Shown here: positions 1 through 64,000 of the stretch, piece by piece
Layout of the letters: each line of letters begins with the position of its first letter
Position numbering within the stretch: position 1 is the stretch's first letter
Assembly (NCBI GenBank): GCA_014860445.1
Contig: JACZJT010000052.1
Span: forward strand, 62,001 to 126,000
From: Burkholderiales bacterium
GTDB taxonomy: Bacteria; Pseudomonadota; Gammaproteobacteria; Burkholderiales; SG8-39
Length of the DNA stretch: 64,000 nucleotides
Direction: 5' to 3'
The notes under the pieces: generated by a model
The model's input: the letters and a program-made list of their open reading frames with translations, nothing else
The model's database searches: none
Told to the model about the DNA's origin: nothing
Position numbers and translations under genes: made by a program

Positions 1-266
1 CTTGCATGCGCAATGAAATCGATGGGAAAAGCGATGGCACGCGCTTTTTTGCCGGCCATCGCCAACAATTCTTCTGAGGGATCGAGTCCATAGAGGTGCT
101 CGACGCCGGTGCCATAGAAGGGCAGGTTGAGGCCTGAGCCGACGCCGATTTCAAGCACGGTGCCGCGTGCTTTCGGCACAATGAGAGAACGGTAGCGCGT
201 CGCCGCCCTATTTCGCATCGCGACATCAACCAGCCGCGGCAAGATCCATTTCTGGTAAAAGCTCAT
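1..266 (-). CDS. class I SAM-dependent methyltransferase, N-terminal part (runs off the window edge); paralogue of 12288..12932
   Basis: Reverse complement from ATG at 266 reads MSFYQKWILPRLVDVAMRNRAATRYRSLIVPKARGTVLEIGVGSGLNLPFYGTGVEHLYGLDPSEELLAMAGKKARAIAFPIDF; SAM motif I EIGVGSGLN. Confidence 0.85.
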   Translation of the reverse strand, partial: MSFYQKWILPRLVDVAMRNRAATRYRSLIVPKARGTVLEIGVGSGLNLPFYGTGVEHLYGLDPSEELLAMAGKKARAIAFPIDFIAHA

Positions 267-269
267 ATC

Positions 270-1502
270 TCAAAAATTAAAACGAACCTGTAGATACACG
301 TTGTCGTCGTGCGAGAGTTGCCCGAACTGGCCCCAGGGCTTGCCGCCAAAGACGTTGGCGCCGATCGCTCCCCACACCTTGTCGGTGAAGCTGTAGCGCA
401 GCTCCGGGTTCACGAATCGGTCGCCGTTGCTGGCGTTGTACGAGGCATACGCGGAAAGCCGCAGGGTCTGATGCCGGAAGAACTGCGTCAGCCGCGCCGT
501 GACGGTATGGTTCCAGCGCTTTTCCACCGGGAAGCCTGCGGGCAGCGCCGCGAGATAGGCCCCATAGTCCTGCATGATTTCGGCGTAATACTGGAACGCG
601 AGGGAAAGGTCCTCGGCCGGTTGAATCTGGTAGCCTGCCAGCAGTCGGGTCTGGGAGTTGGGCACGGTAAAGTCGCTGCCCGACCGGTCCTGACGCGAGT
701 CATAGTAGGCGGCCTCCAGGCTCAGCACACCGTCGCCGGCCCGGCCGGAGACGCTGGCGCCATAGACCGAGAGCTGCGGGTAGAAATAGCTGATCTTGGT
801 CGGCGCCGTCATGCTGTCCGGCCGCATCGATGGCGTGCGCTGGAAGCCGCGATACAGGTAGAGCGCCGCGTCGTAGCCGGCGACATCGCGGTAAATGCGC
901 AGGCCGACATCGCCCTGGCCTGGCTTGATCGTCTCGCGATTCATGACCGCCGGCATCGGGTCGTAGAGATGAAAGCGGTTCGCATCCGGTATGCGGCTCT
1001 CTCGGAAACCCGGCGACAGCACCAGTTCGAAGTTGGCGAACTCGGGATAGGCGCCCAGCTTCACTGCATCCACGCCGCGCTTGAGATATTCCAACGGTCG
1101 CCCGGCGAAGAGCGCCTCGTGGTCCTTGGGAAAGACATCGTTGACGAATACCAGGTCGCCCAGTCCCCAGGTGATGACCTGCCGGCCGATCCGCATATCC
1201 CAATTGCCGGCGGTGTAATCGACGTAGCCCTCGCGCAGTTCGGATTGGTCCTGACGGCCGAGGTGATCATAGGAAAAGTCGCCCTTGGCCAGCAGCCGCC
1301 ACGCGCCGCCGCTAGCGTCTAGCTTGAGCTGGGCGCGCTCTTCCAACCACTTGTAATGGCGCCCGTCCGGGTTCGCCGCTACGGTGTTTGCGGCCGTGTT
1401 CTGCTGCAGGAAACCCGAAAGCGCGACCTCTGCGCGCGCCGCCGGGGGCGCCAGCAGAAGGACGAAGCAAAGTGCAGCGAGGCGTGACATCATTCGACCC
1501 AC
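270..1502 (-). CDS. outer-membrane beta-barrel-like protein associated with an MMPL exporter
   Basis: 410 aa ORF, signal peptide, alternating aromatic/beta pattern, C-terminal YLQVRFNF ending in F. Confidence 0.7.
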   Translation of the reverse strand: MGRMMSRLAALCFVLLLAPPAARAEVALSGFLQQNTAANTVAANPDGRHYKWLEERAQLKLDASGGAWRLLAKGDFSYDHLGRQDQSELREGYVDYTAGNWDMRIGRQVITWGLGDLVFVNDVFPKDHEALFAGRPLEYLKRGVDAVKLGAYPEFANFELVLSPGFRESRIPDANRFHLYDPMPAVMNRETIKPGQGDVGLRIYRDVAGYDAALYLYRGFQRTPSMRPDSMTAPTKISYFYPQLSVYGASVSGRAGDGVLSLEAAYYDSRQDRSGSDFTVPNSQTRLLAGYQIQPAEDLSLAFQYYAEIMQDYGAYLAALPAGFPVEKRWNHTVTARLTQFFRHQTLRLSAYASYNASNGDRFVNPELRYSFTDKVWGAIGANVFGGKPWGQFGQLSHDDNVYLQVRFNF

Positions 1503-2278
1503 TTGCGCAACGGTTGCCGCAGGAATCTCTCCGAAAACAGGCTGTCCTCAATACCGAGGTTGTAGCCGGTGTTGAGGTAAGCGACCTCGGTGCGGTGGCC
1601 CGTCTGCAAGTTCTTCATGCTGCGCTTCACCACCGTGGGAATGCCCTGAACGTCCGCCACCTCGTCGGCCGTGAATACCTTGTAGGGGGCTCCCTTCTTG
1701 TCGAACTGCTCCTCCTTCAGCGGCAGGAAAGTCGACGTGTCCACCCAGGTCAGCTTGTAGCCAAAATCGGCGTCGGTGCCTTTGGGCGTGCTCTTCACCA
1801 CGTAGCAGTCGCGATTACCGACTTTTCCCTCGCGCTCAATCACGTGGTTGTCGTCCTCGAGGTCGCGGCCGGAGACATCCTCATAGGTAAAGTCCGAGCC
1901 GACGAAGCTGGAGCGCTTGTCCTGCGCGGCGATGCGCTTGACCATGTTGATGGCCGGGATGAACAGCCAGCGATCGTCGTCCTTGGCCGGGTACTTGTAG
2001 GTCATGAAGCTCATGTCCTTCACATCCGCCGGCCTAAAGAAGTACATGAAATATTTCTGCTCGCCGCCCGCCTCCCCCATGTTCTTGCGCAGCATGGTGA
2101 GTTCGCGCACCCGCTCCTGGCCGCCCTTGTTGATGAGTTTCATCACCACCCGCGCCTTGAAATCCGTGCCCGGATAGAGGAAAGCCGCCTGGGATTTCTT
2201 CATCACTTCCTCGCCTGTGAGGGCAAAGGCCTGCAGCGGCAGCAGGCCGGCAATTATCCATATCCACCAGCGTTTCAT
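1490..2278 (-). CDS. outer membrane lipoprotein-sorting (LolA-like) protein
   Basis: MKRWWIWIIAGLLPLQAFA signal peptide; family-like DDRWLFIPAINMVKRI and SSFVGSDFTYEDVSGRDLEDD segments; sits between the MMPL and OMP genes. Confidence 0.8.
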   Translation of the reverse strand: MKRWWIWIIAGLLPLQAFALTGEEVMKKSQAAFLYPGTDFKARVVMKLINKGGQERVRELTMLRKNMGEAGGEQKYFMYFFRPADVKDMSFMTYKYPAKDDDRWLFIPAINMVKRIAAQDKRSSFVGSDFTYEDVSGRDLEDDNHVIEREGKVGNRDCYVVKSTPKGTDADFGYKLTWVDTSTFLPLKEEQFDKKGAPYKVFTADEVADVQGIPTVVKRSMKNLQTGHRTEVAYLNTGYNLGIEDSLFSERFLRQPLRKWVE

Positions 2279-2279
2279 T

Positions 2280-4628
2280 TCAATCTCCTTTCGAATGTGC
2301 GGCAACCGCTATGGCCGCCGGCTTGGGTTCGTCGAGCAGCCAGTTGCGCCCGAGCATGACCAGCGCGGGCAGATAAAGGACGGTGAGCAGCGCCGAGAGC
2401 AGCATCATCGCCACAATGAACGCTCCCACCGCAATGTAGGGCGTGAGCGGCGCGAACAGCATCACCGAAAAGGCCGCCGCAAACAGCAGCGCATTGCGCA
2501 GTATCCCCTTGCCCGGTCGCGATGCCGTCCACAGCAGCGCCTCGCGCACCGCTGCCTCGCTCCTGCCGCCATTCGACTCGGCCAAGCGCTGGCGGAAGCG
2601 GCTGACGAAATGGATGGCAAAATCGACGGCCATGCCCAGCGACAGCGTGCTTAGCACCGACAGCGGCATGTCGAAATCCTTGCCGGTGAAACCGACTACA
2701 CCATAGATGAGCAGGATGGTGAACAGCAACGGCACGTAGCCGATCAGGGCCCATTTTGCCGAGCGGAACGCGAGGGCAAGGATGGCAAACACCACCACCA
2801 GCGCCAGCGACAAGCCCAGCACCATATCGCCCAGCACCTCGTCGTTCCATACCAGATTGAAATAGGCAATGCCGGCCGGTTTCACCGTCACCGCCAATGG
2901 ATGGGCCTGCTGATAGGTCTGCGCCGCGTGGATCACCTGGCGCATGGCTTCCGCATCCCAGGTCTTGAGCTGCACCCACAGGTTGGCCTTCTGGAAGCCG
3001 GAATCGATCACGTTGTCCAGATCCGATGGCTTGGCCGACATGCTGAACAGGAAAAGATATTGACCGACCGTGTCCTGCGTTTCCGGAATGGTGTCGAATT
3101 TCGGGTCGTCGTCGTGCAGCACGCGGTTGATGCGCTTCACATAGTCGGCTACCGAAAAGGTCTTGCCCACCACGGGCATGCCTTCCAGGTCGCGCTGCAA
3201 TCCTTCCAGCCAACGCATGGCCTCCGGCCGTTTCATGAACTCGGGTTCCTTGGACTGCACCACCAGATAGCCCAGGGAAGTGCCACCCAGCGCCTGGTTC
3301 ATCGCCGTATCGGCCACGCGGATCTCGCTCGATTGCTTGAACCAGGCGACGAGGTTATTGTTGATGTGGATTTTCGTCGTGCCGACGATGGCCACGGCCA
3401 TCATGACGACACCCAGCAGCGCGACGGCCAGCGGGCGATCGGTGCCGATCCTGCCGATACCACGCAGCAAACGCGCGCTGCGGTCCAGTTCGACGCTTTC
3501 GTTAGCGGCGGCCTGGGCGATCTTATCCTCCTTGACGAAGGTGAGAATCGCCGGGATCAGGCTGAAGGAGAACAGCCGCAACACCACCGTGCCGAAGGCG
3601 ATCAGCCCGCCAAACACTTTCACCGGCACGATGTTCATGAACAGCAGCACGGCGAAGCCGGCGGCAGTGGCGAGCGCGGTGTAGCGCACCGGCCGGCTCA
3701 CCGCCTGCATGGTCTCTCGAATCGCCGCCAGTTTGTCGTGCTTCTCGCGGTAGCGGAAATAGAACTCGTTGAAGATGTGGATGCTGTCGGTGGCAATGGC
3801 CATGAGGAACACCGGCGCCATCGAACTCATGATATGCACCGGAAAGCCGGCTCCGATCAACAGGCCCATGCTCCAGATGATGGCAGCCATGGCCACCGCC
3901 ATCATGGCGATGGACAGCGCGAGGTTGCGAAACATGAGTTGGATGGCGATGAACATGATCATGCCCGCGATCGGCGAGAAGATGCCCATCAGCTTGAACA
4001 TCTCGGCGCCAAAGGTATCGCGCGCCACGGGGTCGCCGGCAATGTAGTAGCGCTCCGGGCCGTTCTCCGCGGCCACGATGGCGTGGATCTTGTTGGCGAT
4101 CTCGGCGCCGTTGGCGCCCTTTTCCAGCGGCACGTAGATGGCCGTGGTCTTGCCGTCTTTCGAGATTACGCGATCGACCAGGAGCGGGTTACCGAACAGG
4201 GCGCCGCGCAAGGCCTCGACCTCGGCATCCGTCTTGGGCGCGCCCGGCATCAGCGGTCCGACCTTGAGCGTGCCGGCTTCGGCCGTGACGTTGGTGATGG
4301 TGGTGAAGCCGTTCACGTCGCGGCTGGCCACGCCTGGAAGCGCAAGGATTTTGTCGGTAATGTGGGCGATGCGGCCCAGGGTTTCCCGATTGAGCACCCC
4401 CGCGTCGTTTTCCACGCCGACGACGATGGTGTCTTCGTAGAGCCCGAAAGTCTTGTCCACCTCGTCATTCCAGACACGCACGTCGGACGTATCCGGTAGC
4501 ATGTGCTTGGGATTGGTGTCCGTGCGGATTTTCGGAAACTGGGTGAGGAATAGCAGCGTGAGTGCCACCGTCGCCCAGACAACCAGTTTCGGACGGCGGA
4601 TGGAGAATTCGACCAATGAGAATTTCAT
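2280..4628 (-). CDS. MMPL/RND family transporter
   Basis: About 780 aa from MKFSLVEFSIRRPKLVVW; two repeated multi-TM halves (SMAPVFLMAIATDSIHIFNEF, LSLGMAVDFAIHFVSRFRQ). Confidence 0.9.
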   Translation of the reverse strand: MKFSLVEFSIRRPKLVVWATVALTLLFLTQFPKIRTDTNPKHMLPDTSDVRVWNDEVDKTFGLYEDTIVVGVENDAGVLNRETLGRIAHITDKILALPGVASRDVNGFTTITNVTAEAGTLKVGPLMPGAPKTDAEVEALRGALFGNPLLVDRVISKDGKTTAIYVPLEKGANGAEIANKIHAIVAAENGPERYYIAGDPVARDTFGAEMFKLMGIFSPIAGMIMFIAIQLMFRNLALSIAMMAVAMAAIIWSMGLLIGAGFPVHIMSSMAPVFLMAIATDSIHIFNEFYFRYREKHDKLAAIRETMQAVSRPVRYTALATAAGFAVLLFMNIVPVKVFGGLIAFGTVVLRLFSFSLIPAILTFVKEDKIAQAAANESVELDRSARLLRGIGRIGTDRPLAVALLGVVMMAVAIVGTTKIHINNNLVAWFKQSSEIRVADTAMNQALGGTSLGYLVVQSKEPEFMKRPEAMRWLEGLQRDLEGMPVVGKTFSVADYVKRINRVLHDDDPKFDTIPETQDTVGQYLFLFSMSAKPSDLDNVIDSGFQKANLWVQLKTWDAEAMRQVIHAAQTYQQAHPLAVTVKPAGIAYFNLVWNDEVLGDMVLGLSLALVVVFAILALAFRSAKWALIGYVPLLFTILLIYGVVGFTGKDFDMPLSVLSTLSLGMAVDFAIHFVSRFRQRLAESNGGRSEAAVREALLWTASRPGKGILRNALLFAAAFSVMLFAPLTPYIAVGAFIVAMMLLSALLTVLYLPALVMLGRNWLLDEPKPAAIAVAAHSKGD

Positions 4629-4659
4629 AGTGATGTGCTCCCTTAAATCGATAATCCGT

Positions 4660-5316
4660 TCAGTGAAGTCCGGGCGCGACATCGGCCGCTACCGCAACAA
4701 AGGCGCCGCAGCAGGGCGCCATTCGTTCCAGATGCGGCTCGGCCCAGCGCGCGACACGGCCTCCGCCCGGGAGCATGATGGCGGTGCGCAGCGTGAGGTT
4801 GCGCGCCGGCTGTCCTGCAAACAGGCGCTCGACTTCACGCCGTGTATGCCAGTGCGCGCCCCAATAAGCGCCACGGCCGCCATCGCGCCCTTTGGTGAAC
4901 CAGAGCAGGCTGTGCCGGTTGAGTAGTCCGAGCGCGACGCGGCGGCGGGCAACCCGCAGCATCTCCATCAGGGCGCGACGCGCTTCGCGCATGAAGCAGA
5001 GGGCAGTCACGCTGGTCACCAGATCGAAACTGCGGTTGGTAAAGGGGAGGCTCTGCCCGTCCGCGGCAACATAGATCGCCTTGCCGCGACCGGCGGCGAA
5101 GCGCGCCGAGGCAAAATCGACATCAGCCCCCACGGTCCAGTCGACGGCCGCGCTATCGGAAAAGCGACGCGTAAAATAGCCGGTGCCGCAGCCCACATCC
5201 AGCACGGTTTCTCCGAAACGCGGTGTCAGAAGCTCGTCGAGCAAGCGATATTCGATGCCTCCGATCCATGCGCCGCGCGGTGTCGTGTACCATTCTTCAT
5301 ACTGTTCCGGCTGCAT
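4660..5316 (-). CDS. class I SAM-dependent methyltransferase
   Basis: SAM motif VLDVGCGTGYFTRRF, followed by VTSVTALCFM. Confidence 0.85.
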   Translation of the reverse strand: MQPEQYEEWYTTPRGAWIGGIEYRLLDELLTPRFGETVLDVGCGTGYFTRRFSDSAAVDWTVGADVDFASARFAAGRGKAIYVAADGQSLPFTNRSFDLVTSVTALCFMREARRALMEMLRVARRRVALGLLNRHSLLWFTKGRDGGRGAYWGAHWHTRREVERLFAGQPARNLTLRTAIMLPGGGRVARWAEPHLERMAPCCGAFVAVAADVAPGLH

Positions 5317-5384
5317 GGATCCTCTCTGATTTTCGCTTTTGTCTAACCGCTATTTGAAATGTGACACGCGCATCGAAGCGCTCC

Positions 5385-6611
5385 TCACTGCCCCTGCTGC
5401 AGGACAATGCGGCTTCGAAACACCTCGTATGCAATCGGCTCAGTGTTCTCGTAGCCGATGCGCGCGCGCCGCGCCTCGTCCAGCAGGTGGTATCGAACCA
5501 CGGCCTCGACCGCCGCCGGCTTGCCTGCGGCCGGGACGTCGATGCGATAGCTGCGCGGCTGGTTGCGCGGCAGGCGCGTGTCCCACAGGTCGATGATGAA
5601 GGGGCGCCACATGGTGGTGCGTTTCAGCGAGTGATTTTCTTCGGCTAGCGTTTGCCCATTGCGGTCGAGCACGCGCAGGTGCACGGTCAGATGGCGGTCC
5701 GGCGTCCCGGTAGGCAGAAAATGGGCCGCGCCTACATTGGTCAAGCTCAGTGCGTAGGCGCGCCGGTCCGCCCCGATCTCGGCGAAGCGGATATCCAGTG
5801 CTTGTTTCACCGTCGCCGGGTCGTGCCCGCCGCGCCACAGGTGGCGGCGCGCCTTCCGCACTGGGCCGCCATCGACCAGCGCACGCTCGACCGCCGGCAT
5901 GTGGCACTGCACGCAGCCGAGCTCGCTCGCGTCGCCCACCGCCAACTCGCCGCTGCGACCTTTCCACTGGCCCCCGCCGGCCGCAATCTCGGCCGCGGTG
6001 CCGCAGGGCGGATAGCGGAAAAAGGTATCCCAGCGCTCGCCCTGGACCACGTGACAGCGCAGGCAGATCTCGTTCGCATCCGCGAGTTTCTCCACCGGAT
6101 GGGATGCATCGACGTCGCCAATGGGGCCGAGCATCTTTCCATCTTTGTAGTGGCACGCTGCGCAGGTCACGCCTTCGTGCTGCAGCTTGGCATCGAAATC
6201 GGGGTTGTCGGCGAGGATGGGTTTCAATTTCTCCGCGTCGCTGAAGCCGAGCACCTTGTATTCCTGTTGCCGGTCGAGGGGAATGTGGCAGTTCTTGCAA
6301 ATCTGCTGCAACTCGTCGAACTTCCAGTCGACCTGGAAGTAGGGATCGGTCCAGGCCTGGCTATGGATGCTCGTTTTCCATTCGGCATAGATCTCGCGGT
6401 GGCAGGCGCCACAGGTGCTGGCCCGCAGCGCGTCCGTCGACATGGACGATTTGCTGGTGTCCATCGGGCGCTCGAAGTTCTCTGTCACGACGAAGATGTT
6501 CATCGGACGCACCAGGCGCCAGCCGAGGAAGACCGCGAAGATAGCGATACCGATACCGACAATGATGGCCCGCTTTCGGGTCATGGCCATGTCGAGCCCC
6601 CTCGGCAGCAC
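5385..6611 (-). CDS. membrane-anchored multiheme c-type cytochrome (5 CxxCH)
   Basis: CGACH, CKNCH, CAACH, CLRCH, CVQCH motifs; N-terminal TM segment RAIIVGIGIAIFAVFLGW; likely start at an internal Met near 6584-6590. Confidence 0.88.
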   Translation of the reverse strand: MLPRGLDMAMTRKRAIIVGIGIAIFAVFLGWRLVRPMNIFVVTENFERPMDTSKSSMSTDALRASTCGACHREIYAEWKTSIHSQAWTDPYFQVDWKFDELQQICKNCHIPLDRQQEYKVLGFSDAEKLKPILADNPDFDAKLQHEGVTCAACHYKDGKMLGPIGDVDASHPVEKLADANEICLRCHVVQGERWDTFFRYPPCGTAAEIAAGGGQWKGRSGELAVGDASELGCVQCHMPAVERALVDGGPVRKARRHLWRGGHDPATVKQALDIRFAEIGADRRAYALSLTNVGAAHFLPTGTPDRHLTVHLRVLDRNGQTLAEENHSLKRTTMWRPFIIDLWDTRLPRNQPRSYRIDVPAAGKPAAVEAVVRYHLLDEARRARIGYENTEPIAYEVFRSRIVLQQGQ

Positions 6612-6656
6612 GCGCTGGCGGAAAACCTGTGGTTCATATGCGCCACGGCCTTTGCC

Positions 6657-7007
6657 TCAGAATACGATCACTTTGTCGGCCCACTGCGTCCAGGACGTCA
6701 GTTCGGCGAGAGTCCCTCTGTAGGTTCCCTCCAAGAGCTCGGGATCGGTGATCCCGCGCGCATCCATGCAGGTTCCGCACACACCCACTTCGGCCTTGTT
6801 GCGCACAATGCGACCGAGCATGAGCTGAATGTTGTAGTAACCCTCGGGCACCTTTTGTCCGCCTTTGGCGCAGGACGCCGCGTCGCCTATCAGAAACAGC
6901 TTCACTTCCTCGTCCTCCGCCTTCGACAGGGATCCCGCGAGGCGCAAGCCGTTATAGCTGCGCTCGCTGCCGTAGGGAGCATCGTTCAGGATGAATAGGG
7001 TTTTCAT
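6657..7007 (-). CDS. DsrE-family protein
   Basis: MKTLFILNDAPYGSERSYNGLRLAGSL...LFLIGDAASCAKGGQ...GVCGTCMDARGI. Confidence 0.85.
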   Translation of the reverse strand: MKTLFILNDAPYGSERSYNGLRLAGSLSKAEDEEVKLFLIGDAASCAKGGQKVPEGYYNIQLMLGRIVRNKAEVGVCGTCMDARGITDPELLEGTYRGTLAELTSWTQWADKVIVF

Positions 7008-7027
7008 GGTGTCGTTTTCCTATTGCG

Positions 7028-8014
7028 TTATGGTCCGGATTCATGTGCGATCGCGTATCCTTCCTTGTTCCACTGTTCCATGCCGCCGCGGAGGATACAG
7101 ACGTTGGTAAAGCCGGCCTGTTTGAGCTGGCTGGCGGCGGTCAGCGAGCGCTTGTGGGTTCTACAGACCAGCGTCAGCGGCTGCTGCTTCGACTGTTCGA
7201 GTTCCGCCAGTCGCGCAGGTAGTTCGGCGAGCGGAATGTTGCGCGCGCCTGGGATGTGGCCGAGCGGGCCTGTAAAATCGCCCGCGTCGCGGAGGTCGAT
7301 CAGCAGTGGTTTGTCGCTTTGTTCGAGCCTGCCTTTGAGACTGACGCCGTCGATCCAACGGATGCCGGCCTGGCGATACTGTCGTACCAGCCGGGGCAGG
7401 AAAGCGACGAACGCCAGCAGCGCTAGCGCCAACAATGCGTTACGGATTGCGCCAGCCTCTCCGGCAAGCGCTTCGCGCCCCGCGTGACCGAGCCACGAAT
7501 AGGCGAGCGCGCCGGGAAACATGCATACGAAGGAGGCAGCCGCGTAGGCGAGCAGCGGGATACGCGTCAGGCCGAGCGCGTAATTCACCAGGTTGAAGGG
7601 GAACAAGGGCACCAGTCGCACGAAAGCGACAAAGCGCCAGCCTTCGGCCTCCACGCCTTCGATCAGTTGCTTAAGCCTGCCGCCGGCGCGGCGCGCGACC
7701 CAGTCGGCGGCGAGATAGCGCGCGACAAGGAAGGCGAGCGTTGCGCCCAGCGTGGCGCCGGTCAGGCTGTACAGCGCTCCGGGGATGGCGCCGAACAGCG
7801 CGCCTGCCGCTAGCGTGAGCACCGATCCGGGAAGGAACAACACGGTCGCCGCCGCATAGAGGGCGATAAAGGCCAACGGTGCCCAGACGCCAACCTCGGC
7901 CAGCCAACTCGAAAGTGCGTCCGCGCTCAGCGCCTCGCGGTTGGCGAAACCGAAGGCCAGACCCGCGGCCAGCGCCAAAGCGAGCCCGGCGCGAGCTACG
8001 TTACCTGGCTTCAT
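7028..8014 (-). CDS. TVP38/TMEM64 (DedA-like) membrane protein fused to a C-terminal rhodanese domain
   Basis: LPGSVLTLAAGALFG and FPFNLVNYALGLTRI membrane part; C-terminal LLIDLRDAGDF...GHIPGARNIPL...LVCRTHKRS rhodanese. Confidence 0.88.
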   Translation of the reverse strand: MKPGNVARAGLALALAAGLAFGFANREALSADALSSWLAEVGVWAPLAFIALYAAATVLFLPGSVLTLAAGALFGAIPGALYSLTGATLGATLAFLVARYLAADWVARRAGGRLKQLIEGVEAEGWRFVAFVRLVPLFPFNLVNYALGLTRIPLLAYAAASFVCMFPGALAYSWLGHAGREALAGEAGAIRNALLALALLAFVAFLPRLVRQYRQAGIRWIDGVSLKGRLEQSDKPLLIDLRDAGDFTGPLGHIPGARNIPLAELPARLAELEQSKQQPLTLVCRTHKRSLTAASQLKQAGFTNVCILRGGMEQWNKEGYAIAHESGP

Positions 8015-8870
8015 GATCCGAATCCGATTCGCTCCCGATTGCATAGCCGCCGCCCGCGTTCACGAACGGAAGCGCAAGCAACCCGGTGAGTTTGACCGCC
8101 TGTTCGCTGCCGGTCAGCCCCTTCACGCCGATTGCCATGCTCTCCTGCGGCAGGCGCGCGCTCTCGCGATAGGTGCCGCACAGCCGGTCCCACCAGGGGA
8201 GGTTGAAACCGAAGTTACTGTTCGTCTCGGCTACCTCCATGGAATGATGAATGCGATGCATCTCGGGTGTCACCAGTATCCAGCGCAGCAAGCGATCGAC
8301 CGGCGCGCGCAGCCGCAGATTGGCGTGGTTGAACATCGCCGTGGCGTTCAACAGCACCTCGAACACCAATACCGCGGCGGCCGGCGCCCCGAGCACCGCT
8401 ATTGCCGCGAACTTAATCAGCATCGACAGCAAGATTTCGATCGAATGAAAGCGCGCGCCGGTGGTCACGTCGATGTCCGCGTCGGCGTGATGTACTCGGT
8501 GCAGGCGCCAGAGCACCGGCACGGCGTGAAACATGACGTGCTGCAAATAGATGACGAAATCGAGCGCAAGCACCGACAGTGCGAACGCCCACCAGAACGG
8601 GATCTCAAAAGCGTTCAGCAATCCCCAGCCGTGCTCGGCCGCGCGCAGCGCGAATCCAACCGCCGCAATCGGAAACAGCAGGCGCAGAATCAGACTGTTC
8701 AACACTACCAGCGCCAGGTTGTGCAGCCAGCGAACGCGCCGCGGCAGCAACCGTACCCGTCTGGGCGCCAGGGCCTCCCACGCCGCCATCAGCGCGAACA
8801 CGCCGAAGAAGGCGCTTAGGCGAACGGTCGGTTCGTGGGCCAACGCCCATTCGTTAAATGTCATGCTCAT
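8001..8870 (-). CDS. sterol desaturase / fatty acid hydroxylase superfamily protein
   Basis: Histidine boxes HVMFH, HRVHH and HRIHHS in a multi-TM protein. Confidence 0.88.
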   Translation of the reverse strand: MSMTFNEWALAHEPTVRLSAFFGVFALMAAWEALAPRRVRLLPRRVRWLHNLALVVLNSLILRLLFPIAAVGFALRAAEHGWGLLNAFEIPFWWAFALSVLALDFVIYLQHVMFHAVPVLWRLHRVHHADADIDVTTGARFHSIEILLSMLIKFAAIAVLGAPAAAVLVFEVLLNATAMFNHANLRLRAPVDRLLRWILVTPEMHRIHHSMEVAETNSNFGFNLPWWDRLCGTYRESARLPQESMAIGVKGLTGSEQAVKLTGLLALPFVNAGGGYAIGSESDSDHEAR

Positions 8871-8910
8871 TCCTCGTACGCTTGGAGCTTGCGTAAACCC
8901 ACGGGTCAGG

Positions 8911-8945
8911 TATAATACAACTATTCAACCAAGTACTAGAATAGT
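8911..8945 (+). promoter_or_regulatory. candidate promoter and ArsR-type operator for 8960 (and possibly the divergent operon)
   Basis: TTGCGT 8889-8894, 16-bp spacer, TATAAT 8911-8916; perfect inverted repeat ACTATTC (8920-8926) N12 GAATAGT (8939-8945) immediately downstream. Confidence 0.6.
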
Positions 8946-8959
8946 AGGGAGCTACGGCA

Positions 8960-9622
8960 ATGATGTCAACAGATAATTTCAAGCAGGACGTACATGCCCA
9001 GCTCGCGCGGGTAGGGAAAGCCCTGTCAAGCGGCAACCGGCTGGAGTTATTGGACTTCGTCGCGCAGGGGCCGCGCAGCGTGGAGGAACTGGCGACCATG
9101 ACGCGGCTCTCGGTCGCAAACGCGTCGAAGCATCTGCAGGAACTGCGCCGCGCAGGGCTGGTACGGGCACGAAAGGAAGGCCTGAGGGTGTACTACGAAG
9201 TGGCGGGGCCGGATGTGGTGGACTTGATCGCCGCGCTGGGACTGGTCGCCGAGACGCGGCTCGCCGAAATGGCACACTTGGTGCGCACCTACATCAGCGC
9301 GCGTGACGAGCTGGAACCGATCGCTGCCGCCGAATTGCTAAAACGTTCGAAGCAGGGGCTGGTGACCGTGCTCGACGTACGCCCGGCCATAGAGTACGCC
9401 GCCGGGCATTTGCCGGGCGCGATCAACGTTCCGGTCGAAGACCTGACTAAACACCTTAGAAATTTCCCCAAAGGACGCGAAGTCATCGCCTATTGCCGCG
9501 GCCCATACTGCCTGCTCTCGGTGGATGCGGTGGCATTGCTGCGCGCCAAAGGCTACAAAGCGCGCCGGATGGAGGACGGTTTCCCGGAGTGGAAAGCGTC
9601 CGGACTACCGGTCGAGGCCTGA
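8960..9622 (+). CDS. ArsR-family HTH regulator fused to a rhodanese domain
   Basis: wHTH EELATMTRLSVANASKHLQELRRAGLVRARKEGLRVYYE; rhodanese VLDVRPAIEYAAGHLPGAINVP...AYCRGPYCLLS. Confidence 0.92.
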   Translation: MMSTDNFKQDVHAQLARVGKALSSGNRLELLDFVAQGPRSVEELATMTRLSVANASKHLQELRRAGLVRARKEGLRVYYEVAGPDVVDLIAALGLVAETRLAEMAHLVRTYISARDELEPIAAAELLKRSKQGLVTVLDVRPAIEYAAGHLPGAINVPVEDLTKHLRNFPKGREVIAYCRGPYCLLSVDAVALLRAKGYKARRMEDGFPEWKASGLPVEA

Positions 9623-9670
9623 GCAGGTCCCGCGAAGGCCGTGACCCGTGGCTAGCCTCAATGTCGATCC

Positions 9671-9701
9671 ATCCCTTTCGGGGATTCCGCCCTCAAGCGG
9701 A
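9671..9701 (+). other. tandem abutting hairpins in the leader between the ArsR-rhodanese gene and the downstream gene
   Basis: ATCCC-TTTCG-GGGAT (9671-9685) directly followed by TCCGC-CCTCAA-GCGGA (9686-9701). Confidence 0.4.
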
Positions 9702-9841
9702 TCGGAGACGATAGCCATGGTGATCAAGGGACTGAGAGTTGCGCTTTTGCTAAGCCTAGCCACGACTATCGGCTGGTTGCTGCTTACAGCCGGTGTTGGC
9801 GAAACCCCGCGTGCAGGCGTCCCGTTTGCGAACGCCAGCCT

Positions 9842-12217
9842 GTGCATCCACCGGCCCGGCTTATGACGGCGACAGCATCCGCGATGACCCTGCCGAGAGC
9901 GCCCCGCAACGCGGGCTCGTCCTACCAGAACTCCATGCCCAGCCACTATTCGAAAGGTGCGCGGGTCCTATCCATGCTGGCCTTCAGCTATGTCGCTTTC
10001 GCCTTCATCAACGAGCGCTTCCTGCATTTATTTGCGCGCGCAGACGGCACAGCCCCGTTGTGGCTGAGTCACTGGACCGAGTACGCCGTTATCCTGGCGT
10101 TCGGGGTGTGGCGCACTCTGGCCGAAAAGAATCCCTATACCCGCAAGCGGCTCGGTTTTCTGATCAGTGCAGTTGCCGTGTTCTGGTGGATCATTCCGGA
10201 CTATTTGCGTTTGCCAGAACCCTACATCGGTGCGTTGCCGGGACAGCCGATATTTCCGCAGTTACACGCCCCCGGCACCTTGACGTTTTTCACAATCCTG
10301 CTGCTAGTGCTGTTGTTCGGTCGTCGCGTGGTGTGCGGCTGGAATTGCCCCTGTGTCGGCATCCGCGAAACCGTTGGTTTCGCTTTCCGCGAAAAGACTC
10401 TGCGCAGCAGCACGGCGTGGAACTGGCGCTACACCAAATGGTTTTTCTTCGCGCTCTATATGATCGCCTTCGTGCTGATCATGTTCTCGGGCACGGCCTA
10501 CGTGTCGCCGTTCTATAGCGGATTCCTGGCACTGGTCGGCGTCACCTATTTCGGCTCCTTCTTTATCGCGCCCCTGACCGGCAACCGCTTTTACTGCCGT
10601 TATCTGTGCCCTTACGGGGCCACTTTCGGGCTACTCAACCACATCGGCTACTACGGCATCCGCATGGACAAGGATGCCTGCGTCGATTGCCGGCGTTGCG
10701 AACAGGTCTGCGATATGGGCATTCCGGTCTGGCAGCAAGGCAAAGATCACGGGCGCGTCACCGGGCTGGAGGATTGCATGGGGTGCGGGCGCTGCGTGGT
10801 GTCCTGCCCCACCGACGCGCTGGAGTTCCGCGACGTGCGTAACGAATTTCTGCCGAAACTGCGCATGGACGGCTCCTATCTGTTGAAACGCGCAAGCCCG
10901 TCAGAAATCGCACCCCGAATTGAGCCGTCAAAGCGCGCAGCCTCAGTCCGGCGCGAAGACTGGCAAGAAGATTGCCAGTCGCTGAGCTTGATTGACGCCA
11001 TGGCCCAGGCTCAGCGCTGCCTCGATTGCGGCGTGCCCGGCTGCCAAAATGCCTGCCCGCTTCACAACCGCATTCCGGAATGGCTGCAGGCCTTGGGCAA
11101 AGGCGACGTTGAGGCTGCAGCGGCCATCAGCCACAGCACCAGCAACCTGCCGGAAATTTGCGGCACGGTATGCCCCAGCCATCGCCTGTGCGAAGGCGCG
11201 TGCACGCTCAATGCCAGGAATGGAGCCGTTATCATTGGCGCATTGGAACGCTTTGTTACCGAAGAGGCCTTCCGCAAAGGGTGGACGCCACAAGGCAGGA
11301 AAGGGCCCGCCAACGGCAAGACGGTCTCCATCATTGGCGCCGGTCCGGCTGGTTTGGCCTGTGCGGACGAACTCAACAAGTCAGGCTTCGATGTGACCGT
11401 TTACGATAAACGGGACGAGATTGGTGGCCTGCTGACCTACGGCGTTCCATCCTTCAAGTTGGACAAGGCGGCCATCGTGCGCCGCAGGAGATTATTTGAA
11501 GAGGCGGGCATTAACTTTGTGCTCGGCGTCGATGTCGATTCACAACGGTTACAGCGGCTGATCGACACCAACGACGCCGTGTTCCTGGGATCCGGGGCCC
11601 AGCGGCCGCGTGTCACGAACCTTTCTGGGCAAGAGCTTGAAGGCCTCAGCGACGGACTTGAGCACCTCTCCATACTCAATACCAGCCGACTCTGCGCATC
11701 CCAGGCTGCCCCGGATATGATGGGTAAGCGTGTCCTGGTTCTCGGGGGCGGCGACACCGCGATCGACTGCGCCCGTAGCGCCGTGCGCCAGGGCTCGGCC
11801 GACGTTACCATCGCTTACCGCCGCGGCCCGGAGCAAATGCGCGCGTTCCCGAAAGAGATTGCCTACGCCCGGGAAGAAGGCGTGAACTTCGCTTTTCACC
11901 AAACGCCCGAAGCGCTCGTCGGCGAGGAGAAACTACGAGGTATTCGCTTCAACAACAGCGCCGACGGGCATGGAAACGTCCACGCCTGCGACGTTGCCAT
12001 CGTAGCATTTGGCCAGGACGCTGATGACAACGGCTGGCTCAAACACCTGAACATCGCTACCGACGATCGCGGTTTTTTCGTCGTGGATGAAAACGGCGGG
12101 ACAACTCACCCCAAGGTTTTCGTAGGCGGAGACAATAGCCACGGACCAGACCTCGTTGTTACCGCCGTTGCAGCAGGGCGACGTGCCAGCCAAGGTATCC
12201 TGGCTTCGTTGCAATGA
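9842..12217 (+). CDS. NapH/CcoG-like membrane polyferredoxin fused to a GltD-like NAD(P)H-dependent flavoprotein
   Basis: CGWNCPC, CRYLCPYG, CVDCRRCEQVC and CMGCGRCVVSCP; then CLDCGVPGCQNACP, GAGPAGLACADEL, GGGDTAIDCARSA; one uninterrupted 791-aa ORF, start possibly 9864. Confidence 0.9.
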   Translation: MHPPARLMTATASAMTLPRAPRNAGSSYQNSMPSHYSKGARVLSMLAFSYVAFAFINERFLHLFARADGTAPLWLSHWTEYAVILAFGVWRTLAEKNPYTRKRLGFLISAVAVFWWIIPDYLRLPEPYIGALPGQPIFPQLHAPGTLTFFTILLLVLLFGRRVVCGWNCPCVGIRETVGFAFREKTLRSSTAWNWRYTKWFFFALYMIAFVLIMFSGTAYVSPFYSGFLALVGVTYFGSFFIAPLTGNRFYCRYLCPYGATFGLLNHIGYYGIRMDKDACVDCRRCEQVCDMGIPVWQQGKDHGRVTGLEDCMGCGRCVVSCPTDALEFRDVRNEFLPKLRMDGSYLLKRASPSEIAPRIEPSKRAASVRREDWQEDCQSLSLIDAMAQAQRCLDCGVPGCQNACPLHNRIPEWLQALGKGDVEAAAAISHSTSNLPEICGTVCPSHRLCEGACTLNARNGAVIIGALERFVTEEAFRKGWTPQGRKGPANGKTVSIIGAGPAGLACADELNKSGFDVTVYDKRDEIGGLLTYGVPSFKLDKAAIVRRRRLFEEAGINFVLGVDVDSQRLQRLIDTNDAVFLGSGAQRPRVTNLSGQELEGLSDGLEHLSILNTSRLCASQAAPDMMGKRVLVLGGGDTAIDCARSAVRQGSADVTIAYRRGPEQMRAFPKEIAYAREEGVNFAFHQTPEALVGEEKLRGIRFNNSADGHGNVHACDVAIVAFGQDADDNGWLKHLNIATDDRGFFVVDENGGTTHPKVFVGGDNSHGPDLVVTAVAAGRRASQGILASLQ

Positions 12218-12287
12218 GCGGCGTGAAATGTGGGGCAAGCGTGCTATCGCATGATGCGCAACTAGCGCGCCAGCTGACGCGTACGAC

Positions 12288-12932
12288 ATGAACTTTTACC
12301 AGAAATGGATATTGCCACGGCTGGTGGACGTCGCGATGCGAAACAGCGTGGCGACGCGCTACCGTTCGCTTATCGTGCCGAAAGCATGCGGTACGGTACT
12401 TGAAGTTGGCGTTGGCTCAGGCCTCAACCTGCCTTTCTACGGCATTGGCGTCGAGCATCTCTATGGACTCGATCCCTCCGAAGAATTGTTGGCGATGGCC
12501 CGGAAGAAAGCGCGTGCTCTCGCTTTCCCAATCGATTTCATGGCGCATACAAGCGAAGAGATCCCGCTGGACGACAGTTCGGTTGACACCGTTGTAATGA
12601 CATGGACCCTGTGCTCCATTGCGGACCCTGTAAAAGCATTGAAGGAACTCAGGAGAGTGATCAAGCCCGGCGGAACGCTGCTGTTTGTCGAACACGGTCT
12701 TGCCCCAGAAATTCGCATACAGGACTGGCAACAGCGGCTTAATCCTTTATGGAGCAGGCTGACCGGGGGATGCAATCTGAACCGAAAAATGGATCAACTC
12801 ATCCGCACCGCGGGCTTTGATTTTGCGGAACTGAAGACAGAGTACGCAGAGGGCGCTCGCCCCTTGAACTATATGTATTCCGGGCAGGCTCAGCCCGAGT
12901 TTGGTCAGCGAATTGGCGAACGCTCACCCTAG
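12288..12932 (+). CDS. class I SAM-dependent methyltransferase
   Basis: VLEVGVGSGLNLPFY motif; near-identical N-terminus to the partial gene at 1..266. Confidence 0.9.
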   Translation: MNFYQKWILPRLVDVAMRNSVATRYRSLIVPKACGTVLEVGVGSGLNLPFYGIGVEHLYGLDPSEELLAMARKKARALAFPIDFMAHTSEEIPLDDSSVDTVVMTWTLCSIADPVKALKELRRVIKPGGTLLFVEHGLAPEIRIQDWQQRLNPLWSRLTGGCNLNRKMDQLIRTAGFDFAELKTEYAEGARPLNYMYSGQAQPEFGQRIGERSP

Positions 12933-13386
12933 GTGCCGCGTTTTCCGTAATCGCGTTTTGGACTTCGGTTGCCAACAAAGATTGGCAATTGAATGGGAAT
13001 CTTCAGCAAAGCGGACGCACAACGATCTGCGCTGATTGGCACTTTGTGAAATCGCAAAGTTTGTTCAAGCCGACAAGCCTAAGCTCAGATCAAACTGGTT
13101 AGCGGCAGGTCCACCTCGGTTAGCCGACCTTCGTGACATCAAACCCTAGCCGGCTCCTTCGGTCGGGAGCCGTCGTCTGACTGCTTCGCCGCAAAAGTCC
13201 GCTCCGGTCGACGAGCCGAAGTCCACGGCCAACTGGCGAGCGGCGGCTTGACACGCAGACAGCGGTCTTTCATGACGCCGAAGGTCGGGCGGCCGCAGTG
13301 GGTCTTATTGAGTCCCGTATAAATAACTGTCAACGTGATGAAGCCCAGGAACGTTAATATGCTTGTGTTTATTTCGAGGTGCGACG

Positions 13387-13899
13387 ATGAAGCACAAGCG
13401 AGATTTCAAAGCATTGGAGAAACGCCGCCTCAAATGCGCGAGGCTCTTGGCGCGTGGTACGCCGAAGTCGGAGGTGGCTCGGCAGTTGGGCGTGACGCGA
13501 CAAACGGTAGCGGCTTGGGAACAGCGTCTTGCCGAGGGGGGCAAGGAGTCGCTCAAACGAGGCGCATTGGGGCGGCCCCGCCAGCTGGATTCCGAGCAGG
13601 AGCGCGAGCTGGGCAAAGTTCTCATGGCCGGTGCGTTGGCGGCCGGATATCCGACCGAACTCTGGACGTTGCCCCGCATCGGCAAATTGATCACTGGACG
13701 GTTTGGGATCGAATACAGTATCGGCCATCTGTGGCATCTACTTCGCCGCCTGGGCTTTTCTTGCCAGAAGCCGGAGAAGCGTGCCATCCAGCGCAACGAG
13801 TCGGAGATCGTTGGCTGGAAGCGGCGCGGTTGGCCTGCGCTCAAAAAAAAGCCCAGCGAGAAGGCCGCACCATCCTCTTCATCGACGAATCTGGGCTGA
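13387..13899 (+). CDS. IS630 transposase ORFA (HTH part); joins ORFB by -1 frameshift at 13845-13851
   Basis: HTH SEVARQLGVTRQTVAAWEQRL; A_AAA_AAG slippery heptamer in the correct frame. Confidence 0.88.
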   Translation: MKHKRDFKALEKRRLKCARLLARGTPKSEVARQLGVTRQTVAAWEQRLAEGGKESLKRGALGRPRQLDSEQERELGKVLMAGALAAGYPTELWTLPRIGKLITGRFGIEYSIGHLWHLLRRLGFSCQKPEKRAIQRNESEIVGWKRRGWPALKKKPSEKAAPSSSSTNLG

Positions 13900-14384
13900 G
13901 CGAGCGACCCAGCGTCGCTCGCACCTGGAGTTTGCGCGGCCAGACGCCGATTCTTCAGCACAGCTTCACCTGGAAACAACTGTCGGCCATTGCCGGTCTG
14001 TCCTTCTGGCAGTTCTACTTCCGCTTCTTTCCTGGGGCTATTCGCTCCGAGCAGATCATCGAATTTCTCGGCGCACTCAAGCGCCAGATCAAGAAACCGC
14101 TGTTGATCATCTGGGATGGGGCAGCAATCCATCGCAGCCGTAAGGTAACCACGTGGCTCGAAGAGCAGGACGGACACTTCGCTGTCGCGCGGTTGCCGGC
14201 ATACGCTCCCGAACTCAACCCAGTTGAAGCGATCTGGGGTTACCTCAAGAAACATGAGATCGCCAACTTGTGTCTGAACACCATTGGCGAAGTCGGCCAG
14301 TTTGCCCGTAACAGACTCAAATCCATGCAGCGGCGACCTTCGTTGATCACCGGTTTCTGGAAACAGGCTGAACTGGCTTTTTGA
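13851..14384 (+). CDS. IS630 transposase ORFB (DDE catalytic part), expressed through -1 frameshift
   Basis: ILFIDESGLSERP, LLIIWDGAAIHRS, LPAYAPELNPVEAIWGYLKKH; in frame with the longer ORF 13335..14384. Confidence 0.88.
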   Translation, partial: AQREGRTILFIDESGLSERPSVARTWSLRGQTPILQHSFTWKQLSAIAGLSFWQFYFRFFPGAIRSEQIIEFLGALKRQIKKPLLIIWDGAAIHRSRKVTTWLEEQDGHFAVARLPAYAPELNPVEAIWGYLKKHEIANLCLNTIGEVGQFARNRLKSMQRRPSLITGFWKQAELAF

Positions 14385-14435
14385 TGTCATGTATTTATAC
14401 GAGACTCAATAGGACTAAACTCAAACTGAGACACA

Positions 14436-15011
14436 TCACTCCACAATCCCGGCCGCCTTCAGCCGTCCCTCAATGTCATACCGGGCGCGTTGTTCCTGCG
14501 CCTTCAGGTAGCCGATAACCCTGCTGGCATGCGCGCTCGCAGTATCTCGGTCAACGCCGGCAGCCGCGGCAGCGTCGAGCAGGCTGCAATGCACGCCGAA
14601 ATAGCGCCGAACGAGGACATGCCGTAGCTGGAAATTGACCGAGCGGCCGGCAAGCGCCTCGGTGCGCACCAGCTCACTGATCTCGGCGATGGCCAGCAGC
14701 CATTCCGCATTGGGTCGAAGGCCCGAGCAACACGCATGTCGACAATCGCAGGGCACCGCTCGGACAGCGAACCGAGCAACGAGTATCTGGCCGCGTATCC
14801 TGGGATCCAGGGCATCGATCTCGGCGCGGATCATGCCTGAGGTACCGGCGCCGTCCAGCCCCCCCAAACCGCGTCCTGTGGGCTTGGGGCCGCCCATCAT
14901 GGTTGCCATTGCGCTCGATTTGTACTGGCCATGCATGAAGTTGAACGCAAAGGAAAGCGCGCCGCCAACTGAGCGGAATAGGGCCGACTCAAACTGCGTC
15001 TCGATCTGCAT
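14436..15011 (-). CDS. phage-type hypothetical protein (possible late regulator-like)
   Basis: ORF from MQIETQFESALF; Cys-rich CDCRHACCSG; position at the end of the leftward phage operon. Confidence 0.55.
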   Translation of the reverse strand: MQIETQFESALFRSVGGALSFAFNFMHGQYKSSAMATMMGGPKPTGRGLGGLDGAGTSGMIRAEIDALDPRIRGQILVARFAVRAVPCDCRHACCSGLRPNAEWLLAIAEISELVRTEALAGRSVNFQLRHVLVRRYFGVHCSLLDAAAAAGVDRDTASAHASRVIGYLKAQEQRARYDIEGRLKAAGIVE

Positions 15012-15213
15012 GGCCTTCCGTCTCCAAGTAGAGTTTGCATTTTCTTCCCCAGACACGCCCCTTGAAGCAGTCCTCTATCACCTCATCGGATCGCTCAATG
15101 ACTCGGCGTCGCAGCCGAATCACCCAACCGCAGCCCTGGCAGGAAGCGGCTCCCACGCGCTCGGCCACATCAGCCGGATCTCGCCACATCCACGCCGGCA
15201 GGTTCGCGCTCAT
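14989..15213 (-). CDS. small hypothetical phage protein with CxxC motif
   Basis: 74 aa, CQGCGW; overlaps its neighbour in an operon arrangement. Confidence 0.55.
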   Translation of the reverse strand: MSANLPAWMWRDPADVAERVGAASCQGCGWVIRLRRRVIERSDEVIEDCFKGRVWGRKCKLYLETEGHADRDAV

Positions 15214-15225
15214 TTCGCCTTGCCC

Positions 15226-15447
15226 TCACGCGCCTTCTTGCGATTCGGCTTTGCGCCCATCCTCCTCCTCGTCGTCGTCGATTACCGGTGCAAATAGCAT
15301 CAGCTTTCGCACCTTGCGCGCCGTCCCTTCGTCCGGGATCGCAAGCGACCCGAGATAGGCCCACTTCGGAAATAGGCTCATGTCGGCCTTGAATTCGCGC
15401 ACCTGCGGCTGATCGGCCTTAACCCGGTGCACCTGGATCGGCGTCAC
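15226..15447 (-). CDS. hypothetical phage protein (GTG start)
   Basis: VTPIQVHRVKADQPQVREFKADMSLFPKWAYLGSL...; fits the operon spacing. Confidence 0.45.
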   Translation of the reverse strand: MTPIQVHRVKADQPQVREFKADMSLFPKWAYLGSLAIPDEGTARKVRKLMLFAPVIDDDEEEDGRKAESQEGA

Positions 15448-15451
15448 TCTC

Positions 15452-15775
15452 TTACACGTCGCCGATTTCATCGAACGCCAGGTTGAGCTGCTCGGCTTTG
15501 CGCGATTCTTCCTCCCATTTGTCGGCCGCTTTTGCGTTGACGATTTTGCGCACAACCGCTGCGAGCATGCCGCATTCTTCGGCTTTGGCCTTGACCCAAT
15601 CGCCGTATTTTTCTCCGGCTTCGTCAGCCACAATTTTCAGCCTGACCCCGTCGTCCAAAGTTAGCTTGAGCGGGTTCGTTTTGAATACTGCCTGTTGTCC
15701 GTTGGCGTCCTTGCGCCCCCTTGCTTTGCTGATTGCTCCAGCGGTGTCCGTTGCTGCGTCCATGATGTTCTCCAC
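15452..15775 (-). CDS. hypothetical phage protein
   Basis: 107-aa ORF in operon context; start possibly 15763. Confidence 0.5.
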   Translation of the reverse strand: MENIMDAATDTAGAISKARGRKDANGQQAVFKTNPLKLTLDDGVRLKIVADEAGEKYGDWVKAKAEECGMLAAVVRKIVNAKAADKWEEESRKAEQLNLAFDEIGDV

Positions 15776-15787
15776 GGTGGTTGATGA

Positions 15788-16312
15788 TCAGAAAGGTGGT
15801 GCGTCGTCGTCTGCTTCTGCTGCTTCCAGCTGTGCCGGCAATGATTCGTCTATCAGCGATGCCTGTTGCGGCAGCATCGGCTCGATCTCAATTTCGGCGC
15901 GCGGGTTCACGCGATCGATGAAATGAAAAACGTGCTTCTCGCGGACCTGGCGATCGTTTTCATAGACGCCCTTGGACGCCAGCACACGCTCGCTTTCGCC
16001 ATAGGCATAGTTGCCTTCGCCGACCTTGATGAGCCTGCCCTTGAGCCGCTTGTATTTCGCCGCGAGAATGTCGAGCAGCAACGCCTCATCGAGATCGGGG
16101 CGATCGCTCGCATAGAAGAGTCGCGCGGTTACGCGAAGCGGGCCGGTCAGCATTTGACGTGCAGCCGGCGGGATCTGCAACGATGCTGCTTTTTCGTACT
16201 CGCGCGCCTTCTCCGATTTGATCAGCGCAGGCTTGCCGTTGGGAAACGTCACGAGCTCGCGCGAGTTTTTCATGCTCGCGACTTCGCCCAGGATCGTGAA
16301 TTCGATTTTCAC
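15788..16312 (-). CDS. RusA-family crossover junction endodeoxyribonuclease
   Basis: VKIEFTILGEVASMKNSRELVTFPNGKPALIKS...DRPDLDEALLLDILAAKY...GVYENDRQVREKHVFHF; GTG start with 4-nt overlap to the upstream gene. Confidence 0.8.
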   Translation of the reverse strand: MKIEFTILGEVASMKNSRELVTFPNGKPALIKSEKAREYEKAASLQIPPAARQMLTGPLRVTARLFYASDRPDLDEALLLDILAAKYKRLKGRLIKVGEGNYAYGESERVLASKGVYENDRQVREKHVFHFIDRVNPRAEIEIEPMLPQQASLIDESLPAQLEAAEADDDAPPF

Positions 16313-16530
16313 GCGTTGCGGTCCCTGGCGTGCTTGCGCTGCTCGTCGACTCGTTTTTTCATGATCCGGTCGAACACCGGATCGCGCGCGTTCGGATCGA
16401 AGCCAGGAATCCACTTCGCAGCGATGTGGTCGCAAACCTTCCACCAAGGGTGCTTGTTGCCATCGATGCGCAGGTGCACGGTCGGCGAACCTGGCCCGGC
16501 GGCGTAGACGATTGCGATCATGTTGTTCAT
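16309..16530 (-). CDS. hypothetical phage protein
   Basis: 73-aa ORF overlapping both neighbours by 4 nt. Confidence 0.6.
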   Translation of the reverse strand: MNNMIAIVYAAGPGSPTVHLRIDGNKHPWWKVCDHIAAKWIPGFDPNARDPVFDRIMKKRVDEQRKHARDRNA

Positions 16531-17441
16531 CCGGTGACCTGCTTGCCTTCTATTTCTTCGCGTTCCTCGGCCTCGGCAATCAACTTCCCGAACACGTTGC
16601 CGGTGGCCTGCCTGCTGTCCGCCTGGCGGGCCTCGGTTTCAGTTCTCTGGTGCCCGGTAAGCCATTCCGTGCGCAGTTTTTCCGCGTCCTGCAGGAGCAG
16701 TTCAACGCAATGCATTTTTCGGAAATATGACTGGCCGTTGTGATGCACGTAGAACGCGGCTATCTGCGGAGCTTCCGCTGCCGGAACGCGCTCCAGAAAA
16801 CGGGCCAGGATGCCGTTGACTTTGCGGTTCCGCGTAGGCTCCACTTTGTAGCGTTCGCTGTAGGCTTGGCAGTAGGCGTTCCACGTCGGGACCGTCCTGC
16901 CGGGATCCGATGCGCCGCTTTTTGGCGCAGCGGAAACGGGGTTCGATTTTGGTGACGGTAACGGTCCCGGTTCCGGTAAAGGTCTTTGTATTGGTAAAGG
17001 TCTTGGTACTGAGCTTTCTTGCGGGTTATGTTTAGCTTTACCTCCGGGGTCGGTTTTGGTTTCGTTTAGGTTATCTGTTGGGTTGTCTCCTGGGTTATCG
17101 TCTGCTTTCCTCGGGCGCCCTCCTTTCTTCCCGTTCTCCGTCGCAATTGCGCTGCGCTCGCGCGCAGCGTCGAGTTCCCGCCCGAGGCGCTTTTGCTTCC
17201 AGCCTTTACCACTCACCTGCCAGAACGGCTCGATGACTGGTCGCACCTTGCGCCACTTTTGCAGCGGTAGCTTCACGATCGCCGCAAGCTGAGCGTCATC
17301 GTTTGGAAGCACCCCGCCATGTTTCCAGCACGCCATCAGCAAGAGCAGGTATGCGCCATGCTGCTCAGTTGTCAGGTGCATGGTGTCCGTCAGGTACGCG
17401 CCGAAATAAAGGGGCATCCACAGGTCGGGTTTTTGGGCCAT
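16527..17441 (-). CDS. DUF1376 domain-containing phage replication-associated protein
   Basis: MAQKPDLWMPLYFGAYLTDTMHLTTEQHGAYLLLLMACWKHGG is characteristic; the upstream extension in the ORF track is out of register with the neighbouring gene. Confidence 0.85.
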   Translation of the reverse strand: MAQKPDLWMPLYFGAYLTDTMHLTTEQHGAYLLLLMACWKHGGVLPNDDAQLAAIVKLPLQKWRKVRPVIEPFWQVSGKGWKQKRLGRELDAARERSAIATENGKKGGRPRKADDNPGDNPTDNLNETKTDPGGKAKHNPQESSVPRPLPIQRPLPEPGPLPSPKSNPVSAAPKSGASDPGRTVPTWNAYCQAYSERYKVEPTRNRKVNGILARFLERVPAAEAPQIAAFYVHHNGQSYFRKMHCVELLLQDAEKLRTEWLTGHQRTETEARQADSRQATGNVFGKLIAEAEEREEIEGKQVTG

Positions 17442-17442
17442 T

Positions 17443-18012
17443 TCAGTCCAGGCTTTCCAACAACGCAACAATGTCGGGCGGCGCCGGTTGCGGGTGCGGC
17501 AACAAGCGCGCGGCGTGCTCCCAGGCCAATCTGCCTTTGCGCACCGCCTCGAGCAGCACCGATTCCCGCCCGGCCGGATCATGGCCCAGGCTCGGTGTCC
17601 ATCTGACCGGCGTGCCCGCGTCGCGCGCGGCCTGGACCAGCTTGCGGTAGGTTTCGACGAAGGCCATGCGCGCCGCGATCGCGTCGCCCTCGGCGAGCAG
17701 CGGCGCCGCGATGCCCCAGGCTTGCGCCATTTCCTCGGTCCAGACCACCGACTGCACTTCGTTTTTCGGCGCGCTCGCCCACGCCTCCTCCGCACCTAGG
17801 CGTCCATCGTTCAGGCGCGAGATAACCGCTTCGATGGTCAATCCGCGGGGTCGCAATTCGCGTCGGCAGCGCGTGAGTGCACCTAGAACCTGGGGCTCTG
17901 AATAGCGCGCGAGATCCCGCGCCATGACGCGCGCCGCCGCGTCCGAAAGCTGCGTGCCGGTCAGCTCCGCCGTGACGGCGATGGCCTGCAGGAGCTGCTT
18001 GCTCGGACTCAT
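17443..18012 (-). CDS. hypothetical phage replication-region protein
   Basis: 189-aa ORF directly upstream of the DUF1376 gene. Confidence 0.65.
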   Translation of the reverse strand: MSPSKQLLQAIAVTAELTGTQLSDAAARVMARDLARYSEPQVLGALTRCRRELRPRGLTIEAVISRLNDGRLGAEEAWASAPKNEVQSVVWTEEMAQAWGIAAPLLAEGDAIAARMAFVETYRKLVQAARDAGTPVRWTPSLGHDPAGRESVLLEAVRKGRLAWEHAARLLPHPQPAPPDIVALLESLD

Positions 18013-18023
18013 GGCGCGTAGCC

Positions 18024-18194
18024 TTATCGGGAAAGCGCAACGAGCGAGCGCAGTCGCTTCAGTTCGATCACGCGCGCCTTATTCCAGCTCCACCTATAGG
18101 CGTTGTGACACGGCCGGCACAGGCGTTGACCTTCGCGTTCATGGGTCGCGCCGCAAGTGCTACACCTGTCCGGTGTTCCACGGCGAACAATCAT
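18024..18194 (-). CDS. small zinc-ribbon-like protein (56 aa)
   Basis: Below the ORF-track cutoff; reads MIVRRGTPDRCSTCGATHEREGQRLCRPCHNAYRWSWNKARVIELKRLRSLVALSR with two CxxC pairs. Confidence 0.6.
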   Translation of the reverse strand: MIVRRGTPDRCSTCGATHEREGQRLCRPCHNAYRWSWNKARVIELKRLRSLVALSR

Positions 18195-18204
18195 GTGACG
18201 CACT

Positions 18205-18444
18205 TTATGATGTGGCTTTCGCCACTGGCTGCGGAGGGAGCACGACGTCGCCCCACAACTCCGGGCGAAGATGCTGGCGCGTGATTTTGCCGTCGGTCGC
18301 GCGCTCGACCGCAGCGCAGTATTTCGGCGGCACGCGCTTGCGCGCTACCCAATTCGAAACAACCTGCGGCGAGTTGACGCCGATCTTTTTGGCAAGCGCC
18401 GACGTGCCGCCAGCCAGTTCGATCGCTTTTTCGATTGGGCTCAT
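18205..18444 (-). CDS. Cro/YdaS-like HTH protein
   Basis: MSPIEKAIELAGGTSALAKKIGVNSPQVVSNWVARKRVPPKYCAAVERATDGKITRQHLRPELW. Confidence 0.85.
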   Translation of the reverse strand: MSPIEKAIELAGGTSALAKKIGVNSPQVVSNWVARKRVPPKYCAAVERATDGKITRQHLRPELWGDVVLPPQPVAKATS

Positions 18445-18455
18445 GGAGCATAATT

Positions 18456-18468
18456 AAACGCCACGTTT
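18456..18468. promoter_or_regulatory. candidate element-specific operator, site 1
   Basis: AAACGCCACGTTT (perfect arms AAACG/CGTTT) in the divergent cro-like/repressor gap. Confidence 0.5.
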
Positions 18469-18555
18469 TATTTATTGTCAAATATTTTGTTTATTACAGG
18501 CCCGTTTGTGTTATACACTTTGTTTAGTGCGTTAATAAAACGGAGGAAAACGGAC

Positions 18556-19038
18556 GTGGCCAAGAGAAAGCGAGCAGTGCATCAAAGCGCGATGCCGCTT
18601 TTGAACTGCATCAATAGCGGCAGGCTCACGCGCGCCGAGGTGGCTAAGAAATTAAATTTGGATGTGCAGAACGTGACGAACTGGCTCGCCCGCGGCATCC
18701 CAGCGAAGCAACTGCCAGAGGTGGCGGCGCTGTGCGACCTATCGACAGACGAGTATCGCGCGCAGGCCGGGCTTGGAGTTAAGACCCGGCCCGATCGACC
18801 CGAAAACGTGATGGCAGCCCACGGATACCATTCGCTCCCCATATTCTTGCAACAGTACGTCTTGCGCAAGATCGACAGCCTGCTGCGCACCTACAACGCG
18901 GTTCCGGTTGAGATGCGAAAGAAGCTCTCTCCGCCCAAGAATCCGGAACAATATCGCCAATGGGAATCGGAGATCGAGTCGGTGTTGCTCAGGTGGGCGG
19001 TGTTCGAAAACGGCGAACAGCAAAACCAAATCTCATAG
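18556..19038 (+). CDS. phage HTH regulator (CI-like position)
   Basis: GTG start with GGAGG upstream; MAKRKRAVHQSAMPLLNCINSGRLTRAEVAKKLNLDVQNVTNWLARGIPAKQLPEVAALC; divergent from the Cro-like gene. Confidence 0.7.
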   Translation: MAKRKRAVHQSAMPLLNCINSGRLTRAEVAKKLNLDVQNVTNWLARGIPAKQLPEVAALCDLSTDEYRAQAGLGVKTRPDRPENVMAAHGYHSLPIFLQQYVLRKIDSLLRTYNAVPVEMRKKLSPPKNPEQYRQWESEIESVLLRWAVFENGEQQNQIS

Positions 19039-19398
19039 GGGTGCCGCCTCTTTTAACCCGCACACGTCCATGACGCGGTGCGCATCGCGCAGACATTCGG
19101 CGAGCATACCTTTCCACCCCTCGCCCGCTGCGCGGTAGTCAAAAATCAATTGCACTTCTTCCGCGGAAAACATCACCGCGAGCGCACCACTCGAATTGTC
19201 AGTAAGCCTGAGCAGATAACGCATCGTCGTGCCCAGGTGCGTAGCCAATTGCCCAAGCGCGGTCGCGCCCGGCTCAAACCTGCCCGCTTCCCACCGACGC
19301 AAAGTGGCGACGGAAACGTTCAGTTGTCCACAAAGCTGCATTTGCGTCAGGCCGGCAGCGCGCCGGCGTTCCGCTAACCTGCCTGAATCGAAGCTCAT
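19033..19398 (-). CDS. XRE-family HTH regulator
   Basis: MSFDSGRLAERRRAAGLTQMQLCGQLNVSVATLRRWEAGRFEPG. Confidence 0.82.
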   Translation of the reverse strand: MSFDSGRLAERRRAAGLTQMQLCGQLNVSVATLRRWEAGRFEPGATALGQLATHLGTTMRYLLRLTDNSSGALAVMFSAEEVQLIFDYRAAGEGWKGMLAECLRDAHRVMDVCGLKEAAPL

Positions 19399-19483
19399 CA
19401 CACTCTCCCTTTGAAGTCGGTCCGTCCCAAGAAAAACGGGGAGGAAGTCATATCGCAAAAGTGAGCGCACCGACAACTTTTTG

Positions 19484-19496
19484 AAACACGCGGTTA
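19484..19496. promoter_or_regulatory. candidate element-specific operator, degenerate site 2
   Basis: AAACACGCGGTTA; shares 14 of 15 bases of TTGAAACACGCkGTT with the site at 23619. Confidence 0.35.
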
Positions 19497-19505
19497 CAAC
19501 CAATA

Positions 19506-19571
19506 GATCACACAAGTGATCGCCGTCGAATTCATTGCGCGCACTGAACCCCGTCGAACCAATCACTTGTG
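19506..19571. promoter_or_regulatory. second operator-type repeat pair upstream of the XRE gene and rightward operon
   Basis: CACAAGTGAT at 19511-19520 and in inverse orientation at 19562-19571; also perfect palindrome GATCAC-ACAA-GTGATC at 19506-19521. Confidence 0.5.
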
Positions 19572-19614
19572 ACACTTTGATGAATAAATTAAACGAAGAG
19601 TTTGACTTTTTATA

Positions 19615-19627
19615 AAACACGGTGTTT
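19615..19627. promoter_or_regulatory. candidate element-specific operator, site 3
   Basis: AAACACGGTGTTT, perfect palindrome around a single central base. Confidence 0.55.
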
Positions 19628-19662
19628 AATTATGCCGTTCGCGAACGTCGAAAGAGAGAAAC

Positions 19663-19899
19663 ATGAACCGGGAAGCCGCGTATCGCGTCGTAAAAAACAC
19701 CTTTGAAGCGGTCTGGATCGTGGACGACGAGGGCGCGCTCAGCGTGACGAATGATGCAGAGCGCGTCGTCGCCGAGCTATTCAGGACCTGGGGCGCTCGC
19801 CGGATCTTCTATCAGGACACCGACGGCGATTGGGACGAACTGCAGCACGAGGGCGCGAAGTTCACCGGATTCGCTCCAGCGCGGCACTTGGCTCCATGA
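19663..19899 (+). CDS. hypothetical phage protein
   Basis: 78 aa; first gene of the rightward operon. Confidence 0.6.
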   Translation: MNREAAYRVVKNTFEAVWIVDDEGALSVTNDAERVVAELFRTWGARRIFYQDTDGDWDELQHEGAKFTGFAPARHLAP

Positions 19900-20156
19900 G
19901 GCTGCTTTACTTCGTGCTCGCGATCGCACTCGCCGCCCTCGCCGGCTGGCTCGGCCGCGGCGCGCTACAAGTTCCGTCCGAGCTCGAGGAGGAGATTGCC
20001 GCGAACGAAGCCATCTGCGCGGACGAGACCCCGAAGGGCTACGCCAGCTATCCGATCACCCGGAACGGCGAGATACGCGGCTGCCTGCGCGTGCGTGAAG
20101 GTGCCCCGGATTGGACGCTGCCAAAGCAGATGTTTGTGCGCAAGGAGCCCAGGTGA
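19896..20156 (+). CDS. hypothetical membrane-anchored phage protein
   Basis: MRLLYFVLAIALAALAGWLGRG TM segment; 4-nt overlap with upstream gene. Confidence 0.6.
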   Translation: MRLLYFVLAIALAALAGWLGRGALQVPSELEEEIAANEAICADETPKGYASYPITRNGEIRGCLRVREGAPDWTLPKQMFVRKEPR

Positions 20157-20461
20157 GCTACCAATTTCGTCAATTCGCCATCCCGGAGCACATGCTGGCC
20201 GCCCTCACCGGCTACATCGAGCGCGGCGTCCCAGTCGGCGATTTTCTAACCGCCGTGCTGGAGAACAATCTCAGCGAGGCGTGCGGCCGCGCCGACGACG
20301 AGAACTTGGCGAATCTGCCAGCCTACGTCGCCTACCTCTACAACGAGGCACCGTCGCAATGCCACGGTTCACCGGAGAAGGTGCGCGCATGGTTAGCGCA
20401 CTTCGCGCGCCGCAGAGACGCGGCGATCTATGACACCGATGCGCAGGCGAGTCCGGAATGA
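20153..20461 (+). CDS. hypothetical phage protein
   Basis: GTG start; SYQFRQFAIPEHMLAALTGYIERGVPVGDFLTAVLENNLSEACGRADDENLANLPAYVAYLYNEAP, a pattern recalled from prophage proteins. Confidence 0.65.
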   Translation: MSYQFRQFAIPEHMLAALTGYIERGVPVGDFLTAVLENNLSEACGRADDENLANLPAYVAYLYNEAPSQCHGSPEKVRAWLAHFARRRDAAIYDTDAQASPE

Positions 20462-20643
20462 AAACAATCACCCTCGCCGTCCTGATCGCATCAGGCGGCG
20501 CCCCGGATGCCCTGTTCGCCGTTTTCAACGCTGACGGCTCCCTCTACTTCTGCACCACGGCGAAACGGGCCGGGAATGACGACGATTTCTGGCGCGATCG
20601 CGGTTTCGAGATCCGGCGCGTCGAGCAGCCGACGCTCCAATGA
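20458..20643 (+). CDS. hypothetical phage protein
   Basis: 61 aa; 4-nt overlaps on both sides. Confidence 0.55.
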   Translation: MKTITLAVLIASGGAPDALFAVFNADGSLYFCTTAKRAGNDDDFWRDRGFEIRRVEQPTLQ

Positions 20644-20885
20644 AAGCGTTCAGACAACCCGCGCCCAGGCACCGGCAAATCATGCAACTCCTAGCGCGCG
20701 CTTACCCGATGCCGATGACGATCGAGGCGATTGCCTTGGAGGTTGGGCTTTCGCGCGGACGCTGCGCGCACATCATGAACGCGATGCGAATGGCGAACAG
20801 GGTAATCCGCGTGGGCTACTGGAACGGCGGCCAGCAAGGCACTGCGGCTATGTATGGCAGCGCGCTCGCGGCGTCGGTCGAATGA
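20640..20885 (+). CDS. small HTH-like phage protein
   Basis: 81 aa; MTIEAIALEVGLSRGRCAHIMNAMRMANRV. Confidence 0.6.
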   Translation: MKAFRQPAPRHRQIMQLLARAYPMPMTIEAIALEVGLSRGRCAHIMNAMRMANRVIRVGYWNGGQQGTAAMYGSALAASVE

Positions 20886-21967
20886 ACGCGCCCGCCGCCC
20901 TGCTGCGCCCGCCAGTGCTGCGCGCCCTGCCCCCCGATCACGATCGCCAGAAGTATTTGGGCGGCAGTGACATCGCCGCCGTCCTGGGCGTGTCGCCCTG
21001 GCGCACGCCCTATCAGCTTTGGGAAGAAAAGATCCAGCCGCGCGCCGAAAAACCGCAGATTGGCCTCGACCGCGCCAAGTTTTTCGCCCGGCGCAAGCGC
21101 CAGGAGCCGGTGATCGCGGAAATGCTGGCCGACGAATACGGTATCCAGGTGACGCGGTTGTCGATGGACGCGGATCCAAATCGATACGTCGATCCCGAGT
21201 TCCCGTTCCTCGCAGCCGAAATCGACTTCGAGTTTCTGATGTCGTCTTCGGTGCGCGCGGCCTTTCCTGATCGGCCCGATTTTGCAAGCATTGACGACGG
21301 GACGCTGGTGAACGGCGAGATCAAAACCGTGCACCCGTTCAAGGCGTCCGAATGGGGCGAGCAGGGCTCAGAAGAAGTGCCGATCCACTACGCCGCCCAG
21401 GTGATGCACGGCCTCGGCGTCACGCGCACGCCGGCGGCCCTGGTCGCCGCGCTATTCGGCCTCGACATCCTGCTTTGCTTCCCGATCATGCGCGACGACG
21501 AAACGATCGCGGCGATGCGCGCCAAGGCAGTGAAGTTCTGGACGGAAAACGTCTTGAAGCGCATCCCGCCCGAAGCGGTCAGCGTCGAGGACATCAAGCG
21601 TATGTATTCGAAGTTCAGCGGCAGGCCGGTCGAGCTGAGCGAAGAAGCGCACTCGGCACTGTTGGACATGGTTGTGCTGCGTGGCCGAGCAAAGCAAAAC
21701 GAGCAGGACATGGCCGAACTCGAATGGCGCGTCGCGCGCTGCGTGGCGGTCAATTGGGGCCTCCCGCTGATCGATCCCGATAAACCCAATATCCCGAGTA
21801 AAGAAGACGCCCTGCTGATGTACGACGGACGCGAGGCGGGAAGCTGGAACCGGCAGCGCGGGACGTACCTGGATCAAAAGCGGCTCATCCGCGAAAAGCC
21901 CGAGATTGTTTCGGCCTTCACGGTTGAGCACCACTACAGAACTTTTCGAGTGAAAAAGGCGAAATGA
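20882..21967 (+). CDS. YqaJ-family viral recombinase / exonuclease
   Basis: KYLGGSDIAAVLGVSPWRTPYQLWEEKI; FPFLAAEIDFEF; VNGEIKTVHPFKASEWGEQGSEEVPIHYAAQVMHGLGV. Confidence 0.88.
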   Translation: MNAPAALLRPPVLRALPPDHDRQKYLGGSDIAAVLGVSPWRTPYQLWEEKIQPRAEKPQIGLDRAKFFARRKRQEPVIAEMLADEYGIQVTRLSMDADPNRYVDPEFPFLAAEIDFEFLMSSSVRAAFPDRPDFASIDDGTLVNGEIKTVHPFKASEWGEQGSEEVPIHYAAQVMHGLGVTRTPAALVAALFGLDILLCFPIMRDDETIAAMRAKAVKFWTENVLKRIPPEAVSVEDIKRMYSKFSGRPVELSEEAHSALLDMVVLRGRAKQNEQDMAELEWRVARCVAVNWGLPLIDPDKPNIPSKEDALLMYDGREAGSWNRQRGTYLDQKRLIREKPEIVSAFTVEHHYRTFRVKKAK

Positions 21968-22179
21968 TGAGCGACGTTTATTTAAGGCGAACTGACAACG
22001 CGGGAAGAGTCGTCATTACACATCATTTCGCGTGGGATGCCCCGCTGTTCCTGAAAAGTCAGCAGAGATACCAGTTCGACGCGCAGGCCAAAGGTCAAGA
22101 ACGCGTACGCATTGAGCTTGCAACGCAGGACGAGTACCGGGCATTTGCCTGGCCGAAGAAATCAACCAAGGAGAAATAG
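21964..22179 (+). CDS. hypothetical phage protein
   Basis: 71 aa between yqaJ-like and recT-like genes. Confidence 0.55.
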   Translation: MMSDVYLRRTDNAGRVVITHHFAWDAPLFLKSQQRYQFDAQAKGQERVRIELATQDEYRAFAWPKKSTKEK

Positions 22180-22183
22180 AGCC

Positions 22184-23245
22184 ATGTCCACGGCAGATCT
22201 GAAATCCATCGCCACCGGAACCCCCGCAGCACAGCCGAAAGACTTCCCCGCGATGCTCACCGCCTGGCTGCCCGAAATCAAGCGCGCACTGCCTAAGCAC
22301 CTGAACGCCGATCGTATGTCGCGCATCGCGCTCACTGCATTCCGGCGCACGCCCAAGCTCGGACAGTGTGATCCGCGCAGCGTGTTCGCGGCGGTGATCC
22401 AGGCCTCACAGCTCGGGCTCGAGCCAGACACACTCGGCCGCTCGTTCCTCATTCCCTATGGGAAAAAGACCAAAACGGCGCAGGGCTGGAGAACCGTCAT
22501 GGAGTGTCAGTTCGTTCCCGGCTGGAAGGGACTGGTGGACTTGATGAACCGCAGCGGCCAGGGCTCAGCCTGGACCGGCGCCGTATTCGACGCCGATCAT
22601 TTCGACTATCAGCTCGGCGACTCCCCGTTCGTGCGTCACATTCCGCAGGGTGAGGACGACCAAGCGCGGATCACGCACTTTTACGCAGTCGGCCGGGCCA
22701 AGGGCAGCGAGTGGCCGGTCGTTGAAGTGTGGCCTGTTTCGAAGGTCAAGAAACACCGCGACCGGTACAACAAGGTCGGCGAGGATCACTACAGCTTCGC
22801 CAATTTTGAAATGTATGGCCGCAAAGTCGTGCTGCTCCAGGTGCTCAAATATATGCCCTGCTCGCCCGAGCTCGCGACCGCAATGGCACTCTCCGACGCA
22901 GCCGAAATCGGCGCGCAGAATATCAACCTCGACGATGCGATCGCCGGGACGTGGACTCCGGTGCCGGACGACAACGAAGGTTCCGATGGTGGTAAGGGAG
23001 CAGATCCCGGCGCGGCTGCGGACGCAGGAAAGGACAAGGATGCGGCAGGCGATCCAGGCGCCGGGCAGCCGGCAACCACCGTGATCGATGTGATCGCCGA
23101 CCTTGAGAAGTACACCGACGGAGAAAAGATGGCGCTTTACGTCGACGCTCAATCCGACGAGATCAAGCAGGACGAGCGCCTGACCAAAGCGTACAAGAAG
23201 CGCCTGGATGAACTGAGCGCGGCAACGAGGAAGTCCGGGAAATGA
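22184..23245 (+). CDS. RecT-family single-strand annealing protein
   Basis: DPRSVFAAVIQASQLGLEPDTLGRSFLIPYGKKT...CQFVPGWKGLVDLMNRSG. Confidence 0.9.
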   Translation: MSTADLKSIATGTPAAQPKDFPAMLTAWLPEIKRALPKHLNADRMSRIALTAFRRTPKLGQCDPRSVFAAVIQASQLGLEPDTLGRSFLIPYGKKTKTAQGWRTVMECQFVPGWKGLVDLMNRSGQGSAWTGAVFDADHFDYQLGDSPFVRHIPQGEDDQARITHFYAVGRAKGSEWPVVEVWPVSKVKKHRDRYNKVGEDHYSFANFEMYGRKVVLLQVLKYMPCSPELATAMALSDAAEIGAQNINLDDAIAGTWTPVPDDNEGSDGGKGADPGAAADAGKDKDAAGDPGAGQPATTVIDVIADLEKYTDGEKMALYVDAQSDEIKQDERLTKAYKKRLDELSAATRKSGK

Positions 23246-23424
23246 GCTGGCGCGTCACCGTCGAGGAACTAATTGCGGACGACGCGCTTGTTATTGCAGA
23301 GCCGCCGACGCCGATCCTGCGTTTTCAGCAGATCGTCGATGTGATCGACCTGCCCGCCGTGTTCGCAGCGATCAACAAGCCGCCGCGCAAGGTGCGGGTG
23401 CGGAAAGCGAAGGCCGAAAAATGA
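23242..23424 (+). CDS. hypothetical phage protein
   Basis: 60 aa; 4-nt overlaps with neighbours. Confidence 0.5.
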   Translation: MSWRVTVEELIADDALVIAEPPTPILRFQQIVDVIDLPAVFAAINKPPRKVRVRKAKAEK

Positions 23425-23603
23425 CCGAGCTATTGGAGGCGGTTCGACGCGCACGTTCGGGCCAGGTGACCGCCGATCACTTGATCTCGTTCATGTTCGT
23501 CGATGCGTTTGAGCTGGATTGGGCCGAATGCTGGTACATCGGCACGTTGAGGCCAAGGCTAAATTTTGGCGTGAATGCCGCACACAGGCATGCGGAAAAT
23601 TAG
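23421..23603 (+). CDS. hypothetical phage protein
   Basis: 60 aa; operon position. Confidence 0.45.
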   Translation: MTELLEAVRRARSGQVTADHLISFMFVDAFELDWAECWYIGTLRPRLNFGVNAAHRHAEN

Positions 23604-23618
23604 CGCAACCACCACTTG

Positions 23619-23631
23619 AAACACGCTGTTT
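23619..23631. promoter_or_regulatory. candidate element-specific operator, site 4, upstream of the recombinase region
   Basis: AAACACGCTGTTT, same 13-bp motif as 18456 and 19615. Confidence 0.5.
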
Positions 23632-23646
23632 TAGTGAATACACTCT

Positions 23647-23910
23647 ATGAGCAAGGCAAAAATGGTTCGCACGGGCTGCGCGGAAAAAGGCGCTGATGAA
23701 ATCACCATGCTGCCATCGGTCAACGTGCCCAAGTTGACCGACGAAATGGTGCGCTTAGCGTACCTCGCATTGGAGCCCTTGATTCATGGCATCGAACAAC
23801 GCCGTTCTGTACTTAAGATCGTCAAAGGATCGGAGCGACGTGTCAATCGACGCGCAGCGCCGGGAGCTGCAGACCCTCGCAAAAACGAAGGAGCTACAGA
23901 TCGTCGGTGA
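23647..23910 (+). CDS. possible small protein (87 aa) overlapping the recombinase 5' end in another frame
   Basis: ORF only; 125-nt out-of-frame overlap with 23786..25336. Confidence 0.35.
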   Translation: MSKAKMVRTGCAEKGADEITMLPSVNVPKLTDEMVRLAYLALEPLIHGIEQRRSVLKIVKGSERRVNRRAAPGAADPRKNEGATDRR

Positions 23911-25336
23911 ATTTTCAGACGTTGTTGTATCCGGCAAAAACGAAAACCGCCCCGGCTTCCAAGACCTGCTCAGCCAGCTCAAGAATTCGCGCCGCACCTG
24001 GCAATTCATTTTGATGTACGACACTTCGCGCCTGGCGCGAAATCAGTACATCGCGCACGTCTTTCGGCACGAGTGCAAGAAGCAAGGCGTTGAAGCGTTT
24101 TTTGTAATGACGCCAGACCTCGACGGCATCGCCGGGATCATCATGCCCGCCATCTTGCACGCCGTCGATGAAATGCACTCATTCGTGTCAAAAGAAAAAG
24201 GGCTCGCAGGCATGGCCGAAAACGTACGACGCGGGTTTCGTGCTGGCGGGCGCGCGCCCTACGGCTATCAGCTCGACATAATCGACACCGGCGCCATTCG
24301 TGAAGGTGAGGCGGTGACGAAATCCAGATTGATGCTGGATAAATCAAAATCGGCGCTGGTTGCCAAGTACCTGAAAGGCCGTGCGGCGCAGATACCACGA
24401 ACGGAACTTGCGCGGCGCATTGGTCTTGACGTTACGGGCTCGACGCTGGTCTGCCTGGAATGGAACGCGCTGACCTATGCCGGGCACACGGTTTGGAATG
24501 TTCACAACGAGAGAGTCGGCGGCAAGTACGCTGGCGGGGTGAAACGTAGACCGCGCGAGGAATGGCAAATGCAGCGCGACACTCATCCGGCGCTGATCAC
24601 CGAAGCAGAGGCAGAAGCAATTCTCGCTCGATTGGCAATCAATCCACATATCGGCCAGCGAGCCGCTTCGTATAGCTACCTCCTGTCCGGGCTACTCGTT
24701 GATCCTCTCGGAAATAAATGGCAAGGCGACCGTGACGGAGAGGGCAACGGCACGTTCTATCGTGCGCCCGGCAAGGGCCGGCGGGTGATCGCGGAAAAAC
24801 TGGACAGCCGAGTTATAACTCAAGTGGTGCGCGACCTACGCTCGAAAGAGTTTGCGAAGGGACTCTCAGATGAGGCGCACAGGTGCGCGGGGAAAAATTC
24901 GACTGAGACCGCGCTGGAAAAGTCACGGTCACGACTTGCGGCGATTGATAAGAAAATGAATCGCTACGCAGAAATGGCAGTCGAGGCGGCATCGCCTCGT
25001 GTTTTCTACGACAAGATTGCGGAATTGGAAAAGCAGCGGGCGGAGATCGAGAGTGCGCTGGCGGTGCTTGAGCAGGCGAGCGCGGAGCGCAATGCTTGGG
25101 CTGCGATGACCGAGCCAGAGGCCGTCAAGATGTTGGCGGGGCTTGCAGATACCATAGAAGGGCCTGACGGCGAGCGGCCTGATCCAGAGAGGATGAAGGA
25201 TATGCTCGTCGGGTTTATCGACAAAATAAAGCTCAACCCTTCCGACCTAAGTGCCGCAATTCATTACAGAATCCAAGTGCCAACCGGGGTTTGGATGGCG
25301 TCCCCAGGGGGATTCGAACCCCCGTACTCACCGTGA
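23786..25336 (+). CDS. large serine recombinase (resolvase plus recombinase domains), integrase of the element
   Basis: AVLYLRSSKDRSDVSIDAQRRELQ...ILMYDTSRLARNQYIAH...GLAGMAENVRRGFRAGGRAPYGYQ; C-terminus encoded by tRNA-Glu sequence. Confidence 0.9.
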   Translation: MASNNAVLYLRSSKDRSDVSIDAQRRELQTLAKTKELQIVGEFSDVVVSGKNENRPGFQDLLSQLKNSRRTWQFILMYDTSRLARNQYIAHVFRHECKKQGVEAFFVMTPDLDGIAGIIMPAILHAVDEMHSFVSKEKGLAGMAENVRRGFRAGGRAPYGYQLDIIDTGAIREGEAVTKSRLMLDKSKSALVAKYLKGRAAQIPRTELARRIGLDVTGSTLVCLEWNALTYAGHTVWNVHNERVGGKYAGGVKRRPREEWQMQRDTHPALITEAEAEAILARLAINPHIGQRAASYSYLLSGLLVDPLGNKWQGDRDGEGNGTFYRAPGKGRRVIAEKLDSRVITQVVRDLRSKEFAKGLSDEAHRCAGKNSTETALEKSRSRLAAIDKKMNRYAEMAVEAASPRVFYDKIAELEKQRAEIESALAVLEQASAERNAWAAMTEPEAVKMLAGLADTIEGPDGERPDPERMKDMLVGFIDKIKLNPSDLSAAIHYRIQVPTGVWMASPGGFEPPYSP

Positions 25337-25371
25337 AAGGGTGATGTCCTAGGCCTCTAGACGATGGGGAC
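25296..25371 (-). tRNA. tRNA-Glu (UUC)
   Basis: GTCCCCATCGTCTAGAGGCCTAGGACATCACCCTTTCACGGTGAGTACGGGGGTTCGAATCCCCCTGGGGACG+CCA; anticodon loop CTTTCAC. Confidence 0.95.
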
Positions 25372-25409
25372 TAAAGGGCTTGGTGATAACCAGATAAGAC
25401 CGGTCTTTG

Positions 25410-25485
<76 letters not shown>

Positions 25486-25533
25486 ACGAAAGGCGCGAAT
25501 TATACCGGTTTGCGTCGCTGCCTGTAAAGGCGA

Positions 25534-26934
25534 TCAGCTTTCCACCAGATAGGGCTGCATCCGCGCCAGAACGACATCGCGCCCCAGCAATTCCAGGACT
25601 GCATCGATAGACGGCGTTTGCGTCTGGCCCAGCAGCATCACCCGCAGCGGCATGGCGATTTTGGGCATTTTGACGCCGAATTTTCCGACCACCGCCTTGA
25701 CCGCCTCGTTCAATTTCGGACGCTGCCATTCAACGCGCTCCAGGCTGGCTGCGAGTTCGCGCACCGCCGGCAACACATCAGGCGTGAGATGTTCTGCGAC
25801 CAGCGCCTTGCTCGGTTCGATCCGCTTGTAGAAAATCATCGCCGCCTCTGCCAGGTTCTCCATGGTATTGGCGCGATCCTTGAGCAATTTGACAATTTCC
25901 ACCAGCGCGGGACCGTCAATCAGTTTGCCGCCGTCTCGCTCGATGCGCGGCGCCAGCAGCTCCGCCAGGCGCGCGTCGTCCGCTTCCTTGATGTACTGGT
26001 GGTTGAGCCATGCGAGCTTGGCGCCGTCGAACTGCGCCGTTGATTTGCTTACATGCGCGAGATCGAACCATTCGACAAACTGTTCGCGCGTGAACTTTTC
26101 GGCGTCGCCATGGCTCCATCCCAGGCGCGCGAGGTAGTTGAACAGGGCCTCGGGCAAAAAGCCGTCCTCCGGGTATTGCATGACCGACACCGCGCCGTGG
26201 CGCTTGGAGAGACGTTCACCATCGGCGCCGAGGATCATGGGCGCATGTGCGAATTGCGGTAGCGGCGCGCCCAGTGCCTGAAATATGTTCACCTGGCGCG
26301 GTGTGTTATTGACGTGATCATCGCCGCGGATGACATGTGTGATGTTCATGTCCAGATCGTCCACCACGACGCCGAAATTGTAGGTTGGTACGCCGTCGGC
26401 TCGAAGGATCACCAGATCGTCGATCTCGCTGTTGGCGACGGTGATCGGGCCTTTCACCAGATCGATGAAGGTCACCGCACCCTCGTCCGGATTGCGAAAA
26501 CGCAGCACCGGATTGACGCCTGCCGGAGGCGTCAATCCGGCAGATTTCGCATTCTCCGGCCGCCAGCGTCCGTCGTAGCGGGGTTTGACGCCGTGTGCAC
26601 GCTGCCGCTCACGCATCTGTTCGAGTTCATCCTTGCTGGCATAGCACCAGTAAGCCTTGTCGATCGAGAGCAACTGATCAGCCACTTCGCGATAGCGCGC
26701 GAGGCGCTCCATCTGCCGAAACGGACCTTCATCCCAATCCAGTCCCAGCCACTTCATGCCATCGATGATCGCGTTTACCGAGGTCTCGGTCGAACGCTCC
26801 AGATCGGTATCCTCGATGCGCAGCACGAATTTGCCGCCGTGCTTGCGCGCGTAGGCCCACGAGAAAAGCGCAGTGCGCGCGCCGCCTACGTGCAGATAAC
26901 CGGTGGGGCTGGGGGCGAATCGGGTACGAATCAT
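25534..26934 (-). CDS. gltX: glutamyl-tRNA synthetase
   Basis: [22 protein letters not shown] (HIGH-type) and [11 protein letters not shown] (KMSKS-type). Confidence 0.97.
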
Positions 26935-27027
26935 GGAAGAGGGCTGCGGAAAGCCTGCATTTTACTGGAATTGCCCGCTTGCGAATTGACCCGGGACATG
27001 CGTATGTGATTAAATCCGCACTCGGTC

Positions 27028-27102
27028 GGGCGGTTAGCTCAGTGGTAGAGCACTGCCTTCACACGGCAGGGGTCACTGGTTCGAACCCAGTATCGCCCAC
27101 CA
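27028..27102 (+). tRNA. tRNA-Val (CAC)
   Basis: GGGCGGTTAGCTCAGTGGTAGAGCACTGCCTTCACACGGCAGGGGTCACTGGTTCGAACCCAGTATCGCCCACCA; anticodon loop TTCACAC. Confidence 0.95.
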
Positions 27103-27249
27103 GTATTCGATGCTTCGCGGGTAGTCGGCCGATCCGTGCCCAGATCGAAACCTACCTCGATTCACGTCCTGCGCAACGCCTCATCTCCGTCCCCCACCCT
27201 GCCGGCGCTTCATCGATGCTGCAGCGGCCGTCGCGTCGCAAGTCATGCT

Positions 27250-27537
27250 TCATTTATGCGCAATGGGCTTGTCAGTGAACAAATAGTCCTTTAGTTCCTT
27301 TGAGAACGCCGGATCCTTGCGCCGGATCCATTCCAGCACCATGGCGGCGTGCTCTTTTTCCTCGTCGCGATTGTGCGCCAGGATCCCCTTCAGGTCCTCG
27401 TCCTTGCACGCGTCGGCGCGCTGGTTGTACCAATCGACGGCTTCGAGCTCCTCCATCAAGGATACGATCGCTCTGTGCATATCGCGGGTTTGATCCGACA
27501 GCTCTTCAACCGGTTCGTGGTAGCCAACACTAGACAT
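27250..27537 (-). CDS. encapsulated-ferritin-like (EncFtn-type) ferritin protein, without an obvious encapsulin-targeting tail
   Basis: HRAIVSLMEELEAVDWYNQRADACKDEDLKGILAHNRDEEKEHAAMVLEWIRRKDPAFSKELKDYLFTDKPI closely resembles recalled EncFtn sequences. Confidence 0.85.
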   Translation of the reverse strand: MSSVGYHEPVEELSDQTRDMHRAIVSLMEELEAVDWYNQRADACKDEDLKGILAHNRDEEKEHAAMVLEWIRRKDPAFSKELKDYLFTDKPIAHK

Positions 27538-27761
27538 GGTTCTCTCCTTCTTGACGGACGCTTTCTGAAACCAAGTTCTTTCACGAATGCCAGCCTGCAT
27601 ACCATGCAGACGGCGTGGGCCCATTATATTCCGTGACGACTGCAACTTGAATTCCAGCGGGCATGCAAGGAATCATCCCAGCGTCGGGCGCAGCGGCCCC
27701 ATCGTCCTCAGAGACAATTATGCTGATATATTTCGGGCTCGTGAAAACGGCTATCAACCCC

Positions 27762-27998
27762 ATGGCTACCCCGCAAATCAATAATCCGCTGCACGGAATC
27801 ACGCTGGAAAAGCTGTTGTCCGAGCTGGTCGAGACCCTGGGATGGGAGGAAATGGGCCGGCGCGTGAGCATCCGTTGCTTCACCCACGATCCCAGCCTGA
27901 CATCCAGCTTGCGGTTTCTCAGGCGAACGCCCTGGGCACGCGCAAAGGTCGAGGCGCTTTACCTGGATCAAAAGCGCACGCCTCCGGTCCGCGACTAG
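27762..27998 (+). CDS. VF530/DUF2132 family protein
   Basis: [62 protein letters not shown]. Confidence 0.85.
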
Positions 27999-28064
27999 CT
28001 GCAGCAGTCGGTCGCGTCCGGTCGTTTTCGGGCGACTCCTGGTCCGGAGCGCAACAGGCGACGC

Positions 28065-28736
28065 TCAATCCGCCGTGGTGCGATATTCCGCGGTGACGTG
28101 TTCCGGCGCGATATTGCTGATGCGCCACTGGCTGATCTGCGCTTGGAATTCGAACAGCAAAGGGGTCGCATTGGCGATGTGACGTTCCAGCAGTTCCGCG
28201 CCCAAACTGTACACCAGCACGTAGAGCGAACCGCCGTGCGCGACCAGCAAGGTGGAGGCATCCGTGTCCAGCGCATCGTTGAGCCCGGCCTGGGTGCGCT
28301 CGACGAATTCGCGTAAAGTTTCGCCGTTTGGCGGCTCGTGCCGCCAATCGAGATCATGCGAAGGTGTTCCTACCAGATCGCCGAACCATCGCTCTCGCAG
28401 GCGAGGTTCCGCAATCACCGGTGCCCCGACGATAGCCGCCGCTGCCTGGGCCGTCTGCCATGCGCGATGCATGTCGCTTGCGAGGATACGACCAACGGGG
28501 TGCTCGCGCAGGTATTCGGCCGCGCGCCGGGCCTGCTCCAGCCCCGTTTCGTTCAGAGGAATCTCCGGCGGCTGGTAAACCCGCCGCGCATTGCCCTCGG
28601 TTTCCCCGTGACGCAGAAAGATGAATCGCCGGGCGCGCGGCTGCAGCGGCCGCTTTGAAGCCAGCCGCTGGACTTCATCGAGCCCGTGCTTGACCAAGCG
28701 GGATTGCCAAACCTGTGAGGCGTTGTCCGCCGTCAT
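28065..28736 (-). CDS. histidine phosphatase family protein
   Basis: RFIFLRHGETEGNARRVYQ...LLVAHGGSLYVLVY. Confidence 0.9.
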   Translation of the reverse strand: MTADNASQVWQSRLVKHGLDEVQRLASKRPLQPRARRFIFLRHGETEGNARRVYQPPEIPLNETGLEQARRAAEYLREHPVGRILASDMHRAWQTAQAAAAIVGAPVIAEPRLRERWFGDLVGTPSHDLDWRHEPPNGETLREFVERTQAGLNDALDTDASTLLVAHGGSLYVLVYSLGAELLERHIANATPLLFEFQAQISQWRISNIAPEHVTAEYRTTAD

Positions 28737-28787
28737 GGAATCACCTGCTTCAAGGGCTGGGCGTAACCGCCGCCTTTCCCCGTATGC

Positions 28788-29153
28788 CTATTCCTTTTCC
28801 TTGGTGACGACCACGCGATTGACGAACAGCACGCTCGGAAATGTGCGGTTCAGAGATTTGCTGTGCCAATTGGTCATAACCTGTCCGTTGTCATACCGGA
28901 TGACATCGCCTTTTTTCATCGGGACGGCAGTTGCGGCCAGCCATACGGTTTTCTTGTTTTGCGACACCTCGACGTAGATGTAGGGTTTTGCATCGAGCGT
29001 GCTGATAACCTTGCCTTTTTGCGGCAGCTGTGCCTCGGACACGTTCTGTCCAGCATTCTTGGTCCCCAAGCTAGGATGCCCGGCAGGAAGCGACTGGGCT
29101 GCGGCAGAAACGGAAAAAACGGCAAATGCGAGCATTGCAATAGCGGATTTCAT
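28788..29153 (-). CDS. small periplasmic protein (NrfJ-like)
   Basis: MKSAIAMLAFAVFSVSAAAQS signal peptide; GKVISTLDAKPYIYVEVSQNKKTVWLAATAVPMKKGDVI. Confidence 0.65.
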   Translation of the reverse strand: MKSAIAMLAFAVFSVSAAAQSLPAGHPSLGTKNAGQNVSEAQLPQKGKVISTLDAKPYIYVEVSQNKKTVWLAATAVPMKKGDVIRYDNGQVMTNWHSKSLNRTFPSVLFVNRVVVTKEKE

Positions 29154-29290
29154 TGTCGGGATACTTTCTTGGTCTGGAGGTGGGTGAATCATAGGTGGAT
29201 GAGTCATTATACGCGGGCGAACGATCGACTTCCATCGCGGGAAAGCCGGTGCGCATTGCTGACTAATGGAGCATGCATGTTCGTGCGAAT

Positions 29291-29725
29291 TCAATCCCGG
29301 ATCAGGAGCACCGGGCAAGGGGCGAGGTGAACAGTCTTGGCCGCGACGGAACCCAGCAGCATCCCCGACATCGCACCGATGCCGTGGGTGCCCATGATGA
29401 TCATGTCGCATTTCAGCGTTTTTGCCGTTTTGGCGAGACTTTTCGCGATCGGCCCGACCAGGATATGTGCGGTACACGCAAACTTGGCGCGATCAATCAG
29501 TTTTTTTGCTCGGCTAAGCGCATCCTCGCCCTCCTCGCGGTAGTAACGCCGCAGCGCCTCGTGACCGACTGGCTTGATCATGCCGCCCAGAGTCGGAATT
29601 GGAAGATGCACATAGACGAGGTGCAGTTCTAGCGGCCGCTTATAGGCCGATGCTTGCCGAATCGCCGCTTGCGCCACTTTGGTCGAATGCGACGACCCAT
29701 CGACCGCGATTAGAATTCTGGTCAC
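29291..29725 (-). CDS. universal stress protein (UspA family), GTG start
   Basis: RILIAVDGSSHSTKVAQAAIRQA...DMIIMGTHGIGAMSGMLLGSVAAKTVHLAPCPVLLIR. Confidence 0.9.
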   Translation of the reverse strand: MTRILIAVDGSSHSTKVAQAAIRQASAYKRPLELHLVYVHLPIPTLGGMIKPVGHEALRRYYREEGEDALSRAKKLIDRAKFACTAHILVGPIAKSLAKTAKTLKCDMIIMGTHGIGAMSGMLLGSVAAKTVHLAPCPVLLIRD

Positions 29726-29756
29726 TTTGTTCTCCTCGTTGATGATGAGCCCGCGG

Positions 29757-30458
29757 TCAGATGATGGATTGCAGACCTTGCCGGATGTGTTCGCCCATAT
29801 GTGCCATCCTGGCGAGACCGGCGAAGCCAAATGCGGCCACCAGTGCGCCGGCGGCCAACCTGAAGCGCCGATTGGCGGTCAGGTCGCGCAGTCGCTTGAA
29901 TGCGATCCCCGCGAGCAGAAGGTTGGGCAGCGTTCCCAGACCGAAGGCAGCCATCACGGCGGCACCGCCCGCTGCGCTACCGCTGAGCAAGGCGGTTGCA
30001 AGCACGCTGTACACCAGGCCACAGGGCAGCCAACCCCATAAGGTACCGAGCAGGAAGGCCTTTCCCACTGTATCGGCCGGCAGGAATCTGACGCTGTATG
30101 GCTGGACCCGACGCCACAGCGAGGCGCCCAGCGCTTCCAAGCGGGTCAGTTGATTGCCAAGACCGGCCAAATAGAGGCCCAGACTGATCAAAACCAGATT
30201 TGCGAGCACATAGAGAAACATCTGCACCGGAAGGACCTGGTTGAACAGGAGTCCCGCGCCGCCGATCATGCCCATTACTGCACCGGCGGCTGCATAGCTC
30301 GCGATACGCCCCGCGCTATAGGAGAGATGCAGGTTCCATGCGCGCTGCCCGCGCGGCGTTTGTACGGTCAGCGCGCCGACGATTCCGCCGCACATGCCCA
30401 CGCAATGTACTCCGCCCAGAAGTCCGATGACGAAGGCGGCAGCAAGTCCCGCCTCCAC
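29757..30458 (-). CDS. SafE/TauE-like sulfite exporter/heavy-metal transport family membrane protein
   Basis: FVIGLLGGVHCVGMCGGIVGAL; GTLWGWLPCGLVYSVLATAL. Confidence 0.85.
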   Translation of the reverse strand: MEAGLAAAFVIGLLGGVHCVGMCGGIVGALTVQTPRGQRAWNLHLSYSAGRIASYAAAGAVMGMIGGAGLLFNQVLPVQMFLYVLANLVLISLGLYLAGLGNQLTRLEALGASLWRRVQPYSVRFLPADTVGKAFLLGTLWGWLPCGLVYSVLATALLSGSAAGGAAVMAAFGLGTLPNLLLAGIAFKRLRDLTANRRFRLAAGALVAAFGFAGLARMAHMGEHIRQGLQSII

Positions 30459-30461
30459 GAT

Positions 30462-31877
30462 CTAGATTACCTTGGAGTAACTCGCACGCCTGCTCGCCTG
30501 GCGCAGGTACTTGTCGAATACCATGCACAGGATGCGCACCAGCAGACGCCCTCTGGGTGTCACCACGATCCAGTCGCCATCCAGTTCCACCAGGCCATCC
30601 TTGGCATACTCGCGCAACTCCGCGAGTTCGGGCGCAAAATAAGTCTTGAATTCGATCAGGTGCGCAATCCCGATTGCCTCCATCGACAGCTCGAAGTGGC
30701 AGGACAGCGCCTGAATCACCGCGCGTCGCGCCAGGTCGTCGGCGGTGACTTCAATGCCGCGCATCACGGGCAGCATCTCGTTGTCCAGCCTGTCGTAGTA
30801 TTCCTCGAGAGTGCGCACGTTCTGGCTGTAGGTCGGACCGATTTTCCCGATCGACGAGACACCGAGGCCGATCAGATCGCAATCGCCATAGGTCGAGTAG
30901 CCCTGGAAATTCCGGTAAAGCCGTCCCTGCCGTTGTGCCACGGCAAGATCATCGTCCGGCTTGGAGAAATGGTCCATGCCGATGTAGACGTAGCCTGCGG
31001 CCAGCAGCGTCTCGATCGCGCTGATCATGAGCTGAAGCTTCACCTCGGGCTGCGGCATGTCGGCATCTAGAATGCGACGCTGCGGCTTGAACACCGCTGG
31101 CAGGTGCGCATAGTTGTACAGCGCAATGCGATCCGGTGAGCACGCGATTACCTGAGTCAGCGTGTCGGCAAAGCCGGCCATGGTCTGTTTGGGCAGGCCG
31201 TATATCAGGTCGATATTGACCGATTTGAAGCCGTGCTTGCGCGCGGCATCGATGACTTCTACGGTTTCCTCGACGCTCTGGATGCGGTTCACCGCGCGCT
31301 GGACTTCCGGGTTGAAGTCCTGCACGCCTACGCTGATGCGGTTCATGCCCAACTCGCCCAGCAGCGCGACTTTCTGCTCACCGACCTTGCGCGGATCGAC
31401 TTCAATTGAATATTCGCCGTGCGGATCGAGCTCGAAACTCTCGCGTATCATCTGCATCAGCTCGCTGAGTTCCGCCTCGCTGAGGAAGGTGGGCGTACCG
31501 CCTCCCCAGTGCATCTGCGTCACGCGCCGCCTGCCGTCCAGTTCGGCGCTCTGCATGCGGATTTCCTTGCCCAAGTATTTCAAGTACTTAGAGGAACGCC
31601 CGTGGTCCTTTGTGACGATCTTGTTGCAGCCGCAGTAATAGCAAATGGTGTCACAAAACGGCAAGTGCACGTATAATGCGAGCGATCGAGCCATACCGCC
31701 GACATTGCGCTTTGCGAGCCAGCTGCGATAAGCAGCCTCGTCAAAAGCCTCGACAAAGCGATCCGCGGTCGGATACGAGGTATAGCGCGGACCGCTGACA
31801 TTGAATTTACGAAGTAGCCCAGCATCAACCTGGAGGTTGTCTTGGGACGGATTTATGCGCAAGGCTGTCACATTCAT
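30462..31877 (-). CDS. hemN: oxygen-independent coproporphyrinogen III oxidase
   Basis: YVHLPFCDTICYYCGCNKIVTKD radical-SAM motif; GPRYTSYPTADRF. Confidence 0.95.
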   Translation of the reverse strand: MNVTALRINPSQDNLQVDAGLLRKFNVSGPRYTSYPTADRFVEAFDEAAYRSWLAKRNVGGMARSLALYVHLPFCDTICYYCGCNKIVTKDHGRSSKYLKYLGKEIRMQSAELDGRRRVTQMHWGGGTPTFLSEAELSELMQMIRESFELDPHGEYSIEVDPRKVGEQKVALLGELGMNRISVGVQDFNPEVQRAVNRIQSVEETVEVIDAARKHGFKSVNIDLIYGLPKQTMAGFADTLTQVIACSPDRIALYNYAHLPAVFKPQRRILDADMPQPEVKLQLMISAIETLLAAGYVYIGMDHFSKPDDDLAVAQRQGRLYRNFQGYSTYGDCDLIGLGVSSIGKIGPTYSQNVRTLEEYYDRLDNEMLPVMRGIEVTADDLARRAVIQALSCHFELSMEAIGIAHLIEFKTYFAPELAELREYAKDGLVELDGDWIVVTPRGRLLVRILCMVFDKYLRQASRRASYSKVI

Positions 31878-31910
31878 CGAGCAAGTCTGCCCATTTTCGA
31901 AATGGAAATG

Positions 31911-31924
31911 TTGATGTGGATCAA
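31911..31924. promoter_or_regulatory. FNR/ANR box between hemN and fnr
   Basis: TTGATGTGGATCAA, full match to TTGATNNNNATCAA. Confidence 0.85.
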
Positions 31925-31951
31925 ACCTATTCTCCTCTGCGAACGGATGAA

Positions 31952-32695
31952 ATGAGCGCGCCCAAGCTTGCCAGGGTTATCGACATACACGCACTGAAAA
32001 GCGCATGTTCGAGTTGCAGTTTGCGCGAAATGTGCCTTCCGATCGGCCTCAGCCAGGACGAAATCGACAAACTGGACCAAATGGTCTATACGCGCAAACG
32101 GGTCAAACGCGGCGACAGTGTATACCGTTCTGAAGAAAAATTCGGGTCTCTCTATGCAGTGCGCAGCGGATTTTTCAAGACCACCCTGGTCATGGAAGAC
32201 GGGCGCGACCAGGTCACCGGGTTTCACATGGCCGGCGACATGCTCGGCATGGACGGGATCGGCTCCGACCAGCACTCCTGCAATGCGGTTGCCCTGGAAG
32301 ACAGCGAAGTATGCGTCATCCCCTACGGCCGCCTGGAGGAGTTGTCGCGTGAAGTTTACGTGCTGCAGCAGCATTTTCACAAGGTGATGAGCCGGGAAAT
32401 CGTGCGCGAGCACGGCGTGATGCTGTTGTTGGGCAGCATGCGCGCAGAGGAGCGACTGGCCGCATTTTTGCTTAATTTGGCGCAACGATTCACGTCTCGC
32501 GGCTATTCCGCCTCGGAATTCAATCTGCGCATGACGCGCGAAGAAATCGGCAGTTTCCTCGGCTTGAAACTGGAGACGGTCAGCCGAACGTTTTCAAAGT
32601 TCCAGGAGGACGGATTGATCGGCGTGCAGCAAAAAAACATCCGCATCCTGGACAGCGAGGGCCTGAAGAGCGTGCTTGGCAGGGATCCGGCCTAG
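31952..32695 (+). CDS. fnr: FNR-type oxygen-sensing transcriptional regulator
   Basis: CSSCSLREMCLPIGL cysteine cluster, downstream Cys near NAVALEDSEVCVIP, HTH MTREEIGSFLGLKLETVSRTFSKFQ; ATG 31952 preferred because ATG 31916 lies inside the FNR box. Confidence 0.93.
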   Translation: MSAPKLARVIDIHALKSACSSCSLREMCLPIGLSQDEIDKLDQMVYTRKRVKRGDSVYRSEEKFGSLYAVRSGFFKTTLVMEDGRDQVTGFHMAGDMLGMDGIGSDQHSCNAVALEDSEVCVIPYGRLEELSREVYVLQQHFHKVMSREIVREHGVMLLLGSMRAEERLAAFLLNLAQRFTSRGYSASEFNLRMTREEIGSFLGLKLETVSRTFSKFQEDGLIGVQQKNIRILDSEGLKSVLGRDPA

Positions 32696-32787
32696 CAGCG
32701 ACTTGGGGGCGCGCGAGCGTCCCCTACTGGATTCTCGATTCCGGCGATGACGCGGAGCAGGTTTCTCCTCCTGCCGAAGCAGTTTCT

Positions 32788-33231
32788 CTAGCGGTACACC
32801 AACACCGGTATCTTGCTGTGGGTCAGAACCTTATTGGTTTCGCTGCCCAGCAACAAACCCGACAAGCCGCGACGGCCGTGTGACGCCATGAAGATCAGGT
32901 CGCAACGTCCTTTCTTCGCGGCGCTGATTATGCCGGCGTAAGGCGTGTCGGCTTTCACCACCTGACCGCTGTACTTGACCCCCGCGGCACGGGCCAGCGC
33001 CTCCATCTTCGCCAGATGTTTTTCACCGGATTCGCGCGCATGGCGCTCGAATTCCTTGGGCGTGGGCATATCCGGCGGAATGTAATCACCGAAATAATAG
33101 GGCTGGAACGGCCCGAGCACATAGCAGCCGGTGACCTGTGCCTTGATGCTCTTCGCGTAAGCCAAACCGGACTTGATCGCTTTCGCCGACAACTTGGAAC
33201 CATCCGTTGGAATCAGTATGTTCTTGAACAT
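32788..33231 (-). CDS. universal stress protein (UspA family)
   Basis: MFKNILIPTDGSKLSAKAIKSGLAYAKS...DLIFMASHGRRGLSGLLLGSETNKVLTHSKIPVLVYR. Confidence 0.92.
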   Translation of the reverse strand: MFKNILIPTDGSKLSAKAIKSGLAYAKSIKAQVTGCYVLGPFQPYYFGDYIPPDMPTPKEFERHARESGEKHLAKMEALARAAGVKYSGQVVKADTPYAGIISAAKKGRCDLIFMASHGRRGLSGLLLGSETNKVLTHSKIPVLVYR

Positions 33232-33253
33232 ATGCCCTCCTTTAAAGAGACTG

Positions 33254-33553
33254 TCAGCCGCATCCGCCAGGCAGACCGCGCTTAGGGCAGTCCGCCGGCC
33301 GGTCCGTTTCCGGAAGCGGGCAGCGATTCACTTCAAACGGCGATCGCTGCAGGAAACAGGTTAGCGCGCTCGATGCGGCGGCAAATGCCCAGAACAGGAA
33401 AAAACCGATCGAATAGACTGCCGTCCGTCCCAGTTCGACCGGTTCACCGAAAAAGTGCATGGTCTGCGGATCGAACAAGCTGAATGTTATGCCCTCCGCA
33501 ATGCCCGCAACCAGAAACGCCGGCCACAGGATCCACATCAGTCTCTGCATCAT
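33254..33553 (-). CDS. hypothetical membrane protein of the cco cluster
   Basis: MMQRLMWILWPAFLVAGIAEGITFSLF; second TM segment SIGFFLFWAFAAASS. Confidence 0.65.
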   Translation of the reverse strand: MMQRLMWILWPAFLVAGIAEGITFSLFDPQTMHFFGEPVELGRTAVYSIGFFLFWAFAAASSALTCFLQRSPFEVNRCPLPETDRPADCPKRGLPGGCG

Positions 33554-34089
33554 GGCTTCCCCCCCGTTGGCTGTTTTGAAAATCCCGTGTTTCCAGACGA
33601 CCCCAGGTGCCCCTCTAGCGTCAATATGCCTTCGGCCGGCAAGGTCCAGTCTCCCGCCAGGCGCCAATCCTTTTGTTCTAGCACCACGCGCCAGCGTCCG
33701 GCCCTGAGCGGCTGCAATCGTCCTTCGTAGACGCCGGGCCGGACCATGGCAAGCGTGACGCGCTGATCCATGCCGGCTCGGGTCGGGTGCGCGATCCGCA
33801 AACTCAGTTCACCGGGTCCCGCGCCGTTCAGCAGCACCAGCAAGCGGCCGTCGATTAATTGTAATTCGGCTTTCAAGCCCAGTCGCGCCGCCGTGTCGCC
33901 GCGGCTGAGCGTTTGATTGATCGCCAGGCCCTGTTTGTAATAGTCATCGAGTACCAGCCCGTCGTCACTGCGTACGGCGAGCCAGGCAGTCACGAGACCC
34001 GCAACGACGACGATCGCAGGTCCGGACATCAGTATCCAGGGCCATGGCTCGCGGTACCACGCATGTCCGTCTGTGTCGTTTGCGCTCAT
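33550..34089 (-). CDS. ccoH: FixH/CcoH family protein
   Basis: WYREPWPWILMSGPAIVVVAGLVTAWLAVRSDDGLVLDDYYKQGLAINQTLSR. Confidence 0.88.
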   Translation of the reverse strand: MSANDTDGHAWYREPWPWILMSGPAIVVVAGLVTAWLAVRSDDGLVLDDYYKQGLAINQTLSRGDTAARLGLKAELQLIDGRLLVLLNGAGPGELSLRIAHPTRAGMDQRVTLAMVRPGVYEGRLQPLRAGRWRVVLEQKDWRLAGDWTLPAEGILTLEGHLGSSGNTGFSKQPTGGKP

Positions 34090-34096
34090 TGGCTGC

Positions 34097-35545
34097 TCAT
34101 CTCACCAGAAATATCGAACGCTCGCGCGCGAATATGGCCGGGTTGTCGTCGGCTACGACGTCGAACTCGATTTGATGCGAACCGACCGGCGACCTGCCCT
34201 TTTCGATGCGCAGCCGCACCGGCACCATGCGCGTGGCCGCGCCGCCGATCTCCACGGGTGCGGCATCCTCGACCTGCAGCGAATCGAGCCCTGTCGCACG
34301 AATGCTAAAGCGGTGCGGCACCTCCTGAGTATTCATGATCTGCAGCTGGTAGATATTTTCGATCCAGCGACCGTCGACTTCGCGCGAAAGGCTAGCGCGG
34401 TCCCGGATTACATCGACCTTCAGGGGCACGCGTGCATACAGGGTAACGCCGATCGCGATGATCACCGCCCACAAGACCGCAGTGTATACGAGTACCCGCG
34501 GACGCAGGGCGCGCGCCAGGATCTGCCGCGGCGTAAGCTTCTGCGTCAGCGCATTTTCGGTCGTATAGCGGATCAGGCCCTTGGGGTAGCCCATCCTCGC
34601 CATCACCTTGTTGCAGCCGTCTATGCATGCCGCGCAACCGATGCACTCGTATTGCAGGCCCTGGCGGATATCGATCCCCGTGGGACAAACCTGGTAACAG
34701 ACATCGCAATCGACGCAGTGCCCGAGCCCAGCCAGCTTTGGGTCGGTATTGCGTGCGCGCGGTCCGCGCGGCTCGCCGCGTTCGCGATCGTAGGTGATGA
34801 TCAGCGTATCCGGATCGAACATGGCGCTCTGGAAACGCGCGTAAGGACACATGTACTTGCACACCTGTTCGCGCATCCAGCCAGCATTGCCATAGGTGGC
34901 AAAGCCGTAAAACAGGACCCAGAATATTTCCCACGCGCCCAGCGTAGGCGCGCCCGGGGTCGCCTGCGAGACGAGACCGCCGACGGCGGCGGCGAGTTCA
35001 TGAATCGGGGTGAAATAGCCGACGAAGGTGAATCCGGTCCACAGCGACAATGCAATCCCGAGCCCGTGCTTGCAGGCTTTTAGCGCGAATTTTCGTACCG
35101 ACATCGGCTGCTGGTCGAGTCGCATGCGCGCCACGCGGTCGCCTTCGACCTTTCGTTCGATCCACATGAATATTTCGGTATAAACGGTCTGCGGACAGGC
35201 ATAACCGCACCACAGCCGCCCCGCAACCGCGGTAAACAGGAACAGTGAAAGCGCGGATATCACCAGGAACCCGGTGAGGTAGATGAAATCCTGCGGCCAG
35301 AAGACGATGCCGAAGATATAGAACTTGCGCGCAACCAGATCGAACAGCACAGCCTGGCGGCCGTTCCAGACCATCCACGGGCTGCCGTAATACACCAGTT
35401 GCGTGAAAAACACCAAGCCCCAGCGCCAGCGCGCGAACCATCCGCTCACTGCGCGCGAGTAGATTTCCTTGCGGACTTCATACAGGGGTTGATCGACGGT
35501 CGCTTCGGACCTGGCCTGTCCCGCTGTTTCAAGATTGTCGCTCAC
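34097..35545 (-). CDS. ccoG: cytochrome c oxidase accessory protein CcoG
   Basis: GYACPQTVYTEIFMWIERKVEGDR; CVDCDVCYQVCPTGIDIRQGLQYECIGCAACIDGCNKVM. Confidence 0.95.
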   Translation of the reverse strand: MSDNLETAGQARSEATVDQPLYEVRKEIYSRAVSGWFARWRWGLVFFTQLVYYGSPWMVWNGRQAVLFDLVARKFYIFGIVFWPQDFIYLTGFLVISALSLFLFTAVAGRLWCGYACPQTVYTEIFMWIERKVEGDRVARMRLDQQPMSVRKFALKACKHGLGIALSLWTGFTFVGYFTPIHELAAAVGGLVSQATPGAPTLGAWEIFWVLFYGFATYGNAGWMREQVCKYMCPYARFQSAMFDPDTLIITYDRERGEPRGPRARNTDPKLAGLGHCVDCDVCYQVCPTGIDIRQGLQYECIGCAACIDGCNKVMARMGYPKGLIRYTTENALTQKLTPRQILARALRPRVLVYTAVLWAVIIAIGVTLYARVPLKVDVIRDRASLSREVDGRWIENIYQLQIMNTQEVPHRFSIRATGLDSLQVEDAAPVEIGGAATRMVPVRLRIEKGRSPVGSHQIEFDVVADDNPAIFARERSIFLVR

Positions 35546-35665
35546 TGCTGCCCGGCCTCAGATAACTGCAAGCAGCCCGGCACCCGCGCCCACCCTGATC
35601 GTCGTGTGATCAGCGCAGGAATAGCGAGTCCCGCGCAGCGCGACTTGTCTGTGACTGCTCGGCGC

Positions 35666-36601
35666 TCATTTGGCTCCGTTTTTGGCCGGAGCCGTTGCGC
35701 CTGGATTATTCGACAAACCCCACACGTAAGCTGCGAGTATGTGCACCCGCGCTTCGCCGAGGAGGTCCAACTGCGCCGGCATCGCGACGTTGCGCCCCTT
35801 GGAGATCGTTTCCATCAAGGTCGGTTCGTCCGCCCCGAACAGCAAGGTTGTTTTGGTCAGATTGGCCGAACCGATGGCCGGATTACCCTTGCCGTCGGCG
35901 CCATGACACGCTACGCAGGTCGTCATGAACTTTTCCTTGCCCCGCGCCGCACGCAGCGAGTCAAATGTATTGCCGTTCAGCGACATCACGTAATGCGCCA
36001 CGTCCTTGACGCCGTCGTCCCCGAGCACGGCCCCCCACGGCGGCATCACGCCGTTGCGCCCTTTGGCGATGGTCGTCTTGATCGTTTCCGGATCACCGCC
36101 ATAGAGCCATTCCGCGTCCGTCAGATTGGGATAGCCCTTGCCGCCGCGCGCATCCGAGGAGTGGCATTGCGCGCAATTGTTCAGGAACAGCTTCTGTCCC
36201 AGCGCCATCGCCGCAGGATCCGCCGCGAGTTGCTTCAGTTCGGTCTTCGCGTATTTCTCGAATATCGGCCCCGTCAACTTGCTCGCTTGCGCCACTTCGT
36301 CCTCGTACTGTTTTTTCGAAGTCCATTGGTAGGTGCCGCCGAAGGTGCCCAATCCGGGATAGAGCACGAGATAAACCAAGCTGAAGACAATGGTGATGTA
36401 GAACAGCCAGATCCACCAGCGCGGCAGCGGATTGTTCAATTCGACCAGGTCCTCATCCCAGGCGTGCCCCGTCGTCTCGCCATCGGAGCCCGATACTTTG
36501 CGCGTACTCAGCGCCTGCAGCAGCACGCCGCACGCGATGATGCTCGCGATCGTAATGATGCTGATATAGAGGCTCCAGAAACCGCCGGTGAAATCGCTCA
36601 T
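35666..36601 (-). CDS. ccoP: cbb3-type cytochrome c oxidase subunit III (diheme)
   Basis: HAWDEDLVELNNPLPRWWIWLFYITI; CAQCH and CVACH. Confidence 0.96.
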   Translation of the reverse strand: MSDFTGGFWSLYISIITIASIIACGVLLQALSTRKVSGSDGETTGHAWDEDLVELNNPLPRWWIWLFYITIVFSLVYLVLYPGLGTFGGTYQWTSKKQYEDEVAQASKLTGPIFEKYAKTELKQLAADPAAMALGQKLFLNNCAQCHSSDARGGKGYPNLTDAEWLYGGDPETIKTTIAKGRNGVMPPWGAVLGDDGVKDVAHYVMSLNGNTFDSLRAARGKEKFMTTCVACHGADGKGNPAIGSANLTKTTLLFGADEPTLMETISKGRNVAMPAQLDLLGEARVHILAAYVWGLSNNPGATAPAKNGAK

Positions 36602-36765
36602 TTCCGCTCTCCGTGTCCGATCACGTCGTCGTCTTCGTCAAACGGCAGCAGCGCGGCCTGCTCGAAGGCCGCCTTGCTGCGGTCGCTGTACGCCCACAGA
36701 ACGATGCCTATGAATGCCACAAATGCGACCACGGTAACGATCGAGCGCATTGTATTGATGTCCAT
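36598..36765 (-). CDS. ccoQ: cbb3 oxidase small subunit CcoQ (55 aa)
   Basis: Below the ORF-track cutoff; reads MDINTMRSIVTVVAFVAFIGIVLWAYSDRSKAAFEQAALLPFDEDDDVIGHGERK; overlaps ccoP start by 3 nt. Confidence 0.9.
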   Translation of the reverse strand: MDINTMRSIVTVVAFVAFIGIVLWAYSDRSKAAFEQAALLPFDEDDDVIGHGERK

Positions 36766-36767
36766 GG

Positions 36768-37382
36768 CTATTTCACCCCCTTGAGCGCGGTGCCCAACAC
36801 CTGCAGATAGGCGACCAGCGCATCCTGCTCGGTCTTGCCCGCGAGCTGCTTGGCCGCGCCGGAGATATCCGCATCGCTGTAGGGCACGCCCACGCTGCGC
36901 AGCGCGCGCATCTTGGTCTCGATGTCATCGCTGCGCGCAGCGGTTTTCGCCAACCACGGATAGCCGGGCATGTTCGACTCCGGCACCAGATCGCGCGGAT
37001 TGTTCAGGTGGGTCCGGTGCCAGTCGTCGCTGTACTTGCCGCCGACGCGCTGCAGGTCCGGCCCGGTGCGTTTGCTCCCCCACTGGAACGGATGGTCGTA
37101 GACGAATTCGCCGGCCACCGAATAGTGGCCGTAGCGCTCGGTTTCCGCGCGAAACGGCCGGATCATCTGCGAATGGCAGTTGTAGCAGCCTTCGCGTACG
37201 TAGATGTCGCGTCCAAGCAATTGAACCGGCGTGTAGGGTTTCAATCCGGCCACCGGCGTAGTCGTCGATTTCTGGAAATACAGCGGCACGATTTCCACCA
37301 AGCCGCCTACCGCCACCACCAGTATGATCAGGACAATCATCAGGGCGCTGTTCTTTTCGATCATTTCGTGACTGAAGTTCAT
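36768..37382 (-). CDS. ccoO: cbb3-type cytochrome c oxidase subunit II
   Basis: [54 protein letters not shown]. Confidence 0.97.
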
Positions 37383-37397
37383 GGCTTCTCTCTCCGC

Positions 37398-38825
37398 TCA
37401 GGCGTGCGCTGCGGCAACTGCCGGGATGGGGGCATTCACCGCCTGCTGTCCCGCGACCGTTTTCCATACGTTGTAGGCCATGACAAACATGCCCGCGAGA
37501 TACAGCAGGCCGCCTAGCAGCCGTATGGTGTAGAACGGATAGGTGTATTTCACGACCTCGACGAAGGTATAGGTGAGCGTGCCGTCGTCGCTGACAGCCC
37601 TCCACAGCAGACCCTGCATCACCCCGGCAATCCACATGGCGGCGATATACAGCACGATGCCTATCGTGGCCATCCAGAAATGCATATTGATCAGCGGTAC
37701 GCTGTACATGGTGGCGCGTCCCCACAGGCGAGGAATCAGGTAATAGATCGAGCCCATGGCCACCAGCCCCACCCAGCCCAGGGCGCCCGAGTGCACGTGC
37801 CCGATGGTCCAGTCCGTGTAGTGCGACAGCGCGTTGACGGTCTTGATCGACATCATCGGCCCCTCGAAGGTGGACATGCCGTAAAAGGACAGGGACACGA
37901 TCAGGAATTTGAGGATTGGATCCGAGCGCAGTTTGTGCCAGGCTCCCGACAAGGTCATCATGCCGTTGATCATGCCGCCCCACGAAGGCGCGAGCAGGAT
38001 AAGGGAAAACACCATGCCCAGGGATTGCGCCCAGTCCGGCAACGCCGTGTAATGCAGGTGATGCGGTCCGGCCCACATATACGTAAAAATCAGCGCCCAG
38101 AAATGCACGACGGACAGACGGTAGGAATACACCGGACGCCCCGCCTGCTTGGGAATGAAGTAATACATCATGCCGAGAAAACCGGCGGTGAGGAAAAAGC
38201 CCACCGCATTGTGCCCGTACCACCACTGCACCATCGCGTCCTGCACGCCCGCATAGGCCGAATAGGACTTCCAGAAGGAGACCGGCACTGCGGCGCTATT
38301 GACCAGATGCAGTATCGCCACGGTGAGAATAAACGCGCCGAAAAACCAATTCGCCACGTAAATATGCGGCGTCTTGCGCTTGGCGATGGTTCCGAAGAAC
38401 ACGATTGCATAGGAGACCCACACCAGAGTGATCAGAATGTCGATCGGCCATTCGAGCTCGGCATATTCCTTGCCTGAGGTGATGCCCAGGGGCAGCGTCA
38501 CCGCCGCGAGCACGATGATTGCCTGCCAGCCCCAGAAGGTGAAAGCCGCCAGGCCGCCGGCAAACAGCCGCGCATGGCAGGTGCGCTGAACCACGTAATA
38601 CGAGGTGGCAAACAGCGAAGAGCCGCCGAACGCGAAGATCACGGCATTGGTATGCAGCGGTCGCAAGCGCCCGTAAGTCAACCAGGGAATGTCAAAATTG
38701 AGCTCGGGCCAGCGCAATTGCGCGGCAATCAGCACGCCAACCAGCATGCCGACGATGCCCCACACCACGGTCATCAGCGCAAACTGCCTGACTACCGTGT
38801 AGTTGTACGTCTTCGCGTTATCCAT
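37398..38825 (-). CDS. ccoN: cbb3-type cytochrome c oxidase subunit I
   Basis: [68 protein letters not shown]. Confidence 0.97.
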
Positions 38826-38885
38826 ACCCCCTTGCTCCCCTCAGTAAACAGCGGCCCGTGCGGCACGCCGATTGGCCCCGGTAAA

Positions 38886-38926
38886 ATAATATCTGCGCGA
38901 CAAGCTGCACTCTTGATGTGGATCAA
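38886..38926 (-). promoter_or_regulatory. ccoN promoter with FNR/ANR box
   Basis: TTGATGTGGATCAA 38913-38926 and TATTAT -10 (minus strand) 38886-38891; spacing fits a class II FNR promoter. Confidence 0.8.
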
Positions 38927-39018
38927 ATGCGCCCGTTCGCGGAGGAAAGTTCTGCCGACGATCCGCTGCCGAGTCCGTCGCCACGAATGCCGCATCAAAC
39001 CTGTTTCGGTGCCCGGTG

Positions 39019-40674
39019 CTATAGCGCGCGCCACCCTGCTTGCGTCTCTTCTGCCCTGCTCTCCTGTTTCAACTTGATCAGATGCGCCAGCAAGGACCGG
39101 CTGGCGACCGGATACAGGCGCGCGGACACATCATCGTAGACAGCCGGCACCAATTCTTCGAGGGCGACGGTGCCGGCCTCGCGCAGCGCTTTCAGCACCT
39201 TGTTTTCGCGCCCAAGACGGTGGATCAGCAGGCGTTCGAGCACTTCCTGTGTCTTGTCCATCAGAAACCCGTGCCCCGGCGCGAAAAAGGCGATGTCCTC
39301 GCTCTGCAGCTGGCGCAAGGAATCGAGATAAACGCGCATGTCTCCGTCGGGCGGATTGATCACCACGGTCGATCCCTGCATCACATGGTCTCCGGTGAAC
39401 AGCAGCTTCTCCTCCTCGAGAAAGTAGCAAATCTGGTTCGATGCATGTCCCGGCGCGTGGATTACGCGAAGCGTGCAGCCTGCCAGTTCGATGCGCTCGC
39501 CATGGCTCAGTACGCGATCGGGGCGAAATGTCTGATCCTGGCGCTCGAACGGCGGCGGCGGCATGCCCATGAGTTGCGCACCGGTTTTCGCTTGCAGCAG
39601 CGCGGCCGCCGGCGAATGGTCGTGATGCGTATGGGTCACGAGTATCCAGCGTATGCGCGCTCCGGCCGCGGCGAGCACCGCCTCGATGTGCGCATCGATC
39701 GCCGGACCGGGATCGATCACGGCGATGTCTTCACCCGCACCGAGGAGATAGGTATTCGTGCCCGGGCCGGTCATGTATCCGGGATTGGGCGCGGTAATGC
39801 GCCTCACTTTGTCCGACAGCCGAACGATCGCGCCGGGAATCATTTCGCAGGACGCCGTGCCCGCGCCCTCCGGATCCAGCCTGCCGACTTCGGCGTAGGC
39901 GTAATCGCCGGGCACCAGCAATTTCGTGCCTTCCCGGCTGCTGGCACTGCGCGGCGACATGGTGGGCATCTTTCGCGGTGCGCGCGCAAATTCCATCAGC
40001 GCGGCTGCGCTGCCGAAGCGGGAAATGCTCTCCAAGGTCTTGATCGTTGGAAACACCAACTGCATTTCCCCGCGCTTGTGCCGCTCCAGCGCCTCCGCGG
40101 GCCGGATCCAGATATGGTCCACGGTTTCGCTGTTGTCGTGCGAAGCCGTCTGCGCCGCGGGTGCCTCCGCCACAAAGAAACGCGTATCGAAGCGGCGCGG
40201 GCGCCCGGGCTGGGTAATCCAATGGCTGTGATAGGCAAGGCGCCCCGCAGCGAGGCGCAAATTATGCACGCGGCACAGATCGGCGAGCGTCGCGCGGCCG
40301 GCGCGAATCGACTCGCGCCATTGTTCGAACACATGCAGCTGCTGCGTGTCGATCAAATCGGCGTAGCGGCCGTCCGCGTCGTGCGCGAGCAGCAGTCCTG
40401 CTTCCTCGAAGCACTCGCGCAAGGCTGCGGTCCAATACGCCAGTCCGCCCCGCTCCACTTCCAGTTGCCGGCTTGCTTCGATATCGTCCAGTCCTTCGCA
40501 GTGGCCGGCAAGTTCAGCCGACGCGTCGGCTGCATCCACGGCGCCGCCGGGAAACACGTGCGCCCCACCGACGAATGCGGCAGACTGCGTGCGCCGGATC
40601 ATCAGAACCTCCATGCCGGAGTCCTGGTCGCGCACCAGGACCAGGGTCGCAGCGGGACGCGGAACCAGATTCAT
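39019..40674 (-). CDS. NUDIX hydrolase fused to an MBL-fold (LACTB2-like) hydrolase
   Basis: HVFPGGAVDAAD...ALRECFEEAGLLLA NUDIX region; VTHTHHDHSPAAALL, HAPGHASNQICYFLEEEKLLFTGDHVMQG MBL motifs. Confidence 0.88.
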   Translation of the reverse strand: MNLVPRPAATLVLVRDQDSGMEVLMIRRTQSAAFVGGAHVFPGGAVDAADASAELAGHCEGLDDIEASRQLEVERGGLAYWTAALRECFEEAGLLLAHDADGRYADLIDTQQLHVFEQWRESIRAGRATLADLCRVHNLRLAAGRLAYHSHWITQPGRPRRFDTRFFVAEAPAAQTASHDNSETVDHIWIRPAEALERHKRGEMQLVFPTIKTLESISRFGSAAALMEFARAPRKMPTMSPRSASSREGTKLLVPGDYAYAEVGRLDPEGAGTASCEMIPGAIVRLSDKVRRITAPNPGYMTGPGTNTYLLGAGEDIAVIDPGPAIDAHIEAVLAAAGARIRWILVTHTHHDHSPAAALLQAKTGAQLMGMPPPPFERQDQTFRPDRVLSHGERIELAGCTLRVIHAPGHASNQICYFLEEEKLLFTGDHVMQGSTVVINPPDGDMRVYLDSLRQLQSEDIAFFAPGHGFLMDKTQEVLERLLIHRLGRENKVLKALREAGTVALEELVPAVYDDVSARLYPVASRSLLAHLIKLKQESRAEETQAGWRAL

Positions 40675-42149
40675 CGCAGCACGAACGGATTGCCGGTGAC
40701 TGCGCCGGTATTGATCCAGACGCTCTTCGTCTGCAGGTATTCGCGCACCGCATCCATGCCGTTCTCGCGCCCCAGTCCTGAATCCTTGTAGCCGCCGAAA
40801 GGAGACAGGTAACTGACTGCGCGATAGGTGTTCACCCATACCGTGCCGGCCTGGATGCGCTCGGACATGCGCATCGCCCGGCCGATGTCCCTGGTCCACA
40901 CACCCGAACCCAGGCCGAAGCGCACGTCGTTGGCAATGGCCACCGCCTCGTCATCGTCCTTGAATTTAATCACCGACAGGACCGGACCGAAGACTTCCTC
41001 CTGTGCGATACGCATCCTGTTGTTCACGCCGGAGAACACGGTCGGTTCGACGAACCAGCCTTTTCCGCATTCAGGGCGCGTCGCGGCACCGCCCCCCAGC
41101 AGAAGTTTGGCGCCTTCCTGTTTCGCAATATCGATGTAGCCGAGCACTTTTTCGTATTGCGGCCGCGTGGTCACCGGACCGACCTGGGTGTCCATGTTCA
41201 TCGGGTCTCCCATGCGCGCCGTCTTCGCCAGATTCAGCAATTTGTCCACGAATGCGTCATGAATGCTCTCATGCAGCAGCAAACGCGAGCCCGCGATGCA
41301 TGTCTGACCGGTGGCTGCGAATATGCCGGACACCGCGCCGTTGACCGCCTCGTCGATATTCGCGTCCGCAAACACGATATTTGGAGATTTTCCACCGAGT
41401 TCCAGGCTCACGCGCTTGAATGTCTTCGCGGCAAGCTCATTGATCATGCGGCCGGTCGCGTCCGAACCCGTGAACGCAATCTTCTTGACCAGCGGGTGCT
41501 CTACCAGCGGCGCGCCGACGTCCTTGCCGAATCCCGTGACCACGTTCACCACGCCCGGCGGAAAACCGGCCTCCTCGAACAGCTTCACGAATTCCAGCGT
41601 GGAAACCGAGGTGAACTCGCTGGGCTTGATCACCACGGTGTTGCCGGCCGCCAGCGCGGGAGCGAGTTTCCAAGTCGTGAGCAGCAGCGGTGAATTCCAG
41701 GGCGAAATCGCCGCCACCACGCCCAGCGGCTCGTGCCGGGTGAAGTTGAAAAAGCCTTTCTTGTCGAGCGGAATCACGGTGCCCTGGATCTTGTCGGCCA
41801 GGCCGCCGAAGTAGTAGTACCACTGCGGGATATAGTTGAGCTGCGCCTGCATTTCCGCAATCAGCTTGCCGTTGTCACGAACCTCGGCCTCGGCCAGCTT
41901 CTTCGCGTCGCGCGCCACCAGGTCGCCGAGCTTGTGCAGCAGCAGCCCGCGCTGGCTTGCGCTGAGTTGCGGCCAGGGGCCTTCGGTGAACGCCCGATGC
42001 GCGGCGCGCACCGCTCGGTCCGCATCCTCTGCGCCGCCCTGCGCGATCTGCGCCCAGGGCTCGCCGCTGTAGGGGTTGTAGCTGTCGAACCATTTTCCCG
42101 ACGCCGCGTCGGCGTATGTTCCGTCTATGTACAACTGATATTTCCGCAT
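40671..42149 (-). CDS. aldehyde dehydrogenase family protein
   Basis: SLELGGKSPNIVFADANIDEAVNGAVSGIFAATGQTCIAGSRLLLHESI. Confidence 0.95.
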   Translation of the reverse strand: MRKYQLYIDGTYADAASGKWFDSYNPYSGEPWAQIAQGGAEDADRAVRAAHRAFTEGPWPQLSASQRGLLLHKLGDLVARDAKKLAEAEVRDNGKLIAEMQAQLNYIPQWYYYFGGLADKIQGTVIPLDKKGFFNFTRHEPLGVVAAISPWNSPLLLTTWKLAPALAAGNTVVIKPSEFTSVSTLEFVKLFEEAGFPPGVVNVVTGFGKDVGAPLVEHPLVKKIAFTGSDATGRMINELAAKTFKRVSLELGGKSPNIVFADANIDEAVNGAVSGIFAATGQTCIAGSRLLLHESIHDAFVDKLLNLAKTARMGDPMNMDTQVGPVTTRPQYEKVLGYIDIAKQEGAKLLLGGGAATRPECGKGWFVEPTVFSGVNNRMRIAQEEVFGPVLSVIKFKDDDEAVAIANDVRFGLGSGVWTRDIGRAMRMSERIQAGTVWVNTYRAVSYLSPFGGYKDSGLGRENGMDAVREYLQTKSVWINTGAVTGNPFVLR

Positions 42150-42189
42150 CATCTCCTCCACCTTTGGATTTGCCGGGAATCTTAGCGCA

Positions 42190-43461
42190 CTAGCGCGCGG
42201 GCGGGCGCATCCGGAAGTCGCGCAACTCCGGCACGCGCCAAAATGGCAGACCCGCAATGAACAGTGCGCACACCGAAAACACGAAACTGGGCCGGTAGCT
42301 ACCGGTGAAATCGTGCAGCAATCCGGCCATCAGCGCACCCAGTCCGGCACCCACCGCGTTGCTGGCATAGATCAAGCCGTAAATGCCGGCCACGTGACTG
42401 CCTGCGAACAAGCGGGTGCTCATCGACGAAACAATAGGGCCGCGTGCGCCCTGACAGACGCCGAAGGTAAGCACGAAAGCGGCGAGCAGGCCCTGCACCG
42501 GGAACCAGGTCATCAGCAGCAAAACGAAAACGCCGGTGATGCTGCCCACGAAGGTCAGGCTGACGATATTGCGTGGACCGATGCGGTCGGCAATGGCACC
42601 CGTGCTGACCACCCCCACCACGGACAGCATGGAGGAAAAACCGAATGCGGTTGCGGCAACGATGGGCGAAAAACCCTGCTCGACCAGATAGGCCACCGTC
42701 TGCACCATGATGGTGAACATGCCCGTCGCTGTGAAGAAGAATATCCATACGAGGCCCCAGAACGCGCGTGTCCGCATCGCCGCGCGCACGGTCCAGTCGC
42801 GTTCCGGCGCAGCGCTGCTCCGCTTCAAATGAAGGTGATCCGGATGTCCCAGCGCGAAGCGCTTCCACGGCAGAAAGAAAACCAGCGGTATCAGGACGAG
42901 GAGCGCGCTGCCCATGATTTGATAGCTTTCGCGCCAGTCGTGCGTTTGCAGCAGATACTGGACGCCCGGCACGATAAACAATGCGCCCATGCCCAGGCCG
43001 GCGAAGGCGACCGAAATCGCAGTCGACAAGCGCTCGCGGAACCAGCGGCTGATCAGGCTCGATGAAGGCACCATACCCAGTGCGGCGGCCGCGATGCCTG
43101 TCATCGCACCGACCGTCAGATAAAATTGCCACAGGGTCTGCACGTGCGGCGCGAGCAGGAAAGCGCCGGCCAGCGCGGCCATGCCGCAGGTATAAAGGGC
43201 GCGCGGACCCCAGCGGTCGAACAGCATGCCCACGATGGGCGAACTCAGGCCGGTGACCAGAAGATAGATCGAATACACGCTGGTCGTCTGCGAGCGGGTC
43301 CAGCCCAGATCGCGCTCCAGCGGCAGCAGAAACACCACGTAGCTGTCGCCGGTGCCGCGTCCGATCATGTTCAGCACCACGCAAACGCAAAGCACTTTCA
43401 GCGCGGTGCGCGTATGTGTCGAAATGTTTGGCAAATCAATCCCCAGGAACCGCCGGATCAC
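42190..43461 (-). CDS. MFS transporter
   Basis: 12-TM-like ORF; GRGTGDSYVVFLLPLERDLGWTRSQ; LFDRWGPRALY. Confidence 0.9.
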   Translation of the reverse strand: MIRRFLGIDLPNISTHTRTALKVLCVCVVLNMIGRGTGDSYVVFLLPLERDLGWTRSQTTSVYSIYLLVTGLSSPIVGMLFDRWGPRALYTCGMAALAGAFLLAPHVQTLWQFYLTVGAMTGIAAAALGMVPSSSLISRWFRERLSTAISVAFAGLGMGALFIVPGVQYLLQTHDWRESYQIMGSALLVLIPLVFFLPWKRFALGHPDHLHLKRSSAAPERDWTVRAAMRTRAFWGLVWIFFFTATGMFTIMVQTVAYLVEQGFSPIVAATAFGFSSMLSVVGVVSTGAIADRIGPRNIVSLTFVGSITGVFVLLLMTWFPVQGLLAAFVLTFGVCQGARGPIVSSMSTRLFAGSHVAGIYGLIYASNAVGAGLGALMAGLLHDFTGSYRPSFVFSVCALFIAGLPFWRVPELRDFRMRPPAR

Positions 43462-43523
43462 AATATGCGCCCGATGGCGCGCGAAAAATCTTCATCGATT
43501 GCCGTGCCGCGCTTTTCGACACT

Positions 43524-44690
43524 TCAATAGGATCTGGGCAAACCGAGTACCTTCTCGGCGATGAAGCACAGGATCAGTTGCGGCGAGATCGGCGCTATGC
43601 GCCCGACCAGGCTTTCGCGCAGATAGCGCTCGACGTGGTATTCCTTGGCGTAGCCCATGCCGCCGTGGGTCATCAAGGCCTGTTGGCAGGTCTTGAAGCA
43701 GGCTTCACCGGCAAGGTATTTGGCCGCATTGGCCTCCGCCCCGCAAGCGAAGCCGCGGTCGTACATGCCTGCGGCCTTGAATACCATCAGATTGGCCGCC
43801 TCCAGTTCCATCCAGCACTCCGCCAGCGGATGCTGAATCCCCTGGTTCTTGCCTATCGGCCGGTCGAACACGACCCGCTCGTTCGCATATTTGGTCGCGC
43901 GCGCGAGGGCCGCGCGCCCGAGTCCGACCGATTCGGAAGCAATGAGAATGCGCTCCGGGTTCATGCCGTGCAGGATGCAGTTGAAGCCCTTGCCTTCTTC
44001 GCCCAGGCGATCCTCGACCGGCACCGGCAGACCGTCGATGAACACCTGGTTCGAATCGACCGCTGCGCGGCCCATCTTGTCGATCTCCTGCACTTCGACG
44101 TAGCGCCGGTCGAGATCGGTATAGAAAAGCGACAGGCCCTCGGCCGGCTTGCGGCACTCTTCGATCGGCGTGGTGCGCGCGAGGATCAGCATTTTCTCGG
44201 CCACCTGCGCCGTGGAAATCCATACCTTCTGTCCCGACAGGATATAGCGCCCGCCTTCTCGGACGGCGCGGGTCTTCAGGCGCGTCGTGTCCAGTCCCGT
44301 GTTGGGCTCCGTCACCGCAAAACAAGCCTTTTCCTTGCCGGCGATCAGCGGAGGCAGCATGCGGCGCTTCTGCTCTTCCGTGCCGAATACCACCACCGGA
44401 TTGAGGCCGAAGATGTTCATGTGCACAGCTGAAGCGCCGGAGAACCCCGCGCCCGACTCGGTAATCGTCTGCAGCATCACCGTCGCTTCGGTGATGCCCA
44501 GCCCCGACCCGCCATATTCCTCGGGCATCGCAATCCCGAGCCAGCCGTCGCGCGCCAATGCCTGATGCAGTTCGTGCGGAAACTCGTGCGCGCGGTCTTT
44601 TTCCAGCCAGTAGTCGTCGCTGAATCGGGCGCAGATTTTCGCGATCGCCTCGCGTATCGCCTGCTGTTCCTCGGAATAAGTGAAATCCAT
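43524..44690 (-). CDS. acyl-CoA dehydrogenase
   Basis: AMPEEYGGSGLGITEATVMLQTI; CFAVTEPNTGLDTTRLKTRA; THGGMGYAKEYHVERYLRES. Confidence 0.95.
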   Translation of the reverse strand: MDFTYSEEQQAIREAIAKICARFSDDYWLEKDRAHEFPHELHQALARDGWLGIAMPEEYGGSGLGITEATVMLQTITESGAGFSGASAVHMNIFGLNPVVVFGTEEQKRRMLPPLIAGKEKACFAVTEPNTGLDTTRLKTRAVREGGRYILSGQKVWISTAQVAEKMLILARTTPIEECRKPAEGLSLFYTDLDRRYVEVQEIDKMGRAAVDSNQVFIDGLPVPVEDRLGEEGKGFNCILHGMNPERILIASESVGLGRAALARATKYANERVVFDRPIGKNQGIQHPLAECWMELEAANLMVFKAAGMYDRGFACGAEANAAKYLAGEACFKTCQQALMTHGGMGYAKEYHVERYLRESLVGRIAPISPQLILCFIAEKVLGLPRSY

Positions 44691-44696
44691 AACTAA

Positions 44697-45842
44697 CTAG
44701 CGCTTCGCTGCGGCCGAGGCGAGAATTTGCTCGATCTCGTCTTGAGCGAAGCCCAGTTCCTGCAGCACCGCTGCACCGTCTGCATTGAGCGCGGGCGTGC
44801 CGCGCCGGAGTTTTCCGCCGCGACGGCCGTTGGCCCAGAGCGGAAACAGCACGTGACGCTCACCGCCGAACTCGACCACAGCTTCCCGCGCCTCGGCATA
44901 GCCGGTGCGGCTCGCTTCGGTCGGCGTCATCGGCAGTTCGGCCGGAACATCAAGCGGCTCGAGCAGGTCGTGCCACTGCTTTGCGGTCTTCTTCAGAAAC
45001 AGCTTCTTCAGCAGTCGCGACAACTCATCGCCATGCTTGCGACGGCTAGGATCGGTGTCGAATCTGGTATCCATCACCGCGGGCTCCATTTCCTTTACCG
45101 CGTTGCGGAAATTGTCCCAAAAATGCTGCTCCACGATGCCGAGGATGAGCACGCTGCCGTCTGCGGTTTCGAATAAATCGTTCACCGGCCAGATGTGCGC
45201 GCGCGGATCGGTGTGCTCCGCAATGCCGTGGCGCAGCGCGGCGCAGAACAGGCCCGCTTCGTACAGGCTGAGGTCGAGTTCGGTACCCCGGCCGCTGCGC
45301 CCGCGTTCGTGCAGTGCCGCCAGGATGGCGATGGTTCCGAAGCTGCCGCTCTGCATGTCGGCAATCGGTATGCTGGAGCGCGCGGGTTTTCCCAGCCAGG
45401 ATCCGGGATAGGAAAGTCCGCCGCTGGCGCCCACGTATCCGATGTCGTGGCCGGGCTTGTCGCGCCACGGCCCGTTCTGCCCGTAACCCGAGAGCGAACA
45501 ATAGATAAGCCCGGGATTGAGCGCGGACAAAGTCGCGTAGTCGATGCCCAGTCGCGAACTCACGCCGGGTCGGTTGGACTCGATCACAATATCGGCCCAT
45601 TTCGCCAGGCGCTCGATGACCGGCTTCGCCTGCGCCTGCTTGAGATCGAGCGCAATCGAGCGCTTGTTGCGGTTGGATGCATGGAAGACGGCAGGCAGAA
45701 GGCTGCGCGCCGAGTCGCCTTTGGGCGGTTCAACCTTGATCACATCCGCGCCGAGGTCGGCCAGAATCGCCGAGGAAAACGGCCCCGGAATCAGCGCGGA
45801 AAAATCGGCGACCTTGATACCGTCAAGCGGCAACCAGCTCAT
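44697..45842 (-). CDS. CaiB/BaiF family CoA-transferase
   Basis: VADFSALIPGPFSSAILADLGADVIKVEPPKGDSAR; LIYCSLSGYGQNGPWRDKPGHDIGY. Confidence 0.95.
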   Translation of the reverse strand: MSWLPLDGIKVADFSALIPGPFSSAILADLGADVIKVEPPKGDSARSLLPAVFHASNRNKRSIALDLKQAQAKPVIERLAKWADIVIESNRPGVSSRLGIDYATLSALNPGLIYCSLSGYGQNGPWRDKPGHDIGYVGASGGLSYPGSWLGKPARSSIPIADMQSGSFGTIAILAALHERGRSGRGTELDLSLYEAGLFCAALRHGIAEHTDPRAHIWPVNDLFETADGSVLILGIVEQHFWDNFRNAVKEMEPAVMDTRFDTDPSRRKHGDELSRLLKKLFLKKTAKQWHDLLEPLDVPAELPMTPTEASRTGYAEAREAVVEFGGERHVLFPLWANGRRGGKLRRGTPALNADGAAVLQELGFAQDEIEQILASAAAKR

Positions 45843-46573
45843 GCATGGCCCTCCAGTGTTGTGCGCAGTCCGGCCAGCAGCTTGGCGTAGCGTTTCAGCG
45901 CGCCTTCCATGCGATGCATCGGACCGGCAAGCGCAACGCTATAGGTTTCGCTGTTCACCGTGACCGGGACCGCCACCGCCATCAGATCGGCAACGGTTTC
46001 ACCGTGCGTCACGTACCACCCACGCGCACGACCCTGCTCGAGATCGGCTTCCAGAGCCGCGCGCGAGGTAATGGTTCGCGACGTCACGCGCGGCAGTTTC
46101 ATGCCGCACAGCAATTCGTTGCGCAGCGCCGGCGCCAGGCTGCCCAGCAGCGCCTTGCCGCTCGCGCTCGCATGCAGCGGCCGGAACTCCCCCACTTTCG
46201 GGCTGTAGCGGATGCTGTGCAGACCGTCCAGCACGACCAGATACAGCGCCTGCCGGTCCAGACGCTTGGAGAGCAGCACCGTTTCGCCGGTCTGGTCGCG
46301 CAGTTTTTCCATCAGCGGCACAAATCGCTCCGCGAGCGGATCGCGGCTGGCGATGACGCGCGCATGCTCGAACAGCAGGTTGGTCGGATAGTAGCCGGCT
46401 CTCGCCTTGACTTCGTACAGGTAACCGCGCGCCTCCAGTGTGCGCACGATACCGAAGCAGGACGACACCGGCGCATCGATCGCGCGCGCAAGCTGCGACA
46501 GGGACAGCGGTCTTCCTTCGCGCGCAAAGGCTTCGAACAAGTCCAGCGTGCGCCCGGCTGTTTTCACATTCAT
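45839..46573 (-). CDS. IclR family transcriptional regulator
   Basis: RTLDLFEAFAREGRPLSLSQLARAIDAPVSSCFGIVRTLEARGYLYE; LHASASGKALL. Confidence 0.94.
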   Translation of the reverse strand: MNVKTAGRTLDLFEAFAREGRPLSLSQLARAIDAPVSSCFGIVRTLEARGYLYEVKARAGYYPTNLLFEHARVIASRDPLAERFVPLMEKLRDQTGETVLLSKRLDRQALYLVVLDGLHSIRYSPKVGEFRPLHASASGKALLGSLAPALRNELLCGMKLPRVTSRTITSRAALEADLEQGRARGWYVTHGETVADLMAVAVPVTVNSETYSVALAGPMHRMEGALKRYAKLLAGLRTTLEGHA

Positions 46574-46690
46574 GAAAATATTTTAACATATGTGAAAAAT
46601 ACCCCGCAAGCACGCACGCTGCGGAAATGCGCTTCACCCGCCCCCCTAAACAGAAGCCCGTGCGCGCGATGCGCCGGGTCGTTCGTGTTA

Positions 46691-48238
46691 TTACGGACGG
46701 ATACCGAAGGCCGTCGGGCCGGGCGTGCGCAGCGGCGCCGCAAGTTCGGCGAATTCGCACAACAAGCGCCGCGTGTCGCGCGGATCGATGATCTCCTCGA
46801 CGATGAAGGATTCGGCACTGCGAAACGGCGAGGTCAACGCCTTCAGCCGCTGCTCGATCTCGGCCATTCTCGCCGCCGGGTCCGCTGCGGCCTCGATGTC
46901 GGCCTTGTAGGCCGCTTCCAGTCCGCCGGCGATGGGCAATGAGCCCCACTCGCCCGAGGGCCAGACGTAGCGCAGGTTGTAGCGCCCCGAGTTCTGGTGC
47001 GCGGCCCCGGCGACGCCGAATACCTTGCGCACGATGATCGAGCACCAGGGCACGGTCGCCTGGCACACTGCAGCCATGGCGCGCACGCCGTAGCGTATGG
47101 TTGCGCTGCGCTCGGCTTCGAGCCCGATCAGAAAGCCCGGAATGTCCACTAGGTTCACCACGGGCAGATGGAAGGTTTCGGCGAGGTCGACGAAGCGGGT
47201 GATTTTCTCCGAGGCCTGCGCAGTCCAGGCGCCACCATAGAAGTACGGGTCGCTGGCCATGAGTGCAACCGGCCAGCCGTCCAGACGCGCAAAGCCGGTG
47301 ATCACCGAGCGCCCCCACAGTTTGCCGATCTCGAAAAACGAGCCCTGATCGACAAGCGCGTCGACGATGCTGCGCATTTTGTACACTTTGCGCACATCCT
47401 TGGGCACGGCTTCGATCAGCCAGGGATCGCTGCGAGCCGGGTCGTCGTCGCAGGCGGTCCGCGGCGGCAGTTCATAGACCGAACTTGGAAGGTAGGAGAG
47501 AAAGCGCCGCGCCCGCGCAAACGCGTCGGCTTCGCTCGCCGCCTCGTCGTCGACCGCGCCGTTTCGCGTGTGAATCGAGCTGCCGCCGAGTTCGTTCTTT
47601 TCGTACTGCTTCTCCACACGCGCCACGACGGGCGGTCCCGCGACAAACAGCTGCGAAGTATCCTTGACCATGACTGAATAGTGGCTGGCCGCGACGCGCG
47701 CCGAGCCCAGTCCGGCGACCGATCCTAGGGCGAGCGAGACCACCGGCACCGCCGACATATTCCTCACCACCTGTTCCCAGATCGCGATCGCGGGTATCTG
47801 CGTTCTGCCGTCCTGCTCGATATTTTTCACCGAACCGCCGCCGCCGGTGCCGTCGACCAGACGCACCATCGGCAGGCGCAGTTCCCAGGCCATCATCTCG
47901 GCACGCTCCAGCTTCTCGCGCAAGCCGCCGTCATTGGCTCCGCCGCGTACCGTGAAATCGTCACCGGTAATGACGACCGGCCGTCCTTCGATCCTGCCGC
48001 GCCCCATGACCAGGTTGGTCGGGACCATATCGATGAGCTCGCCGGCATCGTTGTAGTTGGCCTTGCCGGTAATTGCGCCGATTTCGTGAAAGGAGCCCTC
48101 GTCGAGTATGCCCGCGACGCGCTCGCGCACTGTCAGCTTGCCCAGGTCGCGATGGCGTTTCACTTTTTCCGCGCCACCCATCCGGCGCCCGAGCGCCTCG
48201 CGCCTGCGCAGTTCGTCTATCTCCTCTTGCCAGCTCAC
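46691..48238 (-). CDS. acyl-CoA carboxylase carboxyltransferase subunit
   Basis: VVITGDDFTVRGGANDGG; VDGTGGGGSVKNIEQDGRTQ; LVDIPGFLIGLEAERSATIRYG. Confidence 0.93.
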   Translation of the reverse strand: MSWQEEIDELRRREALGRRMGGAEKVKRHRDLGKLTVRERVAGILDEGSFHEIGAITGKANYNDAGELIDMVPTNLVMGRGRIEGRPVVITGDDFTVRGGANDGGLREKLERAEMMAWELRLPMVRLVDGTGGGGSVKNIEQDGRTQIPAIAIWEQVVRNMSAVPVVSLALGSVAGLGSARVAASHYSVMVKDTSQLFVAGPPVVARVEKQYEKNELGGSSIHTRNGAVDDEAASEADAFARARRFLSYLPSSVYELPPRTACDDDPARSDPWLIEAVPKDVRKVYKMRSIVDALVDQGSFFEIGKLWGRSVITGFARLDGWPVALMASDPYFYGGAWTAQASEKITRFVDLAETFHLPVVNLVDIPGFLIGLEAERSATIRYGVRAMAAVCQATVPWCSIIVRKVFGVAGAAHQNSGRYNLRYVWPSGEWGSLPIAGGLEAAYKADIEAAADPAARMAEIEQRLKALTSPFRSAESFIVEEIIDPRDTRRLLCEFAELAAPLRTPGPTAFGIRP

Positions 48239-48358
48239 GCTTTGCCTCCTCGCGCCGTTCCGGATTTGTGGTTCAAGTCTACCAGCAAGGCAGCGCTTGC
48301 CGCCGCATGCGGAAAACGGTACCGTGGAACTGCGGTCGGTCTACACAAGGAACATCAC

Positions 48359-49120
48359 ATGCAGCAGAGCATACGTCTCGACGGAAAAACAGCGCTCGTC
48401 ACCGGCGCATCCAGCGGACTAGGCTGGCGCTTCGCCCAGGTACTCGCCGAAGCCGGCGCAACGGTAGCGCTGGCGGCGCGCAGCACGGACAAACTCGAAC
48501 AGCTCAAGCTCGAGATCGAGCAGGCGGGCGGCGCGGCCTACGTCGCAAAGATGGACGTGACCGACGTGGCAAGCGTGCGCGCGGCCGTGCTTGCGACGGA
48601 ATCCGCGCTGGGCGGCATAGACATCCTGATCAACAACTCCGGCGTCAACAGGCAGCAGCGTGCGATAGAAGTCGAGGAAGCAGACTACGATTTCGTGACG
48701 GACACCAATTGCAAAGGTGCTTTTTTCGTCGCCCAGGCCGTGGGTCGCGGCATGATCGCGCGCAAATGCCCCGGGCGCATCGTCAACATCGCTTCAGTCG
48801 CCGGCCTGCGCGTGCTGGCCCAGTTATCGACCTACTGCATGTCGAAGGCCGCGGTAATCCATATGACCAAAACCCTTGCGCATGAATGGGGGCGCTATGG
48901 CATCAATGTCAACGCCATTTGTCCCGGCTATATTGAAACCGGAATAAACAGAGATTACTGGGAAACCGAAGGCGGCAAGAAACTGATCAATATGCTGCCG
49001 CGCCGGCGCGTCGGTAAGCCAGAGGATCTGGATGGCCTGGTACTGCTGCTTGCCTCGGACCAGTCCGGCTTCATCAACGGAGCGGTCATCGCAGCCGATG
49101 ACGGACTCGCCGTAGCCTGA
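48359..49120 (+). CDS. SDR family oxidoreductase
   Basis: LVTGASSGLGWRFAQVLAEAGA; INNSGVN; YCMSKAAVIHMTKTLAHEWGRYGINVNAICPGYIET. Confidence 0.94.
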   Translation: MQQSIRLDGKTALVTGASSGLGWRFAQVLAEAGATVALAARSTDKLEQLKLEIEQAGGAAYVAKMDVTDVASVRAAVLATESALGGIDILINNSGVNRQQRAIEVEEADYDFVTDTNCKGAFFVAQAVGRGMIARKCPGRIVNIASVAGLRVLAQLSTYCMSKAAVIHMTKTLAHEWGRYGINVNAICPGYIETGINRDYWETEGGKKLINMLPRRRVGKPEDLDGLVLLLASDQSGFINGAVIAADDGLAVA

Positions 49121-49174
49121 TCGCTTGCAGAATGCCTGCCGGTACGCGCCAGGATTTGCTGGCGGAGGCGCTGC

Positions 49175-49840
49175 CTATTTCGAAAGATACCGTTTTTCGA
49201 ACTGGGTTGCGGCCGCCGGATTGCGCTTGCGCAAACCCTCCAAAGCCTGATCCCGCAGTTCGCGCTGCCCGGTGAGGTGGTAGGCTGCGGCCAAGCCGTA
49301 CCAGGCCTGATCCAAATCCGGTTCATAGCGCACGCTTTCGCGAAAATTGGGTAGCGCCAGATCCGGTTTTCCCTGTTCCTGATAAAGCTCCGCAAGCGCC
49401 AGATACACCTTGGCCGATTCGGGCCGATAGCGCAGGGCCTTGCGATAAGCCTCGACGGCCAGATCGGACCTGCCCAGCGCGCTTTGACTCTGCCCGAGCG
49501 ACAGCCATGACTCCTCGTCCTCCGGGCTGATGCGCAGCGCTTTTTGGAAGGACTCGACGGCCGCGCCATGCTGATCCTGACGCGCCAGCGCATAGCCTTG
49601 CAGCCACCACCATTCGGAACTCACCGGGTTGGCCTGCAAACGTGATTGCGCCAGGGCAAGCATGCCCGCCCAATCCTGCTTCTGTTCCAGTTCGATGATT
49701 TCGCGCGAGGTGCGCTCGTCCACATGGCGGGCGAATGCCGCCAAAGTGGGCGTCACCGCCATCAGGGCGACCTGGGCGCAGGCGCCGCAAATGACAAGGC
49801 AGGCGACGATGCCTGCCTGTCTGAGCCGCCTGCGGATCAA
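49175..49840 (-). CDS. TPR-repeat protein
   Basis: Repeated AVESFQKALRISPEDEESWLSLGQSQ / AVEAYRKALRYRPESAKVYLALAELYQEQG units. Confidence 0.88.
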   Translation of the reverse strand: MIRRRLRQAGIVACLVICGACAQVALMAVTPTLAAFARHVDERTSREIIELEQKQDWAGMLALAQSRLQANPVSSEWWWLQGYALARQDQHGAAVESFQKALRISPEDEESWLSLGQSQSALGRSDLAVEAYRKALRYRPESAKVYLALAELYQEQGKPDLALPNFRESVRYEPDLDQAWYGLAAAYHLTGQRELRDQALEGLRKRNPAAATQFEKRYLSK

Positions 49841-49846
49841 GAGACC

Positions 49847-50083
49847 TCAGACCTTGGTCTGGTAGACATAGGCCTGTTGCTTGACCCGTGATTCCTTTGC
49901 ACGCTCCTGCATTTCCAGGTCCTGTGTGTGATCCCACCAGATCGCGCGGCTTTTCCTTTGCTCCGCTTCCAGGTGCGGTCTTTGCTGTTTGAGTTCGCGC
50001 GCGAACTTGGTGAATTCGGATTCGTAGGTTTTCGGCGTGCACTCGTCGAGGATTCTGCTGAGCAGTGATTCTTTCTTCGTCAT
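49847..50083 (-). CDS. DUF3460 family protein
   Basis: SEFTKFARELKQQRPHLEAEQRKSRAIWWDHTQDLEMQERAKESRVKQQAYVYQT. Confidence 0.85.
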   Translation of the reverse strand: MTKKESLLSRILDECTPKTYESEFTKFARELKQQRPHLEAEQRKSRAIWWDHTQDLEMQERAKESRVKQQAYVYQTKV

Positions 50084-50097
50084 GAATAGTCCCTTTT

Positions 50098-51888
50098 TCA
50101 GAATTGTTCTTCTGCAAGCGCCATCACGCCCGCGGCGCCGCGCACGACCGTATTGCGCAGGCCCGGCGCCTGCGCCAGGATGTGGTCGGCATAAAAGCGC
50201 GCCGTCGTTATCTTTGCCTGGTAAAACGCGCTGTCGCCTTCTTTCGCCGCCAGTCGCTTCTGCGCCACCAGCGCGGCGCGCGCCATCTGCCAGCCGCCGC
50301 AGACGATGCCCATCAGTTTGAGGAAGGGCACCGACCCCGCGTGCACCGATTTTACGTCGGTCGCGTAGCTCGAAACGATCCAGGTTACACTTTCTTCCAC
50401 CGCCTTGATCCCTGCTGCAAGGGCGGCGCGTATCGCTGCCATGTCCTCGCCCTGCGCCTGGGCAAGCTGTCCCTCGACGACGCGCATGGACTTGATCACT
50501 TCCTTCGCCGTGGCCCCGCCCTCGCGCGCCATCTTGCGCCCCACCAGGTCGTTCGCCTGGATCGCGGTAGTGCCCTCGTAAATCGTCGTGATACGCGCGT
50601 CGCGCAGGTACTGCGCGGCGCCGGTTTCCTCGACATAGCCCACGCCGCCGTGCACCTGAATCCCTATGGACGCGACTTCGATGCAACTCTCGGTGCTCCA
50701 GCCCTTCACCACGGGAATCATCATGTCGGCGAAAGACTGGTGCTTGGCTCGCAGCGCCGCGTCCGGGTCGCGATGTGCAATGTCCATCGCTGCCGCCACC
50801 ACATAGGCGAGCGCGCGCATCGCTTCGGTCTGCGCCTTCATGCTCATCAGCATGCGGCGCACATCGGGTTGCCGGATGATGGGCACGGCCTTGCCGCCGC
50901 CGCCAAGATCGCGGCTTTGCACGCGCTCCTTCGCGTAGGCGAGCGCCTGCTGGTAGGCGCGGTCCGAAAGAGCCACGCCCTCCAGGCCCACTCCGAAGCG
51001 CGCCGCGTTCATCATGATGAACATGTACTCCAGACCTCGGTTCTCTTCGCCGATCAGATAGCCGAGCGCGCCTTCTTTCTCCCCGTAGATCAGCACGGCC
51101 GTGGGGCTGGCGTGGATGCCGAGCTTGTGCTCGATGGACGCGCAATGCACATCGTTGCGCTTGCCCAGGCTTCCGTCGGCGTTGACCAGGAATTTCGGAA
51201 CGATAAACAGCGATATGCCTCTCACGCCTTCCGGCGCGTCGGGCGTGCGCGCGAGTACCAGGTGGATGATGTTCTCGGCCAGGTCGTGCTCGCCGTAAGT
51301 GATGAAAATCTTCTGCCCGTAGATCCTGTAATGCTCGCCGTCAGGCACGGCTTTCGCCTTGACCAGCGACAGATCCGATCCCGCCTGCGGCTCGGTCAAG
51401 TTCATGCTTCCGGTCCAACTGCCCTCCACCATTTTCGGCAGATAGGTTTTTTTCAATGCGTCCGAACCGCGCAGCAGCAGCGCCTCGATCGCACCGAATG
51501 TGAGCAGCGGACATAGCGAAAATGACAGATTCGCCGCCTTGCCCATTTCCATGACAGGCGTCGCCACCAGTTTCGGCAGTCCCTGGCCGCCGAACTCCGG
51601 CGGAAACTGCAGCGCATTCCAGCCGCCTTCGACGAATTGCTTGTACGCCTGCACGAAGCCCTTGGGCGTCGTGACGCTGCCCTTGTCCCATTTCGAACCT
51701 TCCACGTCGCCGGATTGGTTCAGAGGCGCCAATACCTCGGCGCAGAACTTGCCGCTCTCCTCCAGAATCTGATCGACCAGATCGACGCTGACTTCTTCGC
51801 ACCCCGGGAGACCGGCAATCTCCTCGATGCCCGCAAGTTCCTTCAGCACGAACTGCATGTCTTTCAACGGCGCTACATAGTCACTCAT
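50098..51888 (-). CDS. acyl-CoA dehydrogenase, long form (596 aa)
   Basis: GSMNLTEPQAGSDLSLVKAKAVPDGEHYRIYGQKIFITYGEHDLAENIIHLVLAR; QVHGGVGYVEETGAAQYLRDARITTIYEGTTAIQ. Confidence 0.95.
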   Translation of the reverse strand: MSDYVAPLKDMQFVLKELAGIEEIAGLPGCEEVSVDLVDQILEESGKFCAEVLAPLNQSGDVEGSKWDKGSVTTPKGFVQAYKQFVEGGWNALQFPPEFGGQGLPKLVATPVMEMGKAANLSFSLCPLLTFGAIEALLLRGSDALKKTYLPKMVEGSWTGSMNLTEPQAGSDLSLVKAKAVPDGEHYRIYGQKIFITYGEHDLAENIIHLVLARTPDAPEGVRGISLFIVPKFLVNADGSLGKRNDVHCASIEHKLGIHASPTAVLIYGEKEGALGYLIGEENRGLEYMFIMMNAARFGVGLEGVALSDRAYQQALAYAKERVQSRDLGGGGKAVPIIRQPDVRRMLMSMKAQTEAMRALAYVVAAAMDIAHRDPDAALRAKHQSFADMMIPVVKGWSTESCIEVASIGIQVHGGVGYVEETGAAQYLRDARITTIYEGTTAIQANDLVGRKMAREGGATAKEVIKSMRVVEGQLAQAQGEDMAAIRAALAAGIKAVEESVTWIVSSYATDVKSVHAGSVPFLKLMGIVCGGWQMARAALVAQKRLAAKEGDSAFYQAKITTARFYADHILAQAPGLRNTVVRGAAGVMALAEEQF

Positions 51889-51986
51889 GATGGCCTCTAA
51901 GAGTCCGCGACAAAACGCGGGGATAACTCCCCTCTTGCTCCCCTAAGTCAGCCGGAAACAAAAGGGGATTTGTTACCGGTTCTAAG

Positions 51987-52078
51987 CATTGTCATTCCGA
52001 GGCTGCAGGCCGAGGAATCCGCTTTTTGCTCCCTATGAAAAGCAGATTCCTCGCTTCGCTCGGAATGACAAACAATGC
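51987..52078. repeat. intergenic nested inverted repeat / long hairpin
   Basis: GTCATTCCGAG (51991-52001) pairs with CTCGGAATGAC (52059-52069); inner GAGGAATCCGCTTTT (52012-52026) pairs with AAAAGCAGATTCCTC (52038-52052), 14/15. Confidence 0.85.
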
Positions 52079-52091
52079 GGTTTGCCGGCTG

Positions 52092-53024
52092 CTAACCCAG
52101 CTCTTTTATCAGTTCCGGCACAACTTTGAATAAATCCCCGACGATGCCGTAGTCGGCGACCTGAAAGATCGGCGCTTCTTCGTCTTTGTTGATGGCCACG
52201 ATGACGCGGCTGTCTTTCATGCCCGCCATGTGCTGAATCGCGCCGGAAATGCCGATCGCGATATACAGTTCCGGTGCGACAATTTTCCCGGTCTGGCCTA
52301 CCTGCCAGTCATTGGGAACAAAGCCGGCGTCCACCGCCGCACGCGAAGCGCCCATGCCCGCGCCCAGCTTGTCTGCGAGCGGATCGAGCAGCTTGAAGTT
52401 TTCCGCCGAGCCCATGCCGCGACCGCCGGAAACGATGACTTTTGCGACCGTCAGTTCCGGCCGCTCCGACTTGACCAGTTCTCTGCCCACGAGGCTGGAC
52501 AGGCCTGCGTCGGCGACAGCGGCCAGCGGCTCGACCGCGGCCGAGCCGCCGCTGCTCGCGACAGCGTCGAATCCGGTTGCGCGCACGGTAATCACCTTGA
52601 TCGCGTCCTTGGACTGTACCGTCGCCAGCGCGGTGCCCGCATAAATCGGGCGCACGAAGGTATCCGGCGAATTGACCGCCACGATCTCGGAAATCTGCGC
52701 TACATCGAGCAAGGCGGCAATGCGCGGTGCCACGTTTTTGCCGAAGCTGGTAGCGGGCGCGAGGATATGGCTGTATCCGGACGAAATCGACACGACCAGG
52801 GCGGCCAGGCTTTCGGCGAGTTCGTCTTTGTACTGCGGCGCGTCGGCCAGCAGCACTTTGCTGACGCCGGCGATCTGTGCCGCGGCCTGCCCTGCCGCAG
52901 CGCACCCGCCGCCGGCGACGAGCATGACGACGTCGCCGCCGATCTTCCCGGCAGCAGCGACGGTGTTGAGCGTAGCGCCACGAATGGCTTGATTGTCGTG
53001 ATCAGCTATTACGAGTATGGACAT
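52092..53024 (-). CDS. etfA: electron transfer flavoprotein subunit alpha
   Basis: [68 protein letters not shown]. Confidence 0.97.
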
Positions 53025-53774
53025 TTAGATCACCTTGGCTTCGTTGCGGAGTTTTTCGACCAGCGCCTTCGCATCCGGGACCTTGACACCGGCCTTGCGC
53101 TTGGGCGGTTCTTCAACCTTGAGCGTGCTGAGGCGCGGGCTGACATCGACGCCCAGCGCGTCGGGCTTCAGCGTCTCCAGCGGTTTTTTCTTCGCTTTCA
53201 TAATGTTGGGCAATGTGACGTAACGCGGCTCGTTCAAGCGCAGGTCGGCTGTGATCACGGCCGGCAGCTTGATAGCGATCGTTTCCAGGCCACCGTCCAC
53301 TTCGCGCGTCACCTCTGCCTTGCCGTCGGCGATTTTCACCTTTGAAGCGAAAGTCGCCTGCGACCAGCCCAGCAGCGCCGATAACATCTGCCCCGTCTGG
53401 TTGCAATCGTCGTCAATCGCCTGCTTGCCCAGGATGGCGAAATTCGGATTTTCTTTCTCCACGACCGCCTTCAGCAGCTTCGCCACGGCGAGCGGCTGCA
53501 ATTCGACGTCGGATTCCACCAGGATCGCACGATCGGCGCCTAGCGCAAGCGCGGTGCGCAGCGTCTCCTGGCTCGCTGTGGTTCCGCAGGACACGACCAC
53601 GATTTCCTTGACCACGCCGGCCTCTTTCAGGCGCACCGCTTCTTCGACTGCGATCTCGTCGAAGGGGTTCATCGACATTTTGACATTGGCGGTCTCCACG
53701 CCGGAGCCGTCAGCCTTGACGCGCACCTTGACGTTGTAATCGACCACCCGCTTGACGGGCACCAGTACTTTCAT
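53025..53774 (-). CDS. etfB: electron transfer flavoprotein subunit beta
   Basis: [53 protein letters not shown]. Confidence 0.97.
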
Positions 53775-54199
53775 CGATTTGCTCCGAGGGGATTGAAAAA
53801 GGTGAAGCGGAAATTATAGCTTAGAACCCCCTGCCCAACGAACGGCACGGGGGGCGCTACACGGGTGTTTTAGGCTAAAAATGCGCTTTCTTAGACCTAG
53901 ATCAATTCCGCCAAGGATTCAGCCACCGCCGCGCACCCGTTTTGTTACCCTGCCGTCACCGCATTGAGTTCGATCGACGTGGCGCGCCCGCTTCCGCTCG
54001 CTAGTTTTTTGTCCCGGCGCGCGGCGATCGCGGCAACTGCGTCCAGGTTCGGATAAGGCAATATTTTCGCCCATGTGAAAAAACAGATTTTCGGTTTCCG
54101 CGCCGGCGCCGCGGGCATATAGTGCGACTCTTCGGCGTATTATTTGGCAAGCGATTCAGCCACTCAGAATTTCAAACACTCAACATCGGAGTAAGCGGC

Positions 54200-55114
54200 A
54201 TGGCACAGATGATGCAGGATAAAGTGGTCGTGGTTACGGGCTCGGGCGGCGGCATCGGCCGCGAGTTCGCGTTGATGATGGCCGCCGAGGGCGCCAAGGT
54301 GGTGGTCAACGACATCGGCGCGTCGGTCAGCGGCGAAGGCAAGGACGCCGGACCGGCACAGCAGGTCGTCGACGAAATTCGCGCCAAAGGCGGAACGGCG
54401 GTGGCCAACACGGACAGCGTGTCCACCTGGATGGGCGCCAACGCGATCATCAAGGCGGCGATCGACAATTTTGGCCGCATCGACTGCGTCGTCAACAACG
54501 CCGGCATTCTGCGCGACCGCATGTTCTTCAAAATGAACCCCGAAGAATGGGGTGCCGTGATCGACGTGCACCTGAACGGCACGTTTTTCGTCAGCCGCGC
54601 CGCTGCGACCTATTTCAAGGAGCAGGAATCGGGTTCCTACGTGCACATGACTTCCACCTCCGGGCTCATCGGCAACATCGGCCAGGCGAATTATGGCGCC
54701 GCCAAACTGGGCATCACGGCCCTGTCGAAAATGATCGCCATGGACATGGCGCGCTACCACGTGCGCTCCAACTGCATCGCGCCCTTCGCCTGGAGCCGGA
54801 TGATCGGCTCCATCCCGGCCGACACGCCGGAAGCCAAGGCGCGCGTGGACAAACTGAAAACCATGGAAGCGGCCAAGATTGCGCCCCTGGCGGTGTACCT
54901 CGGCAGCGATGCGGCCAAGGACGTCACCGGCCAGGTGTTCGCGGTGCGTGCCAACGAAATCTTTCTCATGAGCCAGCCACGCATCCTGCGCTCGGTGCAT
55001 CGCGACGGCGGCTGGACCCCGGAGACCATTGCGGAGCATGCGATTCCCGCAATGCGCGCGGGCTTCTACGGCCTGGACCGCTCGCAAGACGTGTTCAGCT
55101 GGGATCCGGTTTAG
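54200..55114 (+). CDS. SDR family 3-hydroxyacyl-CoA dehydrogenase-like protein
   Basis: VVTGSGGGIGREFALMMAAEGAKVVVNDIGAS; VVNNAGILRDRMFFKMNPEEWGAVIDVHLNGTF. Confidence 0.93.
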   Translation: MAQMMQDKVVVVTGSGGGIGREFALMMAAEGAKVVVNDIGASVSGEGKDAGPAQQVVDEIRAKGGTAVANTDSVSTWMGANAIIKAAIDNFGRIDCVVNNAGILRDRMFFKMNPEEWGAVIDVHLNGTFFVSRAAATYFKEQESGSYVHMTSTSGLIGNIGQANYGAAKLGITALSKMIAMDMARYHVRSNCIAPFAWSRMIGSIPADTPEAKARVDKLKTMEAAKIAPLAVYLGSDAAKDVTGQVFAVRANEIFLMSQPRILRSVHRDGGWTPETIAEHAIPAMRAGFYGLDRSQDVFSWDPV

Positions 55115-55162
55115 GAACCGGACGCCGCCGCTACGCCCTCGATCGCTCTACTCGGAAAATCC

Positions 55163-56023
55163 ATGCCCATCGATTACGACAAGATAAAGAACTGGCCCTT
55201 CCCCGACATCGTTCAAACTTATACCGAGAAGGACAGCATTCTCTACGCCCTGGGCGTGGGTTTCGGCCATGACCCCATGGACGAAGCGCAGCTGCAGTTC
55301 GTCTACGAAAAAAACCTGAAGGCGGCGCCGACCATGGCAGTGGTGCTGGGCTATCCCGGATTCTGGGTCAAGGATCCGGCGAGCGGCATCGACTGGGTGA
55401 AAATCGTACACGGCGAGCAATCGCTCCTGATCCACCGGCCCATACCCGCGGCTGGAACGGTGATCGGCCGCACGCGCATCAAGGCCCTGGTCGACAAGGG
55501 CAAGGACAAGGGTGCGCTGCTGATTCAGGAGCGCAGCATCATCGACCAGGCAAGCGGTGCGCTTCTGGCGACGCTGGATCACACCACCTTTTGCCGTGGC
55601 GATGGTGGTTTCGGCAAGGGCGACGAGGCCCCGCCGCCGCCGCCAAAAGTGCCCGATAGCGCCCCGGACGCAAGCTGCGATCTGCCCACGCTGCAGCAGG
55701 CGGCGCTGATCTATCGCCTTTGCGCAGACAACAATCCGCTGCACGCAGACCCGGCCGTGGCCAGGGCCGCCGGCTTTCCCCGTCCGATCCTGCACGGCCT
55801 GTGCAGTTACGGCGTCGCCGGCCACGCGATCCTCAAAACCTACTGCGGCTACGACCCTGCAAAACTGACGGGGCTGTCGCTGCGCTTCTCCGCGCCGGTC
55901 TTTCCGGGGGAGACCATACGCACTGAAATGTGGCGCCGCGGCGAGCGCATTCAATTCCAATCGCGCGTGCTCGAACGTGACGTCGTGGTGCTGAACAATG
56001 GCGTGGCCACGATCAAGACCTGA
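55163..56023 (+). CDS. MaoC-family (hydratase/dehydratase) protein
   Basis: AALIYRLCADNNPLHADPAVARAAGFPRPILHGLCSYGVAGHAIL. Confidence 0.93.
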   Translation: MPIDYDKIKNWPFPDIVQTYTEKDSILYALGVGFGHDPMDEAQLQFVYEKNLKAAPTMAVVLGYPGFWVKDPASGIDWVKIVHGEQSLLIHRPIPAAGTVIGRTRIKALVDKGKDKGALLIQERSIIDQASGALLATLDHTTFCRGDGGFGKGDEAPPPPPKVPDSAPDASCDLPTLQQAALIYRLCADNNPLHADPAVARAAGFPRPILHGLCSYGVAGHAILKTYCGYDPAKLTGLSLRFSAPVFPGETIRTEMWRRGERIQFQSRVLERDVVVLNNGVATIKT

Positions 56024-56029
56024 GCAGGG

Positions 56030-57142
56030 ATGAGCGACGACACTCTCAGGATGCTGCGCGACAGCGCGGCCGATTTTGCCACCCTCGACGGCGCACGCGT
56101 GCGCCGTTTGCGCGGCACCGACCCGGGGTTCGAGCGCGACAGATGGCGCGAAATGGGCGACATGGGCTGGCTCGGCGTACTGATACCGGAAGCGCACGGC
56201 GGACTCGGACTGGACCTCGGCGCAGCGGTCACCATCGCGGAGCAACTCGGACGCGCGCTCTATCCGGAACCGTATTCGGCCTCTGCCGTGCTGGCGACCC
56301 TGGCGTTGTTGCACGGCGACAACGCCGCATTGAAACAGACGCTGTTGCCGCGACTCGCGTCGGGGGAAATCGTCGCCGGTCTCGCCTGGCAGGGCGAACG
56401 CGGCGGGCTGGATCCTGATCAGTGCAGCGTTAAATTGCGCGAATCGAACGGCGCGCAGCAATTGGAAGGAAGCAGCCGGTTCGTATCACCGGCGGCGGCG
56501 GACGGCTACATCGTCGCCGCACGCGCCGCACAAGGCCTGGAATTGCACTGGATAGCGCGCAGCGCCCCGGGCCTCGCCTGCGAGCCCGAAGCGCGCGCCG
56601 ACGGCAGCGCCAGCGCGCTGCTGCGCTTTGAAGCCGTCGGGGTCTCCGCCGACACGCGCGTCGCCTCGCCTGCGGCCGCGTCCGCCGCACTGCGGCTTGC
56701 ACTGGACCACGCCACGCTGTCGACGAGCGCGGAATTGTTCGGGCTCATGGACTGCACCTTGGAGATGACGCTGGATTACCTGCGCACGCGCGTGCAGTTC
56801 GGCAAACCCATAGGCAGCTTTCAGGCCCTGCAGCATCGCGCGGTCGACATGTACATGCAAAAAGAAATGACTCGCGCCACCCTCGGCGCCGCAGTTTCTT
56901 CCGTGCTCGATCCCGCCTGCACCGGCGAGCAACGGGCGGTGGCGGCGTCCAGCGCGAAGGCGCGCGCTTCGCAGGCCGCGCTGGCCATCTGCAAGGAGGC
57001 CCTGCAAATGCACGGCGCGATCGGCTATACCGACGAATACGACCTGGGGCTGTACTTCAACCGCGCGCTGGTGCTGTCCGCGTCGCTGGGCAATGCCAGT
57101 GCGCATCGCAGCCGCTATGCAAGCCTGGCAGCGCTCCCATGA
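56030..57142 (+). CDS. acyl-CoA dehydrogenase (short partner-like)
   Basis: WLGVLIPEAHGGLGLDLGAAVTIAEQLGRALYPEPYSAS; QMHGAIGYTDEYDLGLYFNRAL. Confidence 0.9.
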   Translation: MSDDTLRMLRDSAADFATLDGARVRRLRGTDPGFERDRWREMGDMGWLGVLIPEAHGGLGLDLGAAVTIAEQLGRALYPEPYSASAVLATLALLHGDNAALKQTLLPRLASGEIVAGLAWQGERGGLDPDQCSVKLRESNGAQQLEGSSRFVSPAAADGYIVAARAAQGLELHWIARSAPGLACEPEARADGSASALLRFEAVGVSADTRVASPAAASAALRLALDHATLSTSAELFGLMDCTLEMTLDYLRTRVQFGKPIGSFQALQHRAVDMYMQKEMTRATLGAAVSSVLDPACTGEQRAVAASSAKARASQAALAICKEALQMHGAIGYTDEYDLGLYFNRALVLSASLGNASAHRSRYASLAALP

Positions 57143-58308
57143 ACTACGGCGTGCCGCAGGAGCAGGACTGGGATACGCTCTCGGACGCGGCATTTCGCGC
57201 CGTCGTGCGCGCCGAGGTCGAAGCGCATCACCCTGCCGAACTGCGCTATCCGCCGCGCCGCCTGCGCTGGGCGGAGAATAAATCCTGGTACCTGCGCATG
57301 GCGGCCAAGGGCTGGATTGCACCCGGATGGCCGCGCGAATACGGCGGCATGGGTCTCTCCGCCTCGAAGCTGCTGATCTTCCTCGAGGAAATGGAGCGCT
57401 GGGGCATCGCGCGCTTTCAGGACCACGGCATACTCATGGTCGGTCCGATACTGATGCGCTTCGGAACCGAGGCGCAGCGCCGGCGCTACCTGCCCCCCAT
57501 TCTTGCGTGCGAGGAAATCTGGTGCCAGGGTTATTCCGAACCCAATGCCGGGTCCGACCTCGCCAACCTGCGTACCGAGGCGAAGCTCGACGGGGATGCG
57601 TTCATCATCAACGGGCAGAAGACCTGGACCACGCTCGCGCACGATTCGACGCACATGATCGTGCTCGCGCGCACCGACAAGGAGGCGAAAAAGCAATCCG
57701 GCATCAGCTTCCTGATGCTCGATCTGAAAACGCCGGGCGTAACGGTGCGGCCGATACGCGACCTGGCGGGTCACGACGAATTCTGCGAAGTGTTTTTCGA
57801 CAACGTGCGCACGCCTGCGACCAATCTCGTCGGCAAACTGAACCAGGGATGGACCGTGGCCAAATCCCAGCTGGGATTCGAGCGCATTCATATCGGCAGC
57901 CCGAAACTGCCCGAGTACGGTTTGCAGGTGCTGCTGTCAGTGGCGCGCGCGCGCGGCGTCGAGCACGATGCGCTGTTCCGCGACCGCCTGGCGCAGTTGC
58001 AGCTCGATGTGGCGCACCTGGGCGACATCTACGCGCATTTCGCCGCCATCGTCGGCCGCGGTGAAGCGCTGGGGCCCGAGGTGTCGCTGCTTAAAATCTG
58101 GGCGACCGAAACCTTCCAGCGCATCGCCGACCTGATTATTGAAACAGCCGGCGAATTTGGCGGCCTCACCGGCAAAGTGCAAATGGCCGACGGCCGCATC
58201 GAAGTGCTGGCACCGTTCTACAAAGCGCGCCCCACCTCGATCTATGGCGGCAGCAATGAAATCCAGCGCAATATTCTCGCCCGGCAAGTTCTGAATCTAC
58301 CGGGCTAA
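57139..58308 (+). CDS. acyl-CoA dehydrogenase
   Basis: GWPREYGGMGLSASKLLIFLEEMERWGI; WCQGYSEPNAGSDLANLRTEAKLDGDAFIINGQKTWTT; IYGGSNEIQRNILARQVL. Confidence 0.94.
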   Translation: MNYGVPQEQDWDTLSDAAFRAVVRAEVEAHHPAELRYPPRRLRWAENKSWYLRMAAKGWIAPGWPREYGGMGLSASKLLIFLEEMERWGIARFQDHGILMVGPILMRFGTEAQRRRYLPPILACEEIWCQGYSEPNAGSDLANLRTEAKLDGDAFIINGQKTWTTLAHDSTHMIVLARTDKEAKKQSGISFLMLDLKTPGVTVRPIRDLAGHDEFCEVFFDNVRTPATNLVGKLNQGWTVAKSQLGFERIHIGSPKLPEYGLQVLLSVARARGVEHDALFRDRLAQLQLDVAHLGDIYAHFAAIVGRGEALGPEVSLLKIWATETFQRIADLIIETAGEFGGLTGKVQMADGRIEVLAPFYKARPTSIYGGSNEIQRNILARQVLNLPG

Positions 58309-58335
58309 ATCAGCAATTCACTTGAAGGAGTCGTA

Positions 58336-59559
58336 ATGCCGCCCCCGCTTTCGCATATCCGCGTGCTCGATCTGTCCCGTGTCCTCGCCGGGCCCTGGGC
58401 TTCGCAGAACCTCGCCGACCTCGGCGCAGAGGTCATCAAAGTCGAGCGCCCGGGCAGCGGCGATGACACACGCGGCTGGGGACCGCCCTGGTTCAAGGAC
58501 AAAGACGGAAACGAGACGCGCGATTCCTCCTACTTCCTTTCCTGCAACCGCGGGAAGAAATCCATCACGCTGGACATCTCCAAGCCCGAGGGCCAGAACA
58601 TCGTGCGCGAGCTTGCGGCGAAGTGCGACGTACTGATCGAAAACTACAAGGTTGGCACGCTGGCGCGCTACGGCCTGGGCTATGAGGCACTGCGCGCGAT
58701 CAATCCGCGCCTCATTTACTGCTCGATCACGGGGTTCGGCCAGTCGGGACCCTACGCACCCCGCCCGGGTTACGACTTCGTGTTCCAGGGCATGGGCGGA
58801 CTGATGAGCATCACCGGTGAACGCGACGAGCTGCCCGGCGGCGGCCCGCAGAAAGTCGGCATCGCGATCACAGACATACTCACGGCCATGTACGCGAGTC
58901 TTGCAATCACCGCCGCCATCACCCACTGCGAACGCGGCGGCGGCGGCCAGTACATCGACATGGCGCTGCTCGATTGCATGGTCGCGTTCAACGCCAATCA
59001 GATCAGCGGCTACCTCGTGTCGGGCAACATCCCCAAACGCTACGGCAACGCCCACCCGAATGTCGTGCCCTACCAGGTGTTTCCGTGCAAGGACGGGCAT
59101 ATCATCCTCGCCATCGGCAATGACAGCCAGTTCGCGAGCTTTTGCAAAGTCGCGGGCCGGCCGGAACTCGCGGCAGACGAGCGGTTTCGGCTGATGTCCG
59201 GGCGCATCGTCAATCGCGATGCGCTGATCCCGCTGATCGCCGAGATCATGACACAGCGCGGCATGCGCGATTGGATCGCCGTGCTGGAAGCCGCCAACGT
59301 CCCCTGCGGCCCCATCAACAATATGAAGCAGGTTTTCGAAGATTCACAGGTGCAGCACCGCGGGCTCCGCGTCGAAATCCCCACGGCTACGGGCGTGCCC
59401 TGCCCGACCGTAGCCAGCCCGATGCGCTTTTCCGAGACGCCGGTCGAATACACCGTGCCGCCGCCGACGCTGGGCCAGCACACGCAGGAAATTCTGCGCG
59501 ACCTGCTGGGGATGGACCCCCAGACGGTGGATGCGCTTGCCGCGAAAGGCATCGTTTAG
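58336..59559 (+). CDS. CaiB/BaiF family CoA-transferase
   Basis: VLDLSRVLAGPWASQNLADLGAEVIKVERPGSGDDTRGWGPP; LIYCSITGFGQSGPYAPRPGYDFVFQ. Confidence 0.95.
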   Translation: MPPPLSHIRVLDLSRVLAGPWASQNLADLGAEVIKVERPGSGDDTRGWGPPWFKDKDGNETRDSSYFLSCNRGKKSITLDISKPEGQNIVRELAAKCDVLIENYKVGTLARYGLGYEALRAINPRLIYCSITGFGQSGPYAPRPGYDFVFQGMGGLMSITGERDELPGGGPQKVGIAITDILTAMYASLAITAAITHCERGGGGQYIDMALLDCMVAFNANQISGYLVSGNIPKRYGNAHPNVVPYQVFPCKDGHIILAIGNDSQFASFCKVAGRPELAADERFRLMSGRIVNRDALIPLIAEIMTQRGMRDWIAVLEAANVPCGPINNMKQVFEDSQVQHRGLRVEIPTATGVPCPTVASPMRFSETPVEYTVPPPTLGQHTQEILRDLLGMDPQTVDALAAKGIV

Positions 59560-59561
59560 GC

Positions 59562-60761
59562 ATGAGCGCGATGAACGAACGCGCCTACGCCGGCCTGCAG
59601 GTGCTCGACATGAGCCAGGGCATCGCCGGTCCGTATTGCGCCGCCCTCCTCGCGCAGCACGGAGCCGATGTGATCAAGGTCGAACCGCCGGCGGGCGACT
59701 GGATACGACTCATGGGCGGCGGCGAGCAAGGCATGAGCGCGCTTGCCGTGGTCAACAATCTGGGCAAGCGTTCGATCTGCATCGATGCCGCGCGGCCGGA
59801 AGGGCGCGAACTCATTGTGAACATGGCGCAGCGCGCCGATGTGCTGGTCGAGAACTTCCGCCCCGGCGTCATGGCCAAGCTCGGGCTGGACTACGCCGCA
59901 CTCTCTGCGATCAATCCGCGCCTGATTTATCTGTCGATCAGCGGCTTCGGCGACTCCGGCCCGTATGCGCACAAGCCCGCCACCGATTCCGTGCTGCAGG
60001 CCATGACCGGCATGGCCATGATCAACAAGGACGCGGCCGGACAGCCGCGCCGCTTCGGCCTGATGGTGCCGGACACCGCAACCGCAATTTACTCGGCGCA
60101 GTGCGTGGGCGCGGCGCTGTACGCGCGCGACGCGCGACCGGAGAGCGGCGGCCGCGGCAGGCACGTACGCATCTCGCTGGCGGAGTGCTGCGCGGCGTTC
60201 CAGGCCGGCCCCATCCTCGATGAATTTTTGTTCGCCGGCCAGTACAAGCCGCCGATTACGGTACCGGCCGGCGTCTTCGCGACCCGCGATGGCCATGTCG
60301 TACTGGCGACCCTGCGCGACGCCATGTGGCAGGGTTTGTGCCGGGCCCTCTCGCGGGAAGACTGGTTGGCGGAACCGCGCTACGCGACTGCCGCGCTGCG
60401 CCAGCGGGCGGGTGACGAAATCAACCGGGCGGTAGCCGCCATCGTTGCAAGCCGCGAAACGCGCGAGTGGGCGACGCTGTTCGAACAGCACGATGTGCTG
60501 TTTGCACCGGTGCAGGACTACGCGGCCTTGCGCGCCGACCCGCAGATGCGTCACATGGGTTACTTCGGCGAGGCCGACCAGCCGCCATACGGTGCGCTGA
60601 GCCTGCCGCATGCCCCCGGCAGCGTGCGCTCCGGCTCGTTGCCCGCGGCGCCGCGCACCGGCGAGCACACGCGGGAAATCCTCGGCGAGCTCGGACTAAA
60701 AAAACGAGAAATAGCGGCCCTGGAAACATCGGGCGTCGTGGCACACCTGGACGCTGTTTAG
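59562..60761 (+). CDS. CaiB/BaiF family CoA-transferase
   Basis: VLDMSQGIAGPYCAALLAQHGADVIKVEPPAGDWIR; LIYLSISGFGDSGPYAHKPATDSVLQ. Confidence 0.94.
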   Translation: MSAMNERAYAGLQVLDMSQGIAGPYCAALLAQHGADVIKVEPPAGDWIRLMGGGEQGMSALAVVNNLGKRSICIDAARPEGRELIVNMAQRADVLVENFRPGVMAKLGLDYAALSAINPRLIYLSISGFGDSGPYAHKPATDSVLQAMTGMAMINKDAAGQPRRFGLMVPDTATAIYSAQCVGAALYARDARPESGGRGRHVRISLAECCAAFQAGPILDEFLFAGQYKPPITVPAGVFATRDGHVVLATLRDAMWQGLCRALSREDWLAEPRYATAALRQRAGDEINRAVAAIVASRETREWATLFEQHDVLFAPVQDYAALRADPQMRHMGYFGEADQPPYGALSLPHAPGSVRSGSLPAAPRTGEHTREILGELGLKKREIAALETSGVVAHLDAV

Positions 60762-60843
60762 CAGCTGGCCGGAGCCCCTGTCCTGGGGGGATTGGGGGCG
60801 GGATATTTTGAACCGGCATGGCGCTCCCGAGACCCGTCGCGCC

Positions 60844-61647
60844 TCAGCGTTTTCTCCACTTCGGCGACCGCTTTTCAATGAATGCGCCCACACCCTCCGC
60901 CGCATCCTCGCCCAGCATGTTATCGGTGATCGCAACGCTGGCGATGCGATACGCGTTGGTGAGTCGCGATTCAATCTGCTCGTAAAACAGTTTCTTTCCC
61001 GCAGCGCAAACAGTCGGCGGTTTTTCAATGATGGTTTTGCACAGGAGCGCAATTTCCTCATCCAGTCGATTCGGCGGAACCACCCGGTTCACCAATCCCC
61101 AGGCCAGCGCCGTAGACGCGTCGATAAATTCGCCCGTGAACAGCATCTCGAAAGCGCGTTTGCGCGACACGTTGCGTGAAACCGGAACCCCGGGCGTGGC
61201 GCAAAACAGGCCGAAGTTGATGCCCGAAGTCGCGAAGCGTGCCTCGGTGGACGCGACCGCCATGTCACAGGCGGCCACCATCTGACAGCCCGCGGCCGTG
61301 GCGATGCCGTGTACGCGCGCGATCACCGGCTGCGGCATCGCCTGTATCTGCATCATCACTCGCGAGCAATGCGCAAACAGATCGCCGATGAACTCCTGGG
61401 TCCGGTTTGCCATCATCTCCTTGAGGTCGTGCCCGCCGCTGAATGCAGTGCCCGATCCCGCGATGACGACGACGCGAACGTCGTTGTCGGCTGCCAGTTC
61501 GGTCAGCGCCGCATCCAGTTCATCGAGCATCTGGGCAGATATCGCGTTGAATTGTTTCGGCCGATTCAAAGTAAGCGTCGCAACCCCGTTCTGTTCCTGC
61601 TTCAGGACGCACGCCGCCTTCGTTACCTCCTTGTGTGGTGCATTCAT
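60844..61647 (-). CDS. enoyl-CoA hydratase family protein
   Basis: ATLTLNRPKQFNAISAQMLDEL; IAGSGTAFSGGHDLKEM; ARVHGIATAAGCQMVAACDMAVAS. Confidence 0.94.
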   Translation of the reverse strand: MNAPHKEVTKAACVLKQEQNGVATLTLNRPKQFNAISAQMLDELDAALTELAADNDVRVVVIAGSGTAFSGGHDLKEMMANRTQEFIGDLFAHCSRVMMQIQAMPQPVIARVHGIATAAGCQMVAACDMAVASTEARFATSGINFGLFCATPGVPVSRNVSRKRAFEMLFTGEFIDASTALAWGLVNRVVPPNRLDEEIALLCKTIIEKPPTVCAAGKKLFYEQIESRLTNAYRIASVAITDNMLGEDAAEGVGAFIEKRSPKWRKR

Positions 61648-61672
61648 CGTTGCTCTCCTTTAAGGGCACTGC

Positions 61673-63337
61673 CTATTTGATCGCCTGTGCCGATTTCGCG
61701 CGCTCGCGCAGTACAAACTTCTGAATCTTGCCGGTCGAGGTCTTGGGCAATTCACCGAAGACCACTGCGCGCGGCACCTTGAAGCGGGCCAGGTGTTTGC
61801 GGCAATGCGCGATGATTTCTTCCGCCGTCACCTCGGCACCCGCCTTGAGTTCGACAAAGACGCAGGGGGTCTCGCCCCATTTCGGATCGGGCTGCGCCAC
61901 CGCCGCCGCGGCGAGCACCGCCGGATGGCGGTACAGCGCTTCCTCGACTTCGAGCGAGGATATGTTTTCGCCGCCTGAAATGATGACGTCCTTGGATCGG
62001 TCCTTGATTTTAATATAACCGTCGGGCTGCATTACCGCGAGGTCGCCCGAATGAAACCAGCCGCCCGCGAAGGCTTCCGTCGTCGCCTTTGGATTTTTCA
62101 GATAGCCCTTCATGGTGATATTGCCGCGAAACATGATTTCGCCCATGGTCTCACCGTCCGCGGGCACCGGCTGCATCGTTTCTCCGTCCATCACCGCGAG
62201 GCCGTCCTCCATCAGATAGCGCACGCCCTGGCGGCCGTTGCGCTCGGCGCGTTTGCCGACATCCAGCGCATTCCACTCATCGTGTTTCGCGCACACCGTC
62301 GCCGGCCCGTAGGTTTCGGTAAGGCCGTAGACGTGCACCAGGTCGAAACCGATCTGTTCCATGCCCTCTATCATCGCCGCCGGCGGCGCCGCGCCCGCCA
62401 CCATGGCAGACACTTTGTGCGTGATGCCTTCGCGCAGCTTCGCGTCCGCATTGATCAGCGCACTGTGCACGATGGGCGCACCGCAGTAATGCGTGACGCC
62501 ATGTTTCTTGATCAGCCCGAAGATCAGCACCGGATCGACCTTGCGCAAGCATACGTTGACGCCGGCATTCGCGGCCATGGTCCAGGGAAAACACCAGCCG
62601 TTGCAATGAAACATCGGCAGCGTCCACAGATACACCGCATGCTGCGGCATGCCCCAGGTGACGATATTGCACACGGCGTTCAGATAGGCGCCGCGATGGT
62701 GATACACCACGCCCTTGGGGTTCCCGGTTGTGCCGGAGGTGTAATTGAGCGATATCGCATTCCACTCGTCGGCCGGCGGCTGCCAGGCGTAGTCGGGGTC
62801 GCCTCCGGAGAGAAATGCCTCGTAGTCCTTTTCTCCCAGGCGCTCGCCCGCGCCCGTATATTCCGAATCGTCGATGTCGATGACCAGCGGACGCTGCTCC
62901 ATTTTCGCCAGTGCCTGCGCGACTGTCGCTGAGAACTCGCGGTCGGCGATCAGCACTTTCGCCCCGCCGTGATTCAGCATGAACGCAATCGCCTCCGCAT
63001 CGAGACGGGTGTTCAGCGTGTTGAGCACCGCACCCAGCATGGGGACACCGAAGTGGCACTCATACATTTCCGGCGTGTTGGACCCCATCACCGCGACCGT
63101 ATCGCCGATGCCTATGCCGCGCGCCGCCAGCGCCGAAGCCAGGCGGCGGCTGCGCGCATAGGTCTCTTTCCAGGTGTAACGCCTTGCGCCATGCACCACA
63201 GCGATCCGTTCCGGATAAACATAAGCCGCGCGCTCGATAAAACTGAGCGGCGTCAACGGAGCGTAATTGGCGGGGCTGCGGTCCAGGTCGGTTTCGAAGG
63301 CGTTGGCGTGGTCCATGGGGTCCCAAAGGCGGTGCAT
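61673..63337 (-). CDS. AMP-binding acyl-CoA synthetase
   Basis: SLNYTSGTTGNPKGVVYHHRGAYLNA; GWFHSGDLAVMQPDGYIKIKDRSKDVIISGGENISSLEVEE. Confidence 0.96.
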   Translation of the reverse strand: MHRLWDPMDHANAFETDLDRSPANYAPLTPLSFIERAAYVYPERIAVVHGARRYTWKETYARSRRLASALAARGIGIGDTVAVMGSNTPEMYECHFGVPMLGAVLNTLNTRLDAEAIAFMLNHGGAKVLIADREFSATVAQALAKMEQRPLVIDIDDSEYTGAGERLGEKDYEAFLSGGDPDYAWQPPADEWNAISLNYTSGTTGNPKGVVYHHRGAYLNAVCNIVTWGMPQHAVYLWTLPMFHCNGWCFPWTMAANAGVNVCLRKVDPVLIFGLIKKHGVTHYCGAPIVHSALINADAKLREGITHKVSAMVAGAAPPAAMIEGMEQIGFDLVHVYGLTETYGPATVCAKHDEWNALDVGKRAERNGRQGVRYLMEDGLAVMDGETMQPVPADGETMGEIMFRGNITMKGYLKNPKATTEAFAGGWFHSGDLAVMQPDGYIKIKDRSKDVIISGGENISSLEVEEALYRHPAVLAAAAVAQPDPKWGETPCVFVELKAGAEVTAEEIIAHCRKHLARFKVPRAVVFGELPKTSTGKIQKFVLRERAKSAQAIK

Positions 63338-63673
63338 GAGCTGCGGATCAATCTACCACAACTCCAGCCTGAGCTATACAACGCGCCTCCCCCGACGCAC
63401 AAGCGCTGCGCTCTTTCTCGTTTCGTTAAATTGCTATTTTTGATAATCGCATTGGCGCGTAAGCGGCTCCGAATCTACCATCCGTGAAACTAATCCTGAA
63501 CAATTAGTCTCGCTCGCCGGGCTCCAGGAGGGGCACAAGCACGCAAGTGCGGCATTTGTGCAGGCAACACGCGGTCCATGTTTACCGACCGCCTGATGCT
63601 CGGTGGGTGGTTCAGAACGAAGCGAAGCGGCCACACGAGGAACCAACGGCCAAACCGCTTGAGACTGCCGCGT

Positions 63674-64000
63674 TCAACTCCCATCAATAAGCGCGACGAG
63701 TTCGTCCAGTTGCGAAATCACGTAGCTGGGCGGGATATCGGCGAAGGCGGTCTCATCACACTCCCCTCCCCGGATGATAGCTACCTGCATGCCGGCGGCC
63801 CGCGCGCCGAGTACGTCGGCTCGACTGTCGCCAACGAACAGCGCGTCGCCGGCCTTGATGCGCCAGTCCGAAAGCACGCGCATTATTCCCTCCGCGTTGG
63901 GCTTCATGTACGTCACCTCGTCGCGGGTTACGACCGGGGATAGACAGCGGGCGAAATCGAAACGGTTTAGCGCTTTGGTGAGCGCATTGCGCCCCACGTT
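63674..64000 (-). CDS. HAD-superfamily phosphatase, C-terminal part (runs off the window edge)
   Basis: KPNAEGIMRVLSDWRIKAGDALFVGDSRADVLGARAAGMQVAIIRGG. Confidence 0.8.
   Translation of the reverse strand, partial: NVGRNALTKALNRFDFARCLSPVVTRDEVTYMKPNAEGIMRVLSDWRIKAGDALFVGDSRADVLGARAAGMQVAIIRGGECDETAFADIPPSYVISQLDELVALIDGS

Follow-up and report, generated by a model that had tools for sequence, protein, structure and literature searches.

A divergent gene set around an ArsR-rhodanese regulator in a Burkholderiales bacterium: a proposed sulfane-sulfur-responsive module linked to multihaem electron transfer

An ArsR-type regulator fused to a rhodanese domain lies at the centre of about eleven divergent genes in the window, the 64-kb stretch of DNA analysed here (G000:C7:62001-126000 in the host genome). 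We propose that these genes form a divergent regulon controlled by sulfane sulfur under an ArsR-rhodanese repressor, in which sulfur carriers are coupled to a multihaem electron path linked to NAD(P)H. We regard this reading as evenly balanced between right and wrong. Its regulatory part is well supported by sequence; the substrate of the module and the direction of electron flow we infer. If the model is true, the regulator would be a reactive-sulfur sensor of a new type, its switch being a rhodanese dithiol instead of the ArsR domain. Relatives of the module are found throughout Gammaproteobacteria and seem to have neither a name nor a tested function; they point to an electron path by which NAD(P)H is tied to multihaem cytochromes, both in sulfur oxidisers and in other members of the class. 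A literature search, conducted mostly outside subscription papers, found no description of ArsR-rhodanese fusions, TVP38-rhodanese operons or rhodanese-octahaem clusters and no paper naming the module, in keeping with the preliminary description, which had recognised no named pathway. Such silence is weak evidence of novelty.

The eight genes of the preliminary description are all open reading frames at the coordinates listed in Table 1, and their domain calls hold. Their divergent arrangement is likewise borne out, the two directions having an intergenic region of 89 bp in common. Neighbouring leftward genes overlap or are separated by at most 68 bp. The leftward run continues past 4660 with overlaps down to 270. 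The leftward operon is thus longer than first reported, because the MMPL, LolA-like and barrel genes also overlap.

Table 1. Features of the module in the window. Positions count from the first nucleotide of the 64-kb stretch.
Feature	Position	Strand	Remarks
Candidate operator ATTCAACCAAGTACTAGAAT (ATTC-N12-GAAT)	8923..8942		Between the divergent genes; starts 38 bp before the ArsR-rhodanese start codon
ArsR-rhodanese regulator, 220 aa	8960..9622	+	HTH_5 and Rhodanese; Cys179 and Cys184 invariant (CRGPYC, rhodanese loop)
NapH-like polyferredoxin (membrane) fused to GltD-type NAD(P)H/FAD domain, 791 aa	9842..12217	+	NapH-like/Fer4/Fer4_20/Pyr_redox_2
SAM methyltransferase MT2 (UbiE/PmtA-like)	12288..12932	+	Shared with the modules of L001, L002 and L041
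Fatty-acid-hydroxylase / OlsE-like membrane di-iron protein	8001..8870	-	FA_hydroxylase; opens the leftward operon
TVP38/VTT membrane protein fused to rhodanese	7028..8044	-	VTT and Rhodanese; CRT-H/D-KRS, Cys294 invariant
DsrE-family sulfur carrier	6657..7007	-	CGTC
Pentahaem cytochrome c, membrane-anchored	5385..6611	-	CxxCH at 67, 105, 150, 183, 233
SAM methyltransferase MT1	4660..5316	-	Recurrent module member
MMPL/HAE3-type RND exporter	2280..4682	-	Overlaps MT1; same co-directional run
LolA-like outer-membrane lipoprotein-sorting protein	1490..2305	-	Overlapping run
Outer-membrane beta-barrel-like protein	270..1502	-	Weak Wzi/DUF1302 matches; overlapping run

The regulator probably senses reactive sulfur through its rhodanese domain. 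Its ArsR half is an ArsR/SmtB winged-helix domain (HTH_5 1.3e-10; HTH_metalloreg 73.3 bits, cut-off 55) with structural matches to 2kko (E 5e-23), SqrR (6o8k, E 2.5e-8) and YgaV (3cuo, E 1e-5); the C-terminal half is similar to rhodaneses (3tp9). Among 61 aligned regulators, Cys179 is present in all and Cys184 in 60, the single exception being an ORF picked wrongly (L052); both residues lie in the rhodanese loop CRGPYC. With a catalytic cysteine in the active loop, this rhodanese is of the active type, as are the TVP38-rhodaneses, in which Cys294 is invariant (eight proteins). The ArsR half has zero cysteines in the window protein and no conserved cysteine among the 61 aligned homologues. The regulator is therefore not of the SqrR/BigR type, to which it had been likened: the cysteine pair of the ArsR domain (Cys41/Cys107 in SqrR) is missing, and the BigR model scores 33.5 bits against a cut-off of 155. 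Because the only invariant cysteines sit in the rhodanese loop, the CRGPYC dithiol is the obvious candidate for the sulfur switch.

Characterised sulfane-sulfur ArsR regulators have two cysteines of the ArsR domain in common, and regulators without the usual pair are raised as an open point in PMC12423496. The window protein is a concrete candidate for such a regulator, for which an operator and two specific cysteines can be named. It resembles SqrR, BigR, YgaV, SoxR and sHdrR in its ArsR fold, in its neighbourhood of sulfur genes and in its ATTC...GAAT half-sites. Unlike them, it is a 220-aa protein with a rhodanese domain and without the ArsR cysteines that define the group (PMC12423496). 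The YgaV-YgaP pair of E. coli also joins an ArsR regulator to a rhodanese protein (PMC9774250), but as two proteins of one operon, whereas the window regulator carries the rhodanese within the same chain. In L195 and L196 (genomes G616 and G500, family f153) the regulator is a plain 92-aa ArsR protein, the TVP38 protein likewise lacks a rhodanese domain, and the operator has been lost. In L041 (G329:C14:4200-24100, 9656-15700) a partial second regulator copy (residues 89-213) precedes the fusion, and MT2, SQR-like and DsrE2-like genes are inserted between regulator and fusion.

A palindrome, ATTC-N12-GAAT, stands upstream of the regulator gene in most homologues and is its candidate operator. 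It was first spotted by eye in the divergent regions of 12 loci. Of 68 other loci, 20 have a perfect match (0.35 expected) and 44 match at 7 or more of the 8 positions (5.45 expected). Spacings from 2 to 20 other than N12 show little enrichment, save N4 and its neighbours, where overlapping half-sites are at least part of the cause. All 11 ArsR-rhodanese loci outside the window's taxonomic order match at 7 or 8 of the 8 positions, eight of them perfectly. The site at 8923-8942 is the top-scoring one in the window (21.7; next 11.0) and coincides in part with a promoter-like match on the minus strand. An operator search at the locus found no second operator before the fusion gene or MT2. Since the operator lies in the shared region, both directions are probably governed from this one site, and its place in the shared promoter region suggests that a single bound dimer could repress both. 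The YgaV/SqrR site is ATTC-N8-GAAT (PMC9774250); the half-sites are thus the same, and the spacing differs, N12 against N8. Ten places in the host genome match the operator with at most one mismatch, and only the window site is clearly beside relevant genes, so we discarded a wider regulon. An SQR-like gene near a match on host contig C12 was examined and is unconvincing as a regulon member.

The gene grouping is conserved and is linked to sulfur genes. Regulator homologues are common in 399 genomes of the taxonomic order, with about 90 full-length; many of the genomes compared are metagenome-assembled (MAGs) and some contigs are short. Around 60 regulators, genes for an MFS transporter (28 loci), an MBL protein of the ETHE1/persulfide-dioxygenase type (25), DsrE (21) and TauE (18) are the most frequent neighbours, followed by MT1 (14), the hydroxylase (11) and rhodanese (10). 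The neighbouring MBL protein matches 3tp9, 3r2u, 4ysb and ETHE1 (4chl). Elsewhere, the regulator family heads operons with persulfide-dioxygenase-like, TauE, DsrE and SQR-like genes, and plasmid copies in Thiothrix, Acidithiobacillus and Deinococcus likewise occur with MBL and MFS genes. The ArsR-rhodanese, fatty-acid hydroxylase and TVP38-rhodanese genes are found together in many families. Chance does not explain the grouping, because these genes are found side by side again in other families and orders. The neighbourhood analysis that had been suggested for the candidate module thus finds conserved co-occurrence around the regulator, and the proposed link to sulfur chemistry emerges as strong.

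Linkage was assessed in 80 genomes, chosen as 40 regulator-positive and 40 regulator-negative. The hydroxylase occurs in 13/40 positive and 2/40 negative genomes (P = 0.003), adjoining the regulator in the positives; the same adjacency is seen in the alphaproteobacterium Fuscovulum. On a tree of 92 regulators, the hydroxylase trait needs at least five changes on starred branches. Several origins or exchanges of the link are thus likely. For the pentahaem cytochrome the sample difference is borderline (5/40 against 0/40, P = 0.055), and for the fusion within the taxonomic order it is not significant (P = 0.24).

Beyond the taxonomic order, the fusion has a strict partner. The full-length fusion is restricted within the order to the host (G000), its congener G329 and G167, and occurs in 16 further genomes of the class. 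An octahaem HAO-like cytochrome adjoins it in 16/16 of these class genomes and a pentahaem one in 13/16; the octahaem protein was found in 0/14 unselected class genomes used as controls. The typical order is ArsR-rhodanese | hydroxylase > TVP38-rhodanese > (TauE > DsrE >) fusion > (dihaem) > octahaem > pentahaem > MT1. G167, from the window's own order, has this form with the regulator turned round (L078). At E 1e-40 it also has an octahaem homologue, and G000 and G329 have none. The preliminary description needs correcting here: in most relatives, the electron-transfer partner of the fusion is the octahaem HAO-like protein, which this genome does not have. The two f153 genomes retain the electron-transfer genes although neither rhodanese domain is present. 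A search for related loci with the fusion returned only two MAG contigs, and a plasmid search returned only AegA/GltD relatives.

The fusion matches 6s6s (E 9e-84) and 5jca (E 2e-69) over Fer4_20 plus the FAD/NAD(P) domain. We rejected the small subunit of glutamate synthase as its identity: it scores 454 bits against the TIGR01318 cut-off of 483, has no gltB alongside and carries an added NapH-like part. AegA is among its best NCBIfam relatives, under the cut-off. The fusion shares Fer4_20 and the FAD/NAD(P) domain with the GltD-type electron bifurcators and their relatives (NfnL, AegA, DsrL), but differs from them in its N-terminal NapH-like membrane part with CxxxCP motifs, which is in the same chain, and in its genetic tie to multihaem cytochromes. 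The octahaem protein is a member of the HAO/hydrazine dehydrogenase family (PDB matches 6t5e, E 9e-74, 4n4j and 6hif). It aligns along its whole length with kustc1061 and HDH; unlike these, it has no cross-link tyrosine (12/12 aligned proteins) and belongs to a cluster that is probably sulfur-regulated. Arsenosugar genes (ArsS radical SAM, ArsM, TIGR04283 glycosyltransferase) adjoin the class-wide form of the module in L189, L194, L195, L196, L201 and L203.

The window shows a variant of the typical order: between DsrE and MT1, the slot of the relatives' octahaem and pentahaem genes, it has a different pentahaem cytochrome. Fusion, this cytochrome and regulator share one locus only in the window and, rearranged, in the congener G329. 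Its haem motifs and a non-haem cysteine, Cys203, are invariant in six homologues; Cys203 may be a haem ligand, as cysteines are in SoxA and TsdA. The best match in both sequence and fold is Thermochromatium tepidum c552 (5ze8), also with five haems, although the similarity is low (E 1e-6) and the window protein differs in its membrane anchor and the invariant extra Cys203. We know of no firmly assigned role for c552. The pentahaem cytochrome aligns weakly with the octahaem protein (E 7e-6), which may partly be due to the haem motifs. In its AlphaFold model the haem part is unusable (pLDDT 46.6) and only the C-terminal sandwich is good. A plasmid search with this cytochrome found none. An orthologue sits beside merA/merT-like genes in L124 (G132:C22, 1582-7800), and a second copy in G217 (L125, 9045-10346) sits beside two IS630-type transposases.

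The remaining module proteins include a hydroxylase for which 'sterol desaturase' was a poorer label than di-iron fatty-acid-hydroxylase-type protein (OlsE-like). It belongs to the fatty acid hydroxylase superfamily (PF04116, 2.6e-29), and His111/115/124/127/128/142/182/205/208/209 are invariant in 11 homologues. It matches the ornithine lipid hydroxylase OlsE (E 1.6e-28), an assignment that we rejected at 99.9 bits against a cut-off of 475. A DsrEFH/TusBCD relay was likewise rejected for the window DsrE, which is a single protein (TusD model 20 bits, cut-off 89); the host's actual DsrEFH set is at G000:C1. The MMPL-LolA-barrel set adjoins the module in four places (the window, L041, L092 and L195/L196, the last at 24-34% identity), a recurrence that argues against accidental placement.

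The host is a dissimilatory sulfur oxidiser by its genes. It carries soxB, which exceeds its cut-off at 874 bits, and a dsr cluster in which DsrA (522 bits) and DsrE/F/H do so too, together with DsrC, DsrM-like and DsrK proteins and dsrL; dsrEFH and dsrL are typical of sulfur oxidisers. A sulfur-responsive module fits a host with soxB and dsr genes. The best match to an ETHE1-like persulfide dioxygenase in the host genome has E 1e-7, and no close one was found there. Two tandem GltD-type DsrL-like genes lie in the dsr cluster (L177, G000:C1:57000-76900, at 5251-7209 and 7290-9233).

In the model that we prefer, a rise of sulfane sulfur inside the cell (persulfide, polysulfide or thiosulfate-derived) would lead to persulfidation of Cys179. 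Cys184 would then close a di- or polysulfide bridge, the ArsR dimer would leave the operator and both operons would be expressed. The membrane-bound TVP38-rhodanese and DsrE would hand on sulfane sulfur. Electrons would pass between NAD(P)H in the cytoplasm and multihaem c cytochromes in the periplasm by way of the FAD/GltD domain, the chain of 4Fe-4S centres and the NapH-like part in the membrane, with a terminal cytochrome that is octahaem in most relatives and pentahaem in the window. The lack of the cross-link tyrosine in the octahaem protein favours a reductase, so that electrons would probably run outward from NAD(P)H; for the window's pentahaem cytochrome, this direction is suggested only by analogy. 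The likely roles of the hydroxylase, the methyltransferases and the MMPL-LolA-barrel set would be to adapt the lipids of the envelope or export them, or else to export some hydrophobic compound. These roles are guesses and the weakest part of the model. Several findings count against the model: the fusion gene has no operator of its own, the fusion, the pentahaem cytochrome and the regulator come together only in the window and in the rearranged G329 locus, the sample differences for the two redox genes are marginal or not significant, and the f153 genomes keep the electron-transfer genes without either rhodanese domain.

The substrate may be nitrite, hydroxylamine or NO instead of sulfur, since the best-studied HAO-like proteins act on nitrogen compounds. 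A nitrogen-oxide module, which we think unlikely, would use the multihaem cytochromes to reduce these compounds with NAD(P)H; its sulfur proteins would protect or repair thiols reacting with NO or HNO (nitrosation, S-N hybrid species), and its regulator would sense general thiol oxidation. The fusion's octahaem partner speaks for it, being nearest to HAO and hydrazine dehydrogenase and lacking the cross-link tyrosine like a described HAO that, by the title of Ferousi 2021 (cited in PMC12485887), reduces nitrite. However, the genes most often found with this regulator family are sulfur genes and not nitrogen genes, and no octahaem homologue was found in the window genome at the threshold above. 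Tentatively, and with somewhat better prospects, sulfur and nitrogen could meet in one undescribed, class-wide redox pathway, in which an NAD(P)H-fed GltD-polyferredoxin conduit across the membrane would drive a periplasmic octahaem reductase without the tyrosine (pentahaem in the window), with the rhodanese dithiol as switch.

In the window's order, it is the hydroxylase and not the redox genes that accompanies the regulator most constantly. Together with the sub-cut-off OlsE match and the four MMPL-LolA-barrel placements, this favours an envelope or lipid module induced by sulfane sulfur, in which hydroxylase, VTT, methyltransferases, MMPL, LolA-like and barrel proteins would modify and export lipids or a hydrophobic polysulfane and the electron-transfer genes would feed the di-iron hydroxylase. 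We consider it improbable: most relatives lack the MMPL-LolA-barrel set, and the class-wide fusion always adjoins a periplasmic multihaem cytochrome, which a membrane or cytosolic hydroxylase would not need. It is very improbable that the set is a loose sulfur gene island, gathered by transfer and sharing co-regulation as its only function. Members do vary among relatives (MT1 for DsrE, MT2 moved, fusion moved) and an IS630 element and a prophage-like element lie beside the window copy, yet gene order is kept in many families and the fusion-octahaem link is strict. Least probable of all is a metal or metalloid resistance island, with a metalloregulator for arsenic or mercury and with cytochrome and FAD proteins that reduce the metal(loid). 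RefSeq does annotate the regulator as a metalloregulator. Further points in favour are that several relatives have ArsM, ArsS and arsenosugar glycosyltransferase genes nearby, that the G132 cytochrome adjoins merA/merT-like genes and that two plasmid regulator copies lie near MerT or merA; the ArsR half, however, has no conserved cysteine for a metal, and ars and mer genes are inconstant where sulfur genes recur.

A close genome is a groundwater 'Burkholderiales bacterium' MAG (L001), with 91% identity in the fusion protein and 95% in the regulator. Fragments of DsrE, hydroxylase and ArsR-rhodanese genes, in the same order as in the window, look like a decayed module copy in L134 (G065:C27:84200-104100, about 9387-10060). 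On two roseobacter plasmids (L151, L152), hydroxylase homologues (57%) without an adjacent ArsR-rhodanese gene lie near VTT, rhodanese, CDF, DUF411 and multicopper oxidase genes. At its right border, the window locus meets an IS630-type transposase (13363) and then a prophage-like element (about 14.4-25.3 kb). This prophage-like or integrative element spans 14436-25336 and includes a serine recombinase at 23786-25336, the 3' end of which reaches into the tRNA-Glu/tRNA-Ala genes at 25296-25485.

Follow-up and report, generated by a model that had tools for sequence, protein, structure and literature searches.

The window analysed here, a 64,000-nucleotide stretch of contig JACZJT010000052.1 from a Burkholderiales bacterium, contains at 9842..12217 a gene whose product joins a NapH-like membrane polyferredoxin to a GltD-like flavoprotein in a single chain. 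The features of the locus to which we refer are as follows.

4660..5316, minus strand: SAM methyltransferase; a homologue follows the HAO-like pentahaem gene in several gammaproteobacterial operons
5385..6611, minus strand: membrane-anchored pentahaem cytochrome, c554-like; possibly a partner of the fusion, though not a consistent one
6657..7007, minus strand: DsrE-family protein (CGTCMDARG); a frequent cluster member
7028..8044, minus strand: VTT-domain membrane protein fused to rhodanese; a conserved neighbour
8001..8870, minus strand: fatty-acid hydroxylase/sterol desaturase family membrane protein; a conserved neighbour
8920..8945, no strand assigned: putative ArsR operator ACTATTCAACCAAGTACTAGAATAGT, just 3' of a TATAAT box
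8960..9622, plus strand: ArsR-type regulator fused to rhodanese (loop CRGPYC), divergent from the fatty-acid hydroxylase gene and upstream of the fusion
9842..12217, plus strand: NapH-like membrane polyferredoxin/GltD-like flavoprotein fusion, 791 aa, GTG start, no internal stops
9842..10840, plus strand: N-half of the fusion, residues about 1-333, with about six predicted TM segments, CX3CP motifs at 165-171 and 252-257, a 2x[4Fe-4S] ferredoxin at 280-322 and the napH match at 150-330
10913..12214, plus strand: C-half of the fusion, residues about 358-791, with GltD-type 2x[4Fe-4S] and FAD and NAD(P)H Rossmann domains

The sequence-only reading had taken 9842..12217 for a one-polypeptide fusion of NapH-like and GltD-like parts, and this was borne out by the open reading frame, by Pfam and NCBIfam and by homologues in other genomes. 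Pfam places Fer4_5 at residues 144-183, paired Fer4 at 273-328, Fer4_20 (the GltD/DPD-type 2x[4Fe-4S] domain) at 371-480 and Pyr_redox_2 at 494-779. Both halves are real, though each falls under its curated NCBIfam cut-off: the N-half matches napH with 86 bits over 150-330 (cut-off 213) and the C-half gltD_gamma with 454 bits over 358-790 (cut-off 483). Matches in the PDB are confined to the GltD half (6s6s, 8.9e-84). All the motifs quoted earlier are present, namely CGWNCPC at 165-171, CRYLCP at 252-257 and two ferredoxin clusters, together with CLDCGVPGCQNACP, GAGPAGLA and GGGDTAIDCARS. By our count, a hydropathy scan supports about six TM segments, every one of them before residue 250 and TM2 weak; positive loops would place the CX3CP motifs, the ferredoxins and the flavoprotein on the cytoplasmic side, and a conserved PxFPxxHxPGT stretch, found along with an extra N-terminal TM part, is predicted to be periplasmic. 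The start codon is uncertain, conservation being low over the first ~14 residues; translation could begin at M8 or M15. Structure prediction from a three-row alignment returned a mean pLDDT of 33. A YRR motif at 659-661 is present in the window's genus and absent from most copies outside it. In DsrL this motif has been described as a rule for NADP(H) preference (PMC7596348), and since most copies outside the genus do not keep it, cofactor preference may differ among the fusions.

The unusual architecture, and nothing else, could suggest that a sequencing or assembly error had joined two genes. We find this scarcely credible: 17 other full-length homologues, at 47-91% identity and from many families and independent assemblies, share the identical join, which rules such an error out. 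Across the 18 aligned full-length sequences (window copy included), 21 of 21 motif cysteines are invariant. The window's genome has one full-length copy as well as several GltD-like proteins without the N-half, and four further genomes of its genus have homologues, one truncated at the N-terminus. Nor is the fusion a common, characterised enzyme, scoring as it does under the curated cut-offs; it was found in 17 of 386 other class-sample genomes from 14 families (some of the 17 partial or frameshifted) and in none of 398 other phylum-sample genomes, where the window's own genome was the sole carrier, and since two candidates were scored per genome these counts are lower bounds. It also occurs in four of 57 genomes from the order of carrier G428, which is taken to be Sulfurifustis variabilis skN76, a cultured sulfur oxidiser. 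Viral contigs held no relative, and plasmid records only AegA/GltD-type partial matches. The fusion is uncommon, yet it recurs in at least 15 families of sulfur-oxidising bacteria. In a quick small tree its C-halves grouped as a single clade (SH-aLRT 98), apart from the six stand-alone GltD-like rows, which supports a single origin and, given the small outgroup set, does not prove it; the window's genus sits on its own long branch in both the C-half and the N-half trees. Two irregular copies were also seen. In L036 9467-11876 (G019, same genus) the fusion lacks ~157 N-terminal residues and directly follows a truncated second ArsR-rhodanese copy, which would reflect either an internal deletion or an assembly join, and in L048 8988-11250 (G467) it lies in two frames, split near residue 208.

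Several known systems share parts of this design. Like the fusion, AegA and YgfT (formate-dependent urate utilisation, PRK12769/PRK12809) place ferredoxin clusters before a GltD-type flavoprotein in one chain, and proteins of this type align over residues 252-787 at 38-40%, with NCBIfam spans of 354-790 and 273-788. However, the fusion stays under both curated cut-offs (410 vs 1003 and 335 vs 1154 bits), and to our knowledge AegA and YgfT have neither a NapH-like TM module nor adjoining multihaem cytochromes. With GltD, the NADPH-glutamate synthase small subunit (TIGR01318; PDB 6s6s, 2vdc), the C-half shares Fer4_20 and the FAD and NADPH Rossmann domains. Unlike GltD, the fusion has a membrane module, scores below the cut-off given above and stands without GltB, as had been said earlier, there being none among the neighbours annotated within ~10 kb. 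The quinol-dehydrogenase ferredoxin proteins NapH and MauN (TIGR02163) have TM segments, two CX3CP motifs and two ferredoxin clusters in common with the fusion, which departs from them in its low napH score, its extra N-terminal TM part, the PxFPxxHxPGT stretch and the joined flavoprotein; no nap genes were found among the neighbours scanned around it. DsrL, the NAD(P)H:acceptor oxidoreductase of the rDsr pathway, likewise combines a GltD/NfnB-like flavoprotein with extra [4Fe-4S] clusters, and DsrL-2 shares the YRR motif with the window copy. DsrL, however, is soluble, carries a C-terminal ferredoxin besides an N-terminal one and no membrane module, and is encoded with dsr genes (PMC7596348), whereas the fusion has its TM module at the N-terminus and lacks the C-terminal ferredoxin. 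Outside the window, at G000:C1:63309-72588 in the same genome, two GltD-like matches, possibly DsrL, lie within 10 kb of dsrA. Searches of an open-access library turned up neither the architecture nor the operon described below, which within that scope is no proof of novelty.

Locus flanks were fetched and then mapped by gene call and tblastn. Outside the window's genus the gene order is fatty-acid hydroxylase, VTT-rhodanese, (DsrE), fusion, (di-haem cytochrome), octahaem, pentahaem and methyltransferase, divergent from the ArsR-rhodanese gene; membership varies by locus, and in L044 and L045 the rhodanese parts are absent. Gene ends overlap at 4074/4077 and 3328/3331 in L037 and at 11070/11073 in L045, which suggests co-translation. 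Each of the 17 loci fetched from outside the genus has an HAO-family octahaem cytochrome, or at least a part of it, beside the fusion. This octahaem matches HAO structures (4n4j, E 2.6e-65), and the pentahaem of these operons is HAO-like as well. With PF13447, eight CxxCH motifs and a cross-link segment that is without Tyr in 12 of 12 sequences, the octahaem would by sequence belong with the Tyr-less HAO-family reductases (Kuenenia HAOr, Campylobacterota Hao, PDB 6h5l), from which it differs in its N-terminal membrane anchor and in being encoded with an NAD(P)H-wire fusion and rhodanese/DsrE genes. HAOs without the cross-link Tyr are held to be reductive (PMC12758564, PMC8940962), so the octahaem should act as a reductase. 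In L042 12243-13639 (G136) the octahaem gene is broken by stops and gaps next to an intact fusion, and the fusion may thus have other partners.

The regulator resembles a sulfur sensor. Its rhodanese loop CRGPxC is invariant in 12 aligned fused copies, and the ArsR domain is without a conserved cysteine. Between the fatty-acid hydroxylase and ArsR genes sits TTCAA-N8-TTGAA, which is kept in distant families. By our own reading, 8 of 13 loci carry it without a mismatch, allowing one mismatch brings the number to 12, and allowing two takes in all 13. In its longer form the operator pattern is unique in the window, with 0 expected in shuffles, and a regulon search found exact sites in the promoter of the operon itself in several genomes. 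Control of the operon by the ArsR-rhodanese repressor is probable, and since related ArsR-type repressors sense sulfane sulfur (PMC10451225), we infer that this one may read it too. Elsewhere, a further DsrE-family gene on the minus strand of L036 (8528-9055, G019) has an exact ATTCAA-N8-TTGAAT site ~130 bp upstream and possibly belongs to the same regulon; an operator-like site beside an NnrS-like gene in G428 may be chance.

Of the 17 class-sample carriers, 16 have a dsrA match at E<=1e-90, compared with 104 of the 369 non-carriers (Fisher p 4.6e-8, without phylogeny correction and with two candidates scored per genome in the class scan), and the 17th carrier, G332, has dsrA fragments. The window's genome carries dsrA and soxB, and in G467 soxB lies ~4 kb from the fusion. 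A Thioalkalivibrio arsenite paper with DsrE/rhodanese matches was judged irrelevant.

Our preferred reading, to which we give a probability of roughly one half, is that the fusion would be a membrane NAD(P)H dehydrogenase which, in sulfur oxidisers of the rDsr type, feeds a multihaem reductase in the periplasm. On the cytoplasmic side the GltD-like half would pass hydride from NAD(P)H to FAD, the YRR motif of the window copy pointing to NADPH as donor; single electrons, in the direction that we infer, would then run from FAD along four [4Fe-4S] clusters into the NapH-like module in the membrane, and from there either to quinone or straight to multihaem cytochromes that are anchored in the membrane and face the periplasm. 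The architecture makes such a flow from NAD(P)H through FAD and [4Fe-4S] to the membrane likely, and the single-chain wire envisaged in the sequence-only reading gains backing from the domains, motifs and invariant cysteines, as does its general idea of a periplasmic multihaem partner from the HAO-family cytochromes adjoining the fusion in other families. In most carriers the terminal partner would be the neighbouring octahaem, acting as a reductase. Given an rDsr sulfur-oxidiser operon under probable ArsR-rhodanese control, the purpose would most likely be to use NAD(P)H for the reduction of a sulfur compound (or a nitrogen oxide) that arises in the periplasm during sulfur oxidation. NapH-type modules are known to act with quinols, and GltD-type flavoproteins as parts of soluble complexes. 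Linking NAD(P)H to periplasmic multihaem proteins in one chain would be a new means of exporting cytoplasmic reducing power, and our comparisons suggest an undescribed route by which electrons from NAD(P)H may leave the cytoplasm. Because the fusion is associated with sulfur oxidisers of the rDsr type, with a regulator of the rhodanese type and with Tyr-less HAOs, it offers a testable entry to two questions, namely the role of Tyr-less HAO proteins in sulfur oxidisers and how periplasmic sulfur becomes available to the cytoplasm. Experiments are feasible, as Sulfurifustis variabilis skN76 is a cultured and fully sequenced carrier.

The whole cluster could also be there for a different stress, nitrite or NO for instance. 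The same wire might instead feed an octahaem that reduces nitrite, NO or hydroxylamine, for detoxification or ammonification in sulfur oxidisers living with nitrate. Among solved structures, those closest to the octahaem belong to HAO-family enzymes whose substrates are nitrogen compounds, Tyr-less Hao has been linked to nitrite reduction (PMC8940962), and nitrite is reduced by the Tyr-less Kuenenia HAO (Ferousi 2021, as cited in PMC12758564). We nonetheless regard this nitrogen-oxide version as somewhat unlikely, because the regulator, the membrane protein and the small neighbours are of rhodanese/DsrE types, nearly all carriers have dsrA, and no nitrogen gene is a constant neighbour. One may also turn the flow around, so that periplasmic oxidation of a low-potential sulfur compound would reduce NAD(P)+ and supply reductant for CO2 fixation. 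This would suit carriers that are sulfur oxidisers, the sulfur/sulfide couple lies near the NAD(P)H couple, and DsrL, as cited above, shows that in sulfur metabolism a protein of the GltD type can serve as an NAD(P)H:acceptor oxidoreductase. With no ion-pumping subunit in the cluster, and a Tyr-less HAO type that is predicted to be reductive, such a reversal seems to us very doubtful.

Returning to the membrane dehydrogenase that feeds a periplasmic reductase, the cluster might, in a proposal we consider quite unlikely, serve reductive sulfur mobilisation in rDsr sulfur oxidisers. NAD(P)H electrons would be wired to the octahaem, which would cleave periplasmic zero-valent or polymeric sulfur and yield persulfide; VTT-rhodanese and DsrE would bring this sulfur into the cytoplasm, and ArsR-rhodanese would be a persulfide sensor over the whole cluster. 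If true, it would address how sulfur from the periplasm gets to the oxidation pathway in the cytoplasm; a 2024 account names SoxT1A as the sole importer demonstrated for this step, and as one that falls short of a general solution (PMC11582611).

In the window's genus the fusion is kept together with homologues of ArsR-rhodanese, the fatty-acid hydroxylase, VTT-rhodanese, DsrE and the methyltransferase. An octahaem was not found in the window's genome, in a search where positive controls matched, and as the genus is without octahaem yet has the fusion, the octahaem cannot be essential everywhere. The sequence-only reading had named the 5385..6611 cytochrome (408 aa) as a plausible partner, and this part of it gains only weak support: elsewhere the neighbours are the HAO-family octahaem and the HAO-like pentahaem, and within the genus, where several compared assemblies are incomplete, the cytochrome is found in two of five fusion genomes (G000 and G019; not G013, G020 and G023). 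It also occurs in G012 and G022, where the fusion was not found (both assemblies incomplete). This occurrence rejects it as an obligate partner in general; it may be the partner in some strains. The wire, a multihaem partner in general and an uncommon enzyme are what stand of that interpretation, which had not included the ArsR-rhodanese, VTT-rhodanese and DsrE sulfur context, the operator or the dsr association. For this genus, the fusion might simply be a membrane NADPH:quinone oxidoreductase for redox balancing, with no dedicated haem partner, the reductase having been lost or never gained. The missing octahaem, the inconsistent c554-like cytochrome and the long branch of the genus in both trees are consistent with this, but the genus has retained the sulfur-type neighbours and the operator, and we think it unlikely. 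A weak HAO-like match lies elsewhere in the genome of a same-genus relative (G023:C389:867-1247). LolA-like and MMPL transporter genes recur near the cluster in distant genomes (window 1490-4682; L044 12961-17875), accompanied in L044 and L045 by a DUF1302 gene.
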